Source: an uncultured Bacteroidales bacterium (GTDB taxonomy: Bacteria; Bacteroidota; Bacteroidia; Bacteroidales; Muribaculaceae). From it: DNA of 64,000 nucleotides. The position numbers and the translations under genes are program-made. Below, in pieces: positions 1 to 64,000 of this stretch. The stretch spans positions 124,001 through 188,000 of the forward strand of contig CADCFN010000001.1 of the NCBI GenBank assembly GCA_902800715.1, written 5' to 3'. The notes beneath the pieces were generated by a model. The model saw nothing but the letters and a program-made list of their open reading frames with translations. It was not told where the DNA came from and did not search any database. How positions within the stretch are numbered: position 1 is the first letter of the stretch; each line of letters begins with the position of its first letter.

Positions 1-1518
1 CAGGCTGTTGTTGAACTCAATGATGTTGCGGGAACTGCGGTAATTGACTGAGCGCGGAGCTCCTTCCTCGACCTGCGGCTCATAGATGTACCGGCTGAAG
101 TCCTCGCCCACTCGCTCACGGAACACGGTGAGGTCGGCATTGCGGAACCGGTAAATCGACTGCTTGGCATCACCGATGAGCATATTGAAATGTCCGCTCG
201 ACAAACTCTCATGCAGCAGATGGCTGAAATTCTCATACTGCTTGGCGCTCGTGTCCTGGAACTCGTCAATCATGAAGTGCAGAATGGTTGACCCCACCCG
301 CTCGAAGACAAAATCGGACCCGCTCTCGAGCACAGCCCCAATCAGCTCGTTGGTGTCGCCGATGAGAATGGAGTTGGACTCATGGCGGTATTCCTCCAGA
401 TAACGGTCTATCATCGCCAGCAGTCCCAATGACCCCAAGTCATCCTCTATGCTCTTGAGAAACAGCACCCACGGCCAGAGCCTGAAGTAGCGCGTTACCA
501 GTTCGAGCAAGCGGGCAGTCAAGGCATCATCGGGTTGGAAGTCCTTGAGAAACTGGCCATTGATGACGCCTTCGTCGGCTTTAGCGAGCGTGCTTGACAA
601 GGGGCTCATGTCACCCTTGATGAGCCATTTCTTGAACGACTTGCTACCACTCAGACCGTCTCGGACGGTGTCCAGTTCCCTCGTTAGCGTTTCCAAGATG
701 TCCTTGACGGCGGTTTCCAGTGACTCAGCCACGTCGTGAAGGTATTTCTTGAAGGCGTTGATTCGAGTGAAATCACTACGCAGGGTGCCATCGTCATCGA
801 CCTTGCTCAAGTAGGCACGAATCTCATCCATGCGGCTACGGAACAACTCGCTCTTAATCTGCTTGGCAAAGCCGAACAGGTCGCCACCGTCGTTAAAGAA
901 CTTCCAGTCCTTGGTCTTGGCGTCGTCACGAATCATGTGGCGCTGATACTCCTTCACCCATTGGTCCACCTGGGTGGGCTGTCCCTCATGGCCCAGCGAC
1001 AGCAGGAAATTGTGGACTGCCACACGTACGGCATAGTCCTCCTCGAGCTGGATATCATAATTGAAGTCTCGGTCCAGCTCACGGGCAAAGTTGCGCAGAA
1101 TGCTCTGGAAAAACGAGTCGATGGTGCTCACATTGAAATTGCTGTAATCAAACAGCAACTCATTCAACGCCAAACGCGCCAATTCGCGTATTCTCGACTC
1201 GGGCAGACCGCTACCGTCGATGAACTGCTGCAGGTAGTCACTCTTGGCGCCAGGTTGTGCGAGAAGGTAAAGCTCGTTGACAATGCGCTCTTTCATCTCG
1301 TTGGTCGCCTTGTTGGTAAAGGTGATGGCCAGCAGCAGACGGTGTGCGTTAATCGGGCGGGTGTCGCCAGGGGCACGGCGCGGCAACAGCCTGCCGCTGC
1401 CCTCGCTTGTCGTGAACAGCAGATGCGTGATGTACTGCAAGGCCAGGTTATAGGTCTTGCCCGAGCCCGCCGATGCCTTGATGACGAGCAATTGTCTATT
1501 ATCGATATTATCGCTCAT
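1..1518 (-). CDS. UvrD/RecB-family helicase (AddA-like exonuclease subunit), N-terminal 506 residues, runs off left edge
   Basis: An open frame runs from an ATG at 1516-1518 leftwards with no stop before base 1, so the protein is partial at its C-terminus. It starts MSDNIDNRQLL and has a Walker A motif ASAGSGKT at residues 15-22, the superfamily 1 motif TFTNKATNEMKERI, motif II IDEFQDTS and motif III GDAKQSIYRFRNAD. These are the ATP-binding and DNA-translocating motifs of UvrD/RecB helicases. The large insertions between motifs I and II resemble AddA/RecB, which repair double-strand breaks, rather than the smaller UvrD or PcrA. The C-terminal nuclease domain, if present, lies outside the window, so AddA versus another RecB-like helicase cannot be decided. 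It is followed on the same strand side by nothing visible; upstream is the yciH-like gene, 43 bases away. Confidence 0.88.
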   Translation of the reverse strand, partial: MSDNIDNRQLLVIKASAGSGKTYNLALQYITHLLFTTSEGSGRLLPRRAPGDTRPINAHRLLLAITFTNKATNEMKERIVNELYLLAQPGAKSDYLQQFIDGSGLPESRIRELARLALNELLFDYSNFNVSTIDSFFQSILRNFARELDRDFNYDIQLEEDYAVRVAVHNFLLSLGHEGQPTQVDQWVKEYQRHMIRDDAKTKDWKFFNDGGDLFGFAKQIKSELFRSRMDEIRAYLSKVDDDGTLRSDFTRINAFKKYLHDVAESLETAVKDILETLTRELDTVRDGLSGSKSFKKWLIKGDMSPLSSTLAKADEGVINGQFLKDFQPDDALTARLLELVTRYFRLWPWVLFLKSIEDDLGSLGLLAMIDRYLEEYRHESNSILIGDTNELIGAVLESGSDFVFERVGSTILHFMIDEFQDTSAKQYENFSHLLHESLSSGHFNMLIGDAKQSIYRFRNADLTVFRERVGEDFSRYIYEPQVEEGAPRSVNYRSSRNIIEFNNSL

Positions 1519-1561
1519 ATTGTCAGTTCCCAGTTGGCAATAAAACTCCTATCCTACTATA

Positions 1562-1918
1562 CTAAATAATGCGAGCCTTGAAGCCCATAGATGTTAGCAC
1601 ATCCAACACGCGCTGACGAAAGTCGCCCTGTATCAGGATTTCGCCGCCACGGGCACTGCCCCCCACACCAAGCGTGCGCTTGAGTTGTGACGCCTCCTGC
1701 TTGAGCGCCTCGTCATCACATGTGAAACCCGTGACGATGGTCGCCTGCTTGCCGCCACGCCCTTTGCGTTCCAGCACGATATCCAGACGTGTCTTTCCTT
1801 GCTGTTGCACGGCATCCTCCCTGTCGGGCTGGGGTTCTTCTTCAGGAGTCGCCTGTTCCTCGTTATCGGGCAGATTAAACGCCTTGCCCAGTGCTTCTTT
1901 CCAGTCGGTAGTATTCAT
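1562..1918 (-). CDS. yciH: SUI1/eIF1-family translation factor (YciH-like), 118 aa
   Basis: The C-terminal two thirds carries the SUI1 fold signature: KTRLDIVLERKGRGGKQATIVTGF, followed after a short stretch by the glycine-rich GVGGSARGGEILIQGD and a final helix. This matches bacterial YciH, a homologue of eukaryotic eIF1 thought to influence start-codon selection. The first 40 residues are acidic and low in complexity (NEEQATPEEEPQPD), as in other Bacteroidetes copies. It has its own promoter-like box on the minus strand at 1968-1975 and may be read through into the helicase gene just downstream. The fold assignment is firm; the cellular role is inferred from the family. Confidence 0.88.
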   Translation of the reverse strand: MNTTDWKEALGKAFNLPDNEEQATPEEEPQPDREDAVQQQGKTRLDIVLERKGRGGKQATIVTGFTCDDEALKQEASQLKRTLGVGGSARGGEILIQGDFRQRVLDVLTSMGFKARII

Positions 1919-1967
1919 GAAAAATAAAAAATCACTTATCGTTTAAACTTTTTTGTTTCCTGTTCAT

Positions 1968-1975
1968 CAAAGGTA
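1968..1975 (-). promoter_or_regulatory. Bacteroidetes -7 box for yciH
   Basis: Reading the minus strand, TACCTTTG matches the TAnnTTTG consensus of the Bacteroidetes primary sigma factor. It sits about 50 bases upstream of the yciH ATG. No clear -33 element was found at the right distance. Confidence 0.55.
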
Positions 1976-2069
1976 CAAAAAAAACGTGAGAAAAAGGCAA
2001 TCCATCAAAAAAAACGCATTCTGCAAGAGAAATTTTGCAAAAAGTGCATACCGAATCAAATAAAAGCAG

Positions 2070-2077
2070 TACATTTG
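2070..2077 (+). promoter_or_regulatory. Bacteroidetes -7 box for the ferredoxin gene
   Basis: TACATTTG matches TAnnTTTG and lies 53 bases upstream of the ferredoxin ATG. The flanking sequence is A/T-rich. The spacing from the nearest TTTG (2034-2037) is too long for a standard -33 element, so only the -7 box is claimed. Confidence 0.6.
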
Positions 2078-2130
2078 CAACACTGTTTACTTTTACATTA
2101 TTAACTATTTCACTTTAAATTTACACTAAT

Positions 2131-2301
2131 ATGGCTTACGTAATTTCTGATAGCTGTGTAGCATGTGGAACATGCCAGTCAGTATGTCCCGCCGACGCCA
2201 TCAAGGAAGGCGACATCTATTCGATTGATCCCGACACCTGCTTGGACTGCGGCACATGCGCCGACGCTTGCCCCACTGGTGCAATTGCTCCCGGCGAATA
2301 A
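2131..2301 (+). CDS. Small 2[4Fe-4S] ferredoxin, 56 aa
   Basis: This short frame encodes a complete clostridial-type ferredoxin. It has two CxxCxxCxxxCP motifs: CVACGTCQSVCP near residues 9-20 and CLDCGTCADACP near residues 38-49. Each cluster is bound by three cysteines of one motif plus the fourth of the other. Such proteins carry electrons in anaerobic metabolism, for example to or from pyruvate:ferredoxin oxidoreductase. The ATG at 2131 is preceded by a good promoter box and by a conserved A/T-rich leader. A Rho-independent terminator follows 30 bases after the stop, so it is a single-gene transcript. It is too short for most ORF cut-offs. Confidence 0.95.
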   Translation: MAYVISDSCVACGTCQSVCPADAIKEGDIYSIDPDTCLDCGTCADACPTGAIAPGE

Positions 2302-2331
2302 TCAAGACAAGAAAACAAAACAAAACAATTG

Positions 2332-2370
2332 TTGCGGCTACACCACCACGGTGCGGCCGCAATATTTTTT
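2332..2370 (+). terminator. Rho-independent terminator of the ferredoxin gene
   Basis: A GC-rich stem (TTGCGGC at 2332-2338 pairing with GCCGCAA at 2356-2362, with extra CAC/GTG pairing inside) is followed by TATTTTTT. It lies 30 bases after the ferredoxin stop. Confidence 0.75.
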
Positions 2371-2388
2371 ACCCCCCGATAAACGCGA

Positions 2389-2422
2389 CACGCGGGAGAA
2401 GCAACTGATGCTCTCCCGCGTG
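2389..2422. terminator. Inverted repeat between convergent genes
   Basis: A perfect 11-base stem (CACGCGGGAGA at 2389-2399 with its complement at 2412-2422) and a 12-base loop lie between the ferredoxin gene and the convergent C25 peptidase gene. No long T run follows on either strand, so it may be a weak terminator or RNA-stabilising hairpin. Confidence 0.45.
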
Positions 2423-2453
2423 ATGCGTTACTGATAAGGATGAAGCCGTGTCT

Positions 2454-5400
2454 TTACTTGGCAGCGGTCTTCACGGGCTCAACCACGATGAGTTGGTTGA
2501 TGGGCGTGCCACCGTAGTTGGAGCCGTCGCTGTAGGTACCGAAGTAGCGGTACAGACCAGCGGGAACCTTGTTGCCCTGCATGTCCTTCAAATCCCAACT
2601 CATGGGGAAATTGTTGGAAGTAGACTTCCAGACGAGCTTACCGGTAGCGTCGGTAACGGTAACTGCTACCTCAGGCATGCGTGCCAACTCAGTTTCTACC
2701 TCAAAGTTCACCTCCTGGTTGGTGTAAGCGGGCAGCTTGTCGGCCATGATGGTCACCACACCACTCTGACCCACCATGAAGGTGATGGTGCGTGATGCGT
2801 AATTGCCCAACATATCAAATACAGTATAGGTGAGCGTGTGCAGGCCCTCGCCCAGGTTGCTCAACGGGAACTTGATGTTGATGAGCTTGCCCATATCGCC
2901 TACAGTCACATAGCTGGCAATATCACCGAAGGATAACTTACCACCGTCGAGTACAAGCGTCATGTCGTGTTCGAGCGAATTGGCCTGCATGCTGATACCC
3001 TGATCATCGGTAGCGGTGATATAGAGCATCGAGTTGGAGCCAACAGTAGCGCCCTCGACAAAGCCGTTCTCATCGTTGATATACATGCTGGTAATGACAG
3101 GAGCCTCTGTATCCCTGATGGCCACATTATCATTATAGGGCAGCATCTTGACTCTCTTGGTGAAGCCATTGACCATATAATCGGAGTTGTCCTTGTGGGC
3201 ATACAGACGAATCAGCACATTCTCGTTGACAGCTTCAACTTCCTTGGGAACAATCATTGAGCCAGTGAACACACCGTTCTCCACGCGACCCGAAACCTCT
3301 CCCAGTTTATTGCGGTTGAAATAAACCTTGCGCTCAACATCAGACTCGGTCAGGGTAGTGAATCTCACTTCCTTGTCATAGAGCGTCATGGTCAAGTCAC
3401 CATTGAAGCTGGCGTCAAGATTACCGTTGGCATCAACAACATGAGCAATGATGTCATAGCTCTGGAGCGGCCTGATTGTTGCCACCTCGTTGGTATCGGT
3501 CATTTCATATCCGTTCAGGTCAATCACCTCGATACGGCTGATGGGATAGTTGACCTTAATACCGGGGTCACCCAGCAGGAAGAACGACAGCTTGTTGGTA
3601 TTGGAAGCTGCAAATCCCAATTTAGACTTCATGTAAGCCTCGCCCAGGGTCGGCATTTTACCAGTGGTCGCATAGCTGAACATGCCCTCGATAAAGTACC
3701 TGTTGAGCATATCATTACCCGTGGCATATACCATACGGGAAGAGGTAAGCAAGGCGATAGCGCCACCGTCACGCTTGTGGAACATCAGCTCGGCAATACC
3801 ACGAGAGTCACCGTCATAGTGGGCAACGTCGCAGCATGCAGTTGACATGATGGGCCAGCGGGGATATGAGGTGCGGGACACGTCACCAGTGGTCCACATA
3901 TTGTTCACCTTGGTAAACGCAATCTTACCGGCATGACCTACATAGGTGGCATAGTACATACCGTCCTTGAGCATATCACTGAGCAGGTGGTTGGCCTCGG
4001 TAGCCCTCTTACGGGACATATCGATATTGAACTCAGTCGCCGAACGCGGATACATGATGTTGTGAACGGTCGTTACATTCATTCCAGTCTGCAGGTCATT
4101 GTCAATCATCATTTTGTAACCCTCACCCTGGAAAGTGTAAAGAGTAGCGTCCTTGCCAGGCGGTTGGTCGGTAATCACCAGCGTGTTGTTGCGCCATACA
4201 CCATAGTCAGGATTAGCATAGTACTCAACCAGTTTATCGACATCGCTCTCGGCCTCTTCAATATCGGCACAGGTGATACGGCCGATACCGATTCTCAGTT
4301 TATCGGCAGCGACATTGTTTCCCGAGTTATCATCCAGCAAACCGAAGAAGTCGTCGCTGGTGTAGGAGAAATCCTCATAGTTACTGTTGTCACTCTGGTA
4401 AGTGAGCAGGTATCCCGGATGTTCACCCATAGCTTCACGGTTGTCGAACGTGCCCGTACCGAACAGCAGCAAGTTCTTGAACTTGGTGTTGTCACGGTCA
4501 TAGAACATCTTGCAGAACAAGCGATAGGCCATCGCGTCCTTGGTACCACTGGAGAACTCATTGAAAATCTGGTCCTGATCCACGACATGAACCGTCATGC
4601 CATCAATTGCAGTGTGCAAATCGGCAACACGCTGAGCCTGGCTGTGGAAGAGCTTATCGGTGATAATGAGCATATCAGGAACACTCAGAGCGTGGAGGTT
4701 CTGATTGGGCACAGGCTCAAAGCCGGAAATCTTCTTCAGTCTGCGCATCGGGTCAAAAGCGACATAGTTCGACATGCTGGTAGCAGAGGAGAAGAAAGCC
4801 ATACCGGTACCGCCCGCGTCATCATATTGTGTTGTGGTTATCTCGAGAGGGATATTGGTGTTATTGATGCTCCACACAACGGTACTGCTCGAAGCATTGG
4901 GCAGTTGGAAGCGCTCATTACCCGAAGTCATCGCATATCCCATGAGAATCTGGTTGTCGGTCTCATCCTTGAGAATATTCCTGTGCTTGTAGGTCAACAG
5001 GAAGTAGTCCAGTCGAGACATTCTCACATCCACCTCAGTACCTGTATAGGTCAAAATCGGCTCAAACGCACCGCGTTCGGCGGGATGCGTCAACTTAAGT
5101 CTAGCAAAAGGAGAAGCGTAATTGTAGTGAACATAATCAGAAGAAGGCACATAGATGCGTGACGAGGCAACGCTATAAGACGTCGTATCGAGACCGCCCT
5201 GGCTGTGGAGTACAGCGTTGGCATAAGAAACACTGTTGCTCACATTAGCTGCGATGACAGTTTGCACCACGATAGTGCTGTCGGCAATCTCAGGGAGATA
5301 ATAGTCCACATACAATTTGCTGTTAGTGAAATCCTCACCCAGCATTTCCTTACCTGAACTGCTGATAGAAATCAAATCCTTCTCATGCAGGAAGTAGCCC

Positions 5401-5906
5401 AGACTGACATCGGTATCCACATAATTGTTTACCACTACAGCCGACTTCTTGGAAGGCTTAGTGTCCGGTCCGGGGGTATCAGACAGGAAGTAGCAACCCA
5501 CCAGCGAATAGGGGTTGAACTGACGTGTGTAATGCGGTGTCGAGGTGTAATCGACGAGCTTCATGCTGATAGGACCATTGCCATAGAAGCAAATCTTGTC
5601 GTTGATTCGCAAGATGGGCACCACCGAGAGGTCGTCATCAAAAGAGCTGTTCATGACCTCATTGATACGGTTTCCGCCATGGCCATAGACCTTGACTTGG
5701 GCGGGATTGTTGAAACCCATTTCACGAAGTTCGTCATAAGTGATTTCATACACGCCACTCTCAGGGATCATCACCTTCACCCACTTGCCCGAGGCAAGCT
5801 TCGAATTGTTGGCGAAACTAGACGCGTTGAATGCGCGGGCATTACCGGAACAAATCAATGCCAGTATCACCGCGCAAGCGAGTTTGAATGTCGTTAGTTT
5901 ACTCAT
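2454..5906 (-). CDS. C25 (gingipain/PorU-like) cysteine peptidase, 1150 aa
   Basis: A signal peptide (residues 1-25, ending near GNARA) is followed by the N-terminal domain typical of PorU (SKLASGKWVKVMIPESGVYEITYDEL), a central C25 caspase-like peptidase domain, and Ig-like and FlgD-like modules at the C-terminus (NKVPAGLYRYFGTYSDG). The catalytic pair is intact: His658 in YVGHAG and Cys691 in STACCDVAH, 33 residues apart. This agrees closely with the catalytic Cys690 known for Porphyromonas gingivalis PorU, and the length (about 1158 there) also fits. PorU removes C-terminal sorting regions from type IX cargo and attaches them to the surface. A second homologue lies at 7372-10803. The tail here (INQLIVVEPVK) departs from the usual KAKKLIV ending, so this copy may be a paralogue with a different job. 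Confidence 0.85.
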   Translation of the reverse strand: MSKLTTFKLACAVILALICSGNARAFNASSFANNSKLASGKWVKVMIPESGVYEITYDELREMGFNNPAQVKVYGHGGNRINEVMNSSFDDDLSVVPILRINDKICFYGNGPISMKLVDYTSTPHYTRQFNPYSLVGCYFLSDTPGPDTKPSKKSAVVVNNYVDTDVSLGYFLHEKDLISISSSGKEMLGEDFTNSKLYVDYYLPEIADSTIVVQTVIAANVSNSVSYANAVLHSQGGLDTTSYSVASSRIYVPSSDYVHYNYASPFARLKLTHPAERGAFEPILTYTGTEVDVRMSRLDYFLLTYKHRNILKDETDNQILMGYAMTSGNERFQLPNASSSTVVWSINNTNIPLEITTTQYDDAGGTGMAFFSSATSMSNYVAFDPMRRLKKISGFEPVPNQNLHALSVPDMLIITDKLFHSQAQRVADLHTAIDGMTVHVVDQDQIFNEFSSGTKDAMAYRLFCKMFYDRDNTKFKNLLLFGTGTFDNREAMGEHPGYLLTYQSDNSNYEDFSYTSDDFFGLLDDNSGNNVAADKLRIGIGRITCADIEEAESDVDKLVEYYANPDYGVWRNNTLVITDQPPGKDATLYTFQGEGYKMMIDNDLQTGMNVTTVHNIMYPRSATEFNIDMSRKRATEANHLLSDMLKDGMYYATYVGHAGKIAFTKVNNMWTTGDVSRTSYPRWPIMSTACCDVAHYDGDSRGIAELMFHKRDGGAIALLTSSRMVYATGNDMLNRYFIEGMFSYATTGKMPTLGEAYMKSKLGFAASNTNKLSFFLLGDPGIKVNYPISRIEVIDLNGYEMTDTNEVATIRPLQSYDIIAHVVDANGNLDASFNGDLTMTLYDKEVRFTTLTESDVERKVYFNRNKLGEVSGRVENGVFTGSMIVPKEVEAVNENVLIRLYAHKDNSDYMVNGFTKRVKMLPYNDNVAIRDTEAPVITSMYINDENGFVEGATVGSNSMLYITATDDQGISMQANSLEHDMTLVLDGGKLSFGDIASYVTVGDMGKLINIKFPLSNLGEGLHTLTYTVFDMLGNYASRTITFMVGQSGVVTIMADKLPAYTNQEVNFEVETELARMPEVAVTVTDATGKLVWKSTSNNFPMSWDLKDMQGNKVPAGLYRYFGTYSDGSNYGGTPINQLIVVEPVKTAAK

Positions 5907-5960
5907 GTTTATTTTGTTTTAGTTTTATTTATTTCGTCGTCACGTTATGATCGGTTATTC

Positions 5961-6536
5961 TTACAGTTTCACGTTCACGTCCAGCACTTGACGGCCGTTG
6001 AGAGTAGCCCTCAATCGGTCGCCAGGCTGCAAGATGTGACCCTCGCCCGCGTCGCCGGTGAACAGCAAGTCACCCATCTTGATGCTGCAACGGGTGCTCA
6101 CTGCCGACAACAGTTCATCAAGAGACGTGCACATGTCTGCCAGGCAGCGACGTGCCACTGTCTCCTCATTGATCGTCACCTCGATGACAGCATGGAGCGG
6201 GTCATCAATGCCCGAGGTTTCGACCCAATCACCCACGATAGCAGCCCCGTCAAAGGCTCTGTCCAGTGCCGACAGACGCATATCATCGCTCTGCATGGCC
6301 TGGACGCTGAATCCGGCGGTGAAAGCATCCCAGTAGCGATAGGCAAACTTGGGGGCTATGCATTTGCCCAGTCTGCCGGTACGCACCACAATTGTTGGTG
6401 TTGCCACAAAGTGCTGAGCATAGTCAGGCACAAAAAACGGGCGGCCCGTGTACAGGATGGAGGAATCGGCCATGAGATAGCTCTGAGGCACCTCCTCACG
6501 CTTGTCATAATTTCCTGTAAAGCCAATTACCTTCAT
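5961..6536 (-). CDS. Fumarylacetoacetate hydrolase (FAH) family protein, 191 aa
   Basis: The ATG at 6534-6536 (MKVIGFTGNYD) is chosen because the longer frame upstream lies inside the end of rex and has no family resemblance. The protein has the FAH core pattern: an N-terminal KVIGFTGNY strand, a segment FAYRYWDAFTAGFSVQA resembling the substrate-binding region, a GDWVE segment, and the C-terminal KMGDLLFTGDAGEG strand where FAH enzymes place an active-site loop. Typical substrates are beta-diketo or acylpyruvate-like compounds; the real substrate is unknown. The usual acidic metal-binding motif is not obvious, so activity may differ. The gene begins 19 bases after the rex stop and is probably in the same transcript. 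Confidence 0.72.
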   Translation of the reverse strand: MKVIGFTGNYDKREEVPQSYLMADSSILYTGRPFFVPDYAQHFVATPTIVVRTGRLGKCIAPKFAYRYWDAFTAGFSVQAMQSDDMRLSALDRAFDGAAIVGDWVETSGIDDPLHAVIEVTINEETVARRCLADMCTSLDELLSAVSTRCSIKMGDLLFTGDAGEGHILQPGDRLRATLNGRQVLDVNVKL

Positions 6537-6555
6537 TTCCGCTATCTGAATCGCT

Positions 6556-7227
6556 TCACTGCTGCTTGTTCGTGTCAATGATCGTGTTATGCATCCTATT
6601 ATAGATGATAGCCAGATGGGCATAGATGGACGTGTTGGCAATCACCACGTCCTCGGGCGCCTTGATGCGGTAAGGTGTGAAATTCCACAATGCCGTCATG
6701 CCACTGGCAATGGCAAGGTCGGCGACATCCTGAGCCCGCTCCACCGGGACCGTGAGGATGGCGATTGAGACGCCATGCTCGCGCTGCCATGCTTCCAGCT
6801 CACTGATGTCGTAGACGGGGACCCCGTCAACCGTTTGGCCAATCACCTCGCCACGCACGTCGAAACCCGCCACGATATTCAGTCCATAGTTCACCAGACC
6901 ATGGTCCTGCATAAGGGCGGTTCCAAGGCTACCGGTACCGATGACCACTGCATCGTGCTGCCTGTTGAATCCGAGAAAGTTCTCGAGTTCCTTGACCAGG
7001 CTGTGTACCTCGTAGCCAATGCGGGTTTTGCCGCGAATGTTGAGGTAGGACAAATCCTTGGCAATCTGTGACGATTGCACATTCAGCTCATTGGAAATCT
7101 GTGTGGAAGACACATACTCGATGTTCATATTATCGAGCATGCGCACATAGGACAGATACCACGGCAAGCGCCTGATAGTGGGCTCCGGAAGGATTGTCCG
7201 TTCCTCAGTATGATTGGTTTTATTCAT
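6556..7227 (-). CDS. rex: Redox-sensing transcriptional repressor Rex, 223 aa
   Basis: The N-terminal winged helix (PEPTIRRLPWYLSYVRML, then STQISNELNVQSSQIAKDLSYL) reads DNA, and the C-terminal Rossmann domain (AVVIGTGSLGTAL, then GLNIVAGFDV) binds NADH/NAD+. The end, ALWNFTPYRI, carries the domain-swapped helix region. Rex represses fermentation and respiration genes when NADH is low. The ATG at 7227 is preferred to a TTG five codons upstream. It has its own promoter (7251-7280) and is followed 19 bases later by the FAH-family gene. Placement between two C25 peptidase genes looks incidental. Confidence 0.93.
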   Translation of the reverse strand: MNKTNHTEERTILPEPTIRRLPWYLSYVRMLDNMNIEYVSSTQISNELNVQSSQIAKDLSYLNIRGKTRIGYEVHSLVKELENFLGFNRQHDAVVIGTGSLGTALMQDHGLVNYGLNIVAGFDVRGEVIGQTVDGVPVYDISELEAWQREHGVSIAILTVPVERAQDVADLAIASGMTALWNFTPYRIKAPEDVVIANTSIYAHLAIIYNRMHNTIIDTNKQQ

Positions 7228-7250
7228 CGAATAATGATGCAATTAACCGA

Positions 7251-7280
7251 CAAATTTACCTCAAATTTTTGAACGCCAAG
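7251..7280 (-). promoter_or_regulatory. Promoter for rex
   Basis: On the minus strand TAAATTTG (7251-7258) matches the Bacteroidetes -7 box, and CTTG (7277-7280) lies 18 bases upstream as a plausible -33 element. The -7 box is 23 bases from the rex ATG. Confidence 0.55.
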
Positions 7281-7371
7281 TAATCCATGCTCTATTTTAT
7301 CAAAAAAAGGCCATTTTTTTAACATATCTTATGCCTTGAGCAAGATTATTGGCGTTCATCAATCGTTATCG

Positions 7372-10300
7372 TTATTGGCCCGTCACAGCCAATTTCTTGG
7401 CCTTAGTGGCCTCCTTGATGCCATCGGTCGAAATTGTAGCCCGATAGACGTAGATGCCCCGTGGCACGCGGCGTCCACCGCCATCGGTCAGGTCCCAAGT
7501 GATAGGAATGGACGTGTACATGTCGCTGCGGCCAGCCTGTGTAGTACTCCACACCCTGCGGCCCATCAGGTCATACACCTCGATGGTCACACTCACCACA
7601 GCGTCAGGACGGTTGTGCTTCACATAGAATGACGTTTCTACACTGGCGGGATTGGCAGCACAATACACATCGGCAATTTCGGGTGCCAAGCCATTGATGA
7701 CATTAAAGGTGATGGTTTTCTCGCTCACGTTGTTGTACACGTCCCAAACGCGCAATCGCAACGAGTGCTTGCCGGGCGTGAGGTCAGTGAGCTGGTAATT
7801 GATGCTACCCAGAGTGCCCTGCTCGGCAAACATGGGTGTATAGAAGCTCACCAGGTCATTGTAGCTGGTGGTGCCGTCCAGGGTGAGTGTCATGGTGTGA
7901 CCGATGCCTGCCGATGAGAAATTAACACCGCTCTCGTCGCTCACGGTAGCGAGTACCAGTGGCGACTCATTGGTGTTACCGCCATCGGCAAAGTTTGTAT
8001 CGTTCAGGCCCAGGGTGATAATCTTGGGACCGATGGTGTCGGTCACCTGCTCGTCCTCATAGCCGTAAATATAGAAATCGCTATTGGCGCCCTTGGCCTC
8101 GATAGAATCACGGCTGTCAAAGGCATACAGGTTAATCAGCGACGGACGATAGTTGTCATACTCGTTGTTCACCTCGCTGGGGATGATGATGCGCACCTTG
8201 AACTGACCGCCCACAACGGTATCGACATTGATAGCAAGACGGTTGTTGCGGTCTTCATAGTCAAACTCTTTTCCCTCTTTTCCATAACCATGGGTCGTCA
8301 CCGACTGCTCCGGTCCGAAAAGTGTCGAAACAATTTCACCATAGAAATTGGTCGCCAGTTCACCCTTCACGTTCAGAATCTTGCCGCTGAACTCCACTTG
8401 TTCACGCGCCTTGAAGACGGGCATATTTTCACTGTCAACAGGTTTGCCATTAATCGCCTCGACCTTTATGGTATAGGGTGCCCAAGCCAGTCTCATGGCC
8501 GGATCGCCGATGACAAAGAAACGACGGTTATTGTTATCAGTGGAAGTGATATCATTCTTGGAGAAGCGCATGATGTCACCGATGCGGATAGGCAGTCCGT
8601 CTTTATCTCGTGTGAAGGCATAATTGGCAACCGTGGAACTCAAGGTACCGTTCTGGTCGATGTATGCCAGACGTGCAGGGCAGATTACTGCAATCGCGCC
8701 ACCATTGGCATTCAAGAAGATGCGTTCACCACTAGACAGCACAGAATTGTCAAAACGGCAGTATTCACACGTTGCTGCATAAAGCACGGGCAGATGGCGG
8801 TAATACAGTTCTGTTTCCACGTCAGAGCGCATCATCAGTCCCTCACCAGTCCAGTTCTGGGTGCTGGCATGACCGATGTAATTCCACCACAAGACACCCT
8901 CACGGAGCGTGGTGAACATCTTGGCACGGGCTTCAGGATAGGTGCGGGCGCCGCCTTCACTCACAGCATTGAAAGCGTCGGTGAACACATAATTATAAAC
9001 CATATTCTCGCCTCCATACAAGCGGAAACGGTCAATCATGTTTTGGGACTGCACCATGTGAATACCCTTATTCTCGTCATCGGCCACCATCAGCACCTGG
9101 TTCTTCCATGCGCCATAGGATGGCTTGGTAACATACTTGATGAGCTTATTGACCACCGTGCGGGCCTCGGCAACATTCTTGGCAATGATGCGGCCCACAG
9201 CGATGTTCATATCATCCATGGAGCTGGTACCGGAATCATCGTCAAGGATACCGAAGTAATCATCGGTGGTAAAGGAGTTGTCTTCCTCGCTACTGTTTTC
9301 AGTCTGCCAGGTGAGCAATCGTGGATAATTCAAGGCCTCGGCATTCTGGCCGACCAGCCTGTTGTCATAGTTGCCACAGCCCAGCAGTAACAGGTATCCC
9401 AGCTTGTGGCCATCCTGGGTGGCGCCACGGTCATAAAACATCTTGCACAGTCGACGATAGGCCATGGCGTCTTGGGTGCCGCTTGAGAACTCATTGAAGA
9501 CTTTCTCGTGGTCAAGCACCAGCACATTGAAGTGGTCATATTTCTCGTGCAATTCGGCAACACGACGTGCCTGGTCCATATAAGCACTGGGACACAGGAT
9601 AATCATGTCGGGCGTGGGCTCGGCATGGATATTCTGATTGGCGACATCGCAGATGTATTCGGGATGGGAAAAGCTTCCTGACTCGTCAAACGCCACAAAT
9701 TCCCTGCGCCCATCGGCAGTGGGGCTGAAGGTGACGGTACCATCACCGCTCTCGGTCACGAGCTGCAATGGAGCGAAAGGCACAGTCACGTCCCACACGC
9801 GCGTGCTAGAGCCACAACCACTCACACGATACCGGTTGCCAGGCCTTGACTCATTCAGGCCAAAAGTAAGGCTGCCGTTCCTCAGCGCTAAAGTGCGTTC
9901 AAAGTTCACTGCAACGTAATCCAAGCGTGCCAGATACACCGAACCATTACACAAGAGATTGATGGAGAAATCTAGTGAGGTTGTCCCTTTATCGAGTGTG
10001 AATTCAGTGATTGAGCGCTTGCTCTTGTAGTGGGTATGGGAATTGATATCGTTTACCGTATCAAGAATCTCATTGTTGGTAATAGGCAGTTCAGTTCCAT
10101 TATAGCTAAGCTTCAGCGAAGCCGGTGACACTATTTTGGAACCGAACATGGTCAACACCTTCACTTTACTGCCTTCAATCAATCCGTTAAGGTCAAAATT
10201 GAAAGACTGTTTCCTGGTTGATACAAAACTTTCACCCAGATACCTGCGGCCCGTTTCGCCAGGATTCACGATGTCATGCTCATGATAGAGTCGCTCGGTA

Positions 10301-10803
10301 TAGACAGTCACGACATTTCCAGCGGGTGTATTAGAAGCCTTCGCTATCTCAATATCGTTGAAACGGCTGTCGTTGGTCACCAGATAGCAGCCCGAGTTGG
10401 CATAGGGATTATGAAGTTGCACCTGCTCAAAAGTGCTGATGCTGCGCCATGTGACAGGTCCCTGTGCATAAAACAGGATTTTGTCGCCTGCTCTTACGAT
10501 AGGCATCTGAGGCAGATCATCGGCATAGTTATCGCCACTCATGGTCTCGCTCAGAGGGGCACCACCGTAACCAAACACATGAATCTGGGACAAGTCACTG
10601 CCCAGTCCCCAGCTGCGGATATCATCGGATGTAATCTGATAAATGCCACTTTCCATGACGGCAATTTTGATCCACGTGCCACTGGCGAGTTTACTATTTT
10701 CGGCATAATAACTCTTGTCCAGGGCATTTGCGGTGACAACACAATTAGCCATCAGCAACAGGCACATGGCCCAACGGATAACATTTCTCCTTATTTTTTT
10801 CAT
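7372..10803 (-). CDS. porU: Type IX secretion system sortase PorU (C25 family), 1143 aa
   Basis: The ATG at 10803 is chosen because it starts a good signal peptide (MKKIRRNVIRWAMCLLLMANCVVTANA); the longer frame adds an unlikely cytosolic leader. The N-terminal domain (SKLASGTWIKIAVMESGIYQIT), the C25 domain and the FlgD-like C-terminus (VPRGIYVYRATIS, ending KAKKLAV) follow the layout and length of PorU. Catalytic residues are visible: His645 in NYIGHAS and Cys679 in AATCEYC (Cys682 is a near alternative). PorU is an outer-membrane-linked sortase that cleaves the sorting domain from type IX cargo and joins it to A-LPS. This copy has the more canonical tail of the two in the window and is the better candidate for the working sortase. 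No porV lies next to it. Confidence 0.85.
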   Translation of the reverse strand: MKKIRRNVIRWAMCLLLMANCVVTANALDKSYYAENSKLASGTWIKIAVMESGIYQITSDDIRSWGLGSDLSQIHVFGYGGAPLSETMSGDNYADDLPQMPIVRAGDKILFYAQGPVTWRSISTFEQVQLHNPYANSGCYLVTNDSRFNDIEIAKASNTPAGNVVTVYTERLYHEHDIVNPGETGRRYLGESFVSTRKQSFNFDLNGLIEGSKVKVLTMFGSKIVSPASLKLSYNGTELPITNNEILDTVNDINSHTHYKSKRSITEFTLDKGTTSLDFSINLLCNGSVYLARLDYVAVNFERTLALRNGSLTFGLNESRPGNRYRVSGCGSSTRVWDVTVPFAPLQLVTESGDGTVTFSPTADGRREFVAFDESGSFSHPEYICDVANQNIHAEPTPDMIILCPSAYMDQARRVAELHEKYDHFNVLVLDHEKVFNEFSSGTQDAMAYRRLCKMFYDRGATQDGHKLGYLLLLGCGNYDNRLVGQNAEALNYPRLLTWQTENSSEEDNSFTTDDYFGILDDDSGTSSMDDMNIAVGRIIAKNVAEARTVVNKLIKYVTKPSYGAWKNQVLMVADDENKGIHMVQSQNMIDRFRLYGGENMVYNYVFTDAFNAVSEGGARTYPEARAKMFTTLREGVLWWNYIGHASTQNWTGEGLMMRSDVETELYYRHLPVLYAATCEYCRFDNSVLSSGERIFLNANGGAIAVICPARLAYIDQNGTLSSTVANYAFTRDKDGLPIRIGDIMRFSKNDITSTDNNNRRFFVIGDPAMRLAWAPYTIKVEAINGKPVDSENMPVFKAREQVEFSGKILNVKGELATNFYGEIVSTLFGPEQSVTTHGYGKEGKEFDYEDRNNRLAINVDTVVGGQFKVRIIIPSEVNNEYDNYRPSLINLYAFDSRDSIEAKGANSDFYIYGYEDEQVTDTIGPKIITLGLNDTNFADGGNTNESPLVLATVSDESGVNFSSAGIGHTMTLTLDGTTSYNDLVSFYTPMFAEQGTLGSINYQLTDLTPGKHSLRLRVWDVYNNVSEKTITFNVINGLAPEIADVYCAANPASVETSFYVKHNRPDAVVSVTIEVYDLMGRRVWSTTQAGRSDMYTSIPITWDLTDGGGRRVPRGIYVYRATISTDGIKEATKAKKLAVTGQ

Positions 10804-10932
10804 CGTTGTATCACTATAGTGTCCATGGTACACCGATGCGGGTAAAGCCATGCAGTACCCACAAAAGTGCACTCATTCAGTTTTATACTTATAACGATTA
10901 TTTCCCGGCTTTATTGCCCCCGCCTCACAGCT

Positions 10933-11559
10933 TCACTCGATTTCACGCTTTGCCAGAGTGATATAGTGTCCCAGCGACAAACGTGATATCAGGCTGTAGC
11001 GACGCTCTGCGCATCGGGCAGCCAGTAATGTTTCATCATCGCTAGGGGTGAAAGGCTCAAGGCAGATGCCATCGGTCCAATCGATGGCACTGTTGCGTTC
11101 GGCCTTGATAATGGCTTCCTTAGCGGTCCAAGCTAAGACATGGGCGGCGAGGTCGCCAGAGGGGATAAATTGTTTTTCGTTGGTATTCAGGTATTTATCA
11201 CGCACGCGCAATACTTGCGGACGGTCAGCATGTTCGACATCAATGCCAATGATTTGAGAGTCATCAATCGCTAGCGCTACAAGGCTCGATGTGTGTGAGA
11301 AACTCACATTGGCATCAACGCCCTCGACCAACGGCGCTCCTTGCTCGGTGTGAGCCAAGGTCACAGGATGTCCAAAAGCCCGGCACAGCAACAAGCGCTC
11401 GGCTGCCTTTTCGCGCTGCCGTTTCACCGATAATTGCTCTAAATCCTCGACAGCAATGCCAGCCTCGCGGCACAACGACAGCAACTGCGGCACCTCTTCC
11501 TCAAGTTGCCACAAGAGCGCCCTAGTCCCATCTGGATATGCTATCTCCTGCACTATCAT
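10933..11559 (-). CDS. 4'-phosphopantetheinyl transferase, Sfp type, 208 aa
   Basis: It carries the three family signatures: FSHTSSLVALAI, the Mg-binding IGIDVEH, and the catalytic WTAKEAIIKA. These enzymes move the phosphopantetheine arm from coenzyme A to carrier proteins of fatty-acid, polyketide or peptide synthesis. The ATG at 11559 (MIVQEIAY) is chosen; the frame extends further up into the preceding permease gene but without family resemblance. The first 90 residues are long for AcpS and fit the Sfp/two-domain type common in Bacteroidetes. It starts 43 bases after the permease stop and probably shares the exporter transcript. No carrier-dependent biosynthetic cluster is seen nearby. 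Confidence 0.85.
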   Translation of the reverse strand: MIVQEIAYPDGTRALLWQLEEEVPQLLSLCREAGIAVEDLEQLSVKRQREKAAERLLLCRAFGHPVTLAHTEQGAPLVEGVDANVSFSHTSSLVALAIDDSQIIGIDVEHADRPQVLRVRDKYLNTNEKQFIPSGDLAAHVLAWTAKEAIIKAERNSAIDWTDGICLEPFTPSDDETLLAARCAERRYSLISRLSLGHYITLAKREIE

Positions 11560-11602
11560 CGGATGTAACGTAATTAACAGATATAACTGACAGATTGGAT
11601 GT

Positions 11603-12862
11603 TCATCCCACGCCGTTCTTGGCAAGGTCAATACGGGTGAGGATGCGAGGGTTGTCCTCGCTGGCGGCAATCCATGAGCGGTAACGGCGACGGTTGATGA
11701 AGCGCTCTACAACATAGGCCAATATAAACATCACTGGAAGTTGCAGCCATAACATCCAGTATTGATGCTGCACTTGATAAAGGGTGGCGCCGTTGCTTTG
11801 CATCAGCACATAGCCGTTACTCATCCAAGTGGCTGGCACACAGTCGCCAACGAGCCACCACACTCTCGACATCAGATATCGCGGCCATGAAACACCCGTC
11901 AGGAAAACAAAAATCACTGACGAGAACACAAAGAGCAAGAATACGCTCTCGCGCTCGTTGACAACGGCCGACAACGTCTGGCCCATGAACGAGACGGCGA
12001 TGACAAAGGGAATAGCCAAACAGATGATGTGCAAGAAGTTACCATACTGGGGGAATCCGAACATCAGCGGCACATAGTGCAACACATAAATGACGGGGAT
12101 GACAAAGACAATCTGGTGACACATCATCTTGCCGATGATGGTTGCCCCAGGGCTGGCTTCAATCGCCATCGGGTCATGGCCGCCATTGCGACGACGGCGC
12201 TCGACGCTACCACCATGCAACATGGCGATACCCAAAATCATACTCTGTTGCAGTACCAGCGGCAGAATAAACAGCAGGACTGCGCTGGCAATACCCATTG
12301 CGGGATTACCCACAGGCACTTGATGGTTCTCGATGACAGAGCCACTGGTGTTAAGCACGGGTTCAACGATAGCTGTAAGCCGTTCATTACCCATAGCCTG
12401 GGTGACATTAGTCAAAGCCGTGAACATTGCCTTGTAACGCATCATCACACTCATGTCGCAGTAGAGCGACACATGGCCCTGGTCGCCACGGGTAACACTC
12501 TGACTGAAATCACGCGGCACATACAGGATGCCATAACACGCCTTGCTGTGCATCGCCTCCTGGGCCTCCTGCATATTGGCAGCATACCCCACGATGGCGA
12601 CCTCTTGAGTGGCATCCATGCGACGAATAAGGTCACGGCTCATGGCGGTGCGGTTGTCGTCAACGACAACTACAGCCTCGTCGCGCACCACCTCAGGATT
12701 ATAGATGAGTGCATAGAACACCGGGTAAACCGCATTGAGCACGAGGAAGAAAATCACCACGCCCTCATCGCGGAACACCAGCAGCAACTCGCGTCCGCAC
12801 ACCCTCAACACCTGGATAAACCACATGAACAGGCGACTATGTTTTTTCTTTTTATCGGTCAT
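11603..12862 (-). CDS. ABC-2 type permease, second of a pair, 419 aa
   Basis: The layout is that of ABC2_membrane_3 proteins (YbhR/YbhS-like): one membrane helix near the N-terminus (VIFFLVLNAVYPVFYALIY), a large periplasmic domain with the PVVVVDDNRTAMS-type strand, then five helices at the C-terminal half. Such proteins form the channel of exporters for drugs or other small molecules. The ATG at 12862 (MTDKKKK) is chosen; an alternative ATG six codons earlier would overlap the upstream stop. The two permeases are 7 bases apart and surely co-transcribed. Neither has an ATP-binding domain and none is encoded beside them. Confidence 0.82.
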   Translation of the reverse strand: MTDKKKKHSRLFMWFIQVLRVCGRELLLVFRDEGVVIFFLVLNAVYPVFYALIYNPEVVRDEAVVVVDDNRTAMSRDLIRRMDATQEVAIVGYAANMQEAQEAMHSKACYGILYVPRDFSQSVTRGDQGHVSLYCDMSVMMRYKAMFTALTNVTQAMGNERLTAIVEPVLNTSGSVIENHQVPVGNPAMGIASAVLLFILPLVLQQSMILGIAMLHGGSVERRRRNGGHDPMAIEASPGATIIGKMMCHQIVFVIPVIYVLHYVPLMFGFPQYGNFLHIICLAIPFVIAVSFMGQTLSAVVNERESVFLLFVFSSVIFVFLTGVSWPRYLMSRVWWLVGDCVPATWMSNGYVLMQSNGATLYQVQHQYWMLWLQLPVMFILAYVVERFINRRRYRSWIAASEDNPRILTRIDLAKNGVG

Positions 12863-12869
12863 AGTATCA

Positions 12870-14036
12870 TCAAGGCACATACACGGGGTTAAGACACTCC
12901 TTCTTCAACCGCCATGACAGCAGCATGGGCAGGATAGTGAACCCGATGAGTGCAGCATAATAAACTCTTGAATAGTACAGGTCGATGCCGTTGAGGGCCT
13001 GATCAACCATGATGAGGAAATAATACTTGATGGGCACTGTAAAGCCCAGCGCCTCTACCCAGGGATACATGGCCTCCTGGGGCAATGAGAAACCAGTAAA
13101 CGAGAACGACACCATGCCCAGCAGGGTACACAACATCGTGCCGAAACGGAAGTTGGGCGTAAAACAGAACATCAGCACGGCAAAACTCTGGTTGGCGACA
13201 ACCAGCAGGAACATAGCCAAGAGCATGTTCCAAGGATTGCAGTTCAGCGGGAAGTCATAGCAACGGTACATCATCCACTGGATGAACCAACCCACAATGG
13301 TGAACAGGACAGTCTGCGGCACGAGTTTGCCGACCAAGGCAAGGAACATGCTGTTGCCTGAAGTCCTCAGCCACTGGCGGCTCAAGCCGGATTTCAACTC
13401 CAGTCCCAGCGAGAACGCCGTCACTAGCAGGATGAACAGTGACAGGAAACAGGGCACAAAGGTCGAGTTCAAGTAGTAATCATAGTTGATGAACGGGTTG
13501 CCTGGCATGTGGATGTGGGTTTGATAGGGTTGCAGGGTGGCTGCAATCTTCTCGTTGGGGACACCCACAGTGCGCAGGGCAGTCTGCACGATGGCACCGT
13601 TGGCGAGCAGTGACATGGTCTTGAAGCCCTTGTACTGCATCGACGCGGGCGCATAAAAGGCATAGTTCACATAGTAGCTCACCACGGGGCGACGACCACC
13701 CAGGGCCTCCTCTTCCAAATATTCGGGAAGAAGGAAGAAGCCCATCACCTCGCCACGCTGCACAGCATCGCGAGCCTCGGCAAAACTGCTATAGCGGTGG
13801 CTGATGTTCACCTGCTGCAATCCGTTGAGCGTGCGCAACACCTGTCTTGACATGATGCTGTTATCCAGGTCAACAATGCCCACAGGCACATTCTGTACCG
13901 AGCCGCCCTTGATGAGGTCCATCAGGAACCACGAGCACAGCAGCGGCATGATGACAATCAGCAGGAAATACATGGGTCGCCGCACGAGTTGGACACACCC
14001 GCGCTTAAACGAATTCCCTATATATTTCAATATCAT
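12870..14036 (-). CDS. ABC-2 type permease, first of a pair, 388 aa
   Basis: The N-terminal helix (PMYFLLIVIMPLLCSWFLM) is followed by a periplasmic domain beginning with NVPVGIVDLDNSIMSRQVLR, the hallmark of the YhiI/YbhS exporter family, and by about five more helices. The end WRLKKECLNPVYVP is cytosolic. It pairs with the 419-residue permease downstream and follows the HlyD gene by 57 bases. Together with HlyD and TolC this would span both membranes. Substrate unknown. Confidence 0.83.
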   Translation of the reverse strand: MILKYIGNSFKRGCVQLVRRPMYFLLIVIMPLLCSWFLMDLIKGGSVQNVPVGIVDLDNSIMSRQVLRTLNGLQQVNISHRYSSFAEARDAVQRGEVMGFFLLPEYLEEEALGGRRPVVSYYVNYAFYAPASMQYKGFKTMSLLANGAIVQTALRTVGVPNEKIAATLQPYQTHIHMPGNPFINYDYYLNSTFVPCFLSLFILLVTAFSLGLELKSGLSRQWLRTSGNSMFLALVGKLVPQTVLFTIVGWFIQWMMYRCYDFPLNCNPWNMLLAMFLLVVANQSFAVLMFCFTPNFRFGTMLCTLLGMVSFSFTGFSLPQEAMYPWVEALGFTVPIKYYFLIMVDQALNGIDLYYSRVYYAALIGFTILPMLLSWRLKKECLNPVYVP

Positions 14037-14093
14037 GACTTCTAGATGCTCTATAGACTTATATTGATAGGATAGGCTGTTACTCCCAGCTAA

Positions 14094-15104
14094 TCACTTC
14101 TCAAGAATTACCGACATGCCGGGGCGCAGGTTGGGCACCTTGCTCACGGGGCGCATCTTCACCTCAAAGGTTTTACTGTCATACTGGCCCTGAGCCTTGG
14201 AAGCCTGCCAGGTGGCATAAGACCCCATGTCGTGAATGTAATAAACCGACATCTTGGTCTGCATGTTGTTCAACGCGGGAATGCGCACATTCACTTCCTT
14301 GCCCATGGGCAAGTCGTTGAGTTTCTCCTCGCGCACGCTGAAGCTGACCCACATGTCATCCAACTTGGCTATCGACATGATGGGAGTACCCATGGCTACG
14401 AGTTCGCCCTCCTGGGGGTAAATCTCGCTCACCTCACCATCACAAGGTGCTACGAGCACCTGGTCTTCAAGTAGGCTTTCCACCTCCATGACCGTACCGC
14501 GGGCAGCATTGGCCATGCTCCTGGAGGCATTCTTGTCCTCCTGCTGGGCTCCCCTAACCGCCATGTCATACTGTGCCTTGGCAGCCTTGACCTGGGCCGT
14601 AGCGGCATCGTATGCAGCCTTGGCTTCGTCACGTTTCTGCTGGGTAGCAACGCCCTGCTTGAATAGACTCTCCACACGCTGATAAGTCTTCTCGGCAATG
14701 GTTTGGGCGGCGATAGCCTGCTGCCACATGTTATAAGCACCCTGTTTCAACTCCTCGCGGGTGCCCTTTTCAGCCTTTTGGTTTTGGGAAGCGGCTGCTT
14801 CCTGCATCTGTTTGGCCTGATAGTACTTGGCATCAACGGTGCTGGAGTAGATGCTTACCAGCTTGTCACCCTTGTGGACCGTGTCGCCCTCATGAACGTA
14901 GAAGCGCACGATGCGTCCAGGCAACTTGCCGCTCACGCGCACGGCATCGCAGTCGGCCTGTCCCTGTGTCGTTGTGTCGGCAGGATGGATGAGCAGGATA
15001 CCCACGATGGCGATACATGCCATCACGAGAGCAAACACTGCCAGGGCTGCCAGCAACGCTTTGTCCTTTTTGCGGACCACTGTTCTCTGTTCGTCTTTTT
15101 CCAT
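14094..15104 (-). CDS. HlyD/EmrA-like membrane fusion protein, 336 aa
   Basis: One N-terminal anchor helix (residues about 15-40, LLAALAVFALVMACIAIVGILLI) is followed by the split lipoyl domain (RVSGKLPGRIVRFYVHEGDTVHKGDKL), a long helical hairpin rich in Ala, Lys and Gln (about residues 90-205), the second lipoyl half (VLVAPCDGEVSEIYPQEGELV) and a beta-barrel domain. This is the periplasmic adaptor joining inner-membrane permeases to TolC. It precedes both permeases by short gaps. The 143 bases upstream contain no gene and no clear promoter. Confidence 0.9.
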   Translation of the reverse strand: MEKDEQRTVVRKKDKALLAALAVFALVMACIAIVGILLIHPADTTTQGQADCDAVRVSGKLPGRIVRFYVHEGDTVHKGDKLVSIYSSTVDAKYYQAKQMQEAAASQNQKAEKGTREELKQGAYNMWQQAIAAQTIAEKTYQRVESLFKQGVATQQKRDEAKAAYDAATAQVKAAKAQYDMAVRGAQQEDKNASRSMANAARGTVMEVESLLEDQVLVAPCDGEVSEIYPQEGELVAMGTPIMSIAKLDDMWVSFSVREEKLNDLPMGKEVNVRIPALNNMQTKMSVYYIHDMGSYATWQASKAQGQYDSKTFEVKMRPVSKVPNLRPGMSVILEK

Positions 15105-15247
15105 ATTATTTAGTTTTGTGTTGTTAGTTGCAAGTTCATTTGAGGTACTCTTTGTCGTGGCTATTCAGAATCTTGATAGCCGTTTCGGGCATAAAACCAC
15201 CACCATGGCGATAATCGATAATAGCGATGTTTTCATTTTATGGTGAA

Positions 15248-16303
15248 TTATATGCTTTTGTTTTCGGTTGATTCATCGTCGCGTATGTAGATGTCCCAAT
15301 TGCGAGAAATCCACTCGATATGGGTATTCTCCACGTTTCGGACGAGGCCCAGGTCGGCCTCTTCCACTTGATGGTATTCTTTGGGCCATCCATTCAAGAA
15401 AAAACCGCAATATTCTACTATAGTGTATTCGGCACCATTGGGTTTCGAAATTTTCAGCGAATCAACAATCTGGTCGCGAACCGTTTCGAGGCTGTCATTG
15501 GCCATGTCGCTCATTATCATTGACAACGCGCCGAAGCCAAGATCCATCACGTCCTCGACAGGAATAGTCGTAGTTGATAGCATTAAGATAGCATAATCGC
15601 CGTCGTAGTCGTTCTCCCCGTCCTCGATGGTGGTGTAGCCTGCGTTGCGGGTTATGTGCTGGGGATAACCTTGTTCCTCGGTATCTATCACCTTTTCGCC
15701 GATGTCATACGCGTTACCGTGCAGAGCGAAGAGATTCTCCAATTCCTCGTATGCGTCGCGGATGCCCTCTTCGGTTGAGAAATTGAGCAACATGACGTTT
15801 TCCATCGACTTTCGAGGCATGATGCTGTCTAGGGCTGGAGTTGTGCCGTACAGTTTGTCACATGTGACCTTTACACCCTTCTTGAGTTGGTCGCGTATCT
15901 CGCGCCAGTTGGTGATGCTTTTGAGCTGTCCGAACTCATCGGTTGTGAACTCACACTCGACCGACTGTATCAACTGGCTCGTAGCATTTGCTATTAGGCT
16001 GGTGACCGTGTCGGCATCATGGAGGGTAAAGCTCAGCGGAATGTACTTCATCTTGTAACCATTGCTGGTGGAATCGGTCACCACTATCATGAACTCCTCC
16101 TCGTAGGACAGGCTGACTGTCGTGTCGTTCCCTTGGATCTTGAACTTGTTGTACTCCTGCCTGTAGGTCATCGTGTCGTTCTTGCAGAAGTAACCAACCA
16201 CTTCAATCACGTCCTCGGGTTCCTCTTGCTCCAAAACCAGGTTCTGTGACCATGCAGTCATGGCCACACCGATAAGGCACGCTAATAGACAAATTGTTCT
16301 CAT
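15248..16303 (-). CDS. Secreted protein of unknown function inside the exporter cluster, 351 aa
   Basis: The ATG at 16303 starts a clear signal peptide (MRTICLLACLIGVAMTAWSQ); the longer frame uses a TTG and puts charged residues before it. The mature part is acidic, with short beta-rich segments, and has few cysteines. A segment in the middle (NFSTEEGIRDAYEELENLFALHG) looks helical. I do not recognise a family. It sits between tolC and hlyD on the same strand, so it may be a periplasmic or lipid-free accessory factor of the exporter or an unrelated insertion into the cluster. No lipobox is visible, so it is more likely periplasmic or secreted than a lipoprotein. Confidence 0.7.
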   Translation of the reverse strand: MRTICLLACLIGVAMTAWSQNLVLEQEEPEDVIEVVGYFCKNDTMTYRQEYNKFKIQGNDTTVSLSYEEEFMIVVTDSTSNGYKMKYIPLSFTLHDADTVTSLIANATSQLIQSVECEFTTDEFGQLKSITNWREIRDQLKKGVKVTCDKLYGTTPALDSIMPRKSMENVMLLNFSTEEGIRDAYEELENLFALHGNAYDIGEKVIDTEEQGYPQHITRNAGYTTIEDGENDYDGDYAILMLSTTTIPVEDVMDLGFGALSMIMSDMANDSLETVRDQIVDSLKISKPNGAEYTIVEYCGFFLNGWPKEYHQVEEADLGLVRNVENTHIEWISRNWDIYIRDDESTENKSI

Positions 16304-16339
16304 ATTCTCTCGTTTTGCATCAGGTTTCAATTCTCATCA

Positions 16340-16432
16340 TTAGAGTAATGAGCGGCTTGTTCGGCCTCGGTCTTCTTGAAGACGGTCTTTGATAGCATCG
16401 TAATCCAAATCCAATCCCAACAACTGCTCCAT
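16340..16432 (-). CDS. Possible 30-residue peptide between tolC and the unknown secreted gene
   Basis: A short frame reads MEQLLGLDLDYDAIKDRLQEDRG and on to a TAA at 16340. The frame stays open upstream into the end of tolC (DNLRMEQ...), and composition looks coding-like, but there is no known match. It could be a real small peptide, a gene remnant, or chance. Confidence 0.22.
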   Translation of the reverse strand: MEQLLGLDLDYDAIKDRLQEDRGRTSRSLL

Positions 16433-16455
16433 TCTCAAGTTATCAAGGAAGTGGA

Positions 16456-17886
16456 TTAATAGTTCATTGTGCCCATCACCTTGTTCAGGTACTCATGGGA
16501 GAGCTGCACATTGATTTCGGCATCAATCTTCTCGCTGTTAGCCTTGAGCCAGGCTGTCTGGGCTGCAAGCACCTCATCGATGGTACCCATTCCCTCCTTG
16601 AAAGCGATGTTGGCGATGCGCAGGTTCTCATCAGCTTGGGCCAGGTTGGCCTTAGTGGCCTCGAAGGTCTTAAAGGACTCCTGATATCGGAAAGCAGCCT
16701 GACTGATCTGCAAGGCGATTTTCTCCTTGGCATCATCGAGTTCCAGGCGCTTGACGTCGGCTTCAACTTTTGCGGCCTTGACCTTGTTGCTCAATCCACC
16801 CCAGTGCCACAAGGGTACCCTGAGTGTTGCGCCCACACTGAAGGCGGCACCAAAACGGTTTTCAAAGCCATTATAACTGTTGGGGTTGGTAGCGTGAAGC
16901 GCAGCGACGGCAGCCAGTTTGGGCATCATCTCGCTGCGGGCTACCTTAACCTGTTGGTCATAGATTTTGGTCGCCAGTTCCAGTGAACGGACATCATGAC
17001 GCTTATCATAAACCTCGTCCAAATTGAAGTTAGATGGCGCCAGATTGAGGTCCAAAGCATCACGCCCCTCATCGGCGAGAGTCATCATGGTGTTGACGGG
17101 CAGTCCACACAGTTGCGCCAGCAACATGCGCGAAAGCGTCACGCCATTGTCCACCTTGGTCAAATCCACATTGGCTTCATTGAGCTTCACATCAACAGCA
17201 AGCTGGTTGGCGCGGGTAGCGACACCCTCGTTAACCATCACTTTCACGTCATTGTCAAGCGATTGGACCAGATTGACGTAGCTGCGGGCGAGTTTCTGTT
17301 TGGCACACAGCGAAACCACCTGCCAGTAAGCAGCATCGACATTATAGATAACGTCTTCGACCTTGCTCTCGCGCATTTCACGGGCAAGCTGCTGAGCGAG
17401 GTCGGTAATCTGGTTCATTGCAGTAATCTTACCGCCCATGTAGATGGGTTGTGTTACCGTGAGGGCACCGCCCATCAGGTTGTGGATGTTGTAGGTGAGT
17501 CCGCTCTTGGGCAACAGCGCTATCGTCGCGGGCACATACTGGCCATTCTCGAGTTGCAGGGGGGCGCCAGTGCGCGGATCTATGACCAGATTATAGTCAT
17601 AGGTGCCCGTCTGCAGGTTGAACGACTTGGTAGGCAGCATTTGGTCCTCCTTGACAAGCGAGACCTTGCGGGAATTATAGATGTAGCCCGCTGTGAGGTC
17701 AAACTGGGGCAGGTAGGCAGCAGCGGCCTCTTTGCGCTGATACCCGGCTTTCTCGATAGCGAGAGCGGCCTGTTGAATTTCCTTATTGTTGCGCAGTGCC
17801 ATGTGGCGACAAGAGTCCAGAGTCACAACCTGAGACGAAGCAACCATCGATATGGCACAAAGCACTATAAGAACGACGTTTCGCAT
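16456..17886 (-). CDS. TolC-family outer membrane efflux protein, 476 aa
   Basis: A signal peptide (MRNVVLIVLCAISMVASS) precedes two repeated OEP modules. The first begins VTLDSCRHMALRNNKEIQQAALAIEKA and the second has NKVKAAKVEADVKRLELDDAKEKIALQISQAAFRYQESFKTFEATKANL, the long coiled helices of the periplasmic tunnel. The end has the typical LLAQTAWLKANSEKIDAEINVQLSHEYL. The protein forms the outer-membrane duct of tripartite exporters. It is the first gene of the minus-strand set tolC, unknown, hlyD, two permeases. Confidence 0.92.
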   Translation of the reverse strand: MRNVVLIVLCAISMVASSQVVTLDSCRHMALRNNKEIQQAALAIEKAGYQRKEAAAAYLPQFDLTAGYIYNSRKVSLVKEDQMLPTKSFNLQTGTYDYNLVIDPRTGAPLQLENGQYVPATIALLPKSGLTYNIHNLMGGALTVTQPIYMGGKITAMNQITDLAQQLAREMRESKVEDVIYNVDAAYWQVVSLCAKQKLARSYVNLVQSLDNDVKVMVNEGVATRANQLAVDVKLNEANVDLTKVDNGVTLSRMLLAQLCGLPVNTMMTLADEGRDALDLNLAPSNFNLDEVYDKRHDVRSLELATKIYDQQVKVARSEMMPKLAAVAALHATNPNSYNGFENRFGAAFSVGATLRVPLWHWGGLSNKVKAAKVEADVKRLELDDAKEKIALQISQAAFRYQESFKTFEATKANLAQADENLRIANIAFKEGMGTIDEVLAAQTAWLKANSEKIDAEINVQLSHEYLNKVMGTMNY

Positions 17887-17926
17887 ATTATCCTAATTCT
17901 AGTGGTTTTGGTCTGTTTTAATTATG

Positions 17927-17934
17927 CAAAATTA
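17927..17934 (-). promoter_or_regulatory. Candidate -7 box for the tolC exporter cluster
   Basis: On the minus strand TAATTTTG fits TAnnTTTG, 41 bases before the tolC ATG. No convincing -33 element is present. Confidence 0.45.
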
Positions 17935-18043
17935 CTACAATTCTTTAAATCCATAAAAACTGCTGCCCCAAATTATCCACTATTCGTGAAATTTGGGACA
18001 GCTTCATCATCTTATCCATATTGATAAGGTCATATCTGATGAC

Positions 18044-18790
18044 TCATTTTTTAGTATAATAGCACTTCACCTCACCAACGGGTAGTTTTCCCACGAGCAG
18101 CAACGGGATACGGTCGTCATCGGTTGACATCCATGCGGTGAGGTTGTCACTCGACTTCTTACCGCCTTTCTGAGTGAAGCTGAAGTTGATGTGGTGGGCC
18201 TTGCGCTTGGTGCCATCGCGCATCTTGATGGTCTCCACACCCTTATAGTTGATGGTGAGGTACTCCTTCTCCTTACCCGAGAAAATCACGGTCGTGTAAT
18301 TCTTGTTGCGGCTCAGCTCATCGTAGTCCAGATTGCGCAACATATAGAAGACACTCACCATGTCATAGGCCTGTGACTTGGCACTCAGGTCGATGCTCGT
18401 TGTACCACTCTTGCGGTAACGCGTGCAGTGAGCACTGGTGTGGCTATAGTTGTAATTAAACTTGATGACATCACGGGCATAGTAGTCCTTCTCGTGGGTC
18501 AATTTCTCGTAACGCAGCGGCTTGAGGTTTTTGTCCATCGTACACTTGAGGGTATCGCGCACGGGATAAACCTTGTCGGCCCAGGAACGGGTCTTGCCGG
18601 TGAGTTGCGCATAATAGCCGTCCTTGGTCTTGCGGGTGGTCAAGGTCGCATCGGCGGCATGTTTCCAAATCACGCCCCATTGATAGATTATCTCATAATT
18701 GAGCGTCTCGTTGCTGAAATCCTTCGCCATCACTTGCTGCGGCAGCACCATCGCTACCAGCAGCGCCATTGTTATGTAAAACCTTTTCAT
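18044..18790 (-). CDS. DUF3108 domain protein, 248 aa
   Basis: A signal peptide (MKRFYITMALLVAMVLPQQVMA) is followed by ETLNYEIIYQWGVIWKHAADATL, then the strand-rich body of DUF3108 (TWADKVYPVRDTLKCTMDKNLKPLRYEK and SQAYDMVSVFYMLRNLDY), ending with GKLPVGEVKCYY. Members are periplasmic beta-rich proteins of unknown function common in Bacteroidetes. It stands alone, 157 bases upstream of tolC on the same strand. Confidence 0.8.
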   Translation of the reverse strand: MKRFYITMALLVAMVLPQQVMAKDFSNETLNYEIIYQWGVIWKHAADATLTTRKTKDGYYAQLTGKTRSWADKVYPVRDTLKCTMDKNLKPLRYEKLTHEKDYYARDVIKFNYNYSHTSAHCTRYRKSGTTSIDLSAKSQAYDMVSVFYMLRNLDYDELSRNKNYTTVIFSGKEKEYLTINYKGVETIKMRDGTKRKAHHINFSFTQKGGKKSSDNLTAWMSTDDDRIPLLLVGKLPVGEVKCYYTKK

Positions 18791-18869
18791 CGTCAGTTAT
18801 CGTTAAGTTTCTCACCTTAGACCACAATTCACGCGATAGGTTTAAACACACAATCGAAACAGGCTCACG

Positions 18870-19391
18870 CTACCACTCTTCAGTGTTGAAGTGTGTACCA
18901 CCTTGCTGCTGATCGATGGGGACGCCAACGAGTGAGCGTTTTGGCACAGTGACATGAACCGTGCCGTCGTCCAGAAAGATGCACTGATTATCGGACGACG
19001 CGCCACGACCTTTCCACAGGGAAATGTCACCCCCCTTGAAGCCAGGACGTGCACTGAAATCAATTTCCAGCACCTCGACAGAATCTGGTGGGCAATACAA
19101 CATTTTCAATGAATAGACCATTATCATACAGTTGTCATTCCGCATACCATGACTCATGCTAAAGCCCAATTTGTCGAAGTTGTCTGTCAGGCGAATGTCC
19201 TTCACCTCAAGTCCGCGGGGAAGCATCATGCCAAACTGGAAACCGTAAGTGGTATCTTGATTGACAAGCACCACAGGCATTGTGATACTATCGCCTGGCA
19301 CAATCTCAAAATCTTCAATATAGACACGGTTGCCCTGTGCCATGGCACAACATGCCAGCACGGTCATCAAGGTCATCAAGTAAAGTCTCAT
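18870..19391 (-). CDS. Small secreted cohesin-like protein, 173 aa
   Basis: The ATG at 19391 begins a signal peptide (MRLYLMTLMTVLACCAMA). The mature protein is essentially one domain: YIEDFEIVPGDSITMPVVLVNQDTTYGFQFGMMLPRGLEVKDIRL, later GMRNDNCMIMVYSLKM and VLEIDFSA. This order of strands, with the Gln-Phe-Gly segment followed by LP.GLEV, resembles the cohesin-like jelly-roll domains of secreted Bacteroidetes proteins. Cohesins bind dockerins, and the next gene on the same strand encodes a dockerin protein. The match is from pattern memory only. It has a strong own promoter. Confidence 0.6.
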   Translation of the reverse strand: MRLYLMTLMTVLACCAMAQGNRVYIEDFEIVPGDSITMPVVLVNQDTTYGFQFGMMLPRGLEVKDIRLTDNFDKLGFSMSHGMRNDNCMIMVYSLKMLYCPPDSVEVLEIDFSARPGFKGGDISLWKGRGASSDNQCIFLDDGTVHVTVPKRSLVGVPIDQQQGGTHFNTEEW

Positions 19392-19419
19392 ATTCAATCA
19401 CTTATTAAATCAATCCGCG

Positions 19420-19451
19420 CAAAAGTACTATATGTTTCCCAAACTTGCAAA
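19420..19451 (-). promoter_or_regulatory. Promoter for the cohesin-like gene
   Basis: On the minus strand TTTG (19448-19451), a 20-base spacer and TACTTTTG (19420-19427) form a full Bacteroidetes -33/-7 pair 29 bases before the ATG. Confidence 0.72.
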
Positions 19452-19489
19452 TTCAGTAATGATTTCCCGACACCACATTATTAAAAATA

Positions 19490-19516
19490 GTGCGCCCAGC
19501 TTTCAGCCAAGCGCAC
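19490..19516 (-). terminator. Rho-independent terminator after the CotH-dockerin gene
   Basis: On the minus strand GTGCGC (19511-19516) pairs with GCGCAC (19490-19495), with further G-U-containing pairing inside, followed by TATTTTTAAT. It lies 24 bases after the stop of the gene at 19540-21483 and separates it from the cohesin-like gene. Confidence 0.7.
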
Positions 19517-19539
19517 ATTCATAATTATGTTTTGGTATT

Positions 19540-21483
19540 TTAGTTGATGGAGAGGAGTTTGTCGATTAACGGGGTTAAGTCTGAGATGTTGACCGAGCCG
19601 CTGCCATCCACGTCGGCATTGTCCATGCGGATGAGGCTACTGTTGCCTTTCAACAGGTAATCAACCAGCATCGTGATGTCGGCAATTGTTATTTCGCCAT
19701 CGTCGTCCACATCTCCTGGCAGCATGCTCTCAGTTATCAATTGATTATAGATGTAGTTAGCACGCCCCCTAATCCAATAGGCAGCCGTCGATTGTTGAGA
19801 GGCATAATCGGTGTCATCCAGCAGAAAGAGATTGTTCTTTTCTAAGGAAGGTTTTGCATACTGATAATAATCGGAGCAAAACTCACACAACTCGTCCAGG
19901 TCATTTTCCATGAAATCCTTCCACATCTCGTAGAGCCGTCGTGTCATTTTAGGTTCTTTGCGCAATGCGGTAACAAAACTATACTGCTCATATACAAATG
20001 ATCTGTAGAAATCAACATTTTTGTTCTTGTAGAAGTAGGAATAGGCATTTGCACCATCATAGCCAAAAGCCCAATCCAAATCCCAAAGCGGACCAAACAC
20101 CAACTTGCTGTCGTCGTCAAGGACATCCTCATAGTAGCAGAAAACGCTCTTGGGATGGAACAATTCCCTGTTGCAAATCAGCTCGCTAACCATCAGGTAG
20201 CGCGCCAACTGCTCTATATCAACATGGTTAGAGCAACCATTCCCCTCTTTAAGATCAGCCACAAAGCTGTTGAATCGCTGCTTGATGGTGTTCAAAGTGA
20301 GCAAAGTGCTGTCCTCACCAAACTCAGGATTCTTGATATTGACAGGAATGTTGTATGGCGTTGACATGAACTTCTGGCCAACAGGTTCATCATAGTATAA
20401 GTCCAACTCCAGCAGGGCTGCTTTGGTTTCATCGTCCAGGTCAATGCTGTTCCCTGCCAATCCCACCTTCTCGGTGAAATTGTAACTGCCCTTGTACGTT
20501 CCGTTGATGTACAGGTCAACCGGGATGATGTGATTGGCGGCAGCGGTCCCTATCAGGCTGGCAGCTTTCATGCCGATGGCATTGCTCAGCATTGCGCCTT
20601 TTCGCTTGTTGGCCAGCAACACCCAGTTTTTACCCTTCGTGAGGCCGAACGGTTTCACTTTGCTGGCAAACTTGAGACGATAGGGGTTCTTGGAATTGGG
20701 ATTAGAGGACCAGGAATCATTGCCACGACCTTTAATCTGCACCGAATCGGTCATCGAGGGGAAGGCTCCAGCGCCGTCAATAATGATTTCGGCATCAACA
20801 TAGTAGTCCTTGCTGGTGATGTTCACTCCGCCCACCGTGTTGATGTCGATACGGGGTACCGACCCGCTGCGATAGGTCGAGTAATCGACATTGACGCTAT
20901 AAGTACGGCCATAAGGCATCATCCCGTATTTCCCGTTCTCGAGCTTGGAGAGGATAAGGTCACCAGGGTAACCCACAACATAGGAACAGCTATTATCAAA
21001 CCGCACACGGCTCTCCTTGCTCACCTGTTCCTTGCCGGCAACATAGGCTCGGGCAACATCCTCAGACAAAGTGAATGACGCTGTCAGGCGCTTGCCGATA
21101 GCTGCAACCTCGATATTGACTGCGTCATCGGTGATGTTACCGACGGCATCGGTGTACACCTGGTAGTTGTACTTGTTGTTGAACTTGAACGACGTGAAAA
21201 CAGGCATTTCCTTGGTCAATATCAAATCAATTGACCTGATATCACTCATCAAGTAGGAATAAACCACATCATCCTTTGCTGTAAACGTAATATCGACTCC
21301 AGACCTTGTCATCCTCTTGTAACTTGTACTTGGAAAGACGTAGAGGCGACCATCATTAAATGTGATGTAGTAATCGGCTAATGCGGTCAGAGAGCAGCAG
21401 AAACATATGATTAACAATAGAATCAGCCTGTGTCCCTTGAAAGAAACCGCATTACAAATCTGAAAACAATCTTTATTAAACAT
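19540..21483 (-). CDS. Secreted CotH-like kinase-fold protein with C-terminal dockerin, 647 aa
   Basis: The ATG at 21483 is preferred to a TTG three codons earlier. A signal segment around residues 15-40 (LILLLIICFCCSLTALA) is followed by a beta-rich region and, from about residue 235, a CotH domain: VQIKGRGNDSW, NPYRLKFASKVKPFGL, KNWVLLANKRKGAMLSNAIG, and FGPLWDLDWAFGYD. CotH proteins form an atypical protein-kinase fold; in Bacteroidetes they are secreted and their targets are unknown. The last 70 residues are a type I dockerin with two calcium-loop repeats (PGDVDDDGEITIADI and NADVDGSGSVNISDL). There is no type IX sorting tail. Confidence 0.87.
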   Translation of the reverse strand: MFNKDCFQICNAVSFKGHRLILLLIICFCCSLTALADYYITFNDGRLYVFPSTSYKRMTRSGVDITFTAKDDVVYSYLMSDIRSIDLILTKEMPVFTSFKFNNKYNYQVYTDAVGNITDDAVNIEVAAIGKRLTASFTLSEDVARAYVAGKEQVSKESRVRFDNSCSYVVGYPGDLILSKLENGKYGMMPYGRTYSVNVDYSTYRSGSVPRIDINTVGGVNITSKDYYVDAEIIIDGAGAFPSMTDSVQIKGRGNDSWSSNPNSKNPYRLKFASKVKPFGLTKGKNWVLLANKRKGAMLSNAIGMKAASLIGTAAANHIIPVDLYINGTYKGSYNFTEKVGLAGNSIDLDDETKAALLELDLYYDEPVGQKFMSTPYNIPVNIKNPEFGEDSTLLTLNTIKQRFNSFVADLKEGNGCSNHVDIEQLARYLMVSELICNRELFHPKSVFCYYEDVLDDDSKLVFGPLWDLDWAFGYDGANAYSYFYKNKNVDFYRSFVYEQYSFVTALRKEPKMTRRLYEMWKDFMENDLDELCEFCSDYYQYAKPSLEKNNLFLLDDTDYASQQSTAAYWIRGRANYIYNQLITESMLPGDVDDDGEITIADITMLVDYLLKGNSSLIRMDNADVDGSGSVNISDLTPLIDKLLSIN

Positions 21484-21515
21484 GTAAGTCAAACAATTAT
21501 TTTTGATTGAAATTG

Positions 21516-21523
21516 CAAAAGTA
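21516..21523 (-). promoter_or_regulatory. -7 box for the CotH-dockerin gene
   Basis: On the minus strand TACTTTTG matches TAnnTTTG, 33 bases before the ATG. Confidence 0.55.
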
Positions 21524-21651
21524 ATACATTTTCAACAAATTCGCCCGCTTGGATGAGAACAAAAACACCTAAAGTCCAAAATAACAGATAATCACACATG
21601 ATGAATGCCGCCAATAACCAGAAGCAAAAACGCAAAACTTTGTTAAAACTA

Positions 21652-21682
21652 TTGACAAAACACCAATGATGTTGTAATTTTG
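21652..21682 (+). promoter_or_regulatory. Promoter for the orphan gene pair
   Basis: TTG (21652-21654), a 20-base spacer and TAATTTTG (21675-21682) form a good Bacteroidetes promoter 43 bases upstream of the ATG at 21726. Confidence 0.7.
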
Positions 21683-21725
21683 CAACGAAATTATTGTTTT
21701 ACCAATTTTAAGCACTATTTTTACC

Positions 21726-22199
21726 ATGATTAACACGACTAAAGAACGAGAACATCGCGAGCTGTGCCTGCAGCGCGACAAGGAATTCCTGGCATTGTAC
21801 AATCCCACGCTCGACGCCCTGATTGAACAGGGGATGCCTCCATGCAAAGCACGCCGCGCCGCCGTGGAGTTCACCATTGCCAACGGCCAGCCCCATTACC
21901 ACGTGAACTATGAGCGGGCTTACCGCTGCGTGAGCAAATTGCTCAGTGCCGACGAGAAACAGGCGAGCAACGCACGCGACTACAAGGATGAGGAAATCGA
22001 CCTTGCCGAAACGCGCCTTCGCCGCCAGATGTGGGAAGAAATCACCAACCGTGTGCGGGCGCTGCGCCGCCAGGGCCTAAGCGTGGAATGCGCCATCAAC
22101 CACGTGCTGGAACACTGCCGGGCCTCGCGTTTCTTCATCACACCGGCAACAGCACTGACCAAAATCTGTCCGCAATCCCGCAACCGCGCCATGCGATAG
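21726..22199 (+). CDS. Hypothetical basic helical protein, 157 aa
   Basis: I do not recognise a family. The protein has no signal peptide or membrane helix and is rich in Arg, Lys, Glu and Ala, which suggests a helical cytosolic, possibly nucleic-acid-binding protein. It contains repeated segments of similar pattern: LYNPTLDALIEQGMPPCKARRAAVEFTIA and VRALRRQGLSVECAINHVLEHCRASRFF, each a helix, a G-containing turn, then a helix. They resemble two copies of one helix-turn-helix-like unit. It has its own promoter and is followed by another orphan gene 42 bases later. Confidence 0.7.
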   Translation: MINTTKEREHRELCLQRDKEFLALYNPTLDALIEQGMPPCKARRAAVEFTIANGQPHYHVNYERAYRCVSKLLSADEKQASNARDYKDEEIDLAETRLRRQMWEEITNRVRALRRQGLSVECAINHVLEHCRASRFFITPATALTKICPQSRNRAMR

Positions 22200-22241
22200 A
22201 CATCTATCAAGTAACCAATAACCACTTAAACCCGTATTACC

Positions 22242-22652
22242 ATGAAATACCGTTTTGATTTGACAATCGATCTCGATGAGATTCAGCAGGCCATTTACAC
22301 CGAGGGGACCTGGCATCCCGCAGAAAACGCCACTGCCTGGGGCGTGAACCCGAGTAATGAACCCATTGTCGACCGCCGCGTCCGCGAGGGCCTGGACGAA
22401 CTGTTGGCGCGCATGAGCGGCTATATCGTTAGGCAAAACATCAATTTCAACCTTGACAGTCAAAATATCGTGTTGAGCCTTGAAGTGAAGAAACGCCCGC
22501 TGCTCTCGCTAGCCAGCGACCTGAAGAGTGCCATCATCAGCGCCCTTGCCAACTACACGTTGATGTCGCTCTACGGTGACGAGGACAGCATCTACGGCAC
22601 GGCATGGCGACTGCACCGCGCCCGCGTCCTGCTGCTCCTGTGCCGCCCATGA
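22242..22652 (+). CDS. Hypothetical protein, 136 aa, second gene of orphan pair
   Basis: I do not recognise a family. It starts with a beta-like segment (MKYRFDLTIDLDEIQQAIY), has two middle helices, and ends in a helical part (LASDLKSAIISALANYTLMSLYGDED). It is soluble, with no signal peptide. It follows the 157-residue gene by 42 bases under the same promoter, so they are likely one transcript. The size, pairing and lack of relatives known to me recall small phage- or plasmid-derived genes, but no mobile gene is next to them. Confidence 0.68.
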   Translation: MKYRFDLTIDLDEIQQAIYTEGTWHPAENATAWGVNPSNEPIVDRRVREGLDELLARMSGYIVRQNINFNLDSQNIVLSLEVKKRPLLSLASDLKSAIISALANYTLMSLYGDEDSIYGTAWRLHRARVLLLLCRP

Positions 22653-22685
22653 CACACTAGAACGGACTGACACAAAAAGAAAGAA

Positions 22686-22717
22686 TTTGATGGAATGAGG
22701 CAAAAATGTTACCTTTG
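22686..22717 (+). promoter_or_regulatory. Promoter for the C10 peptidase gene
   Basis: TTTG (22686-22689), a 20-base spacer and TACCTTTG (22710-22717) form a full Bacteroidetes promoter, followed by an 89-base leader to the ATG at 22807. Confidence 0.75.
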
Positions 22718-22806
22718 CAGGACAGTTGAAGGCGGCAAGTGCCGCAACTTGAACAGAATGCTTCTTAATACTATTACATTTATATTAATTTTAATCCAAC
22801 TGTTTT

Positions 22807-25176
22807 ATGAATAGAATTAGACAATGCATGGTTATGATGTGCCTCATGGCCATCTTCACCACGATGGCTAATCCCATCACCGAGAGTCAGGCGAGCGTGA
22901 TCGCCTCCCGTTTCATGGCCACAAAGAGCAAGCCTGCCACATCGTTGCGAATGGTGCAGAAAGGTCCCAAGCTGAACGCTACTGGAACGGGCGAAAATGC
23001 CGCCTACTTTGTATTCAACAGCAGCCAGAGCGGCTATGTCATTGTTTCGGGCGATGACCGAGCTCCCGCCGTGCTTGCCTACAGCGAACAGGGAGCCTTT
23101 GACAGCAATCAGGTCCCCGAAGCCATGCAAGCGCTGCTTGAGAGCTATGCTGAGCAGATGATAGCCTTGAACCAGGGCTGCAAAGCCGAACGCCTGCTGT
23201 CTGCAGGTCCTGCCATCCGGCCATTGCTGACCTGTTCGTGGTCACAGAACTATCCCTACAACATCATGCTGCCCTATGTCAACGGCTCCCATTCGGTGGC
23301 CGGTTGTGTCGGCACGGCGATGGCCCAGGTCATGTACTACCACAAGTGGCCGGTTCGTCCCACGATGCCCATTCCCGCCTACACCACCACGTCGTTGCAC
23401 ATTGACATGCCTGAACTGCCCGTCGAGGACTTTGAGTGGGACTTGATGCAGGACACCTACTTGACCAACGACACGTCTAGTGCTGCAGCCCTCGCCGCCG
23501 CCAAGCTCACACTCTACTGTGCCCAGTCGGTCGAGATGGACTTCCTGGGCGGAGCTGCGGGCGCCACTTCGACACGCATGCCGATGATGTTGTCCACCTA
23601 CTTTGGCTACAAACCCAGCGCCCATAGCATCAACCGAGAGAGCTACAGCAGTGAAGAGTGGGCCGAAGCCATTTACAGTGAATTGGCTGCCGGACGCCCC
23701 ATAGTTTACAGCGCCAGCAAGAAGACCGGCGCACATGCCTTTATCTGCGACGGTTATGACGGCAACGGCATGTATCACATCAATTGGGGCTGGAACGGTC
23801 TCAGCAACGGCTACTTCCTGCTCAACGTACTCAATCCCGAAGAACAGGGAACCGGTAGCGCCAACGGCACCTATGGCTACATTTTCTCTCAGGCTGCCAT
23901 TGTGGGAATCGAGCCGGGTAACGACGGTGCCAACACCTTTGAGCTCACCTCAACCAACTTAACATTCAGCAATTACACCACGACACGCACAGCCAGCAAT
24001 TTCGGATTCTCGGTCACTGTGTCGAACCGCTATTACAATTACACATCTGATGTAATGGCCGTCAGCATGGCTTGGGGACTATATCAGGGCGAGACGTTGA
24101 AGAGCATACACAATGAGACCTATCATCCGTCACTCAGACCCGGCTTCTTTATCTCGACCACCAATAAGGTGCTGACTTTCGGTAAAAACATCACTAGCGG
24201 CACTTATCACATCGTACCCATCTATAGCGAGTATGGTGCCGGAAACTGGCGTCCCTGCGTTGGTGCCGACAAGAACTACATCGAGGTAACCATCGACGGC
24301 AACACTTGCAGTTACACGGGTTACGGCACTGCTGCAAGCCGAGATTACACGGTCAATGACATCACATTTGAGGGCAAGATGCACAATGGCCGTCCCATTG
24401 ACATCAACGTCAACATGACCAACAACGGCTTGACGCATAGCGAACTGCTCTATATGTTTGTCAACGGCACCTTCATTGCTGCCGGTTATGTCAATGTGGA
24501 ACCCGGCGAAACCGGTGATGTCCCCTTCAAGTTCATGCCCGCAACAGCTGGCAACTACACCCTCACCTTCTCGTGGAACGAGAACGGCAGCGATCCCATC
24601 GCCACCCGCGCCATCACTGTCGATGCGATGCCCGCCGCCAACCTGAACGGCTATATCACCGTACACAATGTCACCAATAACACCGAGAGAATCATCACCG
24701 ACAACAAGTTCAGCATCTCGATTGCTATCACCAATCGCGGAACGACCACCTATGACGAAGACATCTCGGTAATGCTCTACAAGCAAACCCAGGACAACTA
24801 TGGTACCCCCGTCCAGGGTAAGAACCAGGCCCTTGTACTTGCACCCGGAGAGACCAAGACGTTACAGTTTGACATGGACGATGTGACTGACGGCTGGGTT
24901 TATTTTGCCAGGGCAGTCTATTACAGCAGCGGAGCACAAGCAGGACTCAATGTCACCTCACCTTATACCATCGTCTTCCCCGAAGAGCCTGAATTCACCC
25001 CAGGGGATGTGGATAATGACGGTGGCGTGAGCATTTCGGACGTGACTGCACTGATTGACTATCTGCTGGGCGGCAACATTGCCATCAATGTGCAAGCAGC
25101 CGACGTCAACAACGACAACGACATTTCAATCGCCGACGTCACCACCCTCGTCGACATGCTGCTCACAAGCAACTAA
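22807..25176 (+). CDS. C10-family (streptopain-like) cysteine peptidase with dockerin, 789 aa
   Basis: After a signal peptide (to about residue 21) comes a SpeB-like propeptide (ITESQASVIASRFMATK, then YFVFNSSQSGYVIVSGDDRAPAVLAYSEQG), the C10 catalytic domain, a long run of Ig-like beta modules (about residues 375-715), and a C-terminal dockerin (PGDVDNDGGVSISDV and AADVNNDNDISIADV). The catalytic Cys167 lies in AGCVGTAMAQ and His310 in GAHAFICDGYD; the WGWNG segment after it also fits. C10 peptidases are secreted and autoprocessed, and cleave host or competitor proteins. The dockerin suggests surface attachment to a cohesin. A homologue lies at 30160-33859. Confidence 0.92.
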   Translation: MNRIRQCMVMMCLMAIFTTMANPITESQASVIASRFMATKSKPATSLRMVQKGPKLNATGTGENAAYFVFNSSQSGYVIVSGDDRAPAVLAYSEQGAFDSNQVPEAMQALLESYAEQMIALNQGCKAERLLSAGPAIRPLLTCSWSQNYPYNIMLPYVNGSHSVAGCVGTAMAQVMYYHKWPVRPTMPIPAYTTTSLHIDMPELPVEDFEWDLMQDTYLTNDTSSAAALAAAKLTLYCAQSVEMDFLGGAAGATSTRMPMMLSTYFGYKPSAHSINRESYSSEEWAEAIYSELAAGRPIVYSASKKTGAHAFICDGYDGNGMYHINWGWNGLSNGYFLLNVLNPEEQGTGSANGTYGYIFSQAAIVGIEPGNDGANTFELTSTNLTFSNYTTTRTASNFGFSVTVSNRYYNYTSDVMAVSMAWGLYQGETLKSIHNETYHPSLRPGFFISTTNKVLTFGKNITSGTYHIVPIYSEYGAGNWRPCVGADKNYIEVTIDGNTCSYTGYGTAASRDYTVNDITFEGKMHNGRPIDINVNMTNNGLTHSELLYMFVNGTFIAAGYVNVEPGETGDVPFKFMPATAGNYTLTFSWNENGSDPIATRAITVDAMPAANLNGYITVHNVTNNTERIITDNKFSISIAITNRGTTTYDEDISVMLYKQTQDNYGTPVQGKNQALVLAPGETKTLQFDMDDVTDGWVYFARAVYYSSGAQAGLNVTSPYTIVFPEEPEFTPGDVDNDGGVSISDVTALIDYLLGGNIAINVQAADVNNDNDISIADVTTLVDMLLTSN

Positions 25177-25199
25177 ACTATCCTTCTTAAAGCATTACT

Positions 25200-25241
25200 A
25201 ATAAATTCGCGCGGCCCCGAACAGGGTCGCGCGAATTTATT
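25200..25241. terminator. Bidirectional terminator between convergent genes
   Basis: A 14-base perfect stem (25200-25213 with 25228-25241), extended by CCC/GGG pairing, lies between the convergent C10 gene and the long surface-protein gene. Its outer part is A/T-rich on both sides, so it can serve both strands. Confidence 0.75.
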
Positions 25242-25277
25242 GAATTGGCGCTCAAAGTGAGCGAAGTGTCTGAGTTG

Positions 25278-28200
25278 TTACTTGAGAATCTTCTTTGAGA
25301 TGAAGCTGCCGTCCTTGTAACGGATTACCATAATGTTGATGCCGTCGAAGGGCGTCATGCTCTCCTGGCCCATGATGTTGTAGTAGTGGATATCCACAAT
25401 TGCAGTAGCATCACGCGGGACAACTTCCCTCACACCAGTGTAAGTCTCTTCGGGCGACGTCAAGTCGAGGGGATAAACATTATAGAACTCGGGGGTAGTC
25501 TCAGTACTTACTACGGCAGCCTTGGCTGGAGCTTTATTATTTGACCCTGGTCCGCCGAAAGGAGAATACTGGACGATGGCATGGAAGCTGTAGTCAAGAT
25601 CCTTGTACAATTCTCCTACAGGCTCACCATAGCCAGTGGGCTTGCTGTTATCATCTGTCTCGTTGATGTTATAATCCCAACTTTCGACACGGAATGCTCC
25701 GCTAAAGTTTAGCGTATTGTAGCCCTGATCGGAATTATAAACCGCAAAGACGCCATCTGTTCTTTGCTCATGAGTCACAGCATCCACATAATCCATTTCA
25801 CCAAGCCATACAGCCCAAACCTGAACGACCTCTTGATCCTTAGGTCTCATGAAGAACCAATAATCTGATTCAATATTGCCATCCACCTCATGATCAATTA
25901 CTCCAGGCTTACCAGCAACACCATCAGGGACAGTGTTCTTTAACAGGAAGTTGGCAGGACTATAATGATTGTAGGCATAGTTGGCTGTCGGGTCACCATA
26001 ATACTTACCTTCTTTCTCCTGCGGGTCATTTTGGAAGCCAGGATACCCCAAAGTGCTGTTCGGGCCAATCGTTGCGGGATCTTTCACATACTGTGGCAAC
26101 TCTGAGAGCTCAATGATATGCTGAACCTTGACTAGTCCATCATAAATACCAAACGCATCTGTAGATTCCACGCACCTGTAGGTACCCTTGATGGAGCCAG
26201 CAACAATCTGGTTGTCCACATAGTTATTCACCACAGCCATTAGTTGCTGTTGCGAATAGCCAGCCAGTTCGGGAATGGTGCTGAAGTCAAGCATTACCCA
26301 GTTGCTCTGGTCCCAATCGCGATACTGCAACCTGAAAAACTCACGGTGATAATCGTGAAGATACTCATTATCAGGATTCATCTCAAGGTAGAAATTAGAA
26401 ACATAGGGAGCCTGGTCCTTGGCCCAAAGATACTTCTTAGCAACCCAAGTGCCGATTAGCTCATCGGTCACCGTCACTTCGTCACCATCCTTATAGGTAC
26501 CAGGACGCTCAATGTAGGACAGCGGCGAGTTCAGCTGGAAATAAGCAATAACCGTGACATCAGAAGCAGGCATGGTAAAGGAGTATTCGTTGCTGTTACC
26601 CGTTGGTGCGGGAGTGATTTCCTGTCCTGTTGCCGTGTTCGTCACAGTCATTGAAACCAATTCATAACCCGTAGCAGGTGCAACACCGAATACTACTTGA
26701 TCAGCATTGGGCACCGAGATAGTTTGAGGTGTATTGACACCATTCAGCCAAATGGCACCACCCTCGCTGGGCGACCAACTGGTTGTCACATCATACTTGG
26801 TGCGCTCATAGTCGGCATGAATCGTCACGTCATCATTGGGCATCGTGAAGCTGTAATTGCCGTCAGCACTGGGTTCGAAACTTGCCACGATTCCATTATT
26901 GCTGTCAACGACCTCAACACCAGTGAGGGTATAGACAGCGGGATCAGCATCCGTAACCGTGAAGTTCACCGTTACATCGGCTTCAGCGCCACTAGGAGCA
27001 GTAATGGTACCAGCGTTGGAACCCTCAGGATTAACTTGCGTCGTGATGTTGTAAACCGTGGGATCCGGGGTCGTATAAGTCGCTGTTCCGGGCACAATAA
27101 TGTAGTCAATCCAGGCCTCGGCATTGACAGTTGTAGTAGCACCCGCAGCAGTAATGGCAGCGGTGTTATCAGGATCCCAAGTCCCTCCACCGTCTGTGCT
27201 GTTCTTGAAAGAAGCATTGACTTCGTTGGGATTGATGTTGTGTACCAACTGGTCAAGATTGCTGCTGATGGTCACATTATCACCAACAGCTACGGTTGAG
27301 CCGCTGACGGGGTCAAAGGTGAGCGAGAGTGGATACTCGGTAATCGTCATCGTGTTCATCGCCTTGTTGACCGTGATACGGTAAACGCCGGCTGGAATCT
27401 TGAAGGCATAGTCGGTTGTCGTCTGGAAACAATTAGTGGCTACGGTGCCATCCTCTACCATATAATCAAGTTGAGTAGCAAACAGACGATAACCATTGAT
27501 TTCTCCCCATCCGTCGTCAGACGCCGAAATCTTGGTAGTGAGGCTGAAATGGCCATAGGGGTCACCCTCGTTGTTGTTATAGGCGGGATCTCCCTTGAAG
27601 TAAACATCAATGTAGTACTCCTGATTAACCTCATCAAAGTTGAACTGGGGACCATGCGGATACCAAACGGTATTACCATTGGCAGTACCGAGCAGGTAGA
27701 GGTTGCCAGGAATTTCATAAGTGGCTGCACCATTCACAATGAGGTAGTCACCAAGAGCGGCAGAACCCGTGACAGTTGTTTCACCGATGTTGGAAATCAC
27801 ACGGGTGTTGTCATTCTCTTGAGTTGCCCAGTTGTCAATCGTGTTATAGAACATAACTGGATCCTCATTGGGATTGATGGCATGTACCAAGTCCTGGAGA
27901 TTGCTGCTGATAGTCACCTCGGTGTTTGGCTCGACAATCACGCCATTGCCAGGCACACCGCCAGCCGGATCGAAGGTGAGCGTGAGCGGATACTCGATAA
28001 TGCTCATCTCGGTCATCTCTTTGTTAACCTCAATACGGTAAACGCCGGGCTTGATCTTGAAGGAATTGTCGGGGCGGTCACCATAGAGAGGAACACCAGT
28101 ATAACCATCAGCAACCCAATATTGATTTGTTTCGGCTGCAAGGCGGAAACCATTAAGGTCATCCCAATTGGGATGCTCAGGATCCGAAATCTTCTTGGTC

Positions 28201-29975
28201 AGACTGAAGTAGCCGTAAGCGGGATCGGTATTGGGGTCATCATTATAGCCCTTGAAGTAAACGTCGATGTAATACTTCTCGTTGACACCGTCAAAGGTAA
28301 ACTTGGGTCCATAAGGTACCCAACCAGTTCTGCCATTAGCCGTACCGAGCAGATACAGGTCATTAGCTTCCTCAAAGTTGGCTGTCAAAGTGACGCTGTT
28401 GCCCGGCATGACGAAGGAGTAAACGCCATCGGCATCGGGCGTCATGGTTGTGGTTACGCCAGTCACATCATCGGTAATGGTCACCGATGTGAAGGAGTAG
28501 CCATCGGCGGGAACGGGTTTAAAGGTCACCGTCTTGCCCTCGTTGGACTTCGGTTGTCCGTTAAAGTCGGTATAGCCGTCAATGAATTCAATGCTACCGC
28601 TATCATCATTGGGATTGATTACCGTGTGAATATCATAGGGCTGCAAGAAGTTCGCCGTGATTTTGACATCATTGGCAGGCATCTCAAAACTATAGTCGTT
28701 ACCGAAGTCACTGGCAGCAGTGGGCTGCAACACGGTCACTGCCTTACTATTGATGTCAGTTATCGTTACCTCACCGATACCATAACCGTTAGCCGTACCG
28801 ACGAAGAAGGTCACATTTTCATATTGCTGCGACCAATTCTTTCCCTGATCATCAGTAAGTACACCACCTCCCAAGGTGATATAACCACCATTGCTAGGAA
28901 TACATTCGGTGGTCACCTCATAGCTCCTAGCGGGCTTATAGAGGTAAACACGCTGGTTAGAAGCATATTGATTATTGCTTGAGTAGTCCATATCCCTGAA
29001 CAAGTTGCCACCATTGTAATGTCTGATAGCGAAGGTCTTGCCCCCACTTGTTTCAGAAGTATTATGATCAAACCTAATCAATGCATTTTGATTTGTATTA
29101 CCGGTAACTGAAATGCTAACGCGGAAATACTGTTCATAACTGGTTACGCTGCTTGCAGAATGCAAGTTATAACCTTGGCCATAAGCGGCTCCAGATGACG
29201 AACCTGACAGAGAACTGCGGCGGCGCATGTAATTGTCGCCCACCTTGATATACCAGGGACGAGAAGAATTACCTGACGACACCAACTTCATGAGTTGCAC
29301 CTCATCGGTCACTTTCACCTTGTTATTATTGTCCAACAGGGTCACAGGAGTTGAGGTGAAGCACATCAAATTCTCAGTAGTGCTATAATAATCTTCCTTG
29401 CCCAAGGCTTTAGAAGCATATTGGCTCACAAGAACGTAAGTTGAATCAGCTTTCAACTGACTGTTATCGGTCACTTTCTCATAGATATCACCGAATTCCT
29501 TGTCGATGGTGATTTCTACAGAACCGAAGCGAATTGGCTTTCCTTGTGTCTCAAATTTGACAGATTTAGATGGTGTGGAGCCACCAACCCATGTGCCAAT
29601 ATAGCCACTAGAGGTATAAGTGCCCGTAGGGACATAGGGGGATTTTGTACACTCGTCCATCGTAGAAGGACCCCAGTAGAAGCAATCCAGGTTGTCTGCT
29701 GTGGTGTTATCCAAACACTTGAACGTGATCTTCTTGATGACGAAGTTGGTCGAGTTGATTTCAAAAATCTTGTTGCTGCGCTCAACCAAATAATTAATGT
29801 TATCAAGACCATCCGAGAAAGTCATCGTGATGCCGTCTCTTGTACAATAATAGACACCAGTGCCGTCATCATAGATTCCCTCGTTGCGATTGATGACAAT
29901 CGTCTTCTCGCCGGCCATTGCAGCAGGTAGCACAAAGGCCAGCATCATTAGGAATAAAAGTAGTTTTTTCATCAT
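25278..29975 (-). CDS. Very long repeat-built secreted surface protein with type IX sorting tail, 1565 aa
   Basis: Translation is taken from the ATG at 29975 (MMKKLLLFLMMLAFVLPAAMA, a clear signal peptide); the frame extends further but without sense. The N-terminal 370 residues are unassigned. Then come several 'Bacterial repeat' modules with the recurring end MP.(N/S)DV.ITANF, and two tandem copies of a 220-residue module beginning LYLLGTANG (about residues 538 and 758). The C-terminal 90 residues (VDIHYYNIMGQESMTPFDGINIMVIRYKDGSFISKKILK) have the type IX sorting-domain pattern, so PorU-type processing is expected. Likely an adhesin or glycan-binding surface protein; binding partner unknown. 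Confidence 0.82.
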   Translation of the reverse strand: MMKKLLLFLMMLAFVLPAAMAGEKTIVINRNEGIYDDGTGVYYCTRDGITMTFSDGLDNINYLVERSNKIFEINSTNFVIKKITFKCLDNTTADNLDCFYWGPSTMDECTKSPYVPTGTYTSSGYIGTWVGGSTPSKSVKFETQGKPIRFGSVEITIDKEFGDIYEKVTDNSQLKADSTYVLVSQYASKALGKEDYYSTTENLMCFTSTPVTLLDNNNKVKVTDEVQLMKLVSSGNSSRPWYIKVGDNYMRRRSSLSGSSSGAAYGQGYNLHSASSVTSYEQYFRVSISVTGNTNQNALIRFDHNTSETSGGKTFAIRHYNGGNLFRDMDYSSNNQYASNQRVYLYKPARSYEVTTECIPSNGGYITLGGGVLTDDQGKNWSQQYENVTFFVGTANGYGIGEVTITDINSKAVTVLQPTAASDFGNDYSFEMPANDVKITANFLQPYDIHTVINPNDDSGSIEFIDGYTDFNGQPKSNEGKTVTFKPVPADGYSFTSVTITDDVTGVTTTMTPDADGVYSFVMPGNSVTLTANFEEANDLYLLGTANGRTGWVPYGPKFTFDGVNEKYYIDVYFKGYNDDPNTDPAYGYFSLTKKISDPEHPNWDDLNGFRLAAETNQYWVADGYTGVPLYGDRPDNSFKIKPGVYRIEVNKEMTEMSIIEYPLTLTFDPAGGVPGNGVIVEPNTEVTISSNLQDLVHAINPNEDPVMFYNTIDNWATQENDNTRVISNIGETTVTGSAALGDYLIVNGAATYEIPGNLYLLGTANGNTVWYPHGPQFNFDEVNQEYYIDVYFKGDPAYNNNEGDPYGHFSLTTKISASDDGWGEINGYRLFATQLDYMVEDGTVATNCFQTTTDYAFKIPAGVYRITVNKAMNTMTITEYPLSLTFDPVSGSTVAVGDNVTISSNLDQLVHNINPNEVNASFKNSTDGGGTWDPDNTAAITAAGATTTVNAEAWIDYIIVPGTATYTTPDPTVYNITTQVNPEGSNAGTITAPSGAEADVTVNFTVTDADPAVYTLTGVEVVDSNNGIVASFEPSADGNYSFTMPNDDVTIHADYERTKYDVTTSWSPSEGGAIWLNGVNTPQTISVPNADQVVFGVAPATGYELVSMTVTNTATGQEITPAPTGNSNEYSFTMPASDVTVIAYFQLNSPLSYIERPGTYKDGDEVTVTDELIGTWVAKKYLWAKDQAPYVSNFYLEMNPDNEYLHDYHREFFRLQYRDWDQSNWVMLDFSTIPELAGYSQQQLMAVVNNYVDNQIVAGSIKGTYRCVESTDAFGIYDGLVKVQHIIELSELPQYVKDPATIGPNSTLGYPGFQNDPQEKEGKYYGDPTANYAYNHYSPANFLLKNTVPDGVAGKPGVIDHEVDGNIESDYWFFMRPKDQEVVQVWAVWLGEMDYVDAVTHEQRTDGVFAVYNSDQGYNTLNFSGAFRVESWDYNINETDDNSKPTGYGEPVGELYKDLDYSFHAIVQYSPFGGPGSNNKAPAKAAVVSTETTPEFYNVYPLDLTSPEETYTGVREVVPRDATAIVDIHYYNIMGQESMTPFDGINIMVIRYKDGSFISKKILK
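27050..28365 (-). repeat. Two tandem 650-base modules inside the surface-protein gene
   Basis: The encoded modules run about 28365-27710 and 27709-27050. Both start LYLLGTANG, continue with YGPKF/HGPQF, YYIDVYFKG, YG(Y/H)FSLT, and end with (G/A)TYE/TATYTT. The proteins are clearly alike while the DNA has diverged, so the duplication is old. Confidence 0.7.
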
Positions 29976-30082
29976 TGTAATTGTTTTTAACCGGGCCCTT
30001 AATTTATCAAACAGCAGACATCGTGAACCCGAACTTCTGTCCGCCATCATCATTATTCATTAATTTAATTCATTTTCATTCA

Positions 30083-30112
30083 CAAAGATAGCAAGAAAAA
30101 CACAAACACCAA
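30083..30112 (-). promoter_or_regulatory. Promoter for the surface-protein gene
   Basis: On the minus strand TTG (30110-30112), a 19-base spacer and TATCTTTG (30083-30090). The leader to the ATG is about 108 bases. Confidence 0.65.
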
Positions 30113-30159
30113 TTATTTTTACTTGTTTTAATCATTTTTCTTGTTGCATTGAGCCGCTG

Positions 30160-33100
30160 TCATATAGTCCCTAACATCATGTCGATGAGGATGGTAACAT
30201 CGGCAATCGAGATTGACTGGCTCTGGTCAACATCAGCAGCATTTGAGTCGATATGCACATCAAGCCCTAACAGATAATCAATCAGAGTGGTCACATCGGC
30301 GATACCGACAATGCCGTCACTGTTCACGTCACCAAGAATAAACTCGGGGCCTGCAGGCTGCTCCATCGCGGCACTGATAGTGACATCGCTCTCAGGCATC
30401 GTGAAGCTATAGAGCCCGGTCTCGTCATCCATTACAGGAACAATCGTGTCACCAGCAGCGGTGATGACATCCACCCCGCCCACTGTGAAATCGGTTGCTG
30501 TCGTCAAAGTGAACACCACGGTTTCTCCTGCCTGGGCCTTACCGTCCACTGTACCGCCGACGAGCGTGACAGTACCGCCTTCGTCGGGTGTACACAGGGT
30601 ATTCACCTGGTAGGCGTCCACCAGTTTATAGAGCCACACACGTGAAACTTCGGCACCAGTCACGTTCCAGTTCATCACCTTGAAATTATCGGCATCGGGA
30701 TCATAACGCACAATCCAGTTGGCATTGGAGCCGCTGGATGTGTCCTTGAAACGGATGAGGCAGTTAGAGGCGTTGCCAATGTACATCCAAGCACGGCTCT
30801 CGGCCGAAATTTCGTCATTGAGGAATACATTGTAATTGCCAGTGCGCATGAAGCCGTTACCGTTGGTCAGATAGGCAGCAGTGCGCGCGTTACCCGACAC
30901 GGTGGTATCTGCCACCTGAGTCATCGTGAACATGCAGGCATCGTCATTTATCCTGACAACGGCCTGGCTCTCGTCCATCCACTGTGCCACGTCCACAGCC
31001 TGGAAAGTTTCGTCCATGTCACCCATTTGCTTCATCACCTTGTTGTAGTTGCGGCTCAGCAGCACATAGGTATCACCCTCGGCAATCTCGCTCCTGGCAT
31101 CCACCAGCTTGAAGAGGCTGCCCGAATCGCGCGCGAAGATGACATCGACAGTTGCATCGCCATCAGGCATGGCAAAGGCGAACACACCATTGCCGCCATC
31201 GGTGATTGCAACGGGTGAGCCGTTAGCCGTAACAGTGACGCCGTCACAACGCCATCCCACATTAGGAGTTACAGTGACAGCGACCATTTCTCCTGCTGTC
31301 GCCTGGGTAGCGCTCAAAGCCACGCGTCCACCAGCTGCATTGTTGAGCGTGGTGGTGATGTCGTGGACGGCAATCGCCGTAGCAGTGACAGCCACATCGC
31401 TTGAAGGCATCACAAAACTGTAGTTGCCGCTATTGGCATTATGGTTGAGAGCCAATGTGTCGCCATCGGCAGTAACAGCCATTACGCTGTTAATCACATA
31501 GCCCTCGCTCGGCGTCACTGCAAACAAGACCGTCTTGCCGACCTGTGCCTCGCCGTCGGTCACACCGCCCATAAAGGTAATCACACCGCCATCGGCAGGA
31601 TTGACCGCTGCCGTCACATTGCACATTTCGACGGGTCCGGTGGGGAAGTTCAGGGTGTACCATCTGGTTCCGGTGCCCACCGTCTGGCCGGCGCTATAGT
31701 AATACAGGTAGCAGAAATACCTCCAGCCGTCAATCAGGTCATGGTCGAAGTCAAATTGCAGACTTGCCGACTCGCCAGGAGCAAGCTGCAGGGGCTGGCT
31801 TTGGTTCAACAACTCGGTGCCTACATTGGTCTCGTTGTTGTTGATGCGGTAGAGGCGCACCGAGAAGTCCTCGTCATAGGGGGTTGAGCCCGTGTTGGTG
31901 ACATCAGCAATGATGGTATAATGGTCGGCAGTGATGACACGTCCCTCCTCATCGGTGATGCCCAGGATGCGATAAGACACATCAAGCGAAGCGCTGGGCA
32001 TTGTGCTGATAGTTACCTTCTTGGTATAGAACGGTGAGGAGCCGCTTTCGTTCAATGAGAAGGTCAAGGTCTTGCTGCCAGCCGTAGTGGGCGTGAAACG
32101 GTAAACCAGGTCATCGGCTTGTCCCGGCTCGATACTGGCAAGACCTGTCGCGGTGAATGTGCCGTCAACAAACATGTAAATCAAGTCATTCTGGGAGGTA
32201 CCAGCATTGGTCAGATTCAGAATGGTTGTCACCGGTTTGCCGTGGTTGAGCGTGCCCTGGAAGTCACAGGCATTCACAGTGTATTTTGTTGTGGAGCCCG
32301 CCGTGCCATAACCCTTGATGGTACAGGAATAAGTGCCATCAAAAGTCACTTCGATATAGTTCACATCAGCGCCGACACACGGCTTGTAGAGCGTATCAGG
32401 ATAAACCGAATAGATGGGCATGATGCGGTAAGTGCCACTGGTGATTCCAGCACCGAAACTCAGAGACCTGGCATTGACCGAGACCGTCTCGCCGTTGCTG
32501 ATGGGGCTGGTAGTATAACGGATAAACAGCACATCCACCAATTCGCCATCCTTATAAAGGCCCCATCCCTGACGAAATTGAGTAGTCACATTGCTGTTGT
32601 TGACGAATTTGCCCGATACCGTGACCGAGAAATTGGCGGTCGAGGCGCTACGGGTGTTATTGGAACTGTTAATCGTCAAATCCTCGAACGTGAATTCAGC
32701 GCATTCGCCACTCACGCCATCATCGGGCTCAACACCGAGGCAGGCGCCCTGGCTATAGACATAGCCATAGGCTCCAGCAGCGCTCCCGATACCCTCTTCG
32801 CTGGGATTGAGCAGATTGAGCAGGAAATAACCGTTGCTCTTACCAGCCCAGCCCCAGTTGATGTGGAAGCGACCCTCGCCATCATAGCCGTCACAGACGA
32901 ACGCATGTCCGCCAGAAGCCTTGTTGCCACTATAGACAACGGGGCGGCCAGCTGCCAGTTCGGCATAGATGATTTCCTCCCAATTGCGGGTGGTATAGTT
33001 GTTGCGCCTGACAAAACGGCCACTGTCCTTGTAGCCAAAGTAATCAATCAGTGTGCTGGGCACATTGCGCGCATAGGCACCAGTAGAGGTCAGACCGAAA

Positions 33101-33859
33101 TTGGATTTCAGCGCCGTGGAACAGTACAACATGAGCGTCGTGACGGCATCAGCAGCTGCACTCAAGGTATCATTAGTATAATTAGGTGTCCTGCATCTCG
33201 TCCCATGCGAAGTTGACAGGTGACAAAGACGGCATGTTCACAGCATAGGTCTTGCCACTACTAGACGTGTATCCGGGAATGGTGATTGTGGGACGGGCAG
33301 GATACTGGTAGTAAGCCATCACCTGTGCCATCGCTGTGGCGACACAGCCCGTATAGGCGTGGGCATTGCTGCTGCCACTGATGTGGGGAAAACGCACGTT
33401 GTACGGGCTACCCTGACCCCAATGCACATTGAGCATCGGCTCAATGGCAGCACCCACCGAGGTACGCACCTCGGCCGCACCACCGGCAGCCACGGCTTGA
33501 ATCTGGCTGTTATAGCCATCGAGCCATTCCTGCAAAACCGGTGGCACATCGGCAGCGTCAAAAGTGCCCTGGTCACTATATCCTAAAATTGCAGGGACAC
33601 GGTCATCACCGGCAACAATCACAAAGCCTTGTCCAGCCTGTGCGAGATTGAACACATAGTAGGCGTTCCGGCCTGAAGGCGCCTCACTTCCCAACAGCGG
33701 TGCACGATGAGCAATTTTCAGACCTGTTGCATTCATCGAGCGTGATGCCAAAAAGCGGGCAGCAATATCACCTGCTTGTTTCTCACTGATGACAGCGCTC
33801 AATGCCGTACCAAAGACCGCACAACACACCAGCAAAATAAAAAGACGAGTTCTAGACAT
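30160..33859 (-). pseudogene. C10-family cysteine peptidase with repeats and dockerin, split by a frameshift at 33178-33184
   Basis: Two frames form one gene. The upstream part (33859-33182, 225 aa) has the signal peptide, propeptide and catalytic Cys172 in TGCVATAMAQ, ending NFAWDEMQDT and a TAA. The downstream part (to 30160, about 1000 aa) resumes as NYTNDTLSAAADAV and holds the catalytic His in GGHAFVCDGYD. The intact homologue at 22807 reads DLMQDTYLTNDTSSAAA across the same place, so the break is one extra base in the seven bases 33178-33184. Beyond the peptidase are Ig-like modules, 'Bacterial repeat' modules with MP.SDV, and a dockerin (ILGDVNSDGIVGIADV, AADVDQSQSISIADV). Either a recent disabling change, a switchable gene, or a sequencing error. 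Full length would be about 1230 residues. Confidence 0.88.
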
Positions 33860-33902
33860 ATTATAATGAATTTGGCGGTATGAGTATAATTAGAATAGCG
33901 TG

Positions 33903-33910
33903 CAAAGATA
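33903..33910 (-). promoter_or_regulatory. -7 box for the frameshifted C10 gene
   Basis: On the minus strand TATCTTTG matches TAnnTTTG exactly, 44 bases before the ATG at 33859. No clear -33 element. Confidence 0.55.
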
Positions 33911-34042
33911 ACAAATAATCATTAAAACACCACTCTTTGCTCATTATTTTCATTCATCGTGCATTTTCGCGAAACAATCAAAACTTTGTTTAAAAAACAT
34001 GATGAAATAACCAAGAAAATGGTGAAATCAAGAAAAAAGAAG

Positions 34043-34050
34043 TAAATTTG
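34043..34050 (+). promoter_or_regulatory. -7 box for the PIG-L deacetylase gene
   Basis: TAAATTTG lies 23 bases upstream of the ATG at 34073. Confidence 0.55.
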
Positions 34051-34072
34051 CGATGATAAAAACAAGGAACTC

Positions 34073-34837
34073 ATGAACAGACGAGAAATGATCAAGAAGA
34101 CTGGGGCTGCTGCAGTTGGCGCCTCAATATTGGGACTGCCCATAGGCACGAGTGCCCAAGAGAACAGCAACAATAGTAACACGACAGCGAAACGCCGCCT
34201 CAAGGTACTTGCCATCGGAGCGCATCCCGATGACCCCGAGACGTGCTGCGGCGGCACCATGTGCCTGTTCACCGAGGCAGGACACGAGGTGGTGTGTGTC
34301 TATCTCACGCGCGGTGAAGCGGGCATCGCGGGCAAGAGCCACAGCGAGGCAGCCGCCATACGCGTGGTCGAGAGCGAGAATGCGTGCAAGGTGACCGGTG
34401 CACGGCACATCTTCATGAGCCAGGTGGACGGTAATACCGAGGTGAATCTGGAGCGTTACAAGGAGATGCGCGAACTCATCGACCGCGAGAATCCCGACAT
34501 CGTGATGACGCACTGGCCACTTGACGGACACCGTGACCATGCCTGCTGCGGTATCCTCGTAATGGACGCCTGGCGACGACTGGACCGCCGCTTCAAGCTA
34601 TTCTATTTCGAGGCCATGTCGGGCACCCAGAGCCAGATGTTCCATCCCACCCATTGGGTCAATATCGAGAGCGTGCTGGAGCGCAAACACGAGGCCTGCA
34701 ACTGCCACGTGAGCCAGCACATGGATGAGGTGTACCACTGGCATGCAACTATGGAACACTTCCGTGGTCTCGAGTGCCGCTGCGAAGCCGCCGAAGCTTT
34801 CGCCCAGCACAGCGACGCCCTCCCCACCCTACCGTAA
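34073..34837 (+). CDS. PIG-L/LmbE-family deacetylase with twin-arginine-like leader, 254 aa
   Basis: The N-terminus (MNRREMIKKTGAAAVGASILGLPIGTSA) resembles a Tat signal with twin arginines, so export of a folded, metal-bound enzyme is likely. The catalytic domain starts LKVLAIGAHPDDPE, with the metal-binding AHPDD motif of N-acetylglucosaminyl-phosphatidylinositol, mycothiol and bacillithiol-type deacetylases. It continues with VYLTRGEAG and DIVMTHWPLDGHRDH, where the HxxH metal ligands lie. It removes acetyl groups from a sugar amide; substrate unknown. The metal-binding residues seem complete. It is a single-gene transcript ended by a hairpin. Confidence 0.88.
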   Translation: MNRREMIKKTGAAAVGASILGLPIGTSAQENSNNSNTTAKRRLKVLAIGAHPDDPETCCGGTMCLFTEAGHEVVCVYLTRGEAGIAGKSHSEAAAIRVVESENACKVTGARHIFMSQVDGNTEVNLERYKEMRELIDRENPDIVMTHWPLDGHRDHACCGILVMDAWRRLDRRFKLFYFEAMSGTQSQMFHPTHWVNIESVLERKHEACNCHVSQHMDEVYHWHATMEHFRGLECRCEAAEAFAQHSDALPTLP

Positions 34838-34858
34838 CAGATTTCCATACCGACTAAA

Positions 34859-34899
34859 CAGCGTGACATGAGGAACAAACCTCATGCCACGCTGATTTT
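34859..34899 (+). terminator. Rho-independent terminator after the PIG-L gene
   Basis: A 15-base stem with one mismatch (34859-34873 with 34880-34894), six-base loop, then ATTTTTC. It also lies downstream of the convergent barrel gene. Confidence 0.75.
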
Positions 34900-34916
34900 T
34901 CTTGTGTGGTTATTAA

Positions 34917-36755
34917 TCAGAAGGTGAAGCCGGCGCCGACCATGAAGCCGATGCGCTGGGCACCCATGCCGTAGAGGATATCGTAACGGCGGTTCAACAG
35001 GTTGTGTGCCTGAAGCCACAGGTTGACGCTGCTGTTGAGGCGGTAATTAGCCCCGGCTTTCAGGTTGATGGTATCTCTCATCTTGACAAATTCATACAGA
35101 CGGTCTCCATCGGAATCCCATTTGTCGCCGAACAGTGCCATGCGGCCGCCACGGTATTCCAGACCTGCATTGATTGTCAGAGGACGCCAAGGGGTCACCT
35201 TGAGGTCAATGTTGGCAACCGTGGAAGCGCGGTCAACACCCAGTTTGTAGCCGTTGTAGTGATTGTCGGCTTCAAACAACTCGTTGTCGTGAGGCGCATA
35301 CTTGACGGATGCTGATGCCTCGATGAGTGAACGGTACTTGTAATTGACTTCGGCATTCAGGTAGTAGCCGCGACTATCCAGCACCATATAGGTGGACATC
35401 ATGCCGAGCATCAAGGCCTGGCTTGGATAATCGTTGCGGTAGAGGATACCCGGCTGCTTCTTGACAATAGCATAGCCCAGCGACACCTTGGCGCTAAGTC
35501 CCTGGAAGGGACCAACCTTGATACCGCCTTCGGCTTCGAGCGGTGTGTAGATGCTACCGTACATGAGCAAAGGCAGGTCGTAGCGGTAGTTGTAGTAATG
35601 GGTGGGGACGCGGTAACCCAAATTCTTGCCGCCGAGGACATTGGCAAATACCGAGAAGCCATCGACCAATGACAGGTTGGCACGCACGTTAGGCGAAAGG
35701 CGGAACGCCGCACCGTCGCTGAAACTGATGTGTGCATTCAGTCCCAGTTGCAGCTTGAACATGTCGCCACGGATGGTATAGGTGGGTGATAGGGTAATCA
35801 TGCCGACCTCGTCGAACAGGTCAAGGTCGCTGCCTGACTTGGCCTTGGTGCCACGGCGCAGGTACTCGCTACGGATGTTCAATGCGGCAGTGGTCAAGTC
35901 GGTGACGTCATAGGTGCCACCCAGTGTCAAGACACCCCAATTGTCATGGGCGCCATGTTTATACAGGGTATTGAACGACTTGTCGTAGGCCGCATGACCG
36001 TACTGCAAACCGACATTATACTTCAGCGGTTTTTCACGCAGCATGAACTGGCTCTTCCAACCCGCATTCAGGTTGAAGTCAAAGAAGGTCTGCTTCTCAG
36101 AGTTCCAATCATAGGCAGGGGTCATGATTGACATTTCACCGGGAAGGACTCCTGCTGTGTTTTGGGAGACTTCAAATTTGTTCCAGCCACCATACAAGTT
36201 GTAGATATCCACATGGGCCTTGGCGCCCAGCATGAAGGTGCCTTTGCCCAAGTCCCTACTGTAATCCACGGCGAAGACGTTGTCGTTGTACTTCTGCCTA
36301 TTGCGGTTCTCGTCAAGGGTAATCATCTTGCTGGGGTTCTTGCTATTCCAGGTACTGTTGTGGTTGAGCCACAGGCCCAGTTTCTCCTGCTCCTCATTGA
36401 TGAGACGGTAGCCGAAGTCCACACGGAAATTGGCTTGGGTGCCTCCACCCACATCAAGGTAACCGCGCTTGTCGCTGAAGTTGTGCGCCGTGCGGTAACC
36501 ATAAGGCAGCAGCGTGGGGATAGTGGTGGGCACCTCGATGGGCGAGGTGAGGTCACTATAGCCGAGCTGTGTCTTCTTGCTGGTTGTTGCTGGCTTTTTG
36601 ACCTTGGGCAGTTCGTTTTTCTTCACAGCCTTTTTCTCGAGCGGGGCGACATCCTTTTCGAGAGTGATTTCCTTGCTCAACTTTGTGTTGTCCTGGGCAT
36701 TCACCGCTGTAAAGGTGAATGCTGCCATCAACATGGCGATATATATCTTTTTCAT
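34917..36755 (-). CDS. Outer-membrane beta-barrel protein, TonB-receptor-like without plug, 612 aa
   Basis: The ATG at 36755 starts a signal peptide (MKKIYIAMLMAAFTFTAVNAQ); the longer frame upstream belongs to the preceding gene's end. A short lysine-rich linker (residues about 25-60) leads into alternating amphipathic strands, many with aromatic girdles, and the chain ends in Phe (FMVGAGFTF), the outer-membrane insertion signal. The C-terminal part (INLKAGANYRLNSSVNLWLQAHNLLNRRYD) is the last-strand pattern of TonB-dependent receptors, but no plug domain precedes it. It follows the TPR gene by 28 bases. Possibly a porin-like or structural barrel working with the TPR protein. Confidence 0.75.
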   Translation of the reverse strand: MKKIYIAMLMAAFTFTAVNAQDNTKLSKEITLEKDVAPLEKKAVKKNELPKVKKPATTSKKTQLGYSDLTSPIEVPTTIPTLLPYGYRTAHNFSDKRGYLDVGGGTQANFRVDFGYRLINEEQEKLGLWLNHNSTWNSKNPSKMITLDENRNRQKYNDNVFAVDYSRDLGKGTFMLGAKAHVDIYNLYGGWNKFEVSQNTAGVLPGEMSIMTPAYDWNSEKQTFFDFNLNAGWKSQFMLREKPLKYNVGLQYGHAAYDKSFNTLYKHGAHDNWGVLTLGGTYDVTDLTTAALNIRSEYLRRGTKAKSGSDLDLFDEVGMITLSPTYTIRGDMFKLQLGLNAHISFSDGAAFRLSPNVRANLSLVDGFSVFANVLGGKNLGYRVPTHYYNYRYDLPLLMYGSIYTPLEAEGGIKVGPFQGLSAKVSLGYAIVKKQPGILYRNDYPSQALMLGMMSTYMVLDSRGYYLNAEVNYKYRSLIEASASVKYAPHDNELFEADNHYNGYKLGVDRASTVANIDLKVTPWRPLTINAGLEYRGGRMALFGDKWDSDGDRLYEFVKMRDTINLKAGANYRLNSSVNLWLQAHNLLNRRYDILYGMGAQRIGFMVGAGFTF

Positions 36756-36783
36756 CTTTATATAATGTGTGATGGTTGTCGGA

Positions 36784-39700
36784 TTAATTCTTGCTCTTGG
36801 TACTCTTGGCACCCTTCTTCTTGCCATTGTCGGTACTGGAGTTGGTTGTCGAGTTGGCATTGCCGCCTTTCCACTTGTTCAGACGGCTTTCCACCTCACT
36901 GAAGATGTCCTTCTCCTTGCCGGGATAATTGTTCTTAACACTCTGCAGGTATTCCCGGGCCTGAGCCACATTACCCTGCTTGTAGTAGACATCGGCAAGG
37001 GTGATGAAGCTCTTAGCCAGCCAGTAGTTGTGAGTCGTGCCGGCGTCAATCAGAGCGTTGACTGTCTGCTCGGCGCCCTTGTAGTTGCCCATCTCATACT
37101 GCATGCGCGACAGCTCATAGGAGGCCTGTGCGCCACACTCGTGATTGGGGTCCTTAGCCAAAGTGCGGAACAAGGTCTCGGCATCCTTGGTGTTGCCCAC
37201 CTGGGCAAACGAGAGTGCGCGGTCGAGCGTCACTTCTTTCTCCTCGTTGATGGTGAGTCCACCACGGTCCAGCAGGATGCCTGAGATGTTCTTCACCTCA
37301 TTCCAGTTGCCCATCTGCTTGGCAACACGCATGGCACCCAGTTGCGCCAACGTGCGGTTGTCCTCGCTGGTGGCACGCTCGGCAAGGTCCTTGTAGCTGC
37401 GCAAAGCATCCTCATACTTGCCCTGACGAGCGAAAATGTCGCTGCGCATGGCGAGGGCATCCTGTGCATAGGACGCGTCACCACCGCCTTTCAGCGCCTC
37501 GTCGATAGCGGCCAGCGCCTCGTTATAGTTGCCCTTGCCATAGTGATAGCGGGCAATGTAGTATTTTGCCTTGGCGGTATAGGCACCACCGGGATAGTCC
37601 TTGAGGTACTGCTGCATCTTGTCGATGCTGGGACGGGCGTCGATAGCAGCCTTCTCGGCGGCTTCAAAGGTGAGCCTCTCCACCTCGTTAACATCAATCT
37701 TGGGCGCATTGGGAACGCTGTTCAAGAACTTGCCGAACTCAGCCAACTCACCGCGGTCGGCATAGATGAGTTTCAAGTCCTCGGCGGCTGCCTGTGCCTC
37801 GTCGCTGGTGGGATACTGGCGGATGACCTTCTTGTAGGCCTCGATAGCGGCATCCTCTTTGCCCATGCCCTTGTTGACCAATGCCGTCTGCAAGAGTCCC
37901 TTGCGTGCCTCAACACTCTTAGGATAGTTCTTCAGCAGCGTGGAATAGGTCTCCAGCGCATCATTGTTCTTGCCAAGCAGAGCCTGGGCATTTCCCTTTT
38001 CGAGCATAGCCTGCGGTGCAAGGTCACTCTTGGGATAAGCCTTGATGAGCGCATCCATCTGGGCAATTTCATCGGCATACTGGTGGCCAAGTCCCATCAT
38101 GATACCTTTCTGGTACATCGAGTAGTCACCGCTCGTGTTCTTGTCAAGCTTCAACGCCTGGTCATAAGAAGCCTGTGCGCCACCGAAGTCCTTCAAGTAG
38201 TACTGTGCCTGGCCAATACCCTGATAGGCGCTTGCTGCCAGGTCATTAGTCAGCTGCTTACTGTTGATGGCATTCTGGAAGGCGGTCTTGGCCTCGGAAT
38301 AGCGGTTCTGGTTCAACAGGCTATAACCAAGGTTGTACTGAGCCAAACCGTAGTTTTCATCGCCCTTATTGACCGATTTCACATACTCCTGCTGTTGCTT
38401 GGCAGCCTCCTTGTAGTTGCCAGCACGGTACTGCGTCTCGGCAAGCCACAGACGGCTCTCATTGAGGGCGGTCTTGTCATAGTTGCCCACATCGATAGCC
38501 TGCTTGAAGTAGTTGGCGGCATCCTGATTACGGTTGGCGGCCAATGCCTGGACACCCAGATTGTACAGCACGTTCTGCTTGGCGGCAAGCACCTTAGCGC
38601 CCGGCTTCTTGATGCGGTTGATGCTGGTGAGGGCACGCTGGTAGTCGGTGGTTCCCATATAGGCATCCACAAGATAGCCTTCCACATTGTCTTTATAGCG
38701 CGAGTTGGGATACTCATTGAGGAAGTCCTCGAACATGTCGATGCTCTTGTCGAACGGTGTGCGAGCGCCCTTGCTCAGGCCCACAGCATAGTTATAGTAG
38801 GCAGTTTCCTTGACATCGCGGTCACAGTTCATCATCGCTGCCTGCTGGAATGCCATGTTGGCACCATTGATATCGCCCAGCTGACGCTTGGCCTGTCCCA
38901 TATAGAGATAAGCACTCTGGGAAAGGGCGTCACTGCCCTCAAGCACGTAGAGCATGTCGTTGACCACAGCCTGATAGTTCCCGTCACGATAGTCAAGCAC
39001 GCCCATCGTATAGGCCGCTGTGCGGTAAGGCTCGCCCTCGGGATTGTCCATATAACGGCGCAGGTAGGTGCGTGCCTCGGCATCGTTGTTCAGATGATAG
39101 TAGCTCTCACCCAAAAGGCGGTTGAGCTCGGCATCAAAATAGTCGTTCTGATGCTGGGCGAGCAGGCCTTTACCCTTCTCGATGACATCGCGGTATTTCT
39201 TCTTGTTGTAATCAATCTGTGTGAGATAGTACTGGGACTGGAAACCCAATTCGCTGTCCTGGGGCAGACGGCTGAACTTGGCTTGAGCCTCATCGTAATT
39301 GCCCAGGGCATAATCCAGATAAGCCTTATAGAACTCGCTGGCACCACCATAGCGGGCTGTATGCTCCAGTTCATAGTACTGGCGCTCGGCCTCGCGGTAG
39401 TTGCCCAAGCGCAGGTTACAGTAGGCTCGGCGGTACTCCAGGTCCTCGTCACTGTCAAGGTCCAGCGAGCGGTTGCGCACCAGTGAATAGGCATTCAAGG
39501 CGCTCTCCCACTGTCCGCGATAGAAGAAATAATTGCCCGCCTTGAGCAAAGCCTGCACGCCAAGCGGTGACGCCGGGTACTGGTTATAGAACTGCAACAG
39601 TGCGCCAAGGCTCGACTCCTCGCCACGCTCAAACTTGCTCAGCGCGATGTAGTAGTCGGCCAGTTCACGCATCGATGGGGTACTGGGCAGCTGCTTCATG

Positions 39701-39864
39701 TGTTCCAGCTGGTCGATGGCGCCCACATAGTTGTGTGATTCATACATCTGTCGTCCACGCTCCAGGTAGCCAGCGGCTTCGCTTGACATCACAGCAGGTT
39801 GGCCCACAGCGATAGCGGGAGCCACTACCAGCGCTGACAATAAGACTTTCTTGATCTTTTTCAT
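36784..39864 (-). CDS. Large tetratricopeptide-repeat protein, 1026 aa
   Basis: The ATG at 39864 begins a signal peptide (MKKIKKVLLSALVVAPAIAVGQPA); the longer frame is not supported. Almost the whole mature chain is TPR repeats (for example AYQGIGQAQYYLKDFGGAQASYDQALKL and AKYYIARYHYGKGNYNEALAAIDEAL), 20 or more in number, with a lysine/serine-rich tail (KKKGAKSTKSKN). It should be a long periplasmic superhelix acting as a scaffold. It is followed 28 bases later by the outer-membrane barrel gene. In Bacteroidales this pair (large TPR plus barrel) recurs, as I recall; its role is not known to me. Confidence 0.85.
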   Translation of the reverse strand: MKKIKKVLLSALVVAPAIAVGQPAVMSSEAAGYLERGRQMYESHNYVGAIDQLEHMKQLPSTPSMRELADYYIALSKFERGEESSLGALLQFYNQYPASPLGVQALLKAGNYFFYRGQWESALNAYSLVRNRSLDLDSDEDLEYRRAYCNLRLGNYREAERQYYELEHTARYGGASEFYKAYLDYALGNYDEAQAKFSRLPQDSELGFQSQYYLTQIDYNKKKYRDVIEKGKGLLAQHQNDYFDAELNRLLGESYYHLNNDAEARTYLRRYMDNPEGEPYRTAAYTMGVLDYRDGNYQAVVNDMLYVLEGSDALSQSAYLYMGQAKRQLGDINGANMAFQQAAMMNCDRDVKETAYYNYAVGLSKGARTPFDKSIDMFEDFLNEYPNSRYKDNVEGYLVDAYMGTTDYQRALTSINRIKKPGAKVLAAKQNVLYNLGVQALAANRNQDAANYFKQAIDVGNYDKTALNESRLWLAETQYRAGNYKEAAKQQQEYVKSVNKGDENYGLAQYNLGYSLLNQNRYSEAKTAFQNAINSKQLTNDLAASAYQGIGQAQYYLKDFGGAQASYDQALKLDKNTSGDYSMYQKGIMMGLGHQYADEIAQMDALIKAYPKSDLAPQAMLEKGNAQALLGKNNDALETYSTLLKNYPKSVEARKGLLQTALVNKGMGKEDAAIEAYKKVIRQYPTSDEAQAAAEDLKLIYADRGELAEFGKFLNSVPNAPKIDVNEVERLTFEAAEKAAIDARPSIDKMQQYLKDYPGGAYTAKAKYYIARYHYGKGNYNEALAAIDEALKGGGDASYAQDALAMRSDIFARQGKYEDALRSYKDLAERATSEDNRTLAQLGAMRVAKQMGNWNEVKNISGILLDRGGLTINEEKEVTLDRALSFAQVGNTKDAETLFRTLAKDPNHECGAQASYELSRMQYEMGNYKGAEQTVNALIDAGTTHNYWLAKSFITLADVYYKQGNVAQAREYLQSVKNNYPGKEKDIFSEVESRLNKWKGGNANSTTNSSTDNGKKKGAKSTKSKN

Positions 39865-40180
39865 ATTATCATTTTTCTTGTTGATTGCACGCTCTTCACG
39901 CCACACCTTCAAGGCATGACGTGCCGTTCACATTAATATTAACTGCAAATGTAGCGATAAATTGCCAAACAACACACACGCGGCATCTAAAATATTCCTA
40001 AAAAAGCAAGATAAATGTTGCACATCGTGCAAAAAAACATTTCTAATGAGTTTCAAAACAAGAAAAAACAAGAAAAAACGATTTGTTTTTTGGTATAATG
40101 CAAAAAATAACTACCTTTGCGTGTTTTTTTGGCGAAAAGCCCTAAAACCGGAAGAAATAACTTAATATAAACAACTGTAA
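39865..40180. promoter_or_regulatory. 316-base divergent intergenic region with promoters for the TPR and PpiD-like genes
   Basis: No gene was found here. It carries -7 boxes of both flanking genes: TACATTTG on the minus strand at 39946-39953 for the TPR gene, and TTTG (40089-40092), 19 bases, TACCTTTG (40112-40119) on the plus strand for the PpiD-like gene. The rest is A-rich with runs such as AAAAAACA, and shows no repeat or RNA structure that I can see. Confidence 0.65.
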
Positions 40181-42229
40181 ATGGCTACATTAGAGAAAAT
40201 TAGGCAAAGGAAGAAAATCCTTGCCATTGTAATCGGCGCTGCCCTGCTCGCTTTCATCATCGAGGAAGGTGTTCGCGTCTTGAGCCGTGCAGGCTCTACT
40301 ACCACTGTCGCAAAAGTCGGCAATGAGAAAATTGAATATCACCCCTACCAGCAGCGTCTGGAGATGGCAGCAGCCGCTGACCAGAACGAAGGTCAGCAGA
40401 CTGATCCCGAAATCCGTCGCCAGCAGGTTCTGGATGAGATGATCAATGAGGAACTTCTTAAACAAGAGTTTGAGAAGGTGGGTATCGAAGTCAGCAGCGA
40501 TGAGATCAGCACACTGATGACTAGCGACAAAGCTGCGCCTGCAGTCGTTGAGTTCGCTCAGCAGGTGGGTGCCAAATCTCCCCTCGAGCTCTATGAGTTT
40601 ATCAGCAACCCTGGCAAACAGGGCGTGCAAGAGTCACAGATTGCTGAACTCAAGAATGAATGGAACAAGCTCACCGATGACATCTACAAACAGTACCGCA
40701 CCTACAAGCTGCAAAATCTGGTTGCCGGTTGCTTCCAGGCCAACGACTTGGATCTTGCCCAGATGGCCGAGGAACAGTCCATCACCAATGTAGTGACCTT
40801 CGCCAAGAAGGAATACTCCAGCCTGCCTGACGACAAGTATCCCGTTAGCGATGCTGAAATCCAGGCCGAGTGGGAGAAGATGAAACCCATGTTCAAGAAG
40901 GACGAGGAATACCGCAACATCCACTACATCGCCGTTAACATCCTGCCGAGCCAGGAAGATATCGTCGCTGCACAGAAGATTGCCGACGCTGCTTACATCG
41001 CCCTGCAGAAGGGTCATGGCATCGACTCGGTTCGCCTGTTGGGTACCGTACAGATTGACACGGCCAAGATGCTCCAGAAGGATCTGCCTGCCAAGGTTCG
41101 TGACTTCTTTGCCAACGCCGAGGTGGGCACCACCCGTCGCGACAGCACCGTGGGCAACCACCATGTAATGTACAAGTTGATGAACAAGGAAATGAGTCTT
41201 GACTCTGTCCTGATGTCCTACGTTACCATCCAGGGTGACCGCAAGACCCAGGATGCCGTTCTCCAACAGCTCAACGCTGGCAAGACCCTTGATGAACTCA
41301 AAAAGGCTTATCCCCAGAAGGTAGACGGCAAGCTCAACCAGTGGCAGCGCGCTTACAGCGCTCACGATACCTTGAAGGCCAAGATTGCCAATGCCGGCGA
41401 CGAATACGTCGTGTTCAACCGTGGCGATCAGGGTGCCGTTCTGATGAAGGTGAACGAGAAGAAGGCTCCCAAGATGTTCTACACCCTGGCAACTGTATCC
41501 TATGATGCTTATGCCAGCACCAAGACGAGCGAAGACCTGCGCGACAAGTTCCAGGACTTCCTCAACAAGAACAAGACCATCAAGGACTTTGAGGAGAACG
41601 CAGCCAAGGCTGGTTACAGCGCCAACGAGTTGCTCATCAGCCCCAGCACCGCTCAATTGGGCCAAATCAAGGATACCCGCAAAGTCATCAAGTGGGCGTT
41701 CGACAGCAAGAAAGGCAGTGTTTCGCCCATCTTCAGCGACAACAACGACGTGCTCGTAGCTGCTGCTGTCGACGACATCTACGACCAGGACTACTTGCCC
41801 TACTCCTTCCCCCAGGGCAAGGAAATGCTCACCCAGCGCGTGCGCAACAGCAAGAAGGGTGACGACCTGATGAAGCAGTATCAGGGCAAGGCTAAAGACC
41901 TGCAGGGTTATGCCACAATGATGGGCAACAGCATTGATACCGCTAATGTGGTATTCTCCAATGGTGATCCCAAGATTGAGCCCATGATTGTTGGTCGCAT
42001 CAGCGCTTCCAAGCCTGGTGTTCTGCAAGGCCCCTTCAAGGGTGAGGACGCCGTCTATGTTTACCAGGTGGTTAAGCAGGAAAAAGCCGAGCGTCAGCCC
42101 ACTAAGGAAGAGCTCCAGCGCACCTATGCTCAGCGTCGTGGTGGCCAGTTCTTTGGCAACCCCCGTGTTATGACCAAGATCTTGTCTGGAGCAACCAAGG
42201 TGAAGAAGAACATCATCAAGTTCTTCTAA
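40181..42229 (+). CDS. SurA/PpiD-like membrane-anchored peptidylprolyl isomerase, 682 aa
   Basis: One N-terminal membrane helix (KKILAIVIGAALLAFII) is followed by a SurA_N-type chaperone domain (KVGNEKIEYHPYQQRLEMAAAADQ, then VLDEMINEELLKQEFEKVGI), the pattern of PpiD and SurA. A PPIC (parvulin) domain seems to lie around residues 320-410, and the C-terminal half is again SurA-like. The enzyme would assist folding of outer-membrane and secreted proteins at the periplasmic side of the inner membrane, which matters for the many barrel and type IX clients here. It has its own promoter and terminator. Confidence 0.85.
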   Translation: MATLEKIRQRKKILAIVIGAALLAFIIEEGVRVLSRAGSTTTVAKVGNEKIEYHPYQQRLEMAAAADQNEGQQTDPEIRRQQVLDEMINEELLKQEFEKVGIEVSSDEISTLMTSDKAAPAVVEFAQQVGAKSPLELYEFISNPGKQGVQESQIAELKNEWNKLTDDIYKQYRTYKLQNLVAGCFQANDLDLAQMAEEQSITNVVTFAKKEYSSLPDDKYPVSDAEIQAEWEKMKPMFKKDEEYRNIHYIAVNILPSQEDIVAAQKIADAAYIALQKGHGIDSVRLLGTVQIDTAKMLQKDLPAKVRDFFANAEVGTTRRDSTVGNHHVMYKLMNKEMSLDSVLMSYVTIQGDRKTQDAVLQQLNAGKTLDELKKAYPQKVDGKLNQWQRAYSAHDTLKAKIANAGDEYVVFNRGDQGAVLMKVNEKKAPKMFYTLATVSYDAYASTKTSEDLRDKFQDFLNKNKTIKDFEENAAKAGYSANELLISPSTAQLGQIKDTRKVIKWAFDSKKGSVSPIFSDNNDVLVAAAVDDIYDQDYLPYSFPQGKEMLTQRVRNSKKGDDLMKQYQGKAKDLQGYATMMGNSIDTANVVFSNGDPKIEPMIVGRISASKPGVLQGPFKGEDAVYVYQVVKQEKAERQPTKEELQRTYAQRRGGQFFGNPRVMTKILSGATKVKKNIIKFF

Positions 42230-42267
42230 TGACTCCAACCGACAAGCCTTGTTAAGGCAAATCTCAC

Positions 42268-42305
42268 CAAGTCCCGCAGCACGATGCTCGCGGGACTTGT
42301 TTTTC
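42268..42305 (+). terminator. Rho-independent terminator of the PpiD-like gene
   Basis: A perfect 10-base GC-rich stem (42268-42277 with 42290-42299), 12-base loop, then TTTTTTCTCG, 38 bases after the stop. Confidence 0.85.
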
Positions 42306-42368
42306 TCGTTTTTTGGCTGGTTTGAGCATTTTTACCGCCCAAATTGGGCCTATCTCAAAAAAAAATTC

Positions 42369-42376
42369 TAATTTTG
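42369..42376 (+). promoter_or_regulatory. -7 box for sufE
   Basis: TAATTTTG lies 30 bases upstream of the sufE ATG. A TTG at 42344-42346 is 22 bases further up. Confidence 0.55.
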
Positions 42377-42405
42377 AAGGTTAAAACCAAAACGTCAACT
42401 TTTTA

Positions 42406-42840
42406 ATGTCAACAGTAAACCAACGACAAGACGAAATTATCGAGGAATTTGAGGGTCTGGACGACTGGATGGACCGCTATAGCGTCATCATCGATATGGG
42501 CAACGCCATGCCCGCGCTGGACGAACAGTACAAGACGGCCGACAACCTGATTGACGGCTGCCAGAGTCGTGTGTGGCTGCAGGCCGACTGCATCGATGGC
42601 AAGATGCGCCTGCAGGCCGACAGCGACGCCATCATCGTCAAGGGCATCATCTCGATGCTCGTGCGCGTGCTCGACGGCGCCACGCCCCAGGAGGTACTTG
42701 ATGCCGACCTGTATTTTATCGAGCGCATCGGGCTGCGCGAGCACCTCTCCCCCACCCGCAGCAACGGCCTGCTGGCTATGATCAAGCAAATCCGCGCCTA
42801 TGCCATCGCCTATCAGGCACGCGAGCATTCCGGCTGTTAA
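42406..42840 (+). CDS. sufE: Cysteine desulfuration protein SufE, 144 aa
   Basis: The protein covers the full SufE family: a helical start (RQDEIIEEFEGLDDWMDRYSVIIDMG), then the sulfur-accepting Cys52 in DGCQSRVW, and the typical LREHLSPTRSNGLLAMIKQI end. SufE takes persulfide from the cysteine desulfurase SufS and hands it to the SufBCD scaffold for iron-sulfur cluster assembly. The other suf genes are not in the window. It is 49 bases upstream of the first POT transporter gene; co-transcription is possible. Confidence 0.94.
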   Translation: MSTVNQRQDEIIEEFEGLDDWMDRYSVIIDMGNAMPALDEQYKTADNLIDGCQSRVWLQADCIDGKMRLQADSDAIIVKGIISMLVRVLDGATPQEVLDADLYFIERIGLREHLSPTRSNGLLAMIKQIRAYAIAYQAREHSGC

Positions 42841-42889
42841 CGACGACAATAACATTATTATATATTAACCAATAAACCTAAACAAAGTT

Positions 42890-44476
42890 ATGTTTAAAAA
42901 TCATCCCAAGGGTCTAATCCCCGCCGCATTGAGCAACATGGGAGAGCGCTTCGGCTACTACATCATGAATGCAGTGCTGTTGCTGTTCCTGTGCTCCAAG
43001 TTCGGCCTTGACGAGGGCACATCGGGCGCCATCTATAGCGTCTTCTATGCCGGTATTTATGTATTAAGCTTAGTCGGCGGTTTCATTGCCGACCGCACTC
43101 AGAACTACAAGGGTACCATCCAGTGGGGTCTTGTTATCATGGCTATTGGCTATGTGCTGCTTTCTATCCCTGTTGTCCATTCGGCAGGCAACCACATGTG
43201 GCTGCTCGTGTTCACCTGCGTGGCATTGTTCCTGATTGCCTTCGGTAACGGTCTGTTCAAGGGCAACCTGCAGGCTATCGTAGGTCAGATGTATGACAAT
43301 ATGGAGGCCGATGCCGTCGCTGCCGGCAAGTCTGAGGAAGAAATCAAGTCAATCAAGGATCGTCGCGACTCTGGTTTCCAGATTTTCTACGTGTTCATCA
43401 ACATCGGTGGTCTGATTGCCCCGTTCGTTGCCCCGCTGCTGCGCCAGTGGTGGCTCGGCGTCAAGGGCATGGTGTATGATGCAGGTCTTCCCGCATTGTG
43501 CCACCAGTACCTGAAAGAAGGCGCCAGCATGGCTAGCGATCAGATGACCAACCTCACCGCATTGATGGAGAAGGTAAACCAGGGTGGTCTCGACATGAGC
43601 AACATGGAAGCTGCCTGCAATAGCTACCTTGAGGTGTTCAACACTGGTGTACACTACAGCTTCATCGCATCGGTAGTCGCCATGTTCATCTCGCTGTTCA
43701 TCTTCATTGCCTATAAGAGACTGTTCCCGACTCCCGCCAAGAAGGAGGCTGCTGCAGTCGAGCAGTACTCAGCCGAGGAGAAGAGAGCCATGGCCAAGGA
43801 AATCAAGCAGCGCATGGCAGCGTTGTTCGCTGTGCTGGGTGTGTGCGTATTCTTCTGGCTGTCATTCCACCAGAACGGCCAGTCGCTGTCGGTATTTGCT
43901 CGTGACTATGTCATCACCGACAAGATTGCTCCCGAGATCTGGCAGGCAGTGAATCCTTTCTTTGTTATCTTCTTGACCCCCATCATCATGGCCATCTTTG
44001 CTGCATTGGCAAGGAAAGGTAAGGCTATCTCCACTCCCCGTAAGATTGTCATCGGTATGGCAATCACCGGTCTGGCTTACCTGTTCCTGGTAGTGCTGAG
44101 CATGGCTTATGACTATCCCAATGGTGAGGCATTCCGTGCCATGGGTATTGACCAGCAGGCAGCCATGAAGTCGCAGTGGTGGGTATTGATTGCCACTTAC
44201 TTCTTCCTGACGGTTGCCGAGTTGTTCATCTCGCCGCTGGGTCTGTCATTCGTTTCCAAGATTGCTCCCAAGCACCTGCAGGGTATCTGCCAGGGTCTGT
44301 GGCTGGGTGCCACCGCTCTGGGCAACCTCTTCATCTGGATTGGCCCGGTTATGCTCAACAAGATGCCCAAGCTGTGGATGTGCTGGGCCGTCTTCCTGGT
44401 TATCTGCCTCGTCGCCATGGGCGTCATGTGGGGTATGGTCAACTGGCTGGAGCGTGTTACCGGCGAGAAAGAGTAA
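42890..44476 (+). CDS. POT-family proton-dependent oligopeptide transporter, 528 aa
   Basis: A major facilitator protein with about 12-14 membrane helices. It has the POT signatures GERFGYY at residues 18-24, GNGLFKGNLQAIVGQMY, and DSGFQIFYVFINIGGLIAP, which mark di- and tripeptide symporters. A charged insertion of about 90 residues (TNLTALMEKVNQGG...) follows helix 6. The usual ExxER proton-coupling motif reads NMGER, lacking the first Glu. It is nearly parallel to the next gene (510 aa), so the two form a tandem pair. Substrates could be peptides of different length. Confidence 0.92.
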   Translation: MFKNHPKGLIPAALSNMGERFGYYIMNAVLLLFLCSKFGLDEGTSGAIYSVFYAGIYVLSLVGGFIADRTQNYKGTIQWGLVIMAIGYVLLSIPVVHSAGNHMWLLVFTCVALFLIAFGNGLFKGNLQAIVGQMYDNMEADAVAAGKSEEEIKSIKDRRDSGFQIFYVFINIGGLIAPFVAPLLRQWWLGVKGMVYDAGLPALCHQYLKEGASMASDQMTNLTALMEKVNQGGLDMSNMEAACNSYLEVFNTGVHYSFIASVVAMFISLFIFIAYKRLFPTPAKKEAAAVEQYSAEEKRAMAKEIKQRMAALFAVLGVCVFFWLSFHQNGQSLSVFARDYVITDKIAPEIWQAVNPFFVIFLTPIIMAIFAALARKGKAISTPRKIVIGMAITGLAYLFLVVLSMAYDYPNGEAFRAMGIDQQAAMKSQWWVLIATYFFLTVAELFISPLGLSFVSKIAPKHLQGICQGLWLGATALGNLFIWIGPVMLNKMPKLWMCWAVFLVICLVAMGVMWGMVNWLERVTGEKE

Positions 44477-44504
44477 TCCCGATACACATTATTAATAACT
44501 AATA

Positions 44505-44549
44505 AGAGAATCTGGAAAATCTGGAGTAACTGGATTTTCCAGATTCTCT
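44505..44549 (+). terminator. Perfect 17-base hairpin between the two POT genes
   Basis: A perfect 17-base stem (44505-44521 with 44533-44549) and 11-base loop stand between the tandem POT genes, followed by AAATAAAAAG but no T run. It may partly stop transcription or protect the 3' end of the upstream message rather than end the operon. Confidence 0.55.
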
Positions 44550-44569
44550 AAATAAAAAGACTATCAATT

Positions 44570-46102
44570 ATGTTTGAGAACCAACCTAAAGGACTTTTCG
44601 CGTTGGCATTGGCCAACACAGGCGAACGCTTCGGCTACTACACGATGATTGCCGTGTTCGCCCTGTTCCTGAGGTCAAACTTCGGTTTTGACCCCAAGTG
44701 GGCTGGCGAAATCTATGGCGATTTCCTCATGCTCGTGTACTTCCTGCCCATCGTTGGCGGTTATCTCGCCGACAAGTTCGGTTACGGCAAGATGGTGACC
44801 ATCGGTATCATCATCATGTTCCTGGGTTACCTGCTGCTGTCGGTACCCCTGGGCGGACAAACCGTCGCCATCGTTGCGATGTTGGCAGCTTTGCTGCTCA
44901 TCAGCCTGGGTACAGGTCTGTTCAAGGGCAACCTGCAGGTAATGGTGGGCAACCTCTATGACGACCCGCGCTATGCCAACCAGCGTGACGCCGGTTTCTC
45001 GCTGTTCTACATGGCCATCAACATCGGTGCCCTGTTCGCTCCGACTGCCGCCGTCAAGATTACCGAGTATGCCCAAACGCATCTGGGTTACACCGCTCCC
45101 GGCGAGGCCTATCACTTCGCTTTCATGGTGGCTTGTGCGTCACTGGTGCTCTCGATTGCCATTTACTACCTGACGCGTAGCACCTTCCGTCACACCGAGG
45201 AGACCGGCAAGAAGGCCAAGGCCGCTGCTGCTGCCACTGAGCCCGAATTGAGCAAGGAGGAGACCAAAGCCCGCATCATTGCGCTGCTGCTCGTGTTCGC
45301 CGTGGTTATCTTCTTCTGGATGGCGTTCCACCAGAACGGTCTGTCGCTGACTTATTTTGCCGACGAGTTCACCGCCAAGACCGCATCTGGCGTGCACACC
45401 ATGCCGTTTGACGTTATCAACCTGGTGATGCTTATCCTCATTGTCTATGCCGGTTTCTCGCTGTTCCAGAGCAAGACAGCCAAGGGCAAGGGCATCTCAG
45501 GAGTCATCATCTTGGCAGCCCTGGCCGTGCTGGGTTACAAGTACACCCGCGCCAATGGCACCATCGACATCTCGGCTCCCATTTTCCAGCAGTTCAACCC
45601 GTTCTATGTAGTTGCCTTGACACCCGTGTCGATGGCCATCTTCACCTATCTGGCCAATAAGGGCAAGGAGCCCTCGGCACCGCGCAAGATTGCCTACGGT
45701 ATGCTCGTGGCCGGCGCAGCGTTCTTCATCATGCTGTTCGCCTCACAAGGGCTGCTCACGCCCAACGAACAGGCCGCACTTGCCGACAATGGCGAGCTTG
45801 GACCGCTGGTATCGCCATACTGGCTGATTTCGACCTACCTGGTGCTGACATTCGGTGAGCTATTGCTCTCGCCGATGGGCATCTCGTTTGTCAGCAAGGT
45901 GGCTCCTCCCAAGCTCAAGGGTCTGATGATGGGTGGCTGGTTTGGTGCCACCGCCATCGGCAACAAGCTGGTGAGCGTTGGTGGTTACCTGTGGGGTGAC
46001 CTGCCCTTGTGGGTAGTTTGGACCGTGTTCATCGCCGTCTGCCTCGCCGCCGCCATCTTCATGTTCGCCATGATGAAGCGCCTCGAGAAGGTCGCCAAGT
46101 AA
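44570..46102 (+). CDS. POT-family oligopeptide transporter, second copy, 510 aa
   Basis: Membrane helices and the signatures NTGERFGYYT, GTGLFKGNLQVMVGNLY and DAGFSLFYMAINIGALFAP identify a POT family symporter. It is about 40-50% similar by eye to the preceding gene but lacks its long insertion. The first glutamate of ExxER is again replaced by Asn (NTGER). A C-terminal pair of helices (PLWVVWTVFIAVCLAAAIFMFAMM) closes it. The next feature is the palindromic repeat that precedes the transposase gene. Confidence 0.92.
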   Translation: MFENQPKGLFALALANTGERFGYYTMIAVFALFLRSNFGFDPKWAGEIYGDFLMLVYFLPIVGGYLADKFGYGKMVTIGIIIMFLGYLLLSVPLGGQTVAIVAMLAALLLISLGTGLFKGNLQVMVGNLYDDPRYANQRDAGFSLFYMAINIGALFAPTAAVKITEYAQTHLGYTAPGEAYHFAFMVACASLVLSIAIYYLTRSTFRHTEETGKKAKAAAAATEPELSKEETKARIIALLLVFAVVIFFWMAFHQNGLSLTYFADEFTAKTASGVHTMPFDVINLVMLILIVYAGFSLFQSKTAKGKGISGVIILAALAVLGYKYTRANGTIDISAPIFQQFNPFYVVALTPVSMAIFTYLANKGKEPSAPRKIAYGMLVAGAAFFIMLFASQGLLTPNEQAALADNGELGPLVSPYWLISTYLVLTFGELLLSPMGISFVSKVAPPKLKGLMMGGWFGATAIGNKLVSVGGYLWGDLPLWVVWTVFIAVCLAAAIFMFAMMKRLEKVAK

Positions 46103-46115
46103 TCCCCCTTAACAA

Positions 46116-46207
46116 CGAGCCACAGGCTCGCAATACCCCGACGGCCTAACCGCCCAGCGGTTGCAACGGCCTCCCGTTCGGGTATTGCGAGCCTGCGGCT
46201 CGCTTAA
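46116..46207 (+). repeat. REP-like palindromic element, left copy
   Basis: The 92 bases differ from the copy at 47196-47287 at a single place (46190 A versus 47270 G). The outer arms form a 23-base stem with one mismatch (46116-46138 with 46180-46202). The centre contains a small hairpin (AACCG/CGGTT) and two copies of ACGGCCT. The unit ends 13 bases before the transposase gene and lies in the same direction as its partner. Confidence 0.85.
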
Positions 46208-46220
46208 AAATTGACAAGAA

Positions 46221-47183
46221 ATGGATGACAAGCGCAACGAAGGACGCAAGCAATGGTCCCAAAGGCATCCTGACGTCCCAGTCACCTCGTCGATGAAACG
46301 GCGAATGGTTAGCCATGACTACAAGGAAAGGGCCATCTACATGATTACCCTGTGTGTGGAAGGTCGCACGCCACGGCTCGGGACCTTGTGCGGGTCCGAC
46401 GACAGCCACCCGCTGCCGTGGGTAAGCCTCACGCCGCTGGGCGAGAGCGTAAAGGACGAATGGCTTGGCATCCCCCGCTACTATCCTCAAATCAGGATGC
46501 TGGCCTTGACCGTCATGCCCGACCACTTGCATGGCATCCTGTTTGTTACCGAGCCACTGCCTGTCCACTTGGGAAAAGTCATCAATGGATTTAAAACCGG
46601 TTGCAACAGGGCGGCTCGCGAATTGGGCATATCAGTACCAGTGTGGGAACAGGGTTATACCGACGGGGTGCTGCAAGGCAAGGGACAACTCGACCGCTGG
46701 AAAGCCTACCTTAGTGACAACCCTCGACGGCTATGGCTCAAGCGACAGCATCAAGACTTTTTCACAATTTCTCATCATCTAACCATTGCTGGGGCAACAG
46801 TGAGCGCCACGGGTAACCATCAGTTCCTGCAACACCCGTCAATCATGCAGGTCTACTGTTCGCGACGAATGAGCAAGGAGGAAATAGCACGCGAAGGAGA
46901 CCGGATTCTCGCCCAAAGAGCCGTACTTGTTTCCCCTGCCATCAGCCCTGGAGAAAGAACTATCATCAACAGAGCCCTAGAAGCGGGAGTCCCTGTGATT
47001 CTCATCTGCAACAACGGCTTCTCCGAGCTTTCCAAACCTGGCGGGCGGCTCTTCGATGCCTGCGCTGCCGGCAAGGTGCTACTCATCTCCCCATTCATTC
47101 ACCACAATGATTACCACCCGCTAACCGCCGAATGCTGCCGCCAGATGAATGCCCTGGCACGGGCCATCGCCACACAACAGTGA
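46221..47183 (+). CDS. REP-associated tyrosine transposase (RAYT) fused to a DprA/SLOG-like domain, 320 aa
   Basis: Residues 25-175 match the Y1/IS200-like RAYT fold: RAIYMITLCVEGR, the HUH metal-binding site in MPDHLHGI (His102, His104), and VWEQGYTDGVL with a Tyr146 in place for the catalytic tyrosine, then LDRWKAYLSDNPRRLWLKR. RAYTs cut and rejoin single-stranded REP hairpins. Residues about 205-295 are a second domain: VYCSRRMS, AVLVSPAISPGERTIINRALEAGVPVILICNNGFSELSKPGGRLFDACAAGKVLLISPF, which resembles the Rossmann-like DNA-binding core of DprA/SLOG proteins. The gene is flanked by two direct copies of a palindromic repeat. The HUH and tyrosine residues appear intact, so activity is plausible. 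Confidence 0.87.
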   Translation: MDDKRNEGRKQWSQRHPDVPVTSSMKRRMVSHDYKERAIYMITLCVEGRTPRLGTLCGSDDSHPLPWVSLTPLGESVKDEWLGIPRYYPQIRMLALTVMPDHLHGILFVTEPLPVHLGKVINGFKTGCNRAARELGISVPVWEQGYTDGVLQGKGQLDRWKAYLSDNPRRLWLKRQHQDFFTISHHLTIAGATVSATGNHQFLQHPSIMQVYCSRRMSKEEIAREGDRILAQRAVLVSPAISPGERTIINRALEAGVPVILICNNGFSELSKPGGRLFDACAAGKVLLISPFIHHNDYHPLTAECCRQMNALARAIATQQ

Positions 47184-47195
47184 CACGACACACAG

Positions 47196-47287
47196 CGAGC
47201 CACAGGCTCGCAATACCCCGACGGCCTAACCGCCCAGCGGTTGCAACGGCCTCCCGTTCGGGTATTGCGGGCCTGCGGCTCGCTTAA
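47196..47287 (+). repeat. REP-like palindromic element, right copy
   Basis: Same orientation and, apart from one base, the same sequence as 46116-46207, exactly 1080 bases away. It starts 12 bases after the transposase stop and precedes the hpt promoter region. The single difference (47270 G) turns one stem A-U pair into G-U. Confidence 0.85.
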
Positions 47288-47345
47288 TTTTTCCTCTTCC
47301 TTGAAAAAACTGAGACCCCAAAACCGATAACTGAAAACTTCTTTG

Positions 47346-47353
47346 TACCTTTG
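47346..47353 (+). promoter_or_regulatory. -7 box for hpt
   Basis: TACCTTTG lies 20 bases upstream of the hpt ATG, so the leader is very short. Confidence 0.6.
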
Positions 47354-47373
47354 TGCTTTAATTCTGTAGACAA

Positions 47374-47916
47374 ATGGAAGAAGTTACTTACCAGGGTCTG
47401 ACGTTTGAGCCCTACATCAGACGTGAAGAGATTGCCAAGCAGGTGTATCGCCTTGCCCAGGAAATCAAGCGCGACTATGCCAACGAGAATCCCCTGTTCC
47501 TGTGTGTCCTTAATGGTTCCTTTATCTTTGCAGCCGACCTGTTCCGCGCGTGCAACCTGCATGACGCCGAAATCACTTTCATCCGCTTCAAGTCCTATGA
47601 GGGGATGTCATCGACGGGCAACGTGAAAGAAATCATGGGTCTCACCGAGGACATTACGGGCCGCAATGTGCTCATTGTCGAGGACATCATCGACAGCGGT
47701 GTCACTGCTGCCCAACTGCGCAAGGAGCTGGATAAGCACAATCCTAAGTCTGTGAAAATGGTATCGTTGCTGTTCAAGCCCGATGCGCTCACGGTGGGTA
47801 AAGCTCCCGAATATGTGGGCTTTGAGATTCCCAACAAGTTTATCTTGGGCTACGGACTGGACCTTGACGGGCTCGCCCGCAATCTGCCCGACATTTACGT
47901 CCTGAAAGGCCAATAA
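47374..47916 (+). CDS. hpt: Hypoxanthine phosphoribosyltransferase, 180 aa
   Basis: The PRPP-binding loop reads VLIVEDIIDSGVTA (residues about 96-109), and the earlier CVLNGSFIFAADL and IRFKSYEGMSSTG segments fit bacterial HPRT. The enzyme joins hypoxanthine or guanine to PRPP in purine salvage. It is followed by adk 59 bases downstream on the same strand; both serve purine nucleotides and may share a transcript. Confidence 0.95.
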   Translation: MEEVTYQGLTFEPYIRREEIAKQVYRLAQEIKRDYANENPLFLCVLNGSFIFAADLFRACNLHDAEITFIRFKSYEGMSSTGNVKEIMGLTEDITGRNVLIVEDIIDSGVTAAQLRKELDKHNPKSVKMVSLLFKPDALTVGKAPEYVGFEIPNKFILGYGLDLDGLARNLPDIYVLKGQ

Positions 47917-47975
47917 GTTTCAGAGAGAATACACATTTATATATAATAGAACAATTAACAAGAGAATTCAAGATT

Positions 47976-48551
47976 ATGTTGAACATTGTCATTTTTGGTG
48001 CCCCCGGATCTGGCAAAGGCACCCAGAGCGATAAACTCATCGACCACTACAAACTGTTCCACATCTCAACCGGCGATGTACTGCGCGACAACATCAAGCG
48101 CGGCACCGACCTGGGCAAGACCGCCAAGGGCTACATCGACCAGGGCCAACTCGTGCCCGACGAACTCATCATCGACATCCTGGCACAGGTGCTTGACGAC
48201 AATAAAGACAACGCCAAGGAAGGCGTCATCTTTGACGGATTCCCCCGCACCATTCCCCAGGCCGAAGCTCTCGAACAACTGCTTGCTGACCGCGGTACCC
48301 GAATTGATGCCGTTGTGGGACTTGAAGTTCCCGAGGAAGAACTCATCAAGCGCATCCTGCTGCGCGGCCAAATGAGCGGCCGCTCAGACGACAACGAGGA
48401 GACTGCCCGCAAACGTCTGGAAACCTATCACAACCAGACTTCACCCCTCAAGGCCTACTATGAGGAGCAGGGCAAATACCGTGCTATCGACGGCGTTGGC
48501 TCCATCGACGATATCTTTGACCAGATCAAGGAAAACCTCGACAACCTTTAA
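47976..48551 (+). CDS. adk: Adenylate kinase, short form, 191 aa
   Basis: The P-loop GAPGSGKGTQ is at residues 8-17; ISTGDVLRDNIKRGTDLG, FDGFPRTIPQAEAL and the LID region RGQMSGRSDD follow. The LID is the short type without zinc cysteines. The enzyme makes two ADP from ATP and AMP and is essential. It ends with a clear terminator. Confidence 0.97.
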   Translation: MLNIVIFGAPGSGKGTQSDKLIDHYKLFHISTGDVLRDNIKRGTDLGKTAKGYIDQGQLVPDELIIDILAQVLDDNKDNAKEGVIFDGFPRTIPQAEALEQLLADRGTRIDAVVGLEVPEEELIKRILLRGQMSGRSDDNEETARKRLETYHNQTSPLKAYYEEQGKYRAIDGVGSIDDIFDQIKENLDNL

Positions 48552-48561
48552 TTGAATGATT

Positions 48562-48605
48562 CACGGGAACGTGCGCCAACGAAGGCACGCTCCCGTGTAT
48601 TTTCT
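48562..48605 (+). terminator. Rho-independent terminator after adk
   Basis: CACGGGA (48562-48568) pairs with TCCCGTG (48591-48597), with an inner CGTGC/GCACG helix and one mismatch, then TATTTTCTCC. The yihY gene starts 20 bases later. Confidence 0.7.
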
Positions 48606-48616
48606 CCTAGAGAAAG

Positions 48617-49945
48617 ATGGGCGACAAGAACAAGACTAACCTGTGGGAACGCGTCATGCAGAACATCACGTACTGCATCAATGGCGTGTGGAACGACAAG
48701 AGGGCACTGCTATCGGTCAAGATTGTAAAGATTATCAACTTGAGCGTGCGCTCGTTCTTGGACCGTGACTTGCAGTTGCGCTCTTGCGCCCTCACCTACA
48801 ACACGGTGCTGGCAGTCATCCCGGCGCTGGCGATGCTGTTTGCCATCGCCCGAGGGTTCGGATTCCAGAACCTGATGCAAAGCGAGCTGCTACGCTATTT
48901 CCCCGCTCAGCGCCAAGCGCTGGAGACCGCGCTGACCTATGTGGACAATTATCTGGCTCAAGCATCACAGGGCATCTTCATCGGTATCGGCCTCATTTTC
49001 CTGTTGTGGACCCTGGTATCACTCATGAGCAACGTGGAAGACACGTTCAACCACGTTTGGGGCATCTCTGCCAAGCGCTCGCTACAGCGCAAATTCACCG
49101 ACTATACGGCACTGTTCCTGCTGCTGCCCGTACTGATGGTATGCTCAGCTGGTATCACTATCTTCTTGAGCGACGCGGTGCAGAGCGTGTTTAAGGGCCA
49201 TTCCGTCACCCCGATGATGCACCGCCTGCTGACGATGACGCCCACGGTTATCTCATGGCTGATATTCACTGCCGCCTACTACCTCATCCCGAACACCAAG
49301 GTCAACCTGAAGGGAGCATTGTTTGCCGGCGTCTTGTGCGGCACATTATTCCAAGGCGTGCAGTGGCTCTTCGTGACCGGCCAGGTTTACGTATCGAAAT
49401 ACAACGCCATCTACGGCAGTTTTGCCTTCCTGCCCCTTGTGCTGGTATGGATGCAGTTGTCATGGCTCATCACCCTGGCGGGCGTGTTGCTGACCTATGC
49501 TTGGCAAAACTTTGACCTCTTTGCCTACAACGATAAGGTCAAAGGCATCTCGCAGACCTATGCCGACAATATGGCGATTGCCATTCTGGCACTGGCTGCC
49601 AAGAAATTCAAACATCACGAGCCGGCATTGACGCGCTCCACGCTTATTAACGAATATGACATCCCGAGCCTGCTCGCCGATACACTGCTGGACCGTCTGT
49701 GCCATGCCGGCCTGCTCAGCGCCATCAGCCATAACTCGTCTGATGACGACAAGGCATTCCAGCCTGCCTTTGATCCCGATGAGCTCACCGTCTATACCTC
49801 CATCAATGCGCTGGCCGACCAGGGCGACAGCAATTTCATCCTCAAGGCAGACAAGCGCTTTGCCAAACTCCTGGCGCAAATCGAAACAATGAAAAAGAAA
49901 CAACAAGACGCTGTCGATGACGTACCGCTGCTGGAACTGCTCTAG
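48617..49945 (+). CDS. yihY: YihY/BrkB-family inner-membrane protein, 442 aa
   Basis: About six membrane helices in the first 310 residues, with the family blocks LRSCALTYNTVLAVIPALAMLFAIA, LWTLVSLMSNVEDTFNHVWG, and AIYGSFAFLPLVLVWMQLSWLITLAGVLLTYA. This is the UPF0761 pattern; function is unsettled. A soluble C-terminal domain of about 130 residues (KAADKRFAKLLAQIE) extends it, as in other Bacteroidetes copies. Its start overlaps the terminator T run, so it depends on its own or read-through transcription. Confidence 0.9.
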   Translation: MGDKNKTNLWERVMQNITYCINGVWNDKRALLSVKIVKIINLSVRSFLDRDLQLRSCALTYNTVLAVIPALAMLFAIARGFGFQNLMQSELLRYFPAQRQALETALTYVDNYLAQASQGIFIGIGLIFLLWTLVSLMSNVEDTFNHVWGISAKRSLQRKFTDYTALFLLLPVLMVCSAGITIFLSDAVQSVFKGHSVTPMMHRLLTMTPTVISWLIFTAAYYLIPNTKVNLKGALFAGVLCGTLFQGVQWLFVTGQVYVSKYNAIYGSFAFLPLVLVWMQLSWLITLAGVLLTYAWQNFDLFAYNDKVKGISQTYADNMAIAILALAAKKFKHHEPALTRSTLINEYDIPSLLADTLLDRLCHAGLLSAISHNSSDDDKAFQPAFDPDELTVYTSINALADQGDSNFILKADKRFAKLLAQIETMKKKQQDAVDDVPLLELL

Positions 49946-50051
49946 CCTGCGGTATGGCATGCCCAGAGGCACTGACAGGCAAAACAGGGCTTCAGTAACC
50001 AGAAAAACCAGAAAAAAACAGGGAAAAGGCGTGCATGTCAACAAAATGTTG

Positions 50052-50059
50052 TATCTTTG
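50052..50059 (+). promoter_or_regulatory. -7 box for tRNA-Leu
   Basis: TATCTTTG matches TAnnTTTG, 20 bases before the tRNA 5' end. Confidence 0.6.
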
Positions 50060-50079
50060 CGCCCGAAAATAGACCGGAT

Positions 50080-50164
50080 GCCTGAATGGTGGAATCGGTA
50101 GACACGAGGGACTTAAAATCCCTTGGCCATTGCGGCCGTGTGGGTTCAAGTCCCACTTCAGGTA
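50080..50164 (+). tRNA. tRNA-Leu (anticodon TAA)
   Basis: An 85-base type II tRNA: acceptor arm GCCTGAA/TTCAGGT closed by a G-U pair, anticodon stem AGGGA/TCCCT with loop CTTAAAA (anticodon at 50114-50116), a long variable arm with the stem GCCATTGCGGC, and a complete T arm GTGGG TTCAAGT CCCAC. No CCA is encoded. It reads UUA codons. Confidence 0.95.
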
Positions 50165-50170
50165 CAAGCA

Positions 50171-50208
50171 CGAGGCGGTTAGTAATCAGTCAATTACTAA
50201 CCGCCTCG
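50171..50208. terminator. Strong hairpin after tRNA-Leu
   Basis: A perfect 16-base stem (50171-50186 with 50193-50208) and six-base loop. It ends the tRNA transcript and also lies just after the stop of the convergent NAD(P)HX repair gene. The T run is weak (CTTATTCTTT). Confidence 0.7.
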
Positions 50209-50234
50209 CTTATTCTTTACTGCAAACGTGCAGC

Positions 50235-51755
50235 CTACTTCATCACCTCGATGAAAGCCTTGCCGATGTTATTGACGATGTCGCTGGCCACCATGCCATA
50301 GGTACCCTGCTCCTGCTCAGCCAAATCGCCAGCCAAGCCATGCAGGTACACACCGAGAACAGCCGACCAGTCGGCACTATAATCTTGGGCGATGAGCGCC
50401 GAGATGATACCGGTAAGAACATCACCGCTGCCCGGAGTCGCCATGCCGGCATTGCCGCTGCTATTGACATACACCTTGCTATCGGGACGCACCGTCATGG
50501 TATAGTGGCCCTTGAGCACGATGGTAATGTTATAGAGCTTGGAAACGTCGATGGCCTTCTTGAGACGTTCCTCGTCGGTGGCATGCTCGCCGAACAAGCG
50601 GTCAAACTCGATGGCGTGCGGTGTGATGATAGAACGATGAGGAATGCTCTTGAGCAGCATCGGGCGCCGCGAGATACAGTTCAGAGCATCGGCATCCAAC
50701 AGGCAGGGACGCTTGAAGTTCATGATAAAATGGTGTACCGCATCAAGCGTCACGTCATCAACGCCCATACCAGGTCCAAGAGCGACAACGCTGTAGGTGT
50801 GACGCAGGTCGATTGCACTGGTGACGATATCGTTGCGGTCGGGCTCGAAAAGCGCCTCGGGGACTGCCGTCTGTAACACCTGATAGCCATAGCGCGGTGC
50901 ATGAACCGTCACCAGGCCGGCACCAGCGCGCAGTGCACCCCTCGCAGCCAGAACAGCGGCACCCATCATGCCGTAGCTACCCGCCACGAGCAGTACCGTG
51001 CCGTTGTCATACTTGTTGATGAACGGATTGCGGGGCTTGAGCACATCATGCACATCATTGCGCTCGATGAGATAGAAATCGGTCGGCGTGCGTGCCAAGC
51101 TCTCATGGTCAAGCTCCAAGTCAAGCACCTGGCACTCGCCAACGAACTCGGCATTCTCCGAGAAATAGAACGAGAGGCGCTTGCTCTGATAGGTAAGCGT
51201 GAGATTGGCACGGATGATATTGCGACGGTCATTACCCATGTTCCACTCACCGAACATGCCCGACGGCAGGTCAATCGACACCACGTATGCGCCACTGGAA
51301 TTGATGTACTGCACCAACGATGTATATCCGCCCTTGAGCGGCGTGCGCAATCCGCTGCCGAACAGGCCGTCAACCACCACGTCGTTCTCATCCAGTGCCG
51401 GCGGGTTAAAGGTCTGAATCACCTCAATAAAGTCAATATTTTCACCGACGGTTTCCAGCAAGCGGTCACGGTTGGTGAGACAGCAAGGTGACAATTGTGC
51501 CGACTTGATATTAAACAGGTATACTTCAGGCCTATAGCCCTGCTCATACATGATGCGAGCTACAGCAAGTGCATCGGCACCGTTATCACCAGGGCCGGCA
51601 AAAATGACGAAGCGCTGGGATGTGCGCCAACGCGAAATCAGCTCATAGGAGACAGCCGAAGCGGCCCTCTCAATGAGGTCAAGCATCTGTAAATTATTTT
51701 TTTCGAGGGTGCGGTCGCCGATACGACGCAGTTCATCGTTGGTGAATATCTTCAT
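50235..51755 (-). CDS. nnrDE: Bifunctional NAD(P)HX repair enzyme (epimerase/dehydratase), 506 aa
   Basis: The N-terminal half (MKIFTNDELRRIGDRTLEKNNL, FAGPGDNGADALAVARIMYEQGY, SIDLPSGMFGEWN) is the YjeF_N epimerase, which interconverts R- and S-NADHX. The C-terminal half (VLLVAGSYGMMGAAVLAARGALRAGAGLV, CLLDADALNCISRR, GNAGMATPGSGDVLTGIISALIAQ, ending LAEQEQGTYGMVASDIV) is the ADP-dependent dehydratase, with the GSGDVL catalytic site. The fusion repairs damaged NAD(P)H. It stands alone, convergent with tRNA-Leu. Confidence 0.95.
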   Translation of the reverse strand: MKIFTNDELRRIGDRTLEKNNLQMLDLIERAASAVSYELISRWRTSQRFVIFAGPGDNGADALAVARIMYEQGYRPEVYLFNIKSAQLSPCCLTNRDRLLETVGENIDFIEVIQTFNPPALDENDVVVDGLFGSGLRTPLKGGYTSLVQYINSSGAYVVSIDLPSGMFGEWNMGNDRRNIIRANLTLTYQSKRLSFYFSENAEFVGECQVLDLELDHESLARTPTDFYLIERNDVHDVLKPRNPFINKYDNGTVLLVAGSYGMMGAAVLAARGALRAGAGLVTVHAPRYGYQVLQTAVPEALFEPDRNDIVTSAIDLRHTYSVVALGPGMGVDDVTLDAVHHFIMNFKRPCLLDADALNCISRRPMLLKSIPHRSIITPHAIEFDRLFGEHATDEERLKKAIDVSKLYNITIVLKGHYTMTVRPDSKVYVNSSGNAGMATPGSGDVLTGIISALIAQDYSADWSAVLGVYLHGLAGDLAEQEQGTYGMVASDIVNNIGKAFIEVMK

Positions 51756-51807
51756 TGTGGTTGAGTGAGTTTCAAGTGTTAAAAATCGAGCAATTATAAA
51801 TGGCTGA

Positions 51808-51815
51808 CAAAATTA
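51808..51815 (-). promoter_or_regulatory. -7 box for the NAD(P)HX repair gene
   Basis: On the minus strand TAATTTTG, 53 bases before the ATG. The region up to 52045 (290 bases) holds only this and the next promoter, with no other gene found. Confidence 0.5.
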
Positions 51816-51998
51816 CTTCTTTTTTAGCGTATAGAGGAGAAAAAAAACGAAAATCTATCGAAATAAAATCTTAAAAAATGTGTTGCATGCAATCAGTGCC
51901 ATTTGGAAAAGTGTCAGCTAAATGCCGAATTCAGCGGTGTACTCAGCTAAAATATTGACTTTTTTCTTGTTAGTGCCCTTCCTTATCAACATTTTTTG

Positions 51999-52006
51999 TA
52001 TCTTTG
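51999..52006 (+). promoter_or_regulatory. -7 box for the second CotH-dockerin gene
   Basis: TATCTTTG lies 39 bases upstream of the ATG at 52046. Confidence 0.6.
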
Positions 52007-52045
52007 CAGCCCAAATAAACATTTTATATCAACGTTTAACCAGCA

Positions 52046-53779
52046 ATGAGAAAACATCTACTTCTTTTCATTACACTCTTGTTAACGGGGCTGACCTCCT
52101 GGGCGCAATCGCTCAACATCGGAGGCCATTACGCTGCTCTTGACACGATTAACAACATGTGGTTATGCAGTGTGCCGCAATCATTATTCGGCAACGACTT
52201 CACAGCTACCGTAAACTACGGTGACGAAGTGAGCGACTTTGCTATCGACAGCGTTGCTGTTGCCAGCGGCGAGGAGTTCACCTTCCTGGGAATGAATGGT
52301 GGCACCCGATATGCAGTAACCTGCCAGATGGGTGACAGCCTGTTCACCGGATACATCACGTTCACATGGTTGCCCGTGTTGGAGATTTCGTGCGCCTTAG
52401 ACAACGCTTACCAGTACGGTACAATCTATGTCAGCGAGCCCGACTCGGCACTTGCCCAACCGCTGCCGGTGAAGATGAAAATGCGCGGTGGTGCAACCAA
52501 CACTCCCGATAAGAACAAGCGCAACTTCCGCTTGAATTTCATCAATGAAGACAGCACGAAGTGCAACCGCCGATTCCTCGGCCTGCGCAAAGACAACAGC
52601 TGGATTCTGGATGCCGGTCAGATGGACTTCCTGCGCGTTCGCAACCGCGTGAGCACCGACCTGTGGCTCGATATGGCACGTCGCCCCTGGTATGCCGACA
52701 CCCTGCCCAATGCCCACAACGGCTCACGAGGCAAAATGGTCGAGGTCATCCTCAATGGTGGCTATAACGGTATCTACAACATGTGTGAGCCCATTGACCG
52801 CAAGCAGATGAAAGCCAAGAAGTATGATGAGGTGAACAGGGAATACCACGGACAATTATGGACCGGATACAAGTGGACACGCACCGTGTGCATGAGTGAC
52901 CCCAGTCCTGTACCCGTTCACAACTACATCTGGGACGGTTTTGAAGTTACCTATCCCGACTGGAAAGACATTCATCGCGCCAACTGGACCACGCTGTCCG
53001 ACGCCGTATTCTTTGCAGGCCGTGCCGACTGGGACAAGCGCTTGCTCAGCGACAGCATACAGGATTATTTTGACATCCCTGTGATGCAGGATTACTTCAT
53101 CTTCATCGTTGCCCTTCAGGCCTTGGACAACGAGAGCAAGAATATTTACTATGTGTGCCACGATAGAACTGAAAACCGCCGACTGACCATGGTACCTTGG
53201 GACTTGGACGTTTGTCTGGGCGCCAACTTCAAACCGTCGTCAAATTATCCTAACATGGTGAAGCCCGACCGTCCCCTTGACTGGATTACCCATCTTCCCA
53301 TGTATGACTTGTTCTTCAGCGTCAAGACCTATCATAATGAAGTTCTTGAGCGTTATCACGAGTTGCGTAAGACCTGGCTTGACACCGAGAACCTGGTAAA
53401 GCGCTATCGTGATGCCATCACCGAGTTGCAGGAGTGTGGCGCCGCCTCACGCGAGGAGGCCCGCTGGAGTGGCGACACCGACCTGGCACGCAAGGAGCTC
53501 AACCTGGGCAACGAGATGGACTACGTTGAGAACTGGATTCGCCAGCGCATGGAATATCTCGATGAGTTTGTATTCATCCCGTTAGAAGAATTCCCCAAGG
53601 GTGACGTTAACGGTGACGGCGAGGTTACCATTGCCGACGTCAACGCCGATATCACCATCATCCTGGGCGCCAAGTACGATGATGCTATGATGGAACGTGC
53701 AGATGTGAACGAGGATGGTGAGATTACCGTTAGCGACATCAACGAAATCATCAAGATCATCATGAATAACCCATCTTGA
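52046..53779 (+). CDS. Secreted CotH-like protein with C-terminal dockerin, 577 aa
   Basis: A signal peptide (MRKHLLLFITLLLTGLTSWA) and a beta-rich N-terminus lead to a CotH domain: VKMKMRGGATNTPDKNKRNFRLNF, NSWILDAGQMDFLRVRNRVSTDLWLDMA, GGYNGIYNMCEPIDRKQMK, and MVPWDLDVCLGANF. Kinase-like folds of this kind phosphorylate other secreted proteins, but the target is unknown. The C-terminal 65 residues are a dockerin (KGDVNGDGEVTIADV, RADVNEDGEITVSDI). It has no type IX tail. It resembles the CotH-dockerin at 19540 only in domain plan. A strong terminator follows, then the island boundary. Confidence 0.88.
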   Translation: MRKHLLLFITLLLTGLTSWAQSLNIGGHYAALDTINNMWLCSVPQSLFGNDFTATVNYGDEVSDFAIDSVAVASGEEFTFLGMNGGTRYAVTCQMGDSLFTGYITFTWLPVLEISCALDNAYQYGTIYVSEPDSALAQPLPVKMKMRGGATNTPDKNKRNFRLNFINEDSTKCNRRFLGLRKDNSWILDAGQMDFLRVRNRVSTDLWLDMARRPWYADTLPNAHNGSRGKMVEVILNGGYNGIYNMCEPIDRKQMKAKKYDEVNREYHGQLWTGYKWTRTVCMSDPSPVPVHNYIWDGFEVTYPDWKDIHRANWTTLSDAVFFAGRADWDKRLLSDSIQDYFDIPVMQDYFIFIVALQALDNESKNIYYVCHDRTENRRLTMVPWDLDVCLGANFKPSSNYPNMVKPDRPLDWITHLPMYDLFFSVKTYHNEVLERYHELRKTWLDTENLVKRYRDAITELQECGAASREEARWSGDTDLARKELNLGNEMDYVENWIRQRMEYLDEFVFIPLEEFPKGDVNGDGEVTIADVNADITIILGAKYDDAMMERADVNEDGEITVSDINEIIKIIMNNPS

Positions 53780-53792
53780 CAACCTGATTTAC

Positions 53793-53834
53793 AAAGTGAC
53801 CTTGCCGCTTCTGCAGCAAGGTCACTTTTTTTAT
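53793..53834 (+). terminator. Rho-independent terminator after the CotH-dockerin gene
   Basis: A perfect 13-base stem (53793-53805 with 53816-53828) and 10-base loop are followed by a run of T. Confidence 0.88.
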
Positions 53835-53859
53835 CCACATTTCCATTAACACAAAGTAA

Positions 53860-53886
53860 AAACGCAGCCATAATGTGACTGCGTTT
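53860..53886 (-). terminator. Minus-strand terminator next to the left tRNA fragment
   Basis: AAACGCAG (53860-53867) and CTGCGTTT (53879-53886) form an 8-base stem, followed on the minus strand by TTTTACTTTG. It lies just outside the truncated tRNA end at 53894 and would fit as the terminator of a tRNA transcribed leftwards. The intact tRNA-Lys has a different terminator at 61598-61619. Confidence 0.6.
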
Positions 53887-53892
53887 CACTGA

Positions 53893-53918
53893 GTGATTCG
53901 CGTGGGGCTCGAACCCAC
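53893..53918 (-). other. Attachment site, left: 26-base copy of the tRNA-Lys 3' end
   Basis: These 26 bases equal 61621-61646 exactly. They include the T arm, the 3' acceptor strand and the discriminator base of tRNA-Lys (53894-53918), and nothing of the rest of the tRNA. The sequence after base 53918 is unrelated to the tRNA. Confidence 0.8.
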
Positions 53919-53939
53919 ATCTAATTATCAAGTAGTTAG

Positions 53940-54475
53940 TCAGTCCACAAAAAGTTCCTTCACTTAACGCTTGTAGCTCTTACGCTCGTCCGTATCTTCT
54001 AGACGGGCTGGCAGTATTCGCTAATTTTGTTAAGCATTTTGGAATCTGTCGGGAAGGTCACGTTCTTCTCCTAGATGGTGTGATCGATGAAAGCCGTCTG
54101 TTCCTAGTCGGACTTCCGCCCACCCTATCCTTGTCCCTATCCTCCTCAGATTTCTTCTGACCGTCTATTAGGAGATTCACACGGATACTCTCATTCTGTA
54201 TCATCTCAATGTCAGCCTCACAGATGCGGCGGCGGAAATGGATAAGCTCCGAAAAAGACACAAAAAGAAGCTTTCGTGAAGGACTCCATAGCACAGAAAT
54301 ACAGGTAATAGGCATTCTCGAAAAACTGGGCCACGACCTGCTCATCGGAAACACTACGCACATGCTTCAGTATTAAAAACCATGCTATCAGGCGGATTGG
54401 TTTCGGAGGACGACCGTTTTCTCCGCTGATATTTGGAGAAAAGGCAGCCTCAAAGGCAGACCAGTCATCAAGTTA
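53940..54475 (-). mobile_element. Decayed IS5-family transposase fragment
   Basis: Read on the minus strand in several frames, the sequence gives DDWSAFEAAF, GRPPKPIRLIAWFLILKH, then after a frameshift ELIHFRRRICEADIEMIQNESIRVN, then AFIDHTI, a stop, EKNVTFPTDSKML and finally ERKSYKR and VKELFVD. These follow the order of IS5-type transposases (the D-T-T-V-Q-E-K-N-I-T block holds the first catalytic Asp, here altered to DHTI). Only the N-terminal part remains, and it ends 22 bases from the left attachment copy. There are at least two frameshifts and stops, so it is dead. Confidence 0.75.
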
Positions 54476-54782
54476 GCGACTTGAACAGGGGATTATGAAT
54501 ATCCAACTAGTCTCGAGATTCCAAAACAGGGCGCTCTGCCGTTGTTGTCAAGGAGATTTGTACATATTCAATCTGCAAGCCCTAATAAAGCAAATTCATG
54601 AAATATTGAGGACATATACAAATCCAAACACAAACAACCATCAGACTCATAGACATTTAAGTGATCTTTAGGGAACAACTATTTAAGTTAAGCTGCTCAC
54701 TTGCTAAGTCGAAGGATTTTTCTGTTACTATGCAAAGACACACAAAAAGGTTTATTAATCAGTTATTGTGTCAGCATTTTTG

Positions 54783-54812
54783 TTGAAAATGTGAAATAAT
54801 TATCTATCTTTG
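54783..54812 (+). promoter_or_regulatory. Promoter for the exopolysaccharide operon
   Basis: TTG (54783-54785), a 19-base spacer and TATCTTTG (54805-54812) form a full promoter. The first gene starts 314 bases later, so the message has a long leader that contains the intron-like relic. The span 54476-54782 shows no gene. Confidence 0.68.
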
Positions 54813-54956
54813 CAGCAGAATTGTGTGTTACGAGCATAAATCGACTGCTGTCGGGTCGTGGTTCGCAACTTCGGAATGGATAATGGAGGTAGGGGCATCG
54901 CATTCAGTGAATAAGCACTGATTGCAAACAACAATTAAACATTGAGTAAGCATGGA

Positions 54957-55028
54957 GAATCGTGTGATGGGAGACTGTCAAGCATGGTTCTGTGAGAGTG
55001 GAGAGTGAAATTCCTTCCAGCTATTCGA
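54957..55028 (+). mobile_element. Group II intron domain V/VI relic
   Basis: Bases 54957-54990 form a 34-base hairpin with the size and order of domain V: GAATCGTGT, GATGG, a GAGA loop, CTGTC, and AGCATGGTTC. Domain V of active introns has AGC at positions 2-4; here it is AAT, so the catalytic triad is lost. It is followed by TGTGAGAG and a smaller hairpin ending CTATTCGA, which matches domain VI and the 3' splice site. No reverse transcriptase and no domain I were found. It now sits inside the leader of the glycan operon. Confidence 0.55.
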
Positions 55029-55125
55029 AGAAAGACTTTGGAGGGCGCATAAATAGGTTCTGCCCTCTTCACGGCAAGAAAATGAATTTATAGAATCCTT
55101 CTTTAGGATTGTTTAAAAGAACATA

Positions 55126-56205
55126 ATGAAGAAAGTCTTAATAGTCATTGACACCATGTATGGAGGTGGTGCAGAGCGAGTTGCCAGCAGGATTGCCAAT
55201 GCTTTGTCGGTCGATAATGAAGTGGTCATTTTTACTCGTTCTACGCCTGACATGTATCAGTTAGCAGAAAACATCAAGGTATTGCATTTTACATTTCCTC
55301 CACTTCTTTTTACCTTTCGCAGAAGGTGGGCGAGATTCTTAGCACGACCAATAAACCACTACTATGGGTATTGGTATCTTATCAATTTGCTTGAAGACTT
55401 AAAACGAAAGGAAAAACCTGATGTGACTTTAAGTATGATGAAAGTAGCAAGTATTATGAATGCTTTTGCAAAAGGATCAGGGCTTAAAGTATTATCAGAA
55501 AGGAACAATCCCTCCAAAAAAAGTTTTAGGTACAGACTATGGAGCAATTTATGTTTTAGAAGAGCCGACCGCGTGATATTTCAGACTGAGACCATCCGTA
55601 ACCACTACTCTTCTTCCATCAGGAAGAAGGGGGTTGTGGTGTCTAATCCTGTTCTTGTCGACTGTCAGGCAACTGGCGGCAGTAAGCGCATAGTCACAAT
55701 GGGAAGATTGAATCCGCAAAAGAATCATACCATGCTGATCAAGGCTTTTGCATTGTTCTCAAAAGAACATCCTGAACATACGCTGCACATATATGGCAAA
55801 GATAGTGGAGAAGAGAATCTAAACCCTCTGATTGAGAGTCTATCACTCACTGACAAGGTGTTCATTGAAGGCTTCAAGAATCCTGTTCATCCATTTATCG
55901 TTGATGCTGAGCAGTTTGTCCTCTCATCAGATTATGAAGGAACTCCCAATGCTCTGCTGGAGGCTCTGATGATGGGGTTTCCTTGTATTACCACGGCCTT
56001 TGAAGGCACCCGTGAACTGCTCGGTGAGGATGCACCCTGCTTGGTGACTCCTGTAGGTAATGAGGTGGCTCTTGCAGGAGCCATGGCTCGCCTGGCTGAC
56101 GACTCCGCCTTGCGGGAAACTCTTTCAACACGTGCAGTACAGTTTGCTCATGCCTTCTCAATGGAAAAGATTGTGCCGAAATGGCGTAATGTGTTATTTT
56201 CGTGA
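55126..56205 (+). CDS. GT4 family glycosyltransferase, 359 aa
   Basis: A GT-B fold enzyme: the N-terminal domain begins KKVLIVIDTMYGGGAERVASRIANAL, the C-terminal domain has VTMGRLNPQKNHTMLIKAFALF and the donor-binding E(x7)E site in SSDYEGTPNALLEALMMG. Family GT4 enzymes build exopolysaccharide or O-antigen chains from nucleotide sugars in the cytosol. First gene of the operon. A lower-GC codon use than that of the flanking genes is visible. Confidence 0.9.
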   Translation: MKKVLIVIDTMYGGGAERVASRIANALSVDNEVVIFTRSTPDMYQLAENIKVLHFTFPPLLFTFRRRWARFLARPINHYYGYWYLINLLEDLKRKEKPDVTLSMMKVASIMNAFAKGSGLKVLSERNNPSKKSFRYRLWSNLCFRRADRVIFQTETIRNHYSSSIRKKGVVVSNPVLVDCQATGGSKRIVTMGRLNPQKNHTMLIKAFALFSKEHPEHTLHIYGKDSGEENLNPLIESLSLTDKVFIEGFKNPVHPFIVDAEQFVLSSDYEGTPNALLEALMMGFPCITTAFEGTRELLGEDAPCLVTPVGNEVALAGAMARLADDSALRETLSTRAVQFAHAFSMEKIVPKWRNVLFS

Positions 56206-56245
56206 TGTGTTATAATTAATGAACATCATTATAAAATCTACGAAA

Positions 56246-56380
56246 ATGAAAATCATAGATATACATAAGATTGAAAAACCGCATTGGAAAAAGATGGGTG
56301 TGTTGTTCACCATACTCTGGATGGTTACGTCCTTATGTAAATGTAATTATTTTAAACAAATTGTACGTTTTAGAACATGA
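56246..56380 (+). CDS. 44-residue membrane peptide overlapping the next start
   Basis: The frame reads MKIIDIHKIEKPHWKKMG, then a hydrophobic helix (VLFTILWMVTSL), then a basic tail. Its stop TGA shares four bases with the ATG of the next gene (ATGA at 56377-56380), which is a mark of translational coupling. There is no known match. It might be a true small membrane peptide or the start of a lost polymerase or flippase. Confidence 0.5.
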   Translation: MKIIDIHKIEKPHWKKMGVLFTILWMVTSLCKCNYFKQIVRFRT

Positions 56381-58014
56381 GTTCTATAAACTTTGACATA
56401 TCAGGGTGGGAGCATGTCTTACTCGGCAAGCCAGATATGCTCAAATTGGCTGATGGGCTGGATAGTTTTTTGTTTTATTATCGTAGAATCGATCCTAAGA
56501 TAGAGAATTTTGTACTGAGCGCCACCTTAGAAGTTGTGGATGCATCTGGTGCCGATTTCCAGACTGGATACGGACTCATGGTTGTTGATACTATAGCATG
56601 TCCCTCGCCTGATAACCGCTCCCGCAACCATGCCCTTTTAGGGCGATTCCGTACCATTGAAGGACTTAACTATGGAATTGGTCTTCGCGTTGTGGGTGGA
56701 TATACAAATTCTGAAGCTGCTTGGCAGCGAGGTAGACGGCATTTGGATCCTTCACGTTTGTTCAACACTCAGTGCCTTGTGGATGAGATTCGTAATGGTG
56801 ATTGTCACCAATTCAGACTGGCTAAGACAGATGATGGATTGGAGGCATCGCTTATCACAGATGCCGAGACGGAAAGCATTCGCTTCCCTGGATGCGATTT
56901 CTTGTTGAAACAGGATCAAAAGTCCATCTATGTGGGATTTGCTTTAGCAGGAGATATCGAATTAAACATTACAGACATTCACTTTGAGACGTTGCCTGGA
57001 AAGCTGAGCCATACACCAGAAGAGGCGATTGGGCACTTCTTTCCTGACTATCCCTTCAGCAGAAATAGTTTCAATGGAATAGAACGATTTGAGAGTAAAT
57101 CATCCCAAAGCGTACGGATTACACCTGATGACGGCCCTGGAAAACTGGCTTCGGCAATACTCAGCGCTGATGCTGGCTGCGAAATCATTTTGGCAGACGG
57201 GGTTTATGGCAGAGGACCATACTACATACCGAAGACTTGTTCTGGCACTCACCAACATCCAGTCGTACTAAGGGCAGAGCATCCAGGGAAGGCAGTCTTT
57301 GACGGCTCAGATATTGACACCCACTTGCCGCTCATGGTTCTAAGAGCGGATTATTGGATACTGGATGGTCTTGTGTTCCGTGAAGCTCCGTCTTCTGGAC
57401 TGATAGTCTGCGGCTCACATAACATAGTGCGTCAATGTGAGGCATACGGAAATGGGGACACAGGAATCCTGATAATCGCTTTCCCCAATAGTGCTAGGGG
57501 GGATTGGCCTTCTTGCAATACCGTCGATAGGAGTGTATCCCACGACAATTGCGATAGTGCTCGGAAAAATGCAGACGGTTTTGGGGCTAAACTCTCAGTA
57601 GGGGAAGGTAACGTGTTTTGCTCATGTAAAGCCTATCACAATATTGATGATGGCTTTGATCTCTATACTAAGGATATTATCGGTCCCATCAGCCCTGTCT
57701 CTTTTATCAACTGCGAGGCTTGGAACAACGGATGGCTATCTGGAGAGGCTATACCCAAAAGCGGTAAACGTTCAGGTAGCGGATTTAAATTAGGAGGAGA
57801 GAATCTGGAGGTTGCTCATGTTCTTAAGAACTGTATTGCTCACCATAATGCCCGCAAGGGATTTAATAAAAACTCCAATCCAGCTCCCGTTTTGAAAGGA
57901 TGTCGCGAATGGGATAATCTTTTCGATGGCAATCGTAAGCACGGCATTTTGCTCAGTTCTTTATTCAGACCATTTGTCTGGGTTTCGTCTTTGATGAGGA
58001 AATTCTTTAGATAA
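56377..58014 (+). CDS. PL9-like right-handed beta-helix protein of the glycan cluster, 545 aa
   Basis: From about residue 240 the chain is a parallel beta-helix with the blocks KNADGFGAKLSVGEGNVF, YHNIDDGFDLYTK, GSGFKLGGEN and ARKGFNKNSNPAP, the layout of PL9-family pectate lyases and related epimerase-like folds. The first 240 residues form an unassigned beta-rich domain. Unlike PL9 enzymes it has no signal peptide, and it ends in a hydrophobic, basic segment (LLSSLFRPFVWVSSLMRKFFR) that could lie on the membrane. Within a glycan synthesis operon it may modify or cut a nascent polymer. The catalytic calcium-binding residues cannot be verified by eye. Confidence 0.72.
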   Translation: MSSINFDISGWEHVLLGKPDMLKLADGLDSFLFYYRRIDPKIENFVLSATLEVVDASGADFQTGYGLMVVDTIACPSPDNRSRNHALLGRFRTIEGLNYGIGLRVVGGYTNSEAAWQRGRRHLDPSRLFNTQCLVDEIRNGDCHQFRLAKTDDGLEASLITDAETESIRFPGCDFLLKQDQKSIYVGFALAGDIELNITDIHFETLPGKLSHTPEEAIGHFFPDYPFSRNSFNGIERFESKSSQSVRITPDDGPGKLASAILSADAGCEIILADGVYGRGPYYIPKTCSGTHQHPVVLRAEHPGKAVFDGSDIDTHLPLMVLRADYWILDGLVFREAPSSGLIVCGSHNIVRQCEAYGNGDTGILIIAFPNSARGDWPSCNTVDRSVSHDNCDSARKNADGFGAKLSVGEGNVFCSCKAYHNIDDGFDLYTKDIIGPISPVSFINCEAWNNGWLSGEAIPKSGKRSGSGFKLGGENLEVAHVLKNCIAHHNARKGFNKNSNPAPVLKGCREWDNLFDGNRKHGILLSSLFRPFVWVSSLMRKFFR

Positions 58015-58085
58015 TCTATAGAGCACAATATGGAAATAATATTAAATTACTAATACTATCAAGAATTAATATATAATGATGGACT

Positions 58086-58694
58086 ATGATTCGAACGAAA
58101 GATGATCTTATTTTTTATCTCGAAAAAGACAGAGAGGCATTAAAAAGACCTGCAAGAAAAAGATTCGCAGGGTCTTTCAAAGATATTGTAAAACGAGCAC
58201 TAGATCCCGACGAGATATGGCGTTTTGAACGTGTCTTGAGATATACAGAATATTACTCCAGAAATTTTGGGGGAATTAACAGATTTCTGTACTGGTGGTA
58301 TTATTTTAAATATAAACGTCTTTCTCTAAAACTAGGATTCTCGATACCACTCGATGTGTTTGGACCGGGGTTGTCTATTGCTCATTATGGAACAATTCTG
58401 GTAAATCCCAAAGCACGTGTTGGTAAGAATTGTAGATTACATGCTTGTGTTAATATTGGTGAAAGTAAGGGCAAAGTTCCACAAATAGGGGATAACTGCT
58501 ATATAGGTCCTGGGGGGATTATGTATGGAGACGCAAGAATAGCTAATAATATTACAATTGGAGCAAATTCTGTAGTTAACCGTAGTTTTGAGAAGGAAGG
58601 AGTCGTTATCGCAGGTAGCCCTGCTAAAATAATTAGAGAAGATAGCTCGCCTTGGGTAACGTGGCTTTTACCCAAAATAGGCGAGAACCAGTGA
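58086..58694 (+). CDS. Serine acetyltransferase-like hexapeptide-repeat protein, 202 aa
   Basis: An N-terminal helical part is followed by a left-handed beta-helix with hexapeptide repeats (FGPGLSIAHYGTILVNPKARVGKNCRLHACVNIG, IGDNCYIGPGGIMYGDARIANNITIGANSVV). This resembles CysE-type and polysaccharide O-acetyltransferases. In a glycan cluster the second role is more likely than cysteine synthesis. It is 71 bases from the previous gene. Confidence 0.82.
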   Translation: MIRTKDDLIFYLEKDREALKRPARKRFAGSFKDIVKRALDPDEIWRFERVLRYTEYYSRNFGGINRFLYWWYYFKYKRLSLKLGFSIPLDVFGPGLSIAHYGTILVNPKARVGKNCRLHACVNIGESKGKVPQIGDNCYIGPGGIMYGDARIANNITIGANSVVNRSFEKEGVVIAGSPAKIIREDSSPWVTWLLPKIGENQ

Positions 58695-58762
58695 GGCGAG
58701 TCCTAATGAGAAAATACAGATTTCAAACCAAAACTAAAAAGTATATATAAAACTTGCCTGTT

Positions 58763-59821
58763 ATGAAGTGTTTAGTTACAGGAGCAGCTGGCTTTATAGG
58801 CTTTCATCTTGTTAAGCGGCTATTAGAAGATGGTAATGCTGTTGTAGGTATAGATAACCTAAACAATTTCTATGATGTAAACCTGAAATTGGGAAGACTC
58901 TCTGAATTGGGGATTACCTATTCTGAGGGCATAAAAGGTGCTATGTGTAGCATCAAGTACCCTCTATTTACATTTAGGAAAATCGACCTGCAAGATCGTG
59001 ATTCCTTGAATGAACTATTTGCTCAAGAGAAGTTTGAAATAGTTGTTAATTTGGCGGCACAAGCGGGTGTGCGATATTCTATCGATCACCCCTATGAATA
59101 CGTGAATAACAATATCACAGGTTTCCTGAATGTGTTGGAGTGTTGTCGGCATTATCCTGTGAAACACTTGGTATATGCGTCTTCAAGCAGTGTGTATGGT
59201 GGCAATACAAAGGTTCCATTCTCTGAGGATGACAGGGTGGATAATCCAGTGAGTCTATATGCTGTTTCCAAGAAGTCTAACGAGCTGATGGCTCAAGTTT
59301 ACAGTCATCTCTTTGACATACCCACAACAGGTTTGCGATTCTTTACGGTATATGGTCCTTGGGGCCGGCCAGATATGGCTTATTTCTCTTTTGCCGAAAA
59401 CATGACGAGGGGGGAGAAAATAAGGCTTTATAATGAAGGGAAACACCTAAGAGACTTTACTTATATAGATGATGTGATAGAGGGTATCTGCAAGGTGCTG
59501 AAGAGAGTGCCTGATCATCCGATAGTGTATAACATTGGGAACAATCATCCTGAAGAGTTGCTTGATTTCGTAAAAACCCTTCAGGAAGAGTTGGTGAATG
59601 CCAAACTTCTCCCCGAAGACTATGATTTTGCGGCTCATTGCGAACTTCTTCCAATGCAACCGGGTGATGTGCCAATGACGTATGCCGACACATCCAAGTT
59701 GGAGACCGATGTGGGCTATAAGCCTTCTACATCATTGAGGGATGGTTTGCGTTATTTCGTGGAATGGTACGCTGCCGAGATATCTCATAATTGCCCGATA
59801 TCTAGCAACATTAAATTTTAA
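58763..59821 (+). CDS. NAD-dependent sugar epimerase, UDP-glucuronate 4-epimerase-like, 352 aa
   Basis: The ATG at 58763 is chosen over a TTG three codons earlier. The Rossmann glycine motif is GAAGFIGFHL, and the catalytic SSSVYGG and YAVSKKSNEL (Tyr and Lys) are present. The early NNFYDVNLKLGRLSEL block and the insertion VNLAAQAGVRYSIDHPYEYVNNN are typical of UDP-GlcA 4-epimerases (Cap1J/WbpP-like), which supply UDP-galacturonate for capsule or exopolysaccharide. The assignment to the exact sugar is inferred. Confidence 0.88.
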   Translation: MKCLVTGAAGFIGFHLVKRLLEDGNAVVGIDNLNNFYDVNLKLGRLSELGITYSEGIKGAMCSIKYPLFTFRKIDLQDRDSLNELFAQEKFEIVVNLAAQAGVRYSIDHPYEYVNNNITGFLNVLECCRHYPVKHLVYASSSSVYGGNTKVPFSEDDRVDNPVSLYAVSKKSNELMAQVYSHLFDIPTTGLRFFTVYGPWGRPDMAYFSFAENMTRGEKIRLYNEGKHLRDFTYIDDVIEGICKVLKRVPDHPIVYNIGNNHPEELLDFVKTLQEELVNAKLLPEDYDFAAHCELLPMQPGDVPMTYADTSKLETDVGYKPSTSLRDGLRYFVEWYAAEISHNCPISSNIKF

Positions 59822-59841
59822 CTAACATTGTTTTATACAAA

Positions 59842-60951
59842 ATGAGATTTGTCTTTCATTTATTAAGCCCAAATACTTTAGGTGGTGTTGAACGCTCTAT
59901 TATCACTCGTTGCAATTTTTTAGTGAATCATGGCCATGAGGTGTATATCCTGTGTAAGGAGTATTCCGATCCAAAGGGTTTCAGTGTAGCTCCAATTGAT
60001 TCACGGGTGAATGTAGTGGACTACATCGATTTGATGCATCATGAGAAGCCTGGCTTTAGTTATACACTCAAATGGCTTCTGGACAAGTTGAAGTATTTAT
60101 ATGTGATAGACCGGTTTATTAATCGCATAAAGCCAGACTTTATTATAACACGCCATGTTCTTAGCTTATATGAATTTTTCTATCTGCCTCACCATGGGGC
60201 GAAGTTTATCGCAGAATGGTCAACTACTATTGATACAAAAGAAGTACCATATGAGTTCAACCATAATTTGTGGTTCAAGTGGCTATCATGGAATGTAGAT
60301 AGATACTTGTTTTTGACAAAATATGACCAACAAACATTTCCCGGTCCCAAGAATAAGGCAGTGCTTATCCCTACGGCAGTTGCTCTCTCAGAAGACTGTT
60401 CTCCTTTAACCAGCAAGGTTGTTATATCGACAGGTCGTTTACATCCTATTAAGAACTATCATGCATTGATTGCAGCTTGGAGCCAAGTTGCTTCACGGCA
60501 TCCTGACTGGCAATTACATATATATGGAGAGGGGGAACTACAAGATGAATTATTGAAACAAATAAAGGAGCTTAGACTAGAAGGTAAAGTCATTCTCAAA
60601 GGAAGAACTGATGACGTACATTCTGTATTGCTTGATGCGAGTATCTTTGCACTAGCATCTAAGGGAGAAGGCTTTTCAAATAGTATTTTGGAAGCTATTG
60701 CACATGGATTACCGATTGTGGTCACCGAGATGCATTGTACGCATGACCTTATGGAGGGATTCGAAATAGGGTATAAAGTACCTCAAGATGACATTTCACA
60801 ACTGGCTGCTGGTATTAATTCTCTCATAGAGGACGAATCATTACGACGACAAATGGGAGCAAATGCTCGCCGCAGAAGTCTCGATTATTCTTGTGAGAAT
60901 GTTTTTTCTCAGCATTTGGCACTTTATCGCCAGCTGTTGTCAAAGAAATAG
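59842..60951 (+). CDS. GT4 family glycosyltransferase, 369 aa
   Basis: The start MRFVFHLLSPNTLGGVERSIITRCNFLVNHGHEVYILC and the C-terminal VVISTGRLHPIKNYHALIAAWSQVASRHPDWQLHIYGEGELQDELL and SKGEGFSNSILEAIAHGLPIVVTE mark a GT4 glycosyltransferase with an intact E(x7)E donor site. It is the last intact gene of the operon, 20 bases from the epimerase. It is similar in plan but not in sequence to the GT4 at 55126. Confidence 0.9.
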   Translation: MRFVFHLLSPNTLGGVERSIITRCNFLVNHGHEVYILCKEYSDPKGFSVAPIDSRVNVVDYIDLMHHEKPGFSYTLKWLLDKLKYLYVIDRFINRIKPDFIITRHVLSLYEFFYLPHHGAKFIAEWSTTIDTKEVPYEFNHNLWFKWLSWNVDRYLFLTKYDQQTFPGPKNKAVLIPTAVALSEDCSPLTSKVVISTGRLHPIKNYHALIAAWSQVASRHPDWQLHIYGEGELQDELLKQIKELRLEGKVILKGRTDDVHSVLLDASIFALASKGEGFSNSILEAIAHGLPIVVTEMHCTHDLMEGFEIGYKVPQDDISQLAAGINSLIEDESLRRQMGANARRRSLDYSCENVFSQHLALYRQLLSKK

Positions 60952-61597
60952 TTGCGAATTGGTGACTTGCTCCAAATCAAGGTCTGATGGAGCCTATAAA
61001 CGTATTGAATAGAGTCATTAAGTATGAAGAATGGAGCCTATAATTCAGCCATTTGTAACTTAACAGCACTGTTGGATACTATAGGATTCCCACCTGCAGT
61101 ACAACCGTATTCTTAAGTGACATAAAAGAATGATGATGTCTTAATGAATTGCATGTGGGTGTGATACATGTCAGTCATTTTTCAGTCATACCATCCTATA
61201 CCTCTGTTTCTTAAAACCGTACACTTTAGATACTATTCATCGTATTCTTTTGCAAGCTAATTGAGCCACACCATAATGGAATCATTAGATGTTGTCTTAA
61301 TATCGACTGCCTACATTTGGGGTTTAAGCAAATAGACAAATAATACCTGCCTGTTTTCACTATTAACAGAAACTACTAATCGACAATGGCGATTTTCAAG
61401 GGTTGGCTAACTTGGGGATCTTGTGATTCTAGGTATCGTTGCTCCAATACTCACTGAATCCATACAACTACGTCCTGCTTCTGATTATGCGTTGATTGTT
61501 ACCGAATCTCAACACAGCTGGAACTCTAGTCAATCGCTAGAATTCTTTTAATAAACATAAAACCACTTGAAAAACATTTGATTTTAGGGATAAAAAA
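60952..61597. other. Decayed gene-free stretch, 646 bases
   Basis: No long frame exists in any direction. Short frames such as MKNGAYNSAICNLTALLD (from 61024) and IVAPILTESIQLRP (from about 61436) read like scraps of coding sequence with stops in between, and AT content is high. I cannot name a source. It may be the remains of the rest of the island, including its integrase. Confidence 0.5.
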
Positions 61598-61619
61598 ATG
61601 ACGGGCAATTACCCGTCAT
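61598..61619 (-). terminator. Rho-independent terminator of tRNA-Lys
   Basis: On the minus strand an 8-base stem (ATGACGGG at 61598-61605 with its complement at 61612-61619) and six-base loop are followed by TTTTTTTA. It starts three bases past the tRNA 3' end and lies on the island side of the repeat. Confidence 0.8.
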
Positions 61620-61620
61620 C

Positions 61621-61646
61621 GTGATTCGCGTGGGGCTCGAACCCAC
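61621..61646 (-). other. Attachment site, right: tRNA-Lys 3' end
   Basis: These 26 bases include the T arm, 3' acceptor strand and discriminator of tRNA-Lys and are identical to 53893-53918. Integrated elements commonly use a tRNA 3' end as attachment site and rebuild the gene on insertion. Confidence 0.78.
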
Positions 61647-61694
61647 GACCCCATCCTTAAAAGGGATGTGCTCTACCTGCTGAGCTAGCGAATC
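61622..61694 (-). tRNA. tRNA-Lys (anticodon TTT)
   Basis: Read on the minus strand, 73 bases: acceptor GATTCGC/GCGAATC, D arm GCTC/GAGC, anticodon stem CATCC/GGATG with loop CTTTTAA, T arm GTGGG TTCGAGC CCCAC, and discriminator A. No CCA is encoded. It reads AAA and AAG. Confidence 0.97.
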
Positions 61695-61838
61695 TCCCAA
61701 AAAGCGGTGCAAAGGTACTGCCTTTTTCTTTACCCGCCAAATATTTTGGCTGTTTTTTACTTTTCCGCTTTGAATTAGGACCTTAAGGCCCCTTAAGGAC
61801 CATAGGGGGATTTAGGGGCCTTGAAGTCGTTTTGGTCT

Positions 61839-63056
61839 TTACTGGGCGACAATCTTGCAGATTTCGATGATGGTCATCATAGCCTTCTCCATCGAGGGGA
61901 TGGGCACATACTCGAAGCGTCCGTGCATGTTCATGCCGCCGGCGAAGATGTTGGGGCAAGGCAGGTTCTTGAACGAGAGCTGGGCGCCGTCCGTACCGCC
62001 GCGGATGGGCTGCACCTTGGGCGTAACACCGGCGTTCTCCATGGCCTGCTTAGCGATGTCGATGATGTTCATCACGGGTTCAATCTTCTCGCGCATGTTG
62101 TAGTACTGGTCCTTAATCTCGCAGGTCGCGCAATCGGGGAACTCGGCATTGATTTTGTTGCACAGGTGCTCAATCTCGCGCTTGCGGCTCTCAAAGCGGG
62201 CGCGGTCGTGGTCACGGATGATATAGTTCAATGTGGTCTGCTCGACACCGCCTTCCATGCGGATGAGGTGATAGAAACCCTCATAGCCCTCGGTGTGCTC
62301 GGGAGTCTCCCAACGCGGCAGCATCATGGCAAACTGCATAGCGACACGCATTGAGTTAATCATTTTGTGCTTTGCGGCTCCAGGGTGTACGTTCAGGCCC
62401 TTGAAGGTAATCTTGGCGCTAGCGGCATTGAAGTTTTCAAACTCCAGCTCACCTACGGCACCACCGTCCATCGTATACGCCCAGTCGCAGCCGAATTTCT
62501 CCACATCGAAGTGGTGGGCGCCTAAGCCGATTTCCTCGTCGGGGTTGAAGCCCACGCGGATGTTGCCGTGCTTCACCTCGGGGTGTTCCTGCAGCCACTC
62601 GACAGCGCTCAGGATTTCGGCGATACCGGCTTTGTCGTCGGCACCGAGCAGGGTGTCACCGCTGGTAACGATGAATTCCTGGCCCTTGTAGTCGTTCATC
62701 TCGGGGAACTGAACGGGGTCGAGCACGATGCGGGGCTCCTCGCTCAGGACGATGGGCTCGCCCTCATACTTAACGATGCGGGGCTTCACGTCGTGGCCGC
62801 TCATGTCGGGGGCGGTGTCCATGTGGGCAATAAAGCCGACGGTGGGCACGGGCTTGTCGGTGTTGGCGGGCAAGGTGGCAAACAGGTAGCCGTTGTCATC
62901 GAGCGAGATGTCGCTCAAACCCATGGCATGCAATTCACGCTCCAGTTCCTTGGCAAACACCATCTGGCCCGGTGTGGAGGGAGTCAAGTTGGTGAGTTCG
63001 TCACTCTGGGTGTCGAACTTCACATACTTCAAAAATCTGTCAACTAATTTTGTCAT
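61839..63056 (-). CDS. pepT: Peptidase T (tripeptidase), 405 aa
   Basis: M20-family aminopeptidase. The metal-binding residues are visible: HMDTAPD (first zinc and catalytic Asp), [10 protein letters not shown] (bridging Asp), [14 protein letters not shown] (catalytic Glu) and, at the end, [13 protein letters not shown]. The C-terminal [25 protein letters not shown] is typical of PepT. It removes the N-terminal residue of tripeptides, complementing the two peptide importers in the window. It has its own promoter. Confidence 0.96.
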
Positions 63057-63093
63057 AGTGATATTGTCTTGTTAATGGTTATTATCCAATCGG

Positions 63094-63101
63094 CAAAGAT
63101 A
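63094..63101 (-). promoter_or_regulatory. -7 box for pepT
   Basis: On the minus strand TATCTTTG, 38 bases before the ATG. Confidence 0.6.
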
Positions 63102-63228
63102 CAAAAAAGACTTTAGACTAAGGAACATAGACCTTAGTTTTTCTTTTATGACTGCTTGTTCACTATACGGACCTTACAATAAACGAGGGGCGGAAGTGTT
63201 AAAAAAGCGTTAAATTCGAGAGAAAATA

Positions 63229-63259
63229 TTGACAAATCAAAAACACAAATATATCTTTG
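63229..63259 (+). promoter_or_regulatory. Promoter for the SPFH gene
   Basis: TTG (63229-63231), a 20-base spacer and TATCTTTG (63252-63259), 60 bases upstream of the ATG at 63320. Confidence 0.7.
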
Positions 63260-63319
63260 CGATATCAAAATGATATCACTTTAAAACAACGAATACTAAC
63301 TTTTAAATATTTATCTATT

Positions 63320-64000
63320 ATGGAAACGAACGAATTCAACTTCAAAGGCGTAACAGTAAACGGATTCTTGATGCTGTTTGTAGTCATTCTGTTACCGATA
63401 CTCGCCATCTGGGGGATTTACCAGAGCATTCTCCTGTTTGATATGCCTAATGCTGGCGCTTTGCCCACTGTACTGCTCATCGTGAGCATCCTGCTCCTCA
63501 TCGGCACCTTAATTATATTAGGCGGTTTCCTGATGCTTGAGCCCAACACCGCCAGGGTGACTACCTGGTTCGGCAAATACAGCGGCACATTCACCCGCAC
63601 GGGCTTCTACTGGATCAACCCCTTCTACGGCACCAAGAAAGTCTCGCTGCGTGCCCGCAACCTGGACGCCTATCAAGGTCAACGACAAGGTGGGCAACCC
63701 CGTGATGATTGGTCTGGTACTAGTGTGGAGACTGAAAGACACCTACAAGGCCCTGTTTGAGGTAGACTCACAGACGATGGCTTCGACCGACGGCACCTTG
63801 AGCGGCAACGCCAAGGGCCTGATGCGCGCCCTTGAGGACTTCGTGAGCGTGCAGAGCTACGCTGCCTTGAGACAGGTAGCCGGACTGTATGCCTACGACG
63901 ACAATGACGAGAACACAAAAGAACTGACACTGCGCTCGGGTGGCGAAGAAATCAACGAGCAGCTCGAGGAGAGACTCAACGAGCGCCTGTCTCTGGCAGG
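63320..64000 (+). pseudogene. SPFH/band-7 membrane protein, frameshifted and cut by the right edge
   Basis: The ATG at 63320 starts METNEFNFKGVTVNGFLMLFVVILL; two membrane helices and the start of an SPFH domain follow (LEPNTARVTTWFGKYSGTFTRTGFYWINPFYGTKKVSLRARNLDA). At about 63668-63673 the frame breaks, and the domain resumes in another frame as PIKVNDKVGNPVMIGLVLVWRLKDTYKALFEVDSQ, and runs on to the end of the window. The join lacks a few bases relative to the expected order, as though two or five were lost. SPFH proteins form membrane scaffolds. Whether the gene is dead or the break is a read error is open. Confidence 0.8.

Follow-up and report, generated by a model that had tools for sequence, protein, structure and literature searches.

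The segment described here lies in a 64,000-nucleotide stretch of DNA (the window) from a draft genome of an uncultured Muribaculaceae bacterium of the rumen. It extends from a tRNA-Lys gene to an exact copy of the last 26 bases of that gene, found in the same orientation 7.7 kb downstream, and it holds five open reading frames for sugar-related functions together with relics of mobile DNA (Table 1). The coordinates of the tRNA gene are those of ARAGORN, and Rfam places its end at 61622. With up to three mismatches allowed, the two copies of the 26-mer were the only matches in the window, and 0 of 100 shuffles gave two; they were also the only matches in the assembly of this organism (27 contigs, 88.9% complete). 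The exact tRNA-Lys copy noted in the original prediction is thus real, unique in both window and assembly, and not a repeat found at many sites of the genome.

Table 1. Features of the segment and its flanks (positions in the window; a dot marks features listed by position without a strand).
Feature	Position	Strand	Evidence or remark
CotH-dockerin gene, left flank	52046..53779	+	PF08757, PF00404; adjoins tRNA-Lys in empty sites
Old chromosomal terminator, displaced to far end	53859..53887	-	Homologous to empty-site hairpins
attR, distal copy of 26-base repeat	53893..53918	.	Repeat search
Relic of DUF772 (IS) transposase	54221..54472	-	Pfam PF05598, E 7.7e-9
Polysaccharide block, also at another G097 locus	54683..61001	+	L108 8318-14164
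Leader with collapsed group II intron (5' part joined to D5-D6)	54798..55029	+	Rfam, congener matches
GT4-type glycosyltransferase	55126..56205	+	PF00534
Right-handed beta-helix protein, lyase-like	56377..58014	+	PF14592, PF13229
Hexapeptide acetyltransferase	58086..58694	+	PF00132
NAD-dependent sugar epimerase/dehydratase	58754..59821	+	PF01370
GT4-type glycosyltransferase	59842..60951	+	PF00534
Integrase relic, 40 residues of N-terminal part, two in-frame stops	61399..61518	-	Matched by 9 of 9 integrases
Conserved tRNA-side end of element family	61566..61619	.	54 bases, 81-91% identical to L037, L079, L085, L087
Element-brought terminator, tRNA side	61597..61620	-	Motif shared with integrase loci
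attL, tRNA-side copy of 26-base repeat	61621..61646	.	Repeat search
tRNA-Lys(TTT), integration target	61621..61694	-	ARAGORN, Rfam; 3' end is tRNA-side att site
M20 peptidase (PepT-like), right flank	61839..63056	-	Pfam; survey anchor

Pfam and Rfam bear out the gene content first read from the letters, namely glycosyltransferases, an epimerase, an acetyltransferase, a beta-helix protein, and IS and intron relics. The label "exopolysaccharide island" is generous: no flippase, polymerase or initiating transferase was found among the five block proteins, and the combination that makes a complete exopolysaccharide or capsule locus (initiating transferase, flippase and polymerase, or an exporter) is not present among them. 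As had been anticipated, the segment is more A/T-rich than its surroundings, with a GC content of 0.413 against 0.515 in the remaining window, and a GC3 of 0.28-0.43 in its five genes against 0.64-0.79 in eight flank genes. Codon usage agrees, each island gene fitting that of the flanks worse than every one of the eight. The intron relic in the leader, scored alone by Rfam, reached 38.6, just under the gathering score of 40, but parts of group II introns in a congener (G002: L128, L131-L134) match it. Five partial intron matches were obtained from that genome, and four lie no more than 40 bases from where a contig starts, which would suit a multi-copy intron.

Of 101 genomes of the genus, 39 carry the tRNA end in exactly the form seen in the window. 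The survey comprised 41 loci: 39 from 38 of these genomes (one, G021, contributes two, and G056 was excluded because its contig ends at the site), plus L048, which has a one-base variant, and the locus of G097; it covers few of the other 62 genomes. At 22 of the 41 loci the end of the CotH-dockerin gene lies within 200 bp of tRNA-Lys, whereas ten have a homologous tyrosine integrase at the same place. Five more, the window among them, have the terminator typical of the integrase-bearing loci and no integrase gene like theirs. The remaining four are L036 and L042, with a glycosyltransferase-like gene in between, L100, with a dockerin gene in between (this dockerin near the tRNA belongs to another gene, and the CotH end is about 2 kb away), and L048, where no CotH gene was found. 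The bin of G021 holds both an empty locus (L093) and an occupied one (L094); the bin may mix strains or be contaminated (contamination is listed at 5%).

The ten integrase-bearing loci (L037, L040, L079, L085, L087, L090, L091, L094, L099 and L103) define a family of elements. Nine of them could be measured and span 5.0-6.4 kb between their att sites; in L103 no distal att site was recognised. The integrase frame is uninterrupted in nine of the ten, that of L094 being matched in two pieces. The L037 integrase has Pfam phage-integrase and SAM-like domains. At a threshold of 80% identity to it, the 101 genomes contain ten integrases, all at the tRNA-Lys locus, and the next best is 49% identical. 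Other genes of these elements encode a DUF3987 protein, which PHROGs matches to helicase and primase, an HTH protein that matches an excisionase (both in L040), and a RusA protein (L099, Pfam). Aligned over 98-100% of their length, the elements of L040, L090, L091 and L094 show 93-98% identity, as against 85.6-88.9% for the host genes of these loci (five of six pairs comparable); the family has moved recently. A phage origin was considered and rejected: the L037 integrase is matched by 42 phage records, but at less than 60% identity in every case, and none covers 80% of it. One scan of viral contigs returned two distant relatives (39% and 33%), and no solved structure matched at E 0.001.

It had been stated that no integrase remains in the segment. 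This is not the case, since a short interrupted piece of the N-terminal part of an integrase is preserved near the tRNA. The search was carried out with nine integrases, the interrupted one of L094 being omitted, and the best match was to residues 22-61 of the L079 integrase (75% identity, E 1.7e-16). Elsewhere in the window no match was better than E 0.13, and 200 shuffles of the relic stretch gave none at 1e-3. Between the relic and the element end, the window is 146 bases shorter than L079, and the integrase gene has therefore been cut on both sides. The window has no complete integrase gene beyond these 40 residues and is therefore a relic rather than an active member of the family; elsewhere in its genome there is no strong integrase homologue at E 1e-60. 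It carries the tRNA 3'-end repeat on both sides of the segment and, on the tRNA side, the family-specific end with its terminator.

The two minus-strand terminators that flank the segment have the most G-C pairs among the 14 terminator-like sites of the region, where shuffles gave a mean of 5.4 sites. The motif of the terminator on the tRNA side, called at three substitutions or fewer from one or other of two element-derived forms, occurs in 10 of 10 integrase loci and in none of the 26 loci with neither an integrase nor a relic end. For the far terminator, a homologous hairpin stands beside tRNA-Lys at the empty sites L038, L041, L088, L093 and L098, which were picked for alignment since they looked alike. 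Further empty sites have other hairpins (L033 and L080, for example), and terminators at distal ends and empty sites vary among species, and only some resemble those of the window. The 10 of 10 against 0 of 26 argues that the element brought its own terminator and displaced the old one, as the original prediction proposed. The empty site that it foresaw, tRNA-Lys followed by a homologue of the far terminator and by the CotH-dockerin gene, was recovered in these five relatives, with CotH adjoining at all 22 loci counted above. The element terminator also stands beside tRNA-Lys at L039, L086, L092 and L097, without an integrase or a recognised distal att site. These four loci are scars of lost elements, and the window is the only one of the five terminator-only loci where a distal att site is recognised.

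At L036 (17230-18285) and L042 (8457-9470; loci as oriented in the analysis), the gene between CotH and tRNA-Lys, named glycosyltransferase-like by reading, has neither repeat nor element terminator beside it, and it seems to have arrived by ordinary recombination. It is a different gene from those of the segment, whose genes were not found at any of the 41 loci in this place without a repeat. These two loci lend some colour to the idea that the repeat in the window is a chance tRNA fragment or a duplication and that its sugar genes came by ordinary recombination. We regard this as very improbable, because the window has the element-specific terminator, the 54-bp element end and the integrase relic. 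Together with the empty and occupied sites of congeners, the repeat, the element end and the relic uphold the proposed integration at the tRNA-Lys 3' end.

The distal end fits the family less closely. In nine living elements the distal att site shares its first 14 bases with tRNA-Lys and then continues ATTA.., whereas the window repeat is exact over 26 bases; the window element was thus a variant, or the site was altered later. Past attR, about 20 bases resemble the distal ends of the nine living elements in a MAFFT alignment. Beyond this short aligned stretch, 53919-54700 has no similarity to living elements by blastn or tblastx.

The origin of the sugar genes is a separate question. The block is found again, collinear and at 87% nucleotide identity, in the nearest relative compared, G097, which is 84.9% identical to the window over 45003-53754 and 96.2% over 61622-64000. 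This second copy lies on L108, a contig of the MAG RUG12435 whose coordinates coincide with G097 contig C2, and it lacks 58130-58585, most of the acetyltransferase gene. It is not beside tRNA-Lys; its neighbours, named by reading, are a glycosyltransferase gene, a large TPR-type gene and an frr-like gene. Within the intron-relic leader of this copy, ARAGORN called a tRNA-Pyl (L108 8619-8706) that is probably false. The tRNA-Lys site of G097 is empty and also without a terminator, and may itself be a deletion. The beta-helix gene occurs in 2 of the 101 genus genomes, those of the window and of G097 (there at this other locus), and in two further rumen MAGs at 72-73%, adjoining a homologue of the first glycosyltransferase.

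Could these genes have been the cargo of the element, which would have lost its integrase and replication genes afterwards? Their position between both att sites and their foreign composition would agree with it, as would the layout of the family, in which the integrase is next to the tRNA and leaves space for cargo beyond. However, a search of the ten integrase-bearing loci matched none of the sugar genes, the block is a unit at a G097 locus without tRNA-Lys, and one of its ends now lies where part of the integrase was lost. The low GC also belongs to the block and not to the elements, since the L108 copies of four block genes have a GC of 0.42-0.45 and the nine living elements 0.45-0.52. We therefore consider the cargo explanation unlikely. 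Since G097 has the block, in collinear form, at a non-tRNA locus and has an empty tRNA-Lys site, the sugar genes were probably not the original cargo. The original prediction of one element bringing in polysaccharide genes is thus not supported; the block also ends inside the element ends.

The presence of the block at another place in the nearest relative, in combination with a draft assembly in 27 contigs, might also raise the suspicion that the segment is a false join of unrelated pieces. This we find hardly credible, as the element end and the integrase relic stand in the expected order on the tRNA side, and the genome of the window has the place syntenic to the L108 locus without a block. 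Four-fold-site divergence from G097 is 0.20-0.23 in four block genes, within the 0.16-0.49 of eight flank frames (pepT not being one of these); the block may have relocated after descent from a common ancestor, or it may have been exchanged near the split. The bounds of the block have no direct 9-mer in common; one inverted 9-mer was taken as chance. On either side of the G097 block stands a diverged copy of a stretch of about 57 bases (L108 8008-8063 and about 14307-14363) that is found upstream of an frr-like gene.

Taken together, we favour, with a probability of about 0.8, the reading that the segment is what remains of a tRNA-Lys integrative element, in which a block of five sugar genes that moved separately took the place of the core. 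The att repeat, the element end, the terminator exchange, the integrase relic and the empty sites support it at the level of sequence. A tyrosine integrase would have recombined the att core of the element with the T arm and acceptor end of tRNA-Lys, leaving the tRNA whole with the element terminator beside it, and the old terminator and the second copy of the tRNA end 7.7 kb off. A later loss would have removed most of the core and with it some nine tenths of the integrase gene, and the block would then have come to stand in its place, the element having entered first. The island is no longer mobile by its own means and probably persists for the function of its sugar genes. This reading leaves unaccounted the 12 extra identical bases of the repeat, the stretch 61001-61399 and the way in which the block moved. 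A more speculative version, to which we give little credence, sees two nested movements, that of the tRNA-Lys element and that of the five-gene block relocating as a unit, with the block now carriable in trans because both flanking att sites survive and related integrases circulate in the genus.

One chromosomal site thus offers a natural series, from empty through integrase-occupied and scarred to occupied by a dead element that surface-sugar genes now fill. That terminator and element are associated without exception suggests that elements of this family supply a terminator for the tRNA gene that they enter. The case is also a reminder that tRNA repeats may point to cargo where the genes they enclose are something else.

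Among open-licence literature titles, including those on rumen Bacteroidales, we found no description of this tRNA-Lys family. Its ten congener elements share with the window the tRNA-Lys site, the tRNA-side end with its terminator and a homologous integrase in the same orientation; they differ in that their integrase is complete or nearly so, that they have replication-type genes and that the sugar genes of the block are absent. NBU1 targets tRNA-Leu, and hence a tRNA gene as does the window family. Like the other Bacteroides integrative mobilizable elements, it has a tyrosine integrase (PMC5704250). It also has a MobP relaxase (PMC5704250), in contrast with the family described here, where no relaxase or known transfer function was matched in 14 proteins from four living elements (Pfam; six of them also PHROGs). 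The 10K genomic island of Riemerella anatipestifer, whose integration and excision were shown experimentally (PMC6764341), is likewise from Bacteroidota and lies beside a tRNA gene, with direct repeats and a tyrosine integrase; as described there, it differs in its tRNA-Arg target, its 53-bp repeat and its working integrase (PMC6764341). Decayed integrative elements that target tRNA genes are an ordinary and known kind of genomic island, and the segment is one whose history is unusually clear.
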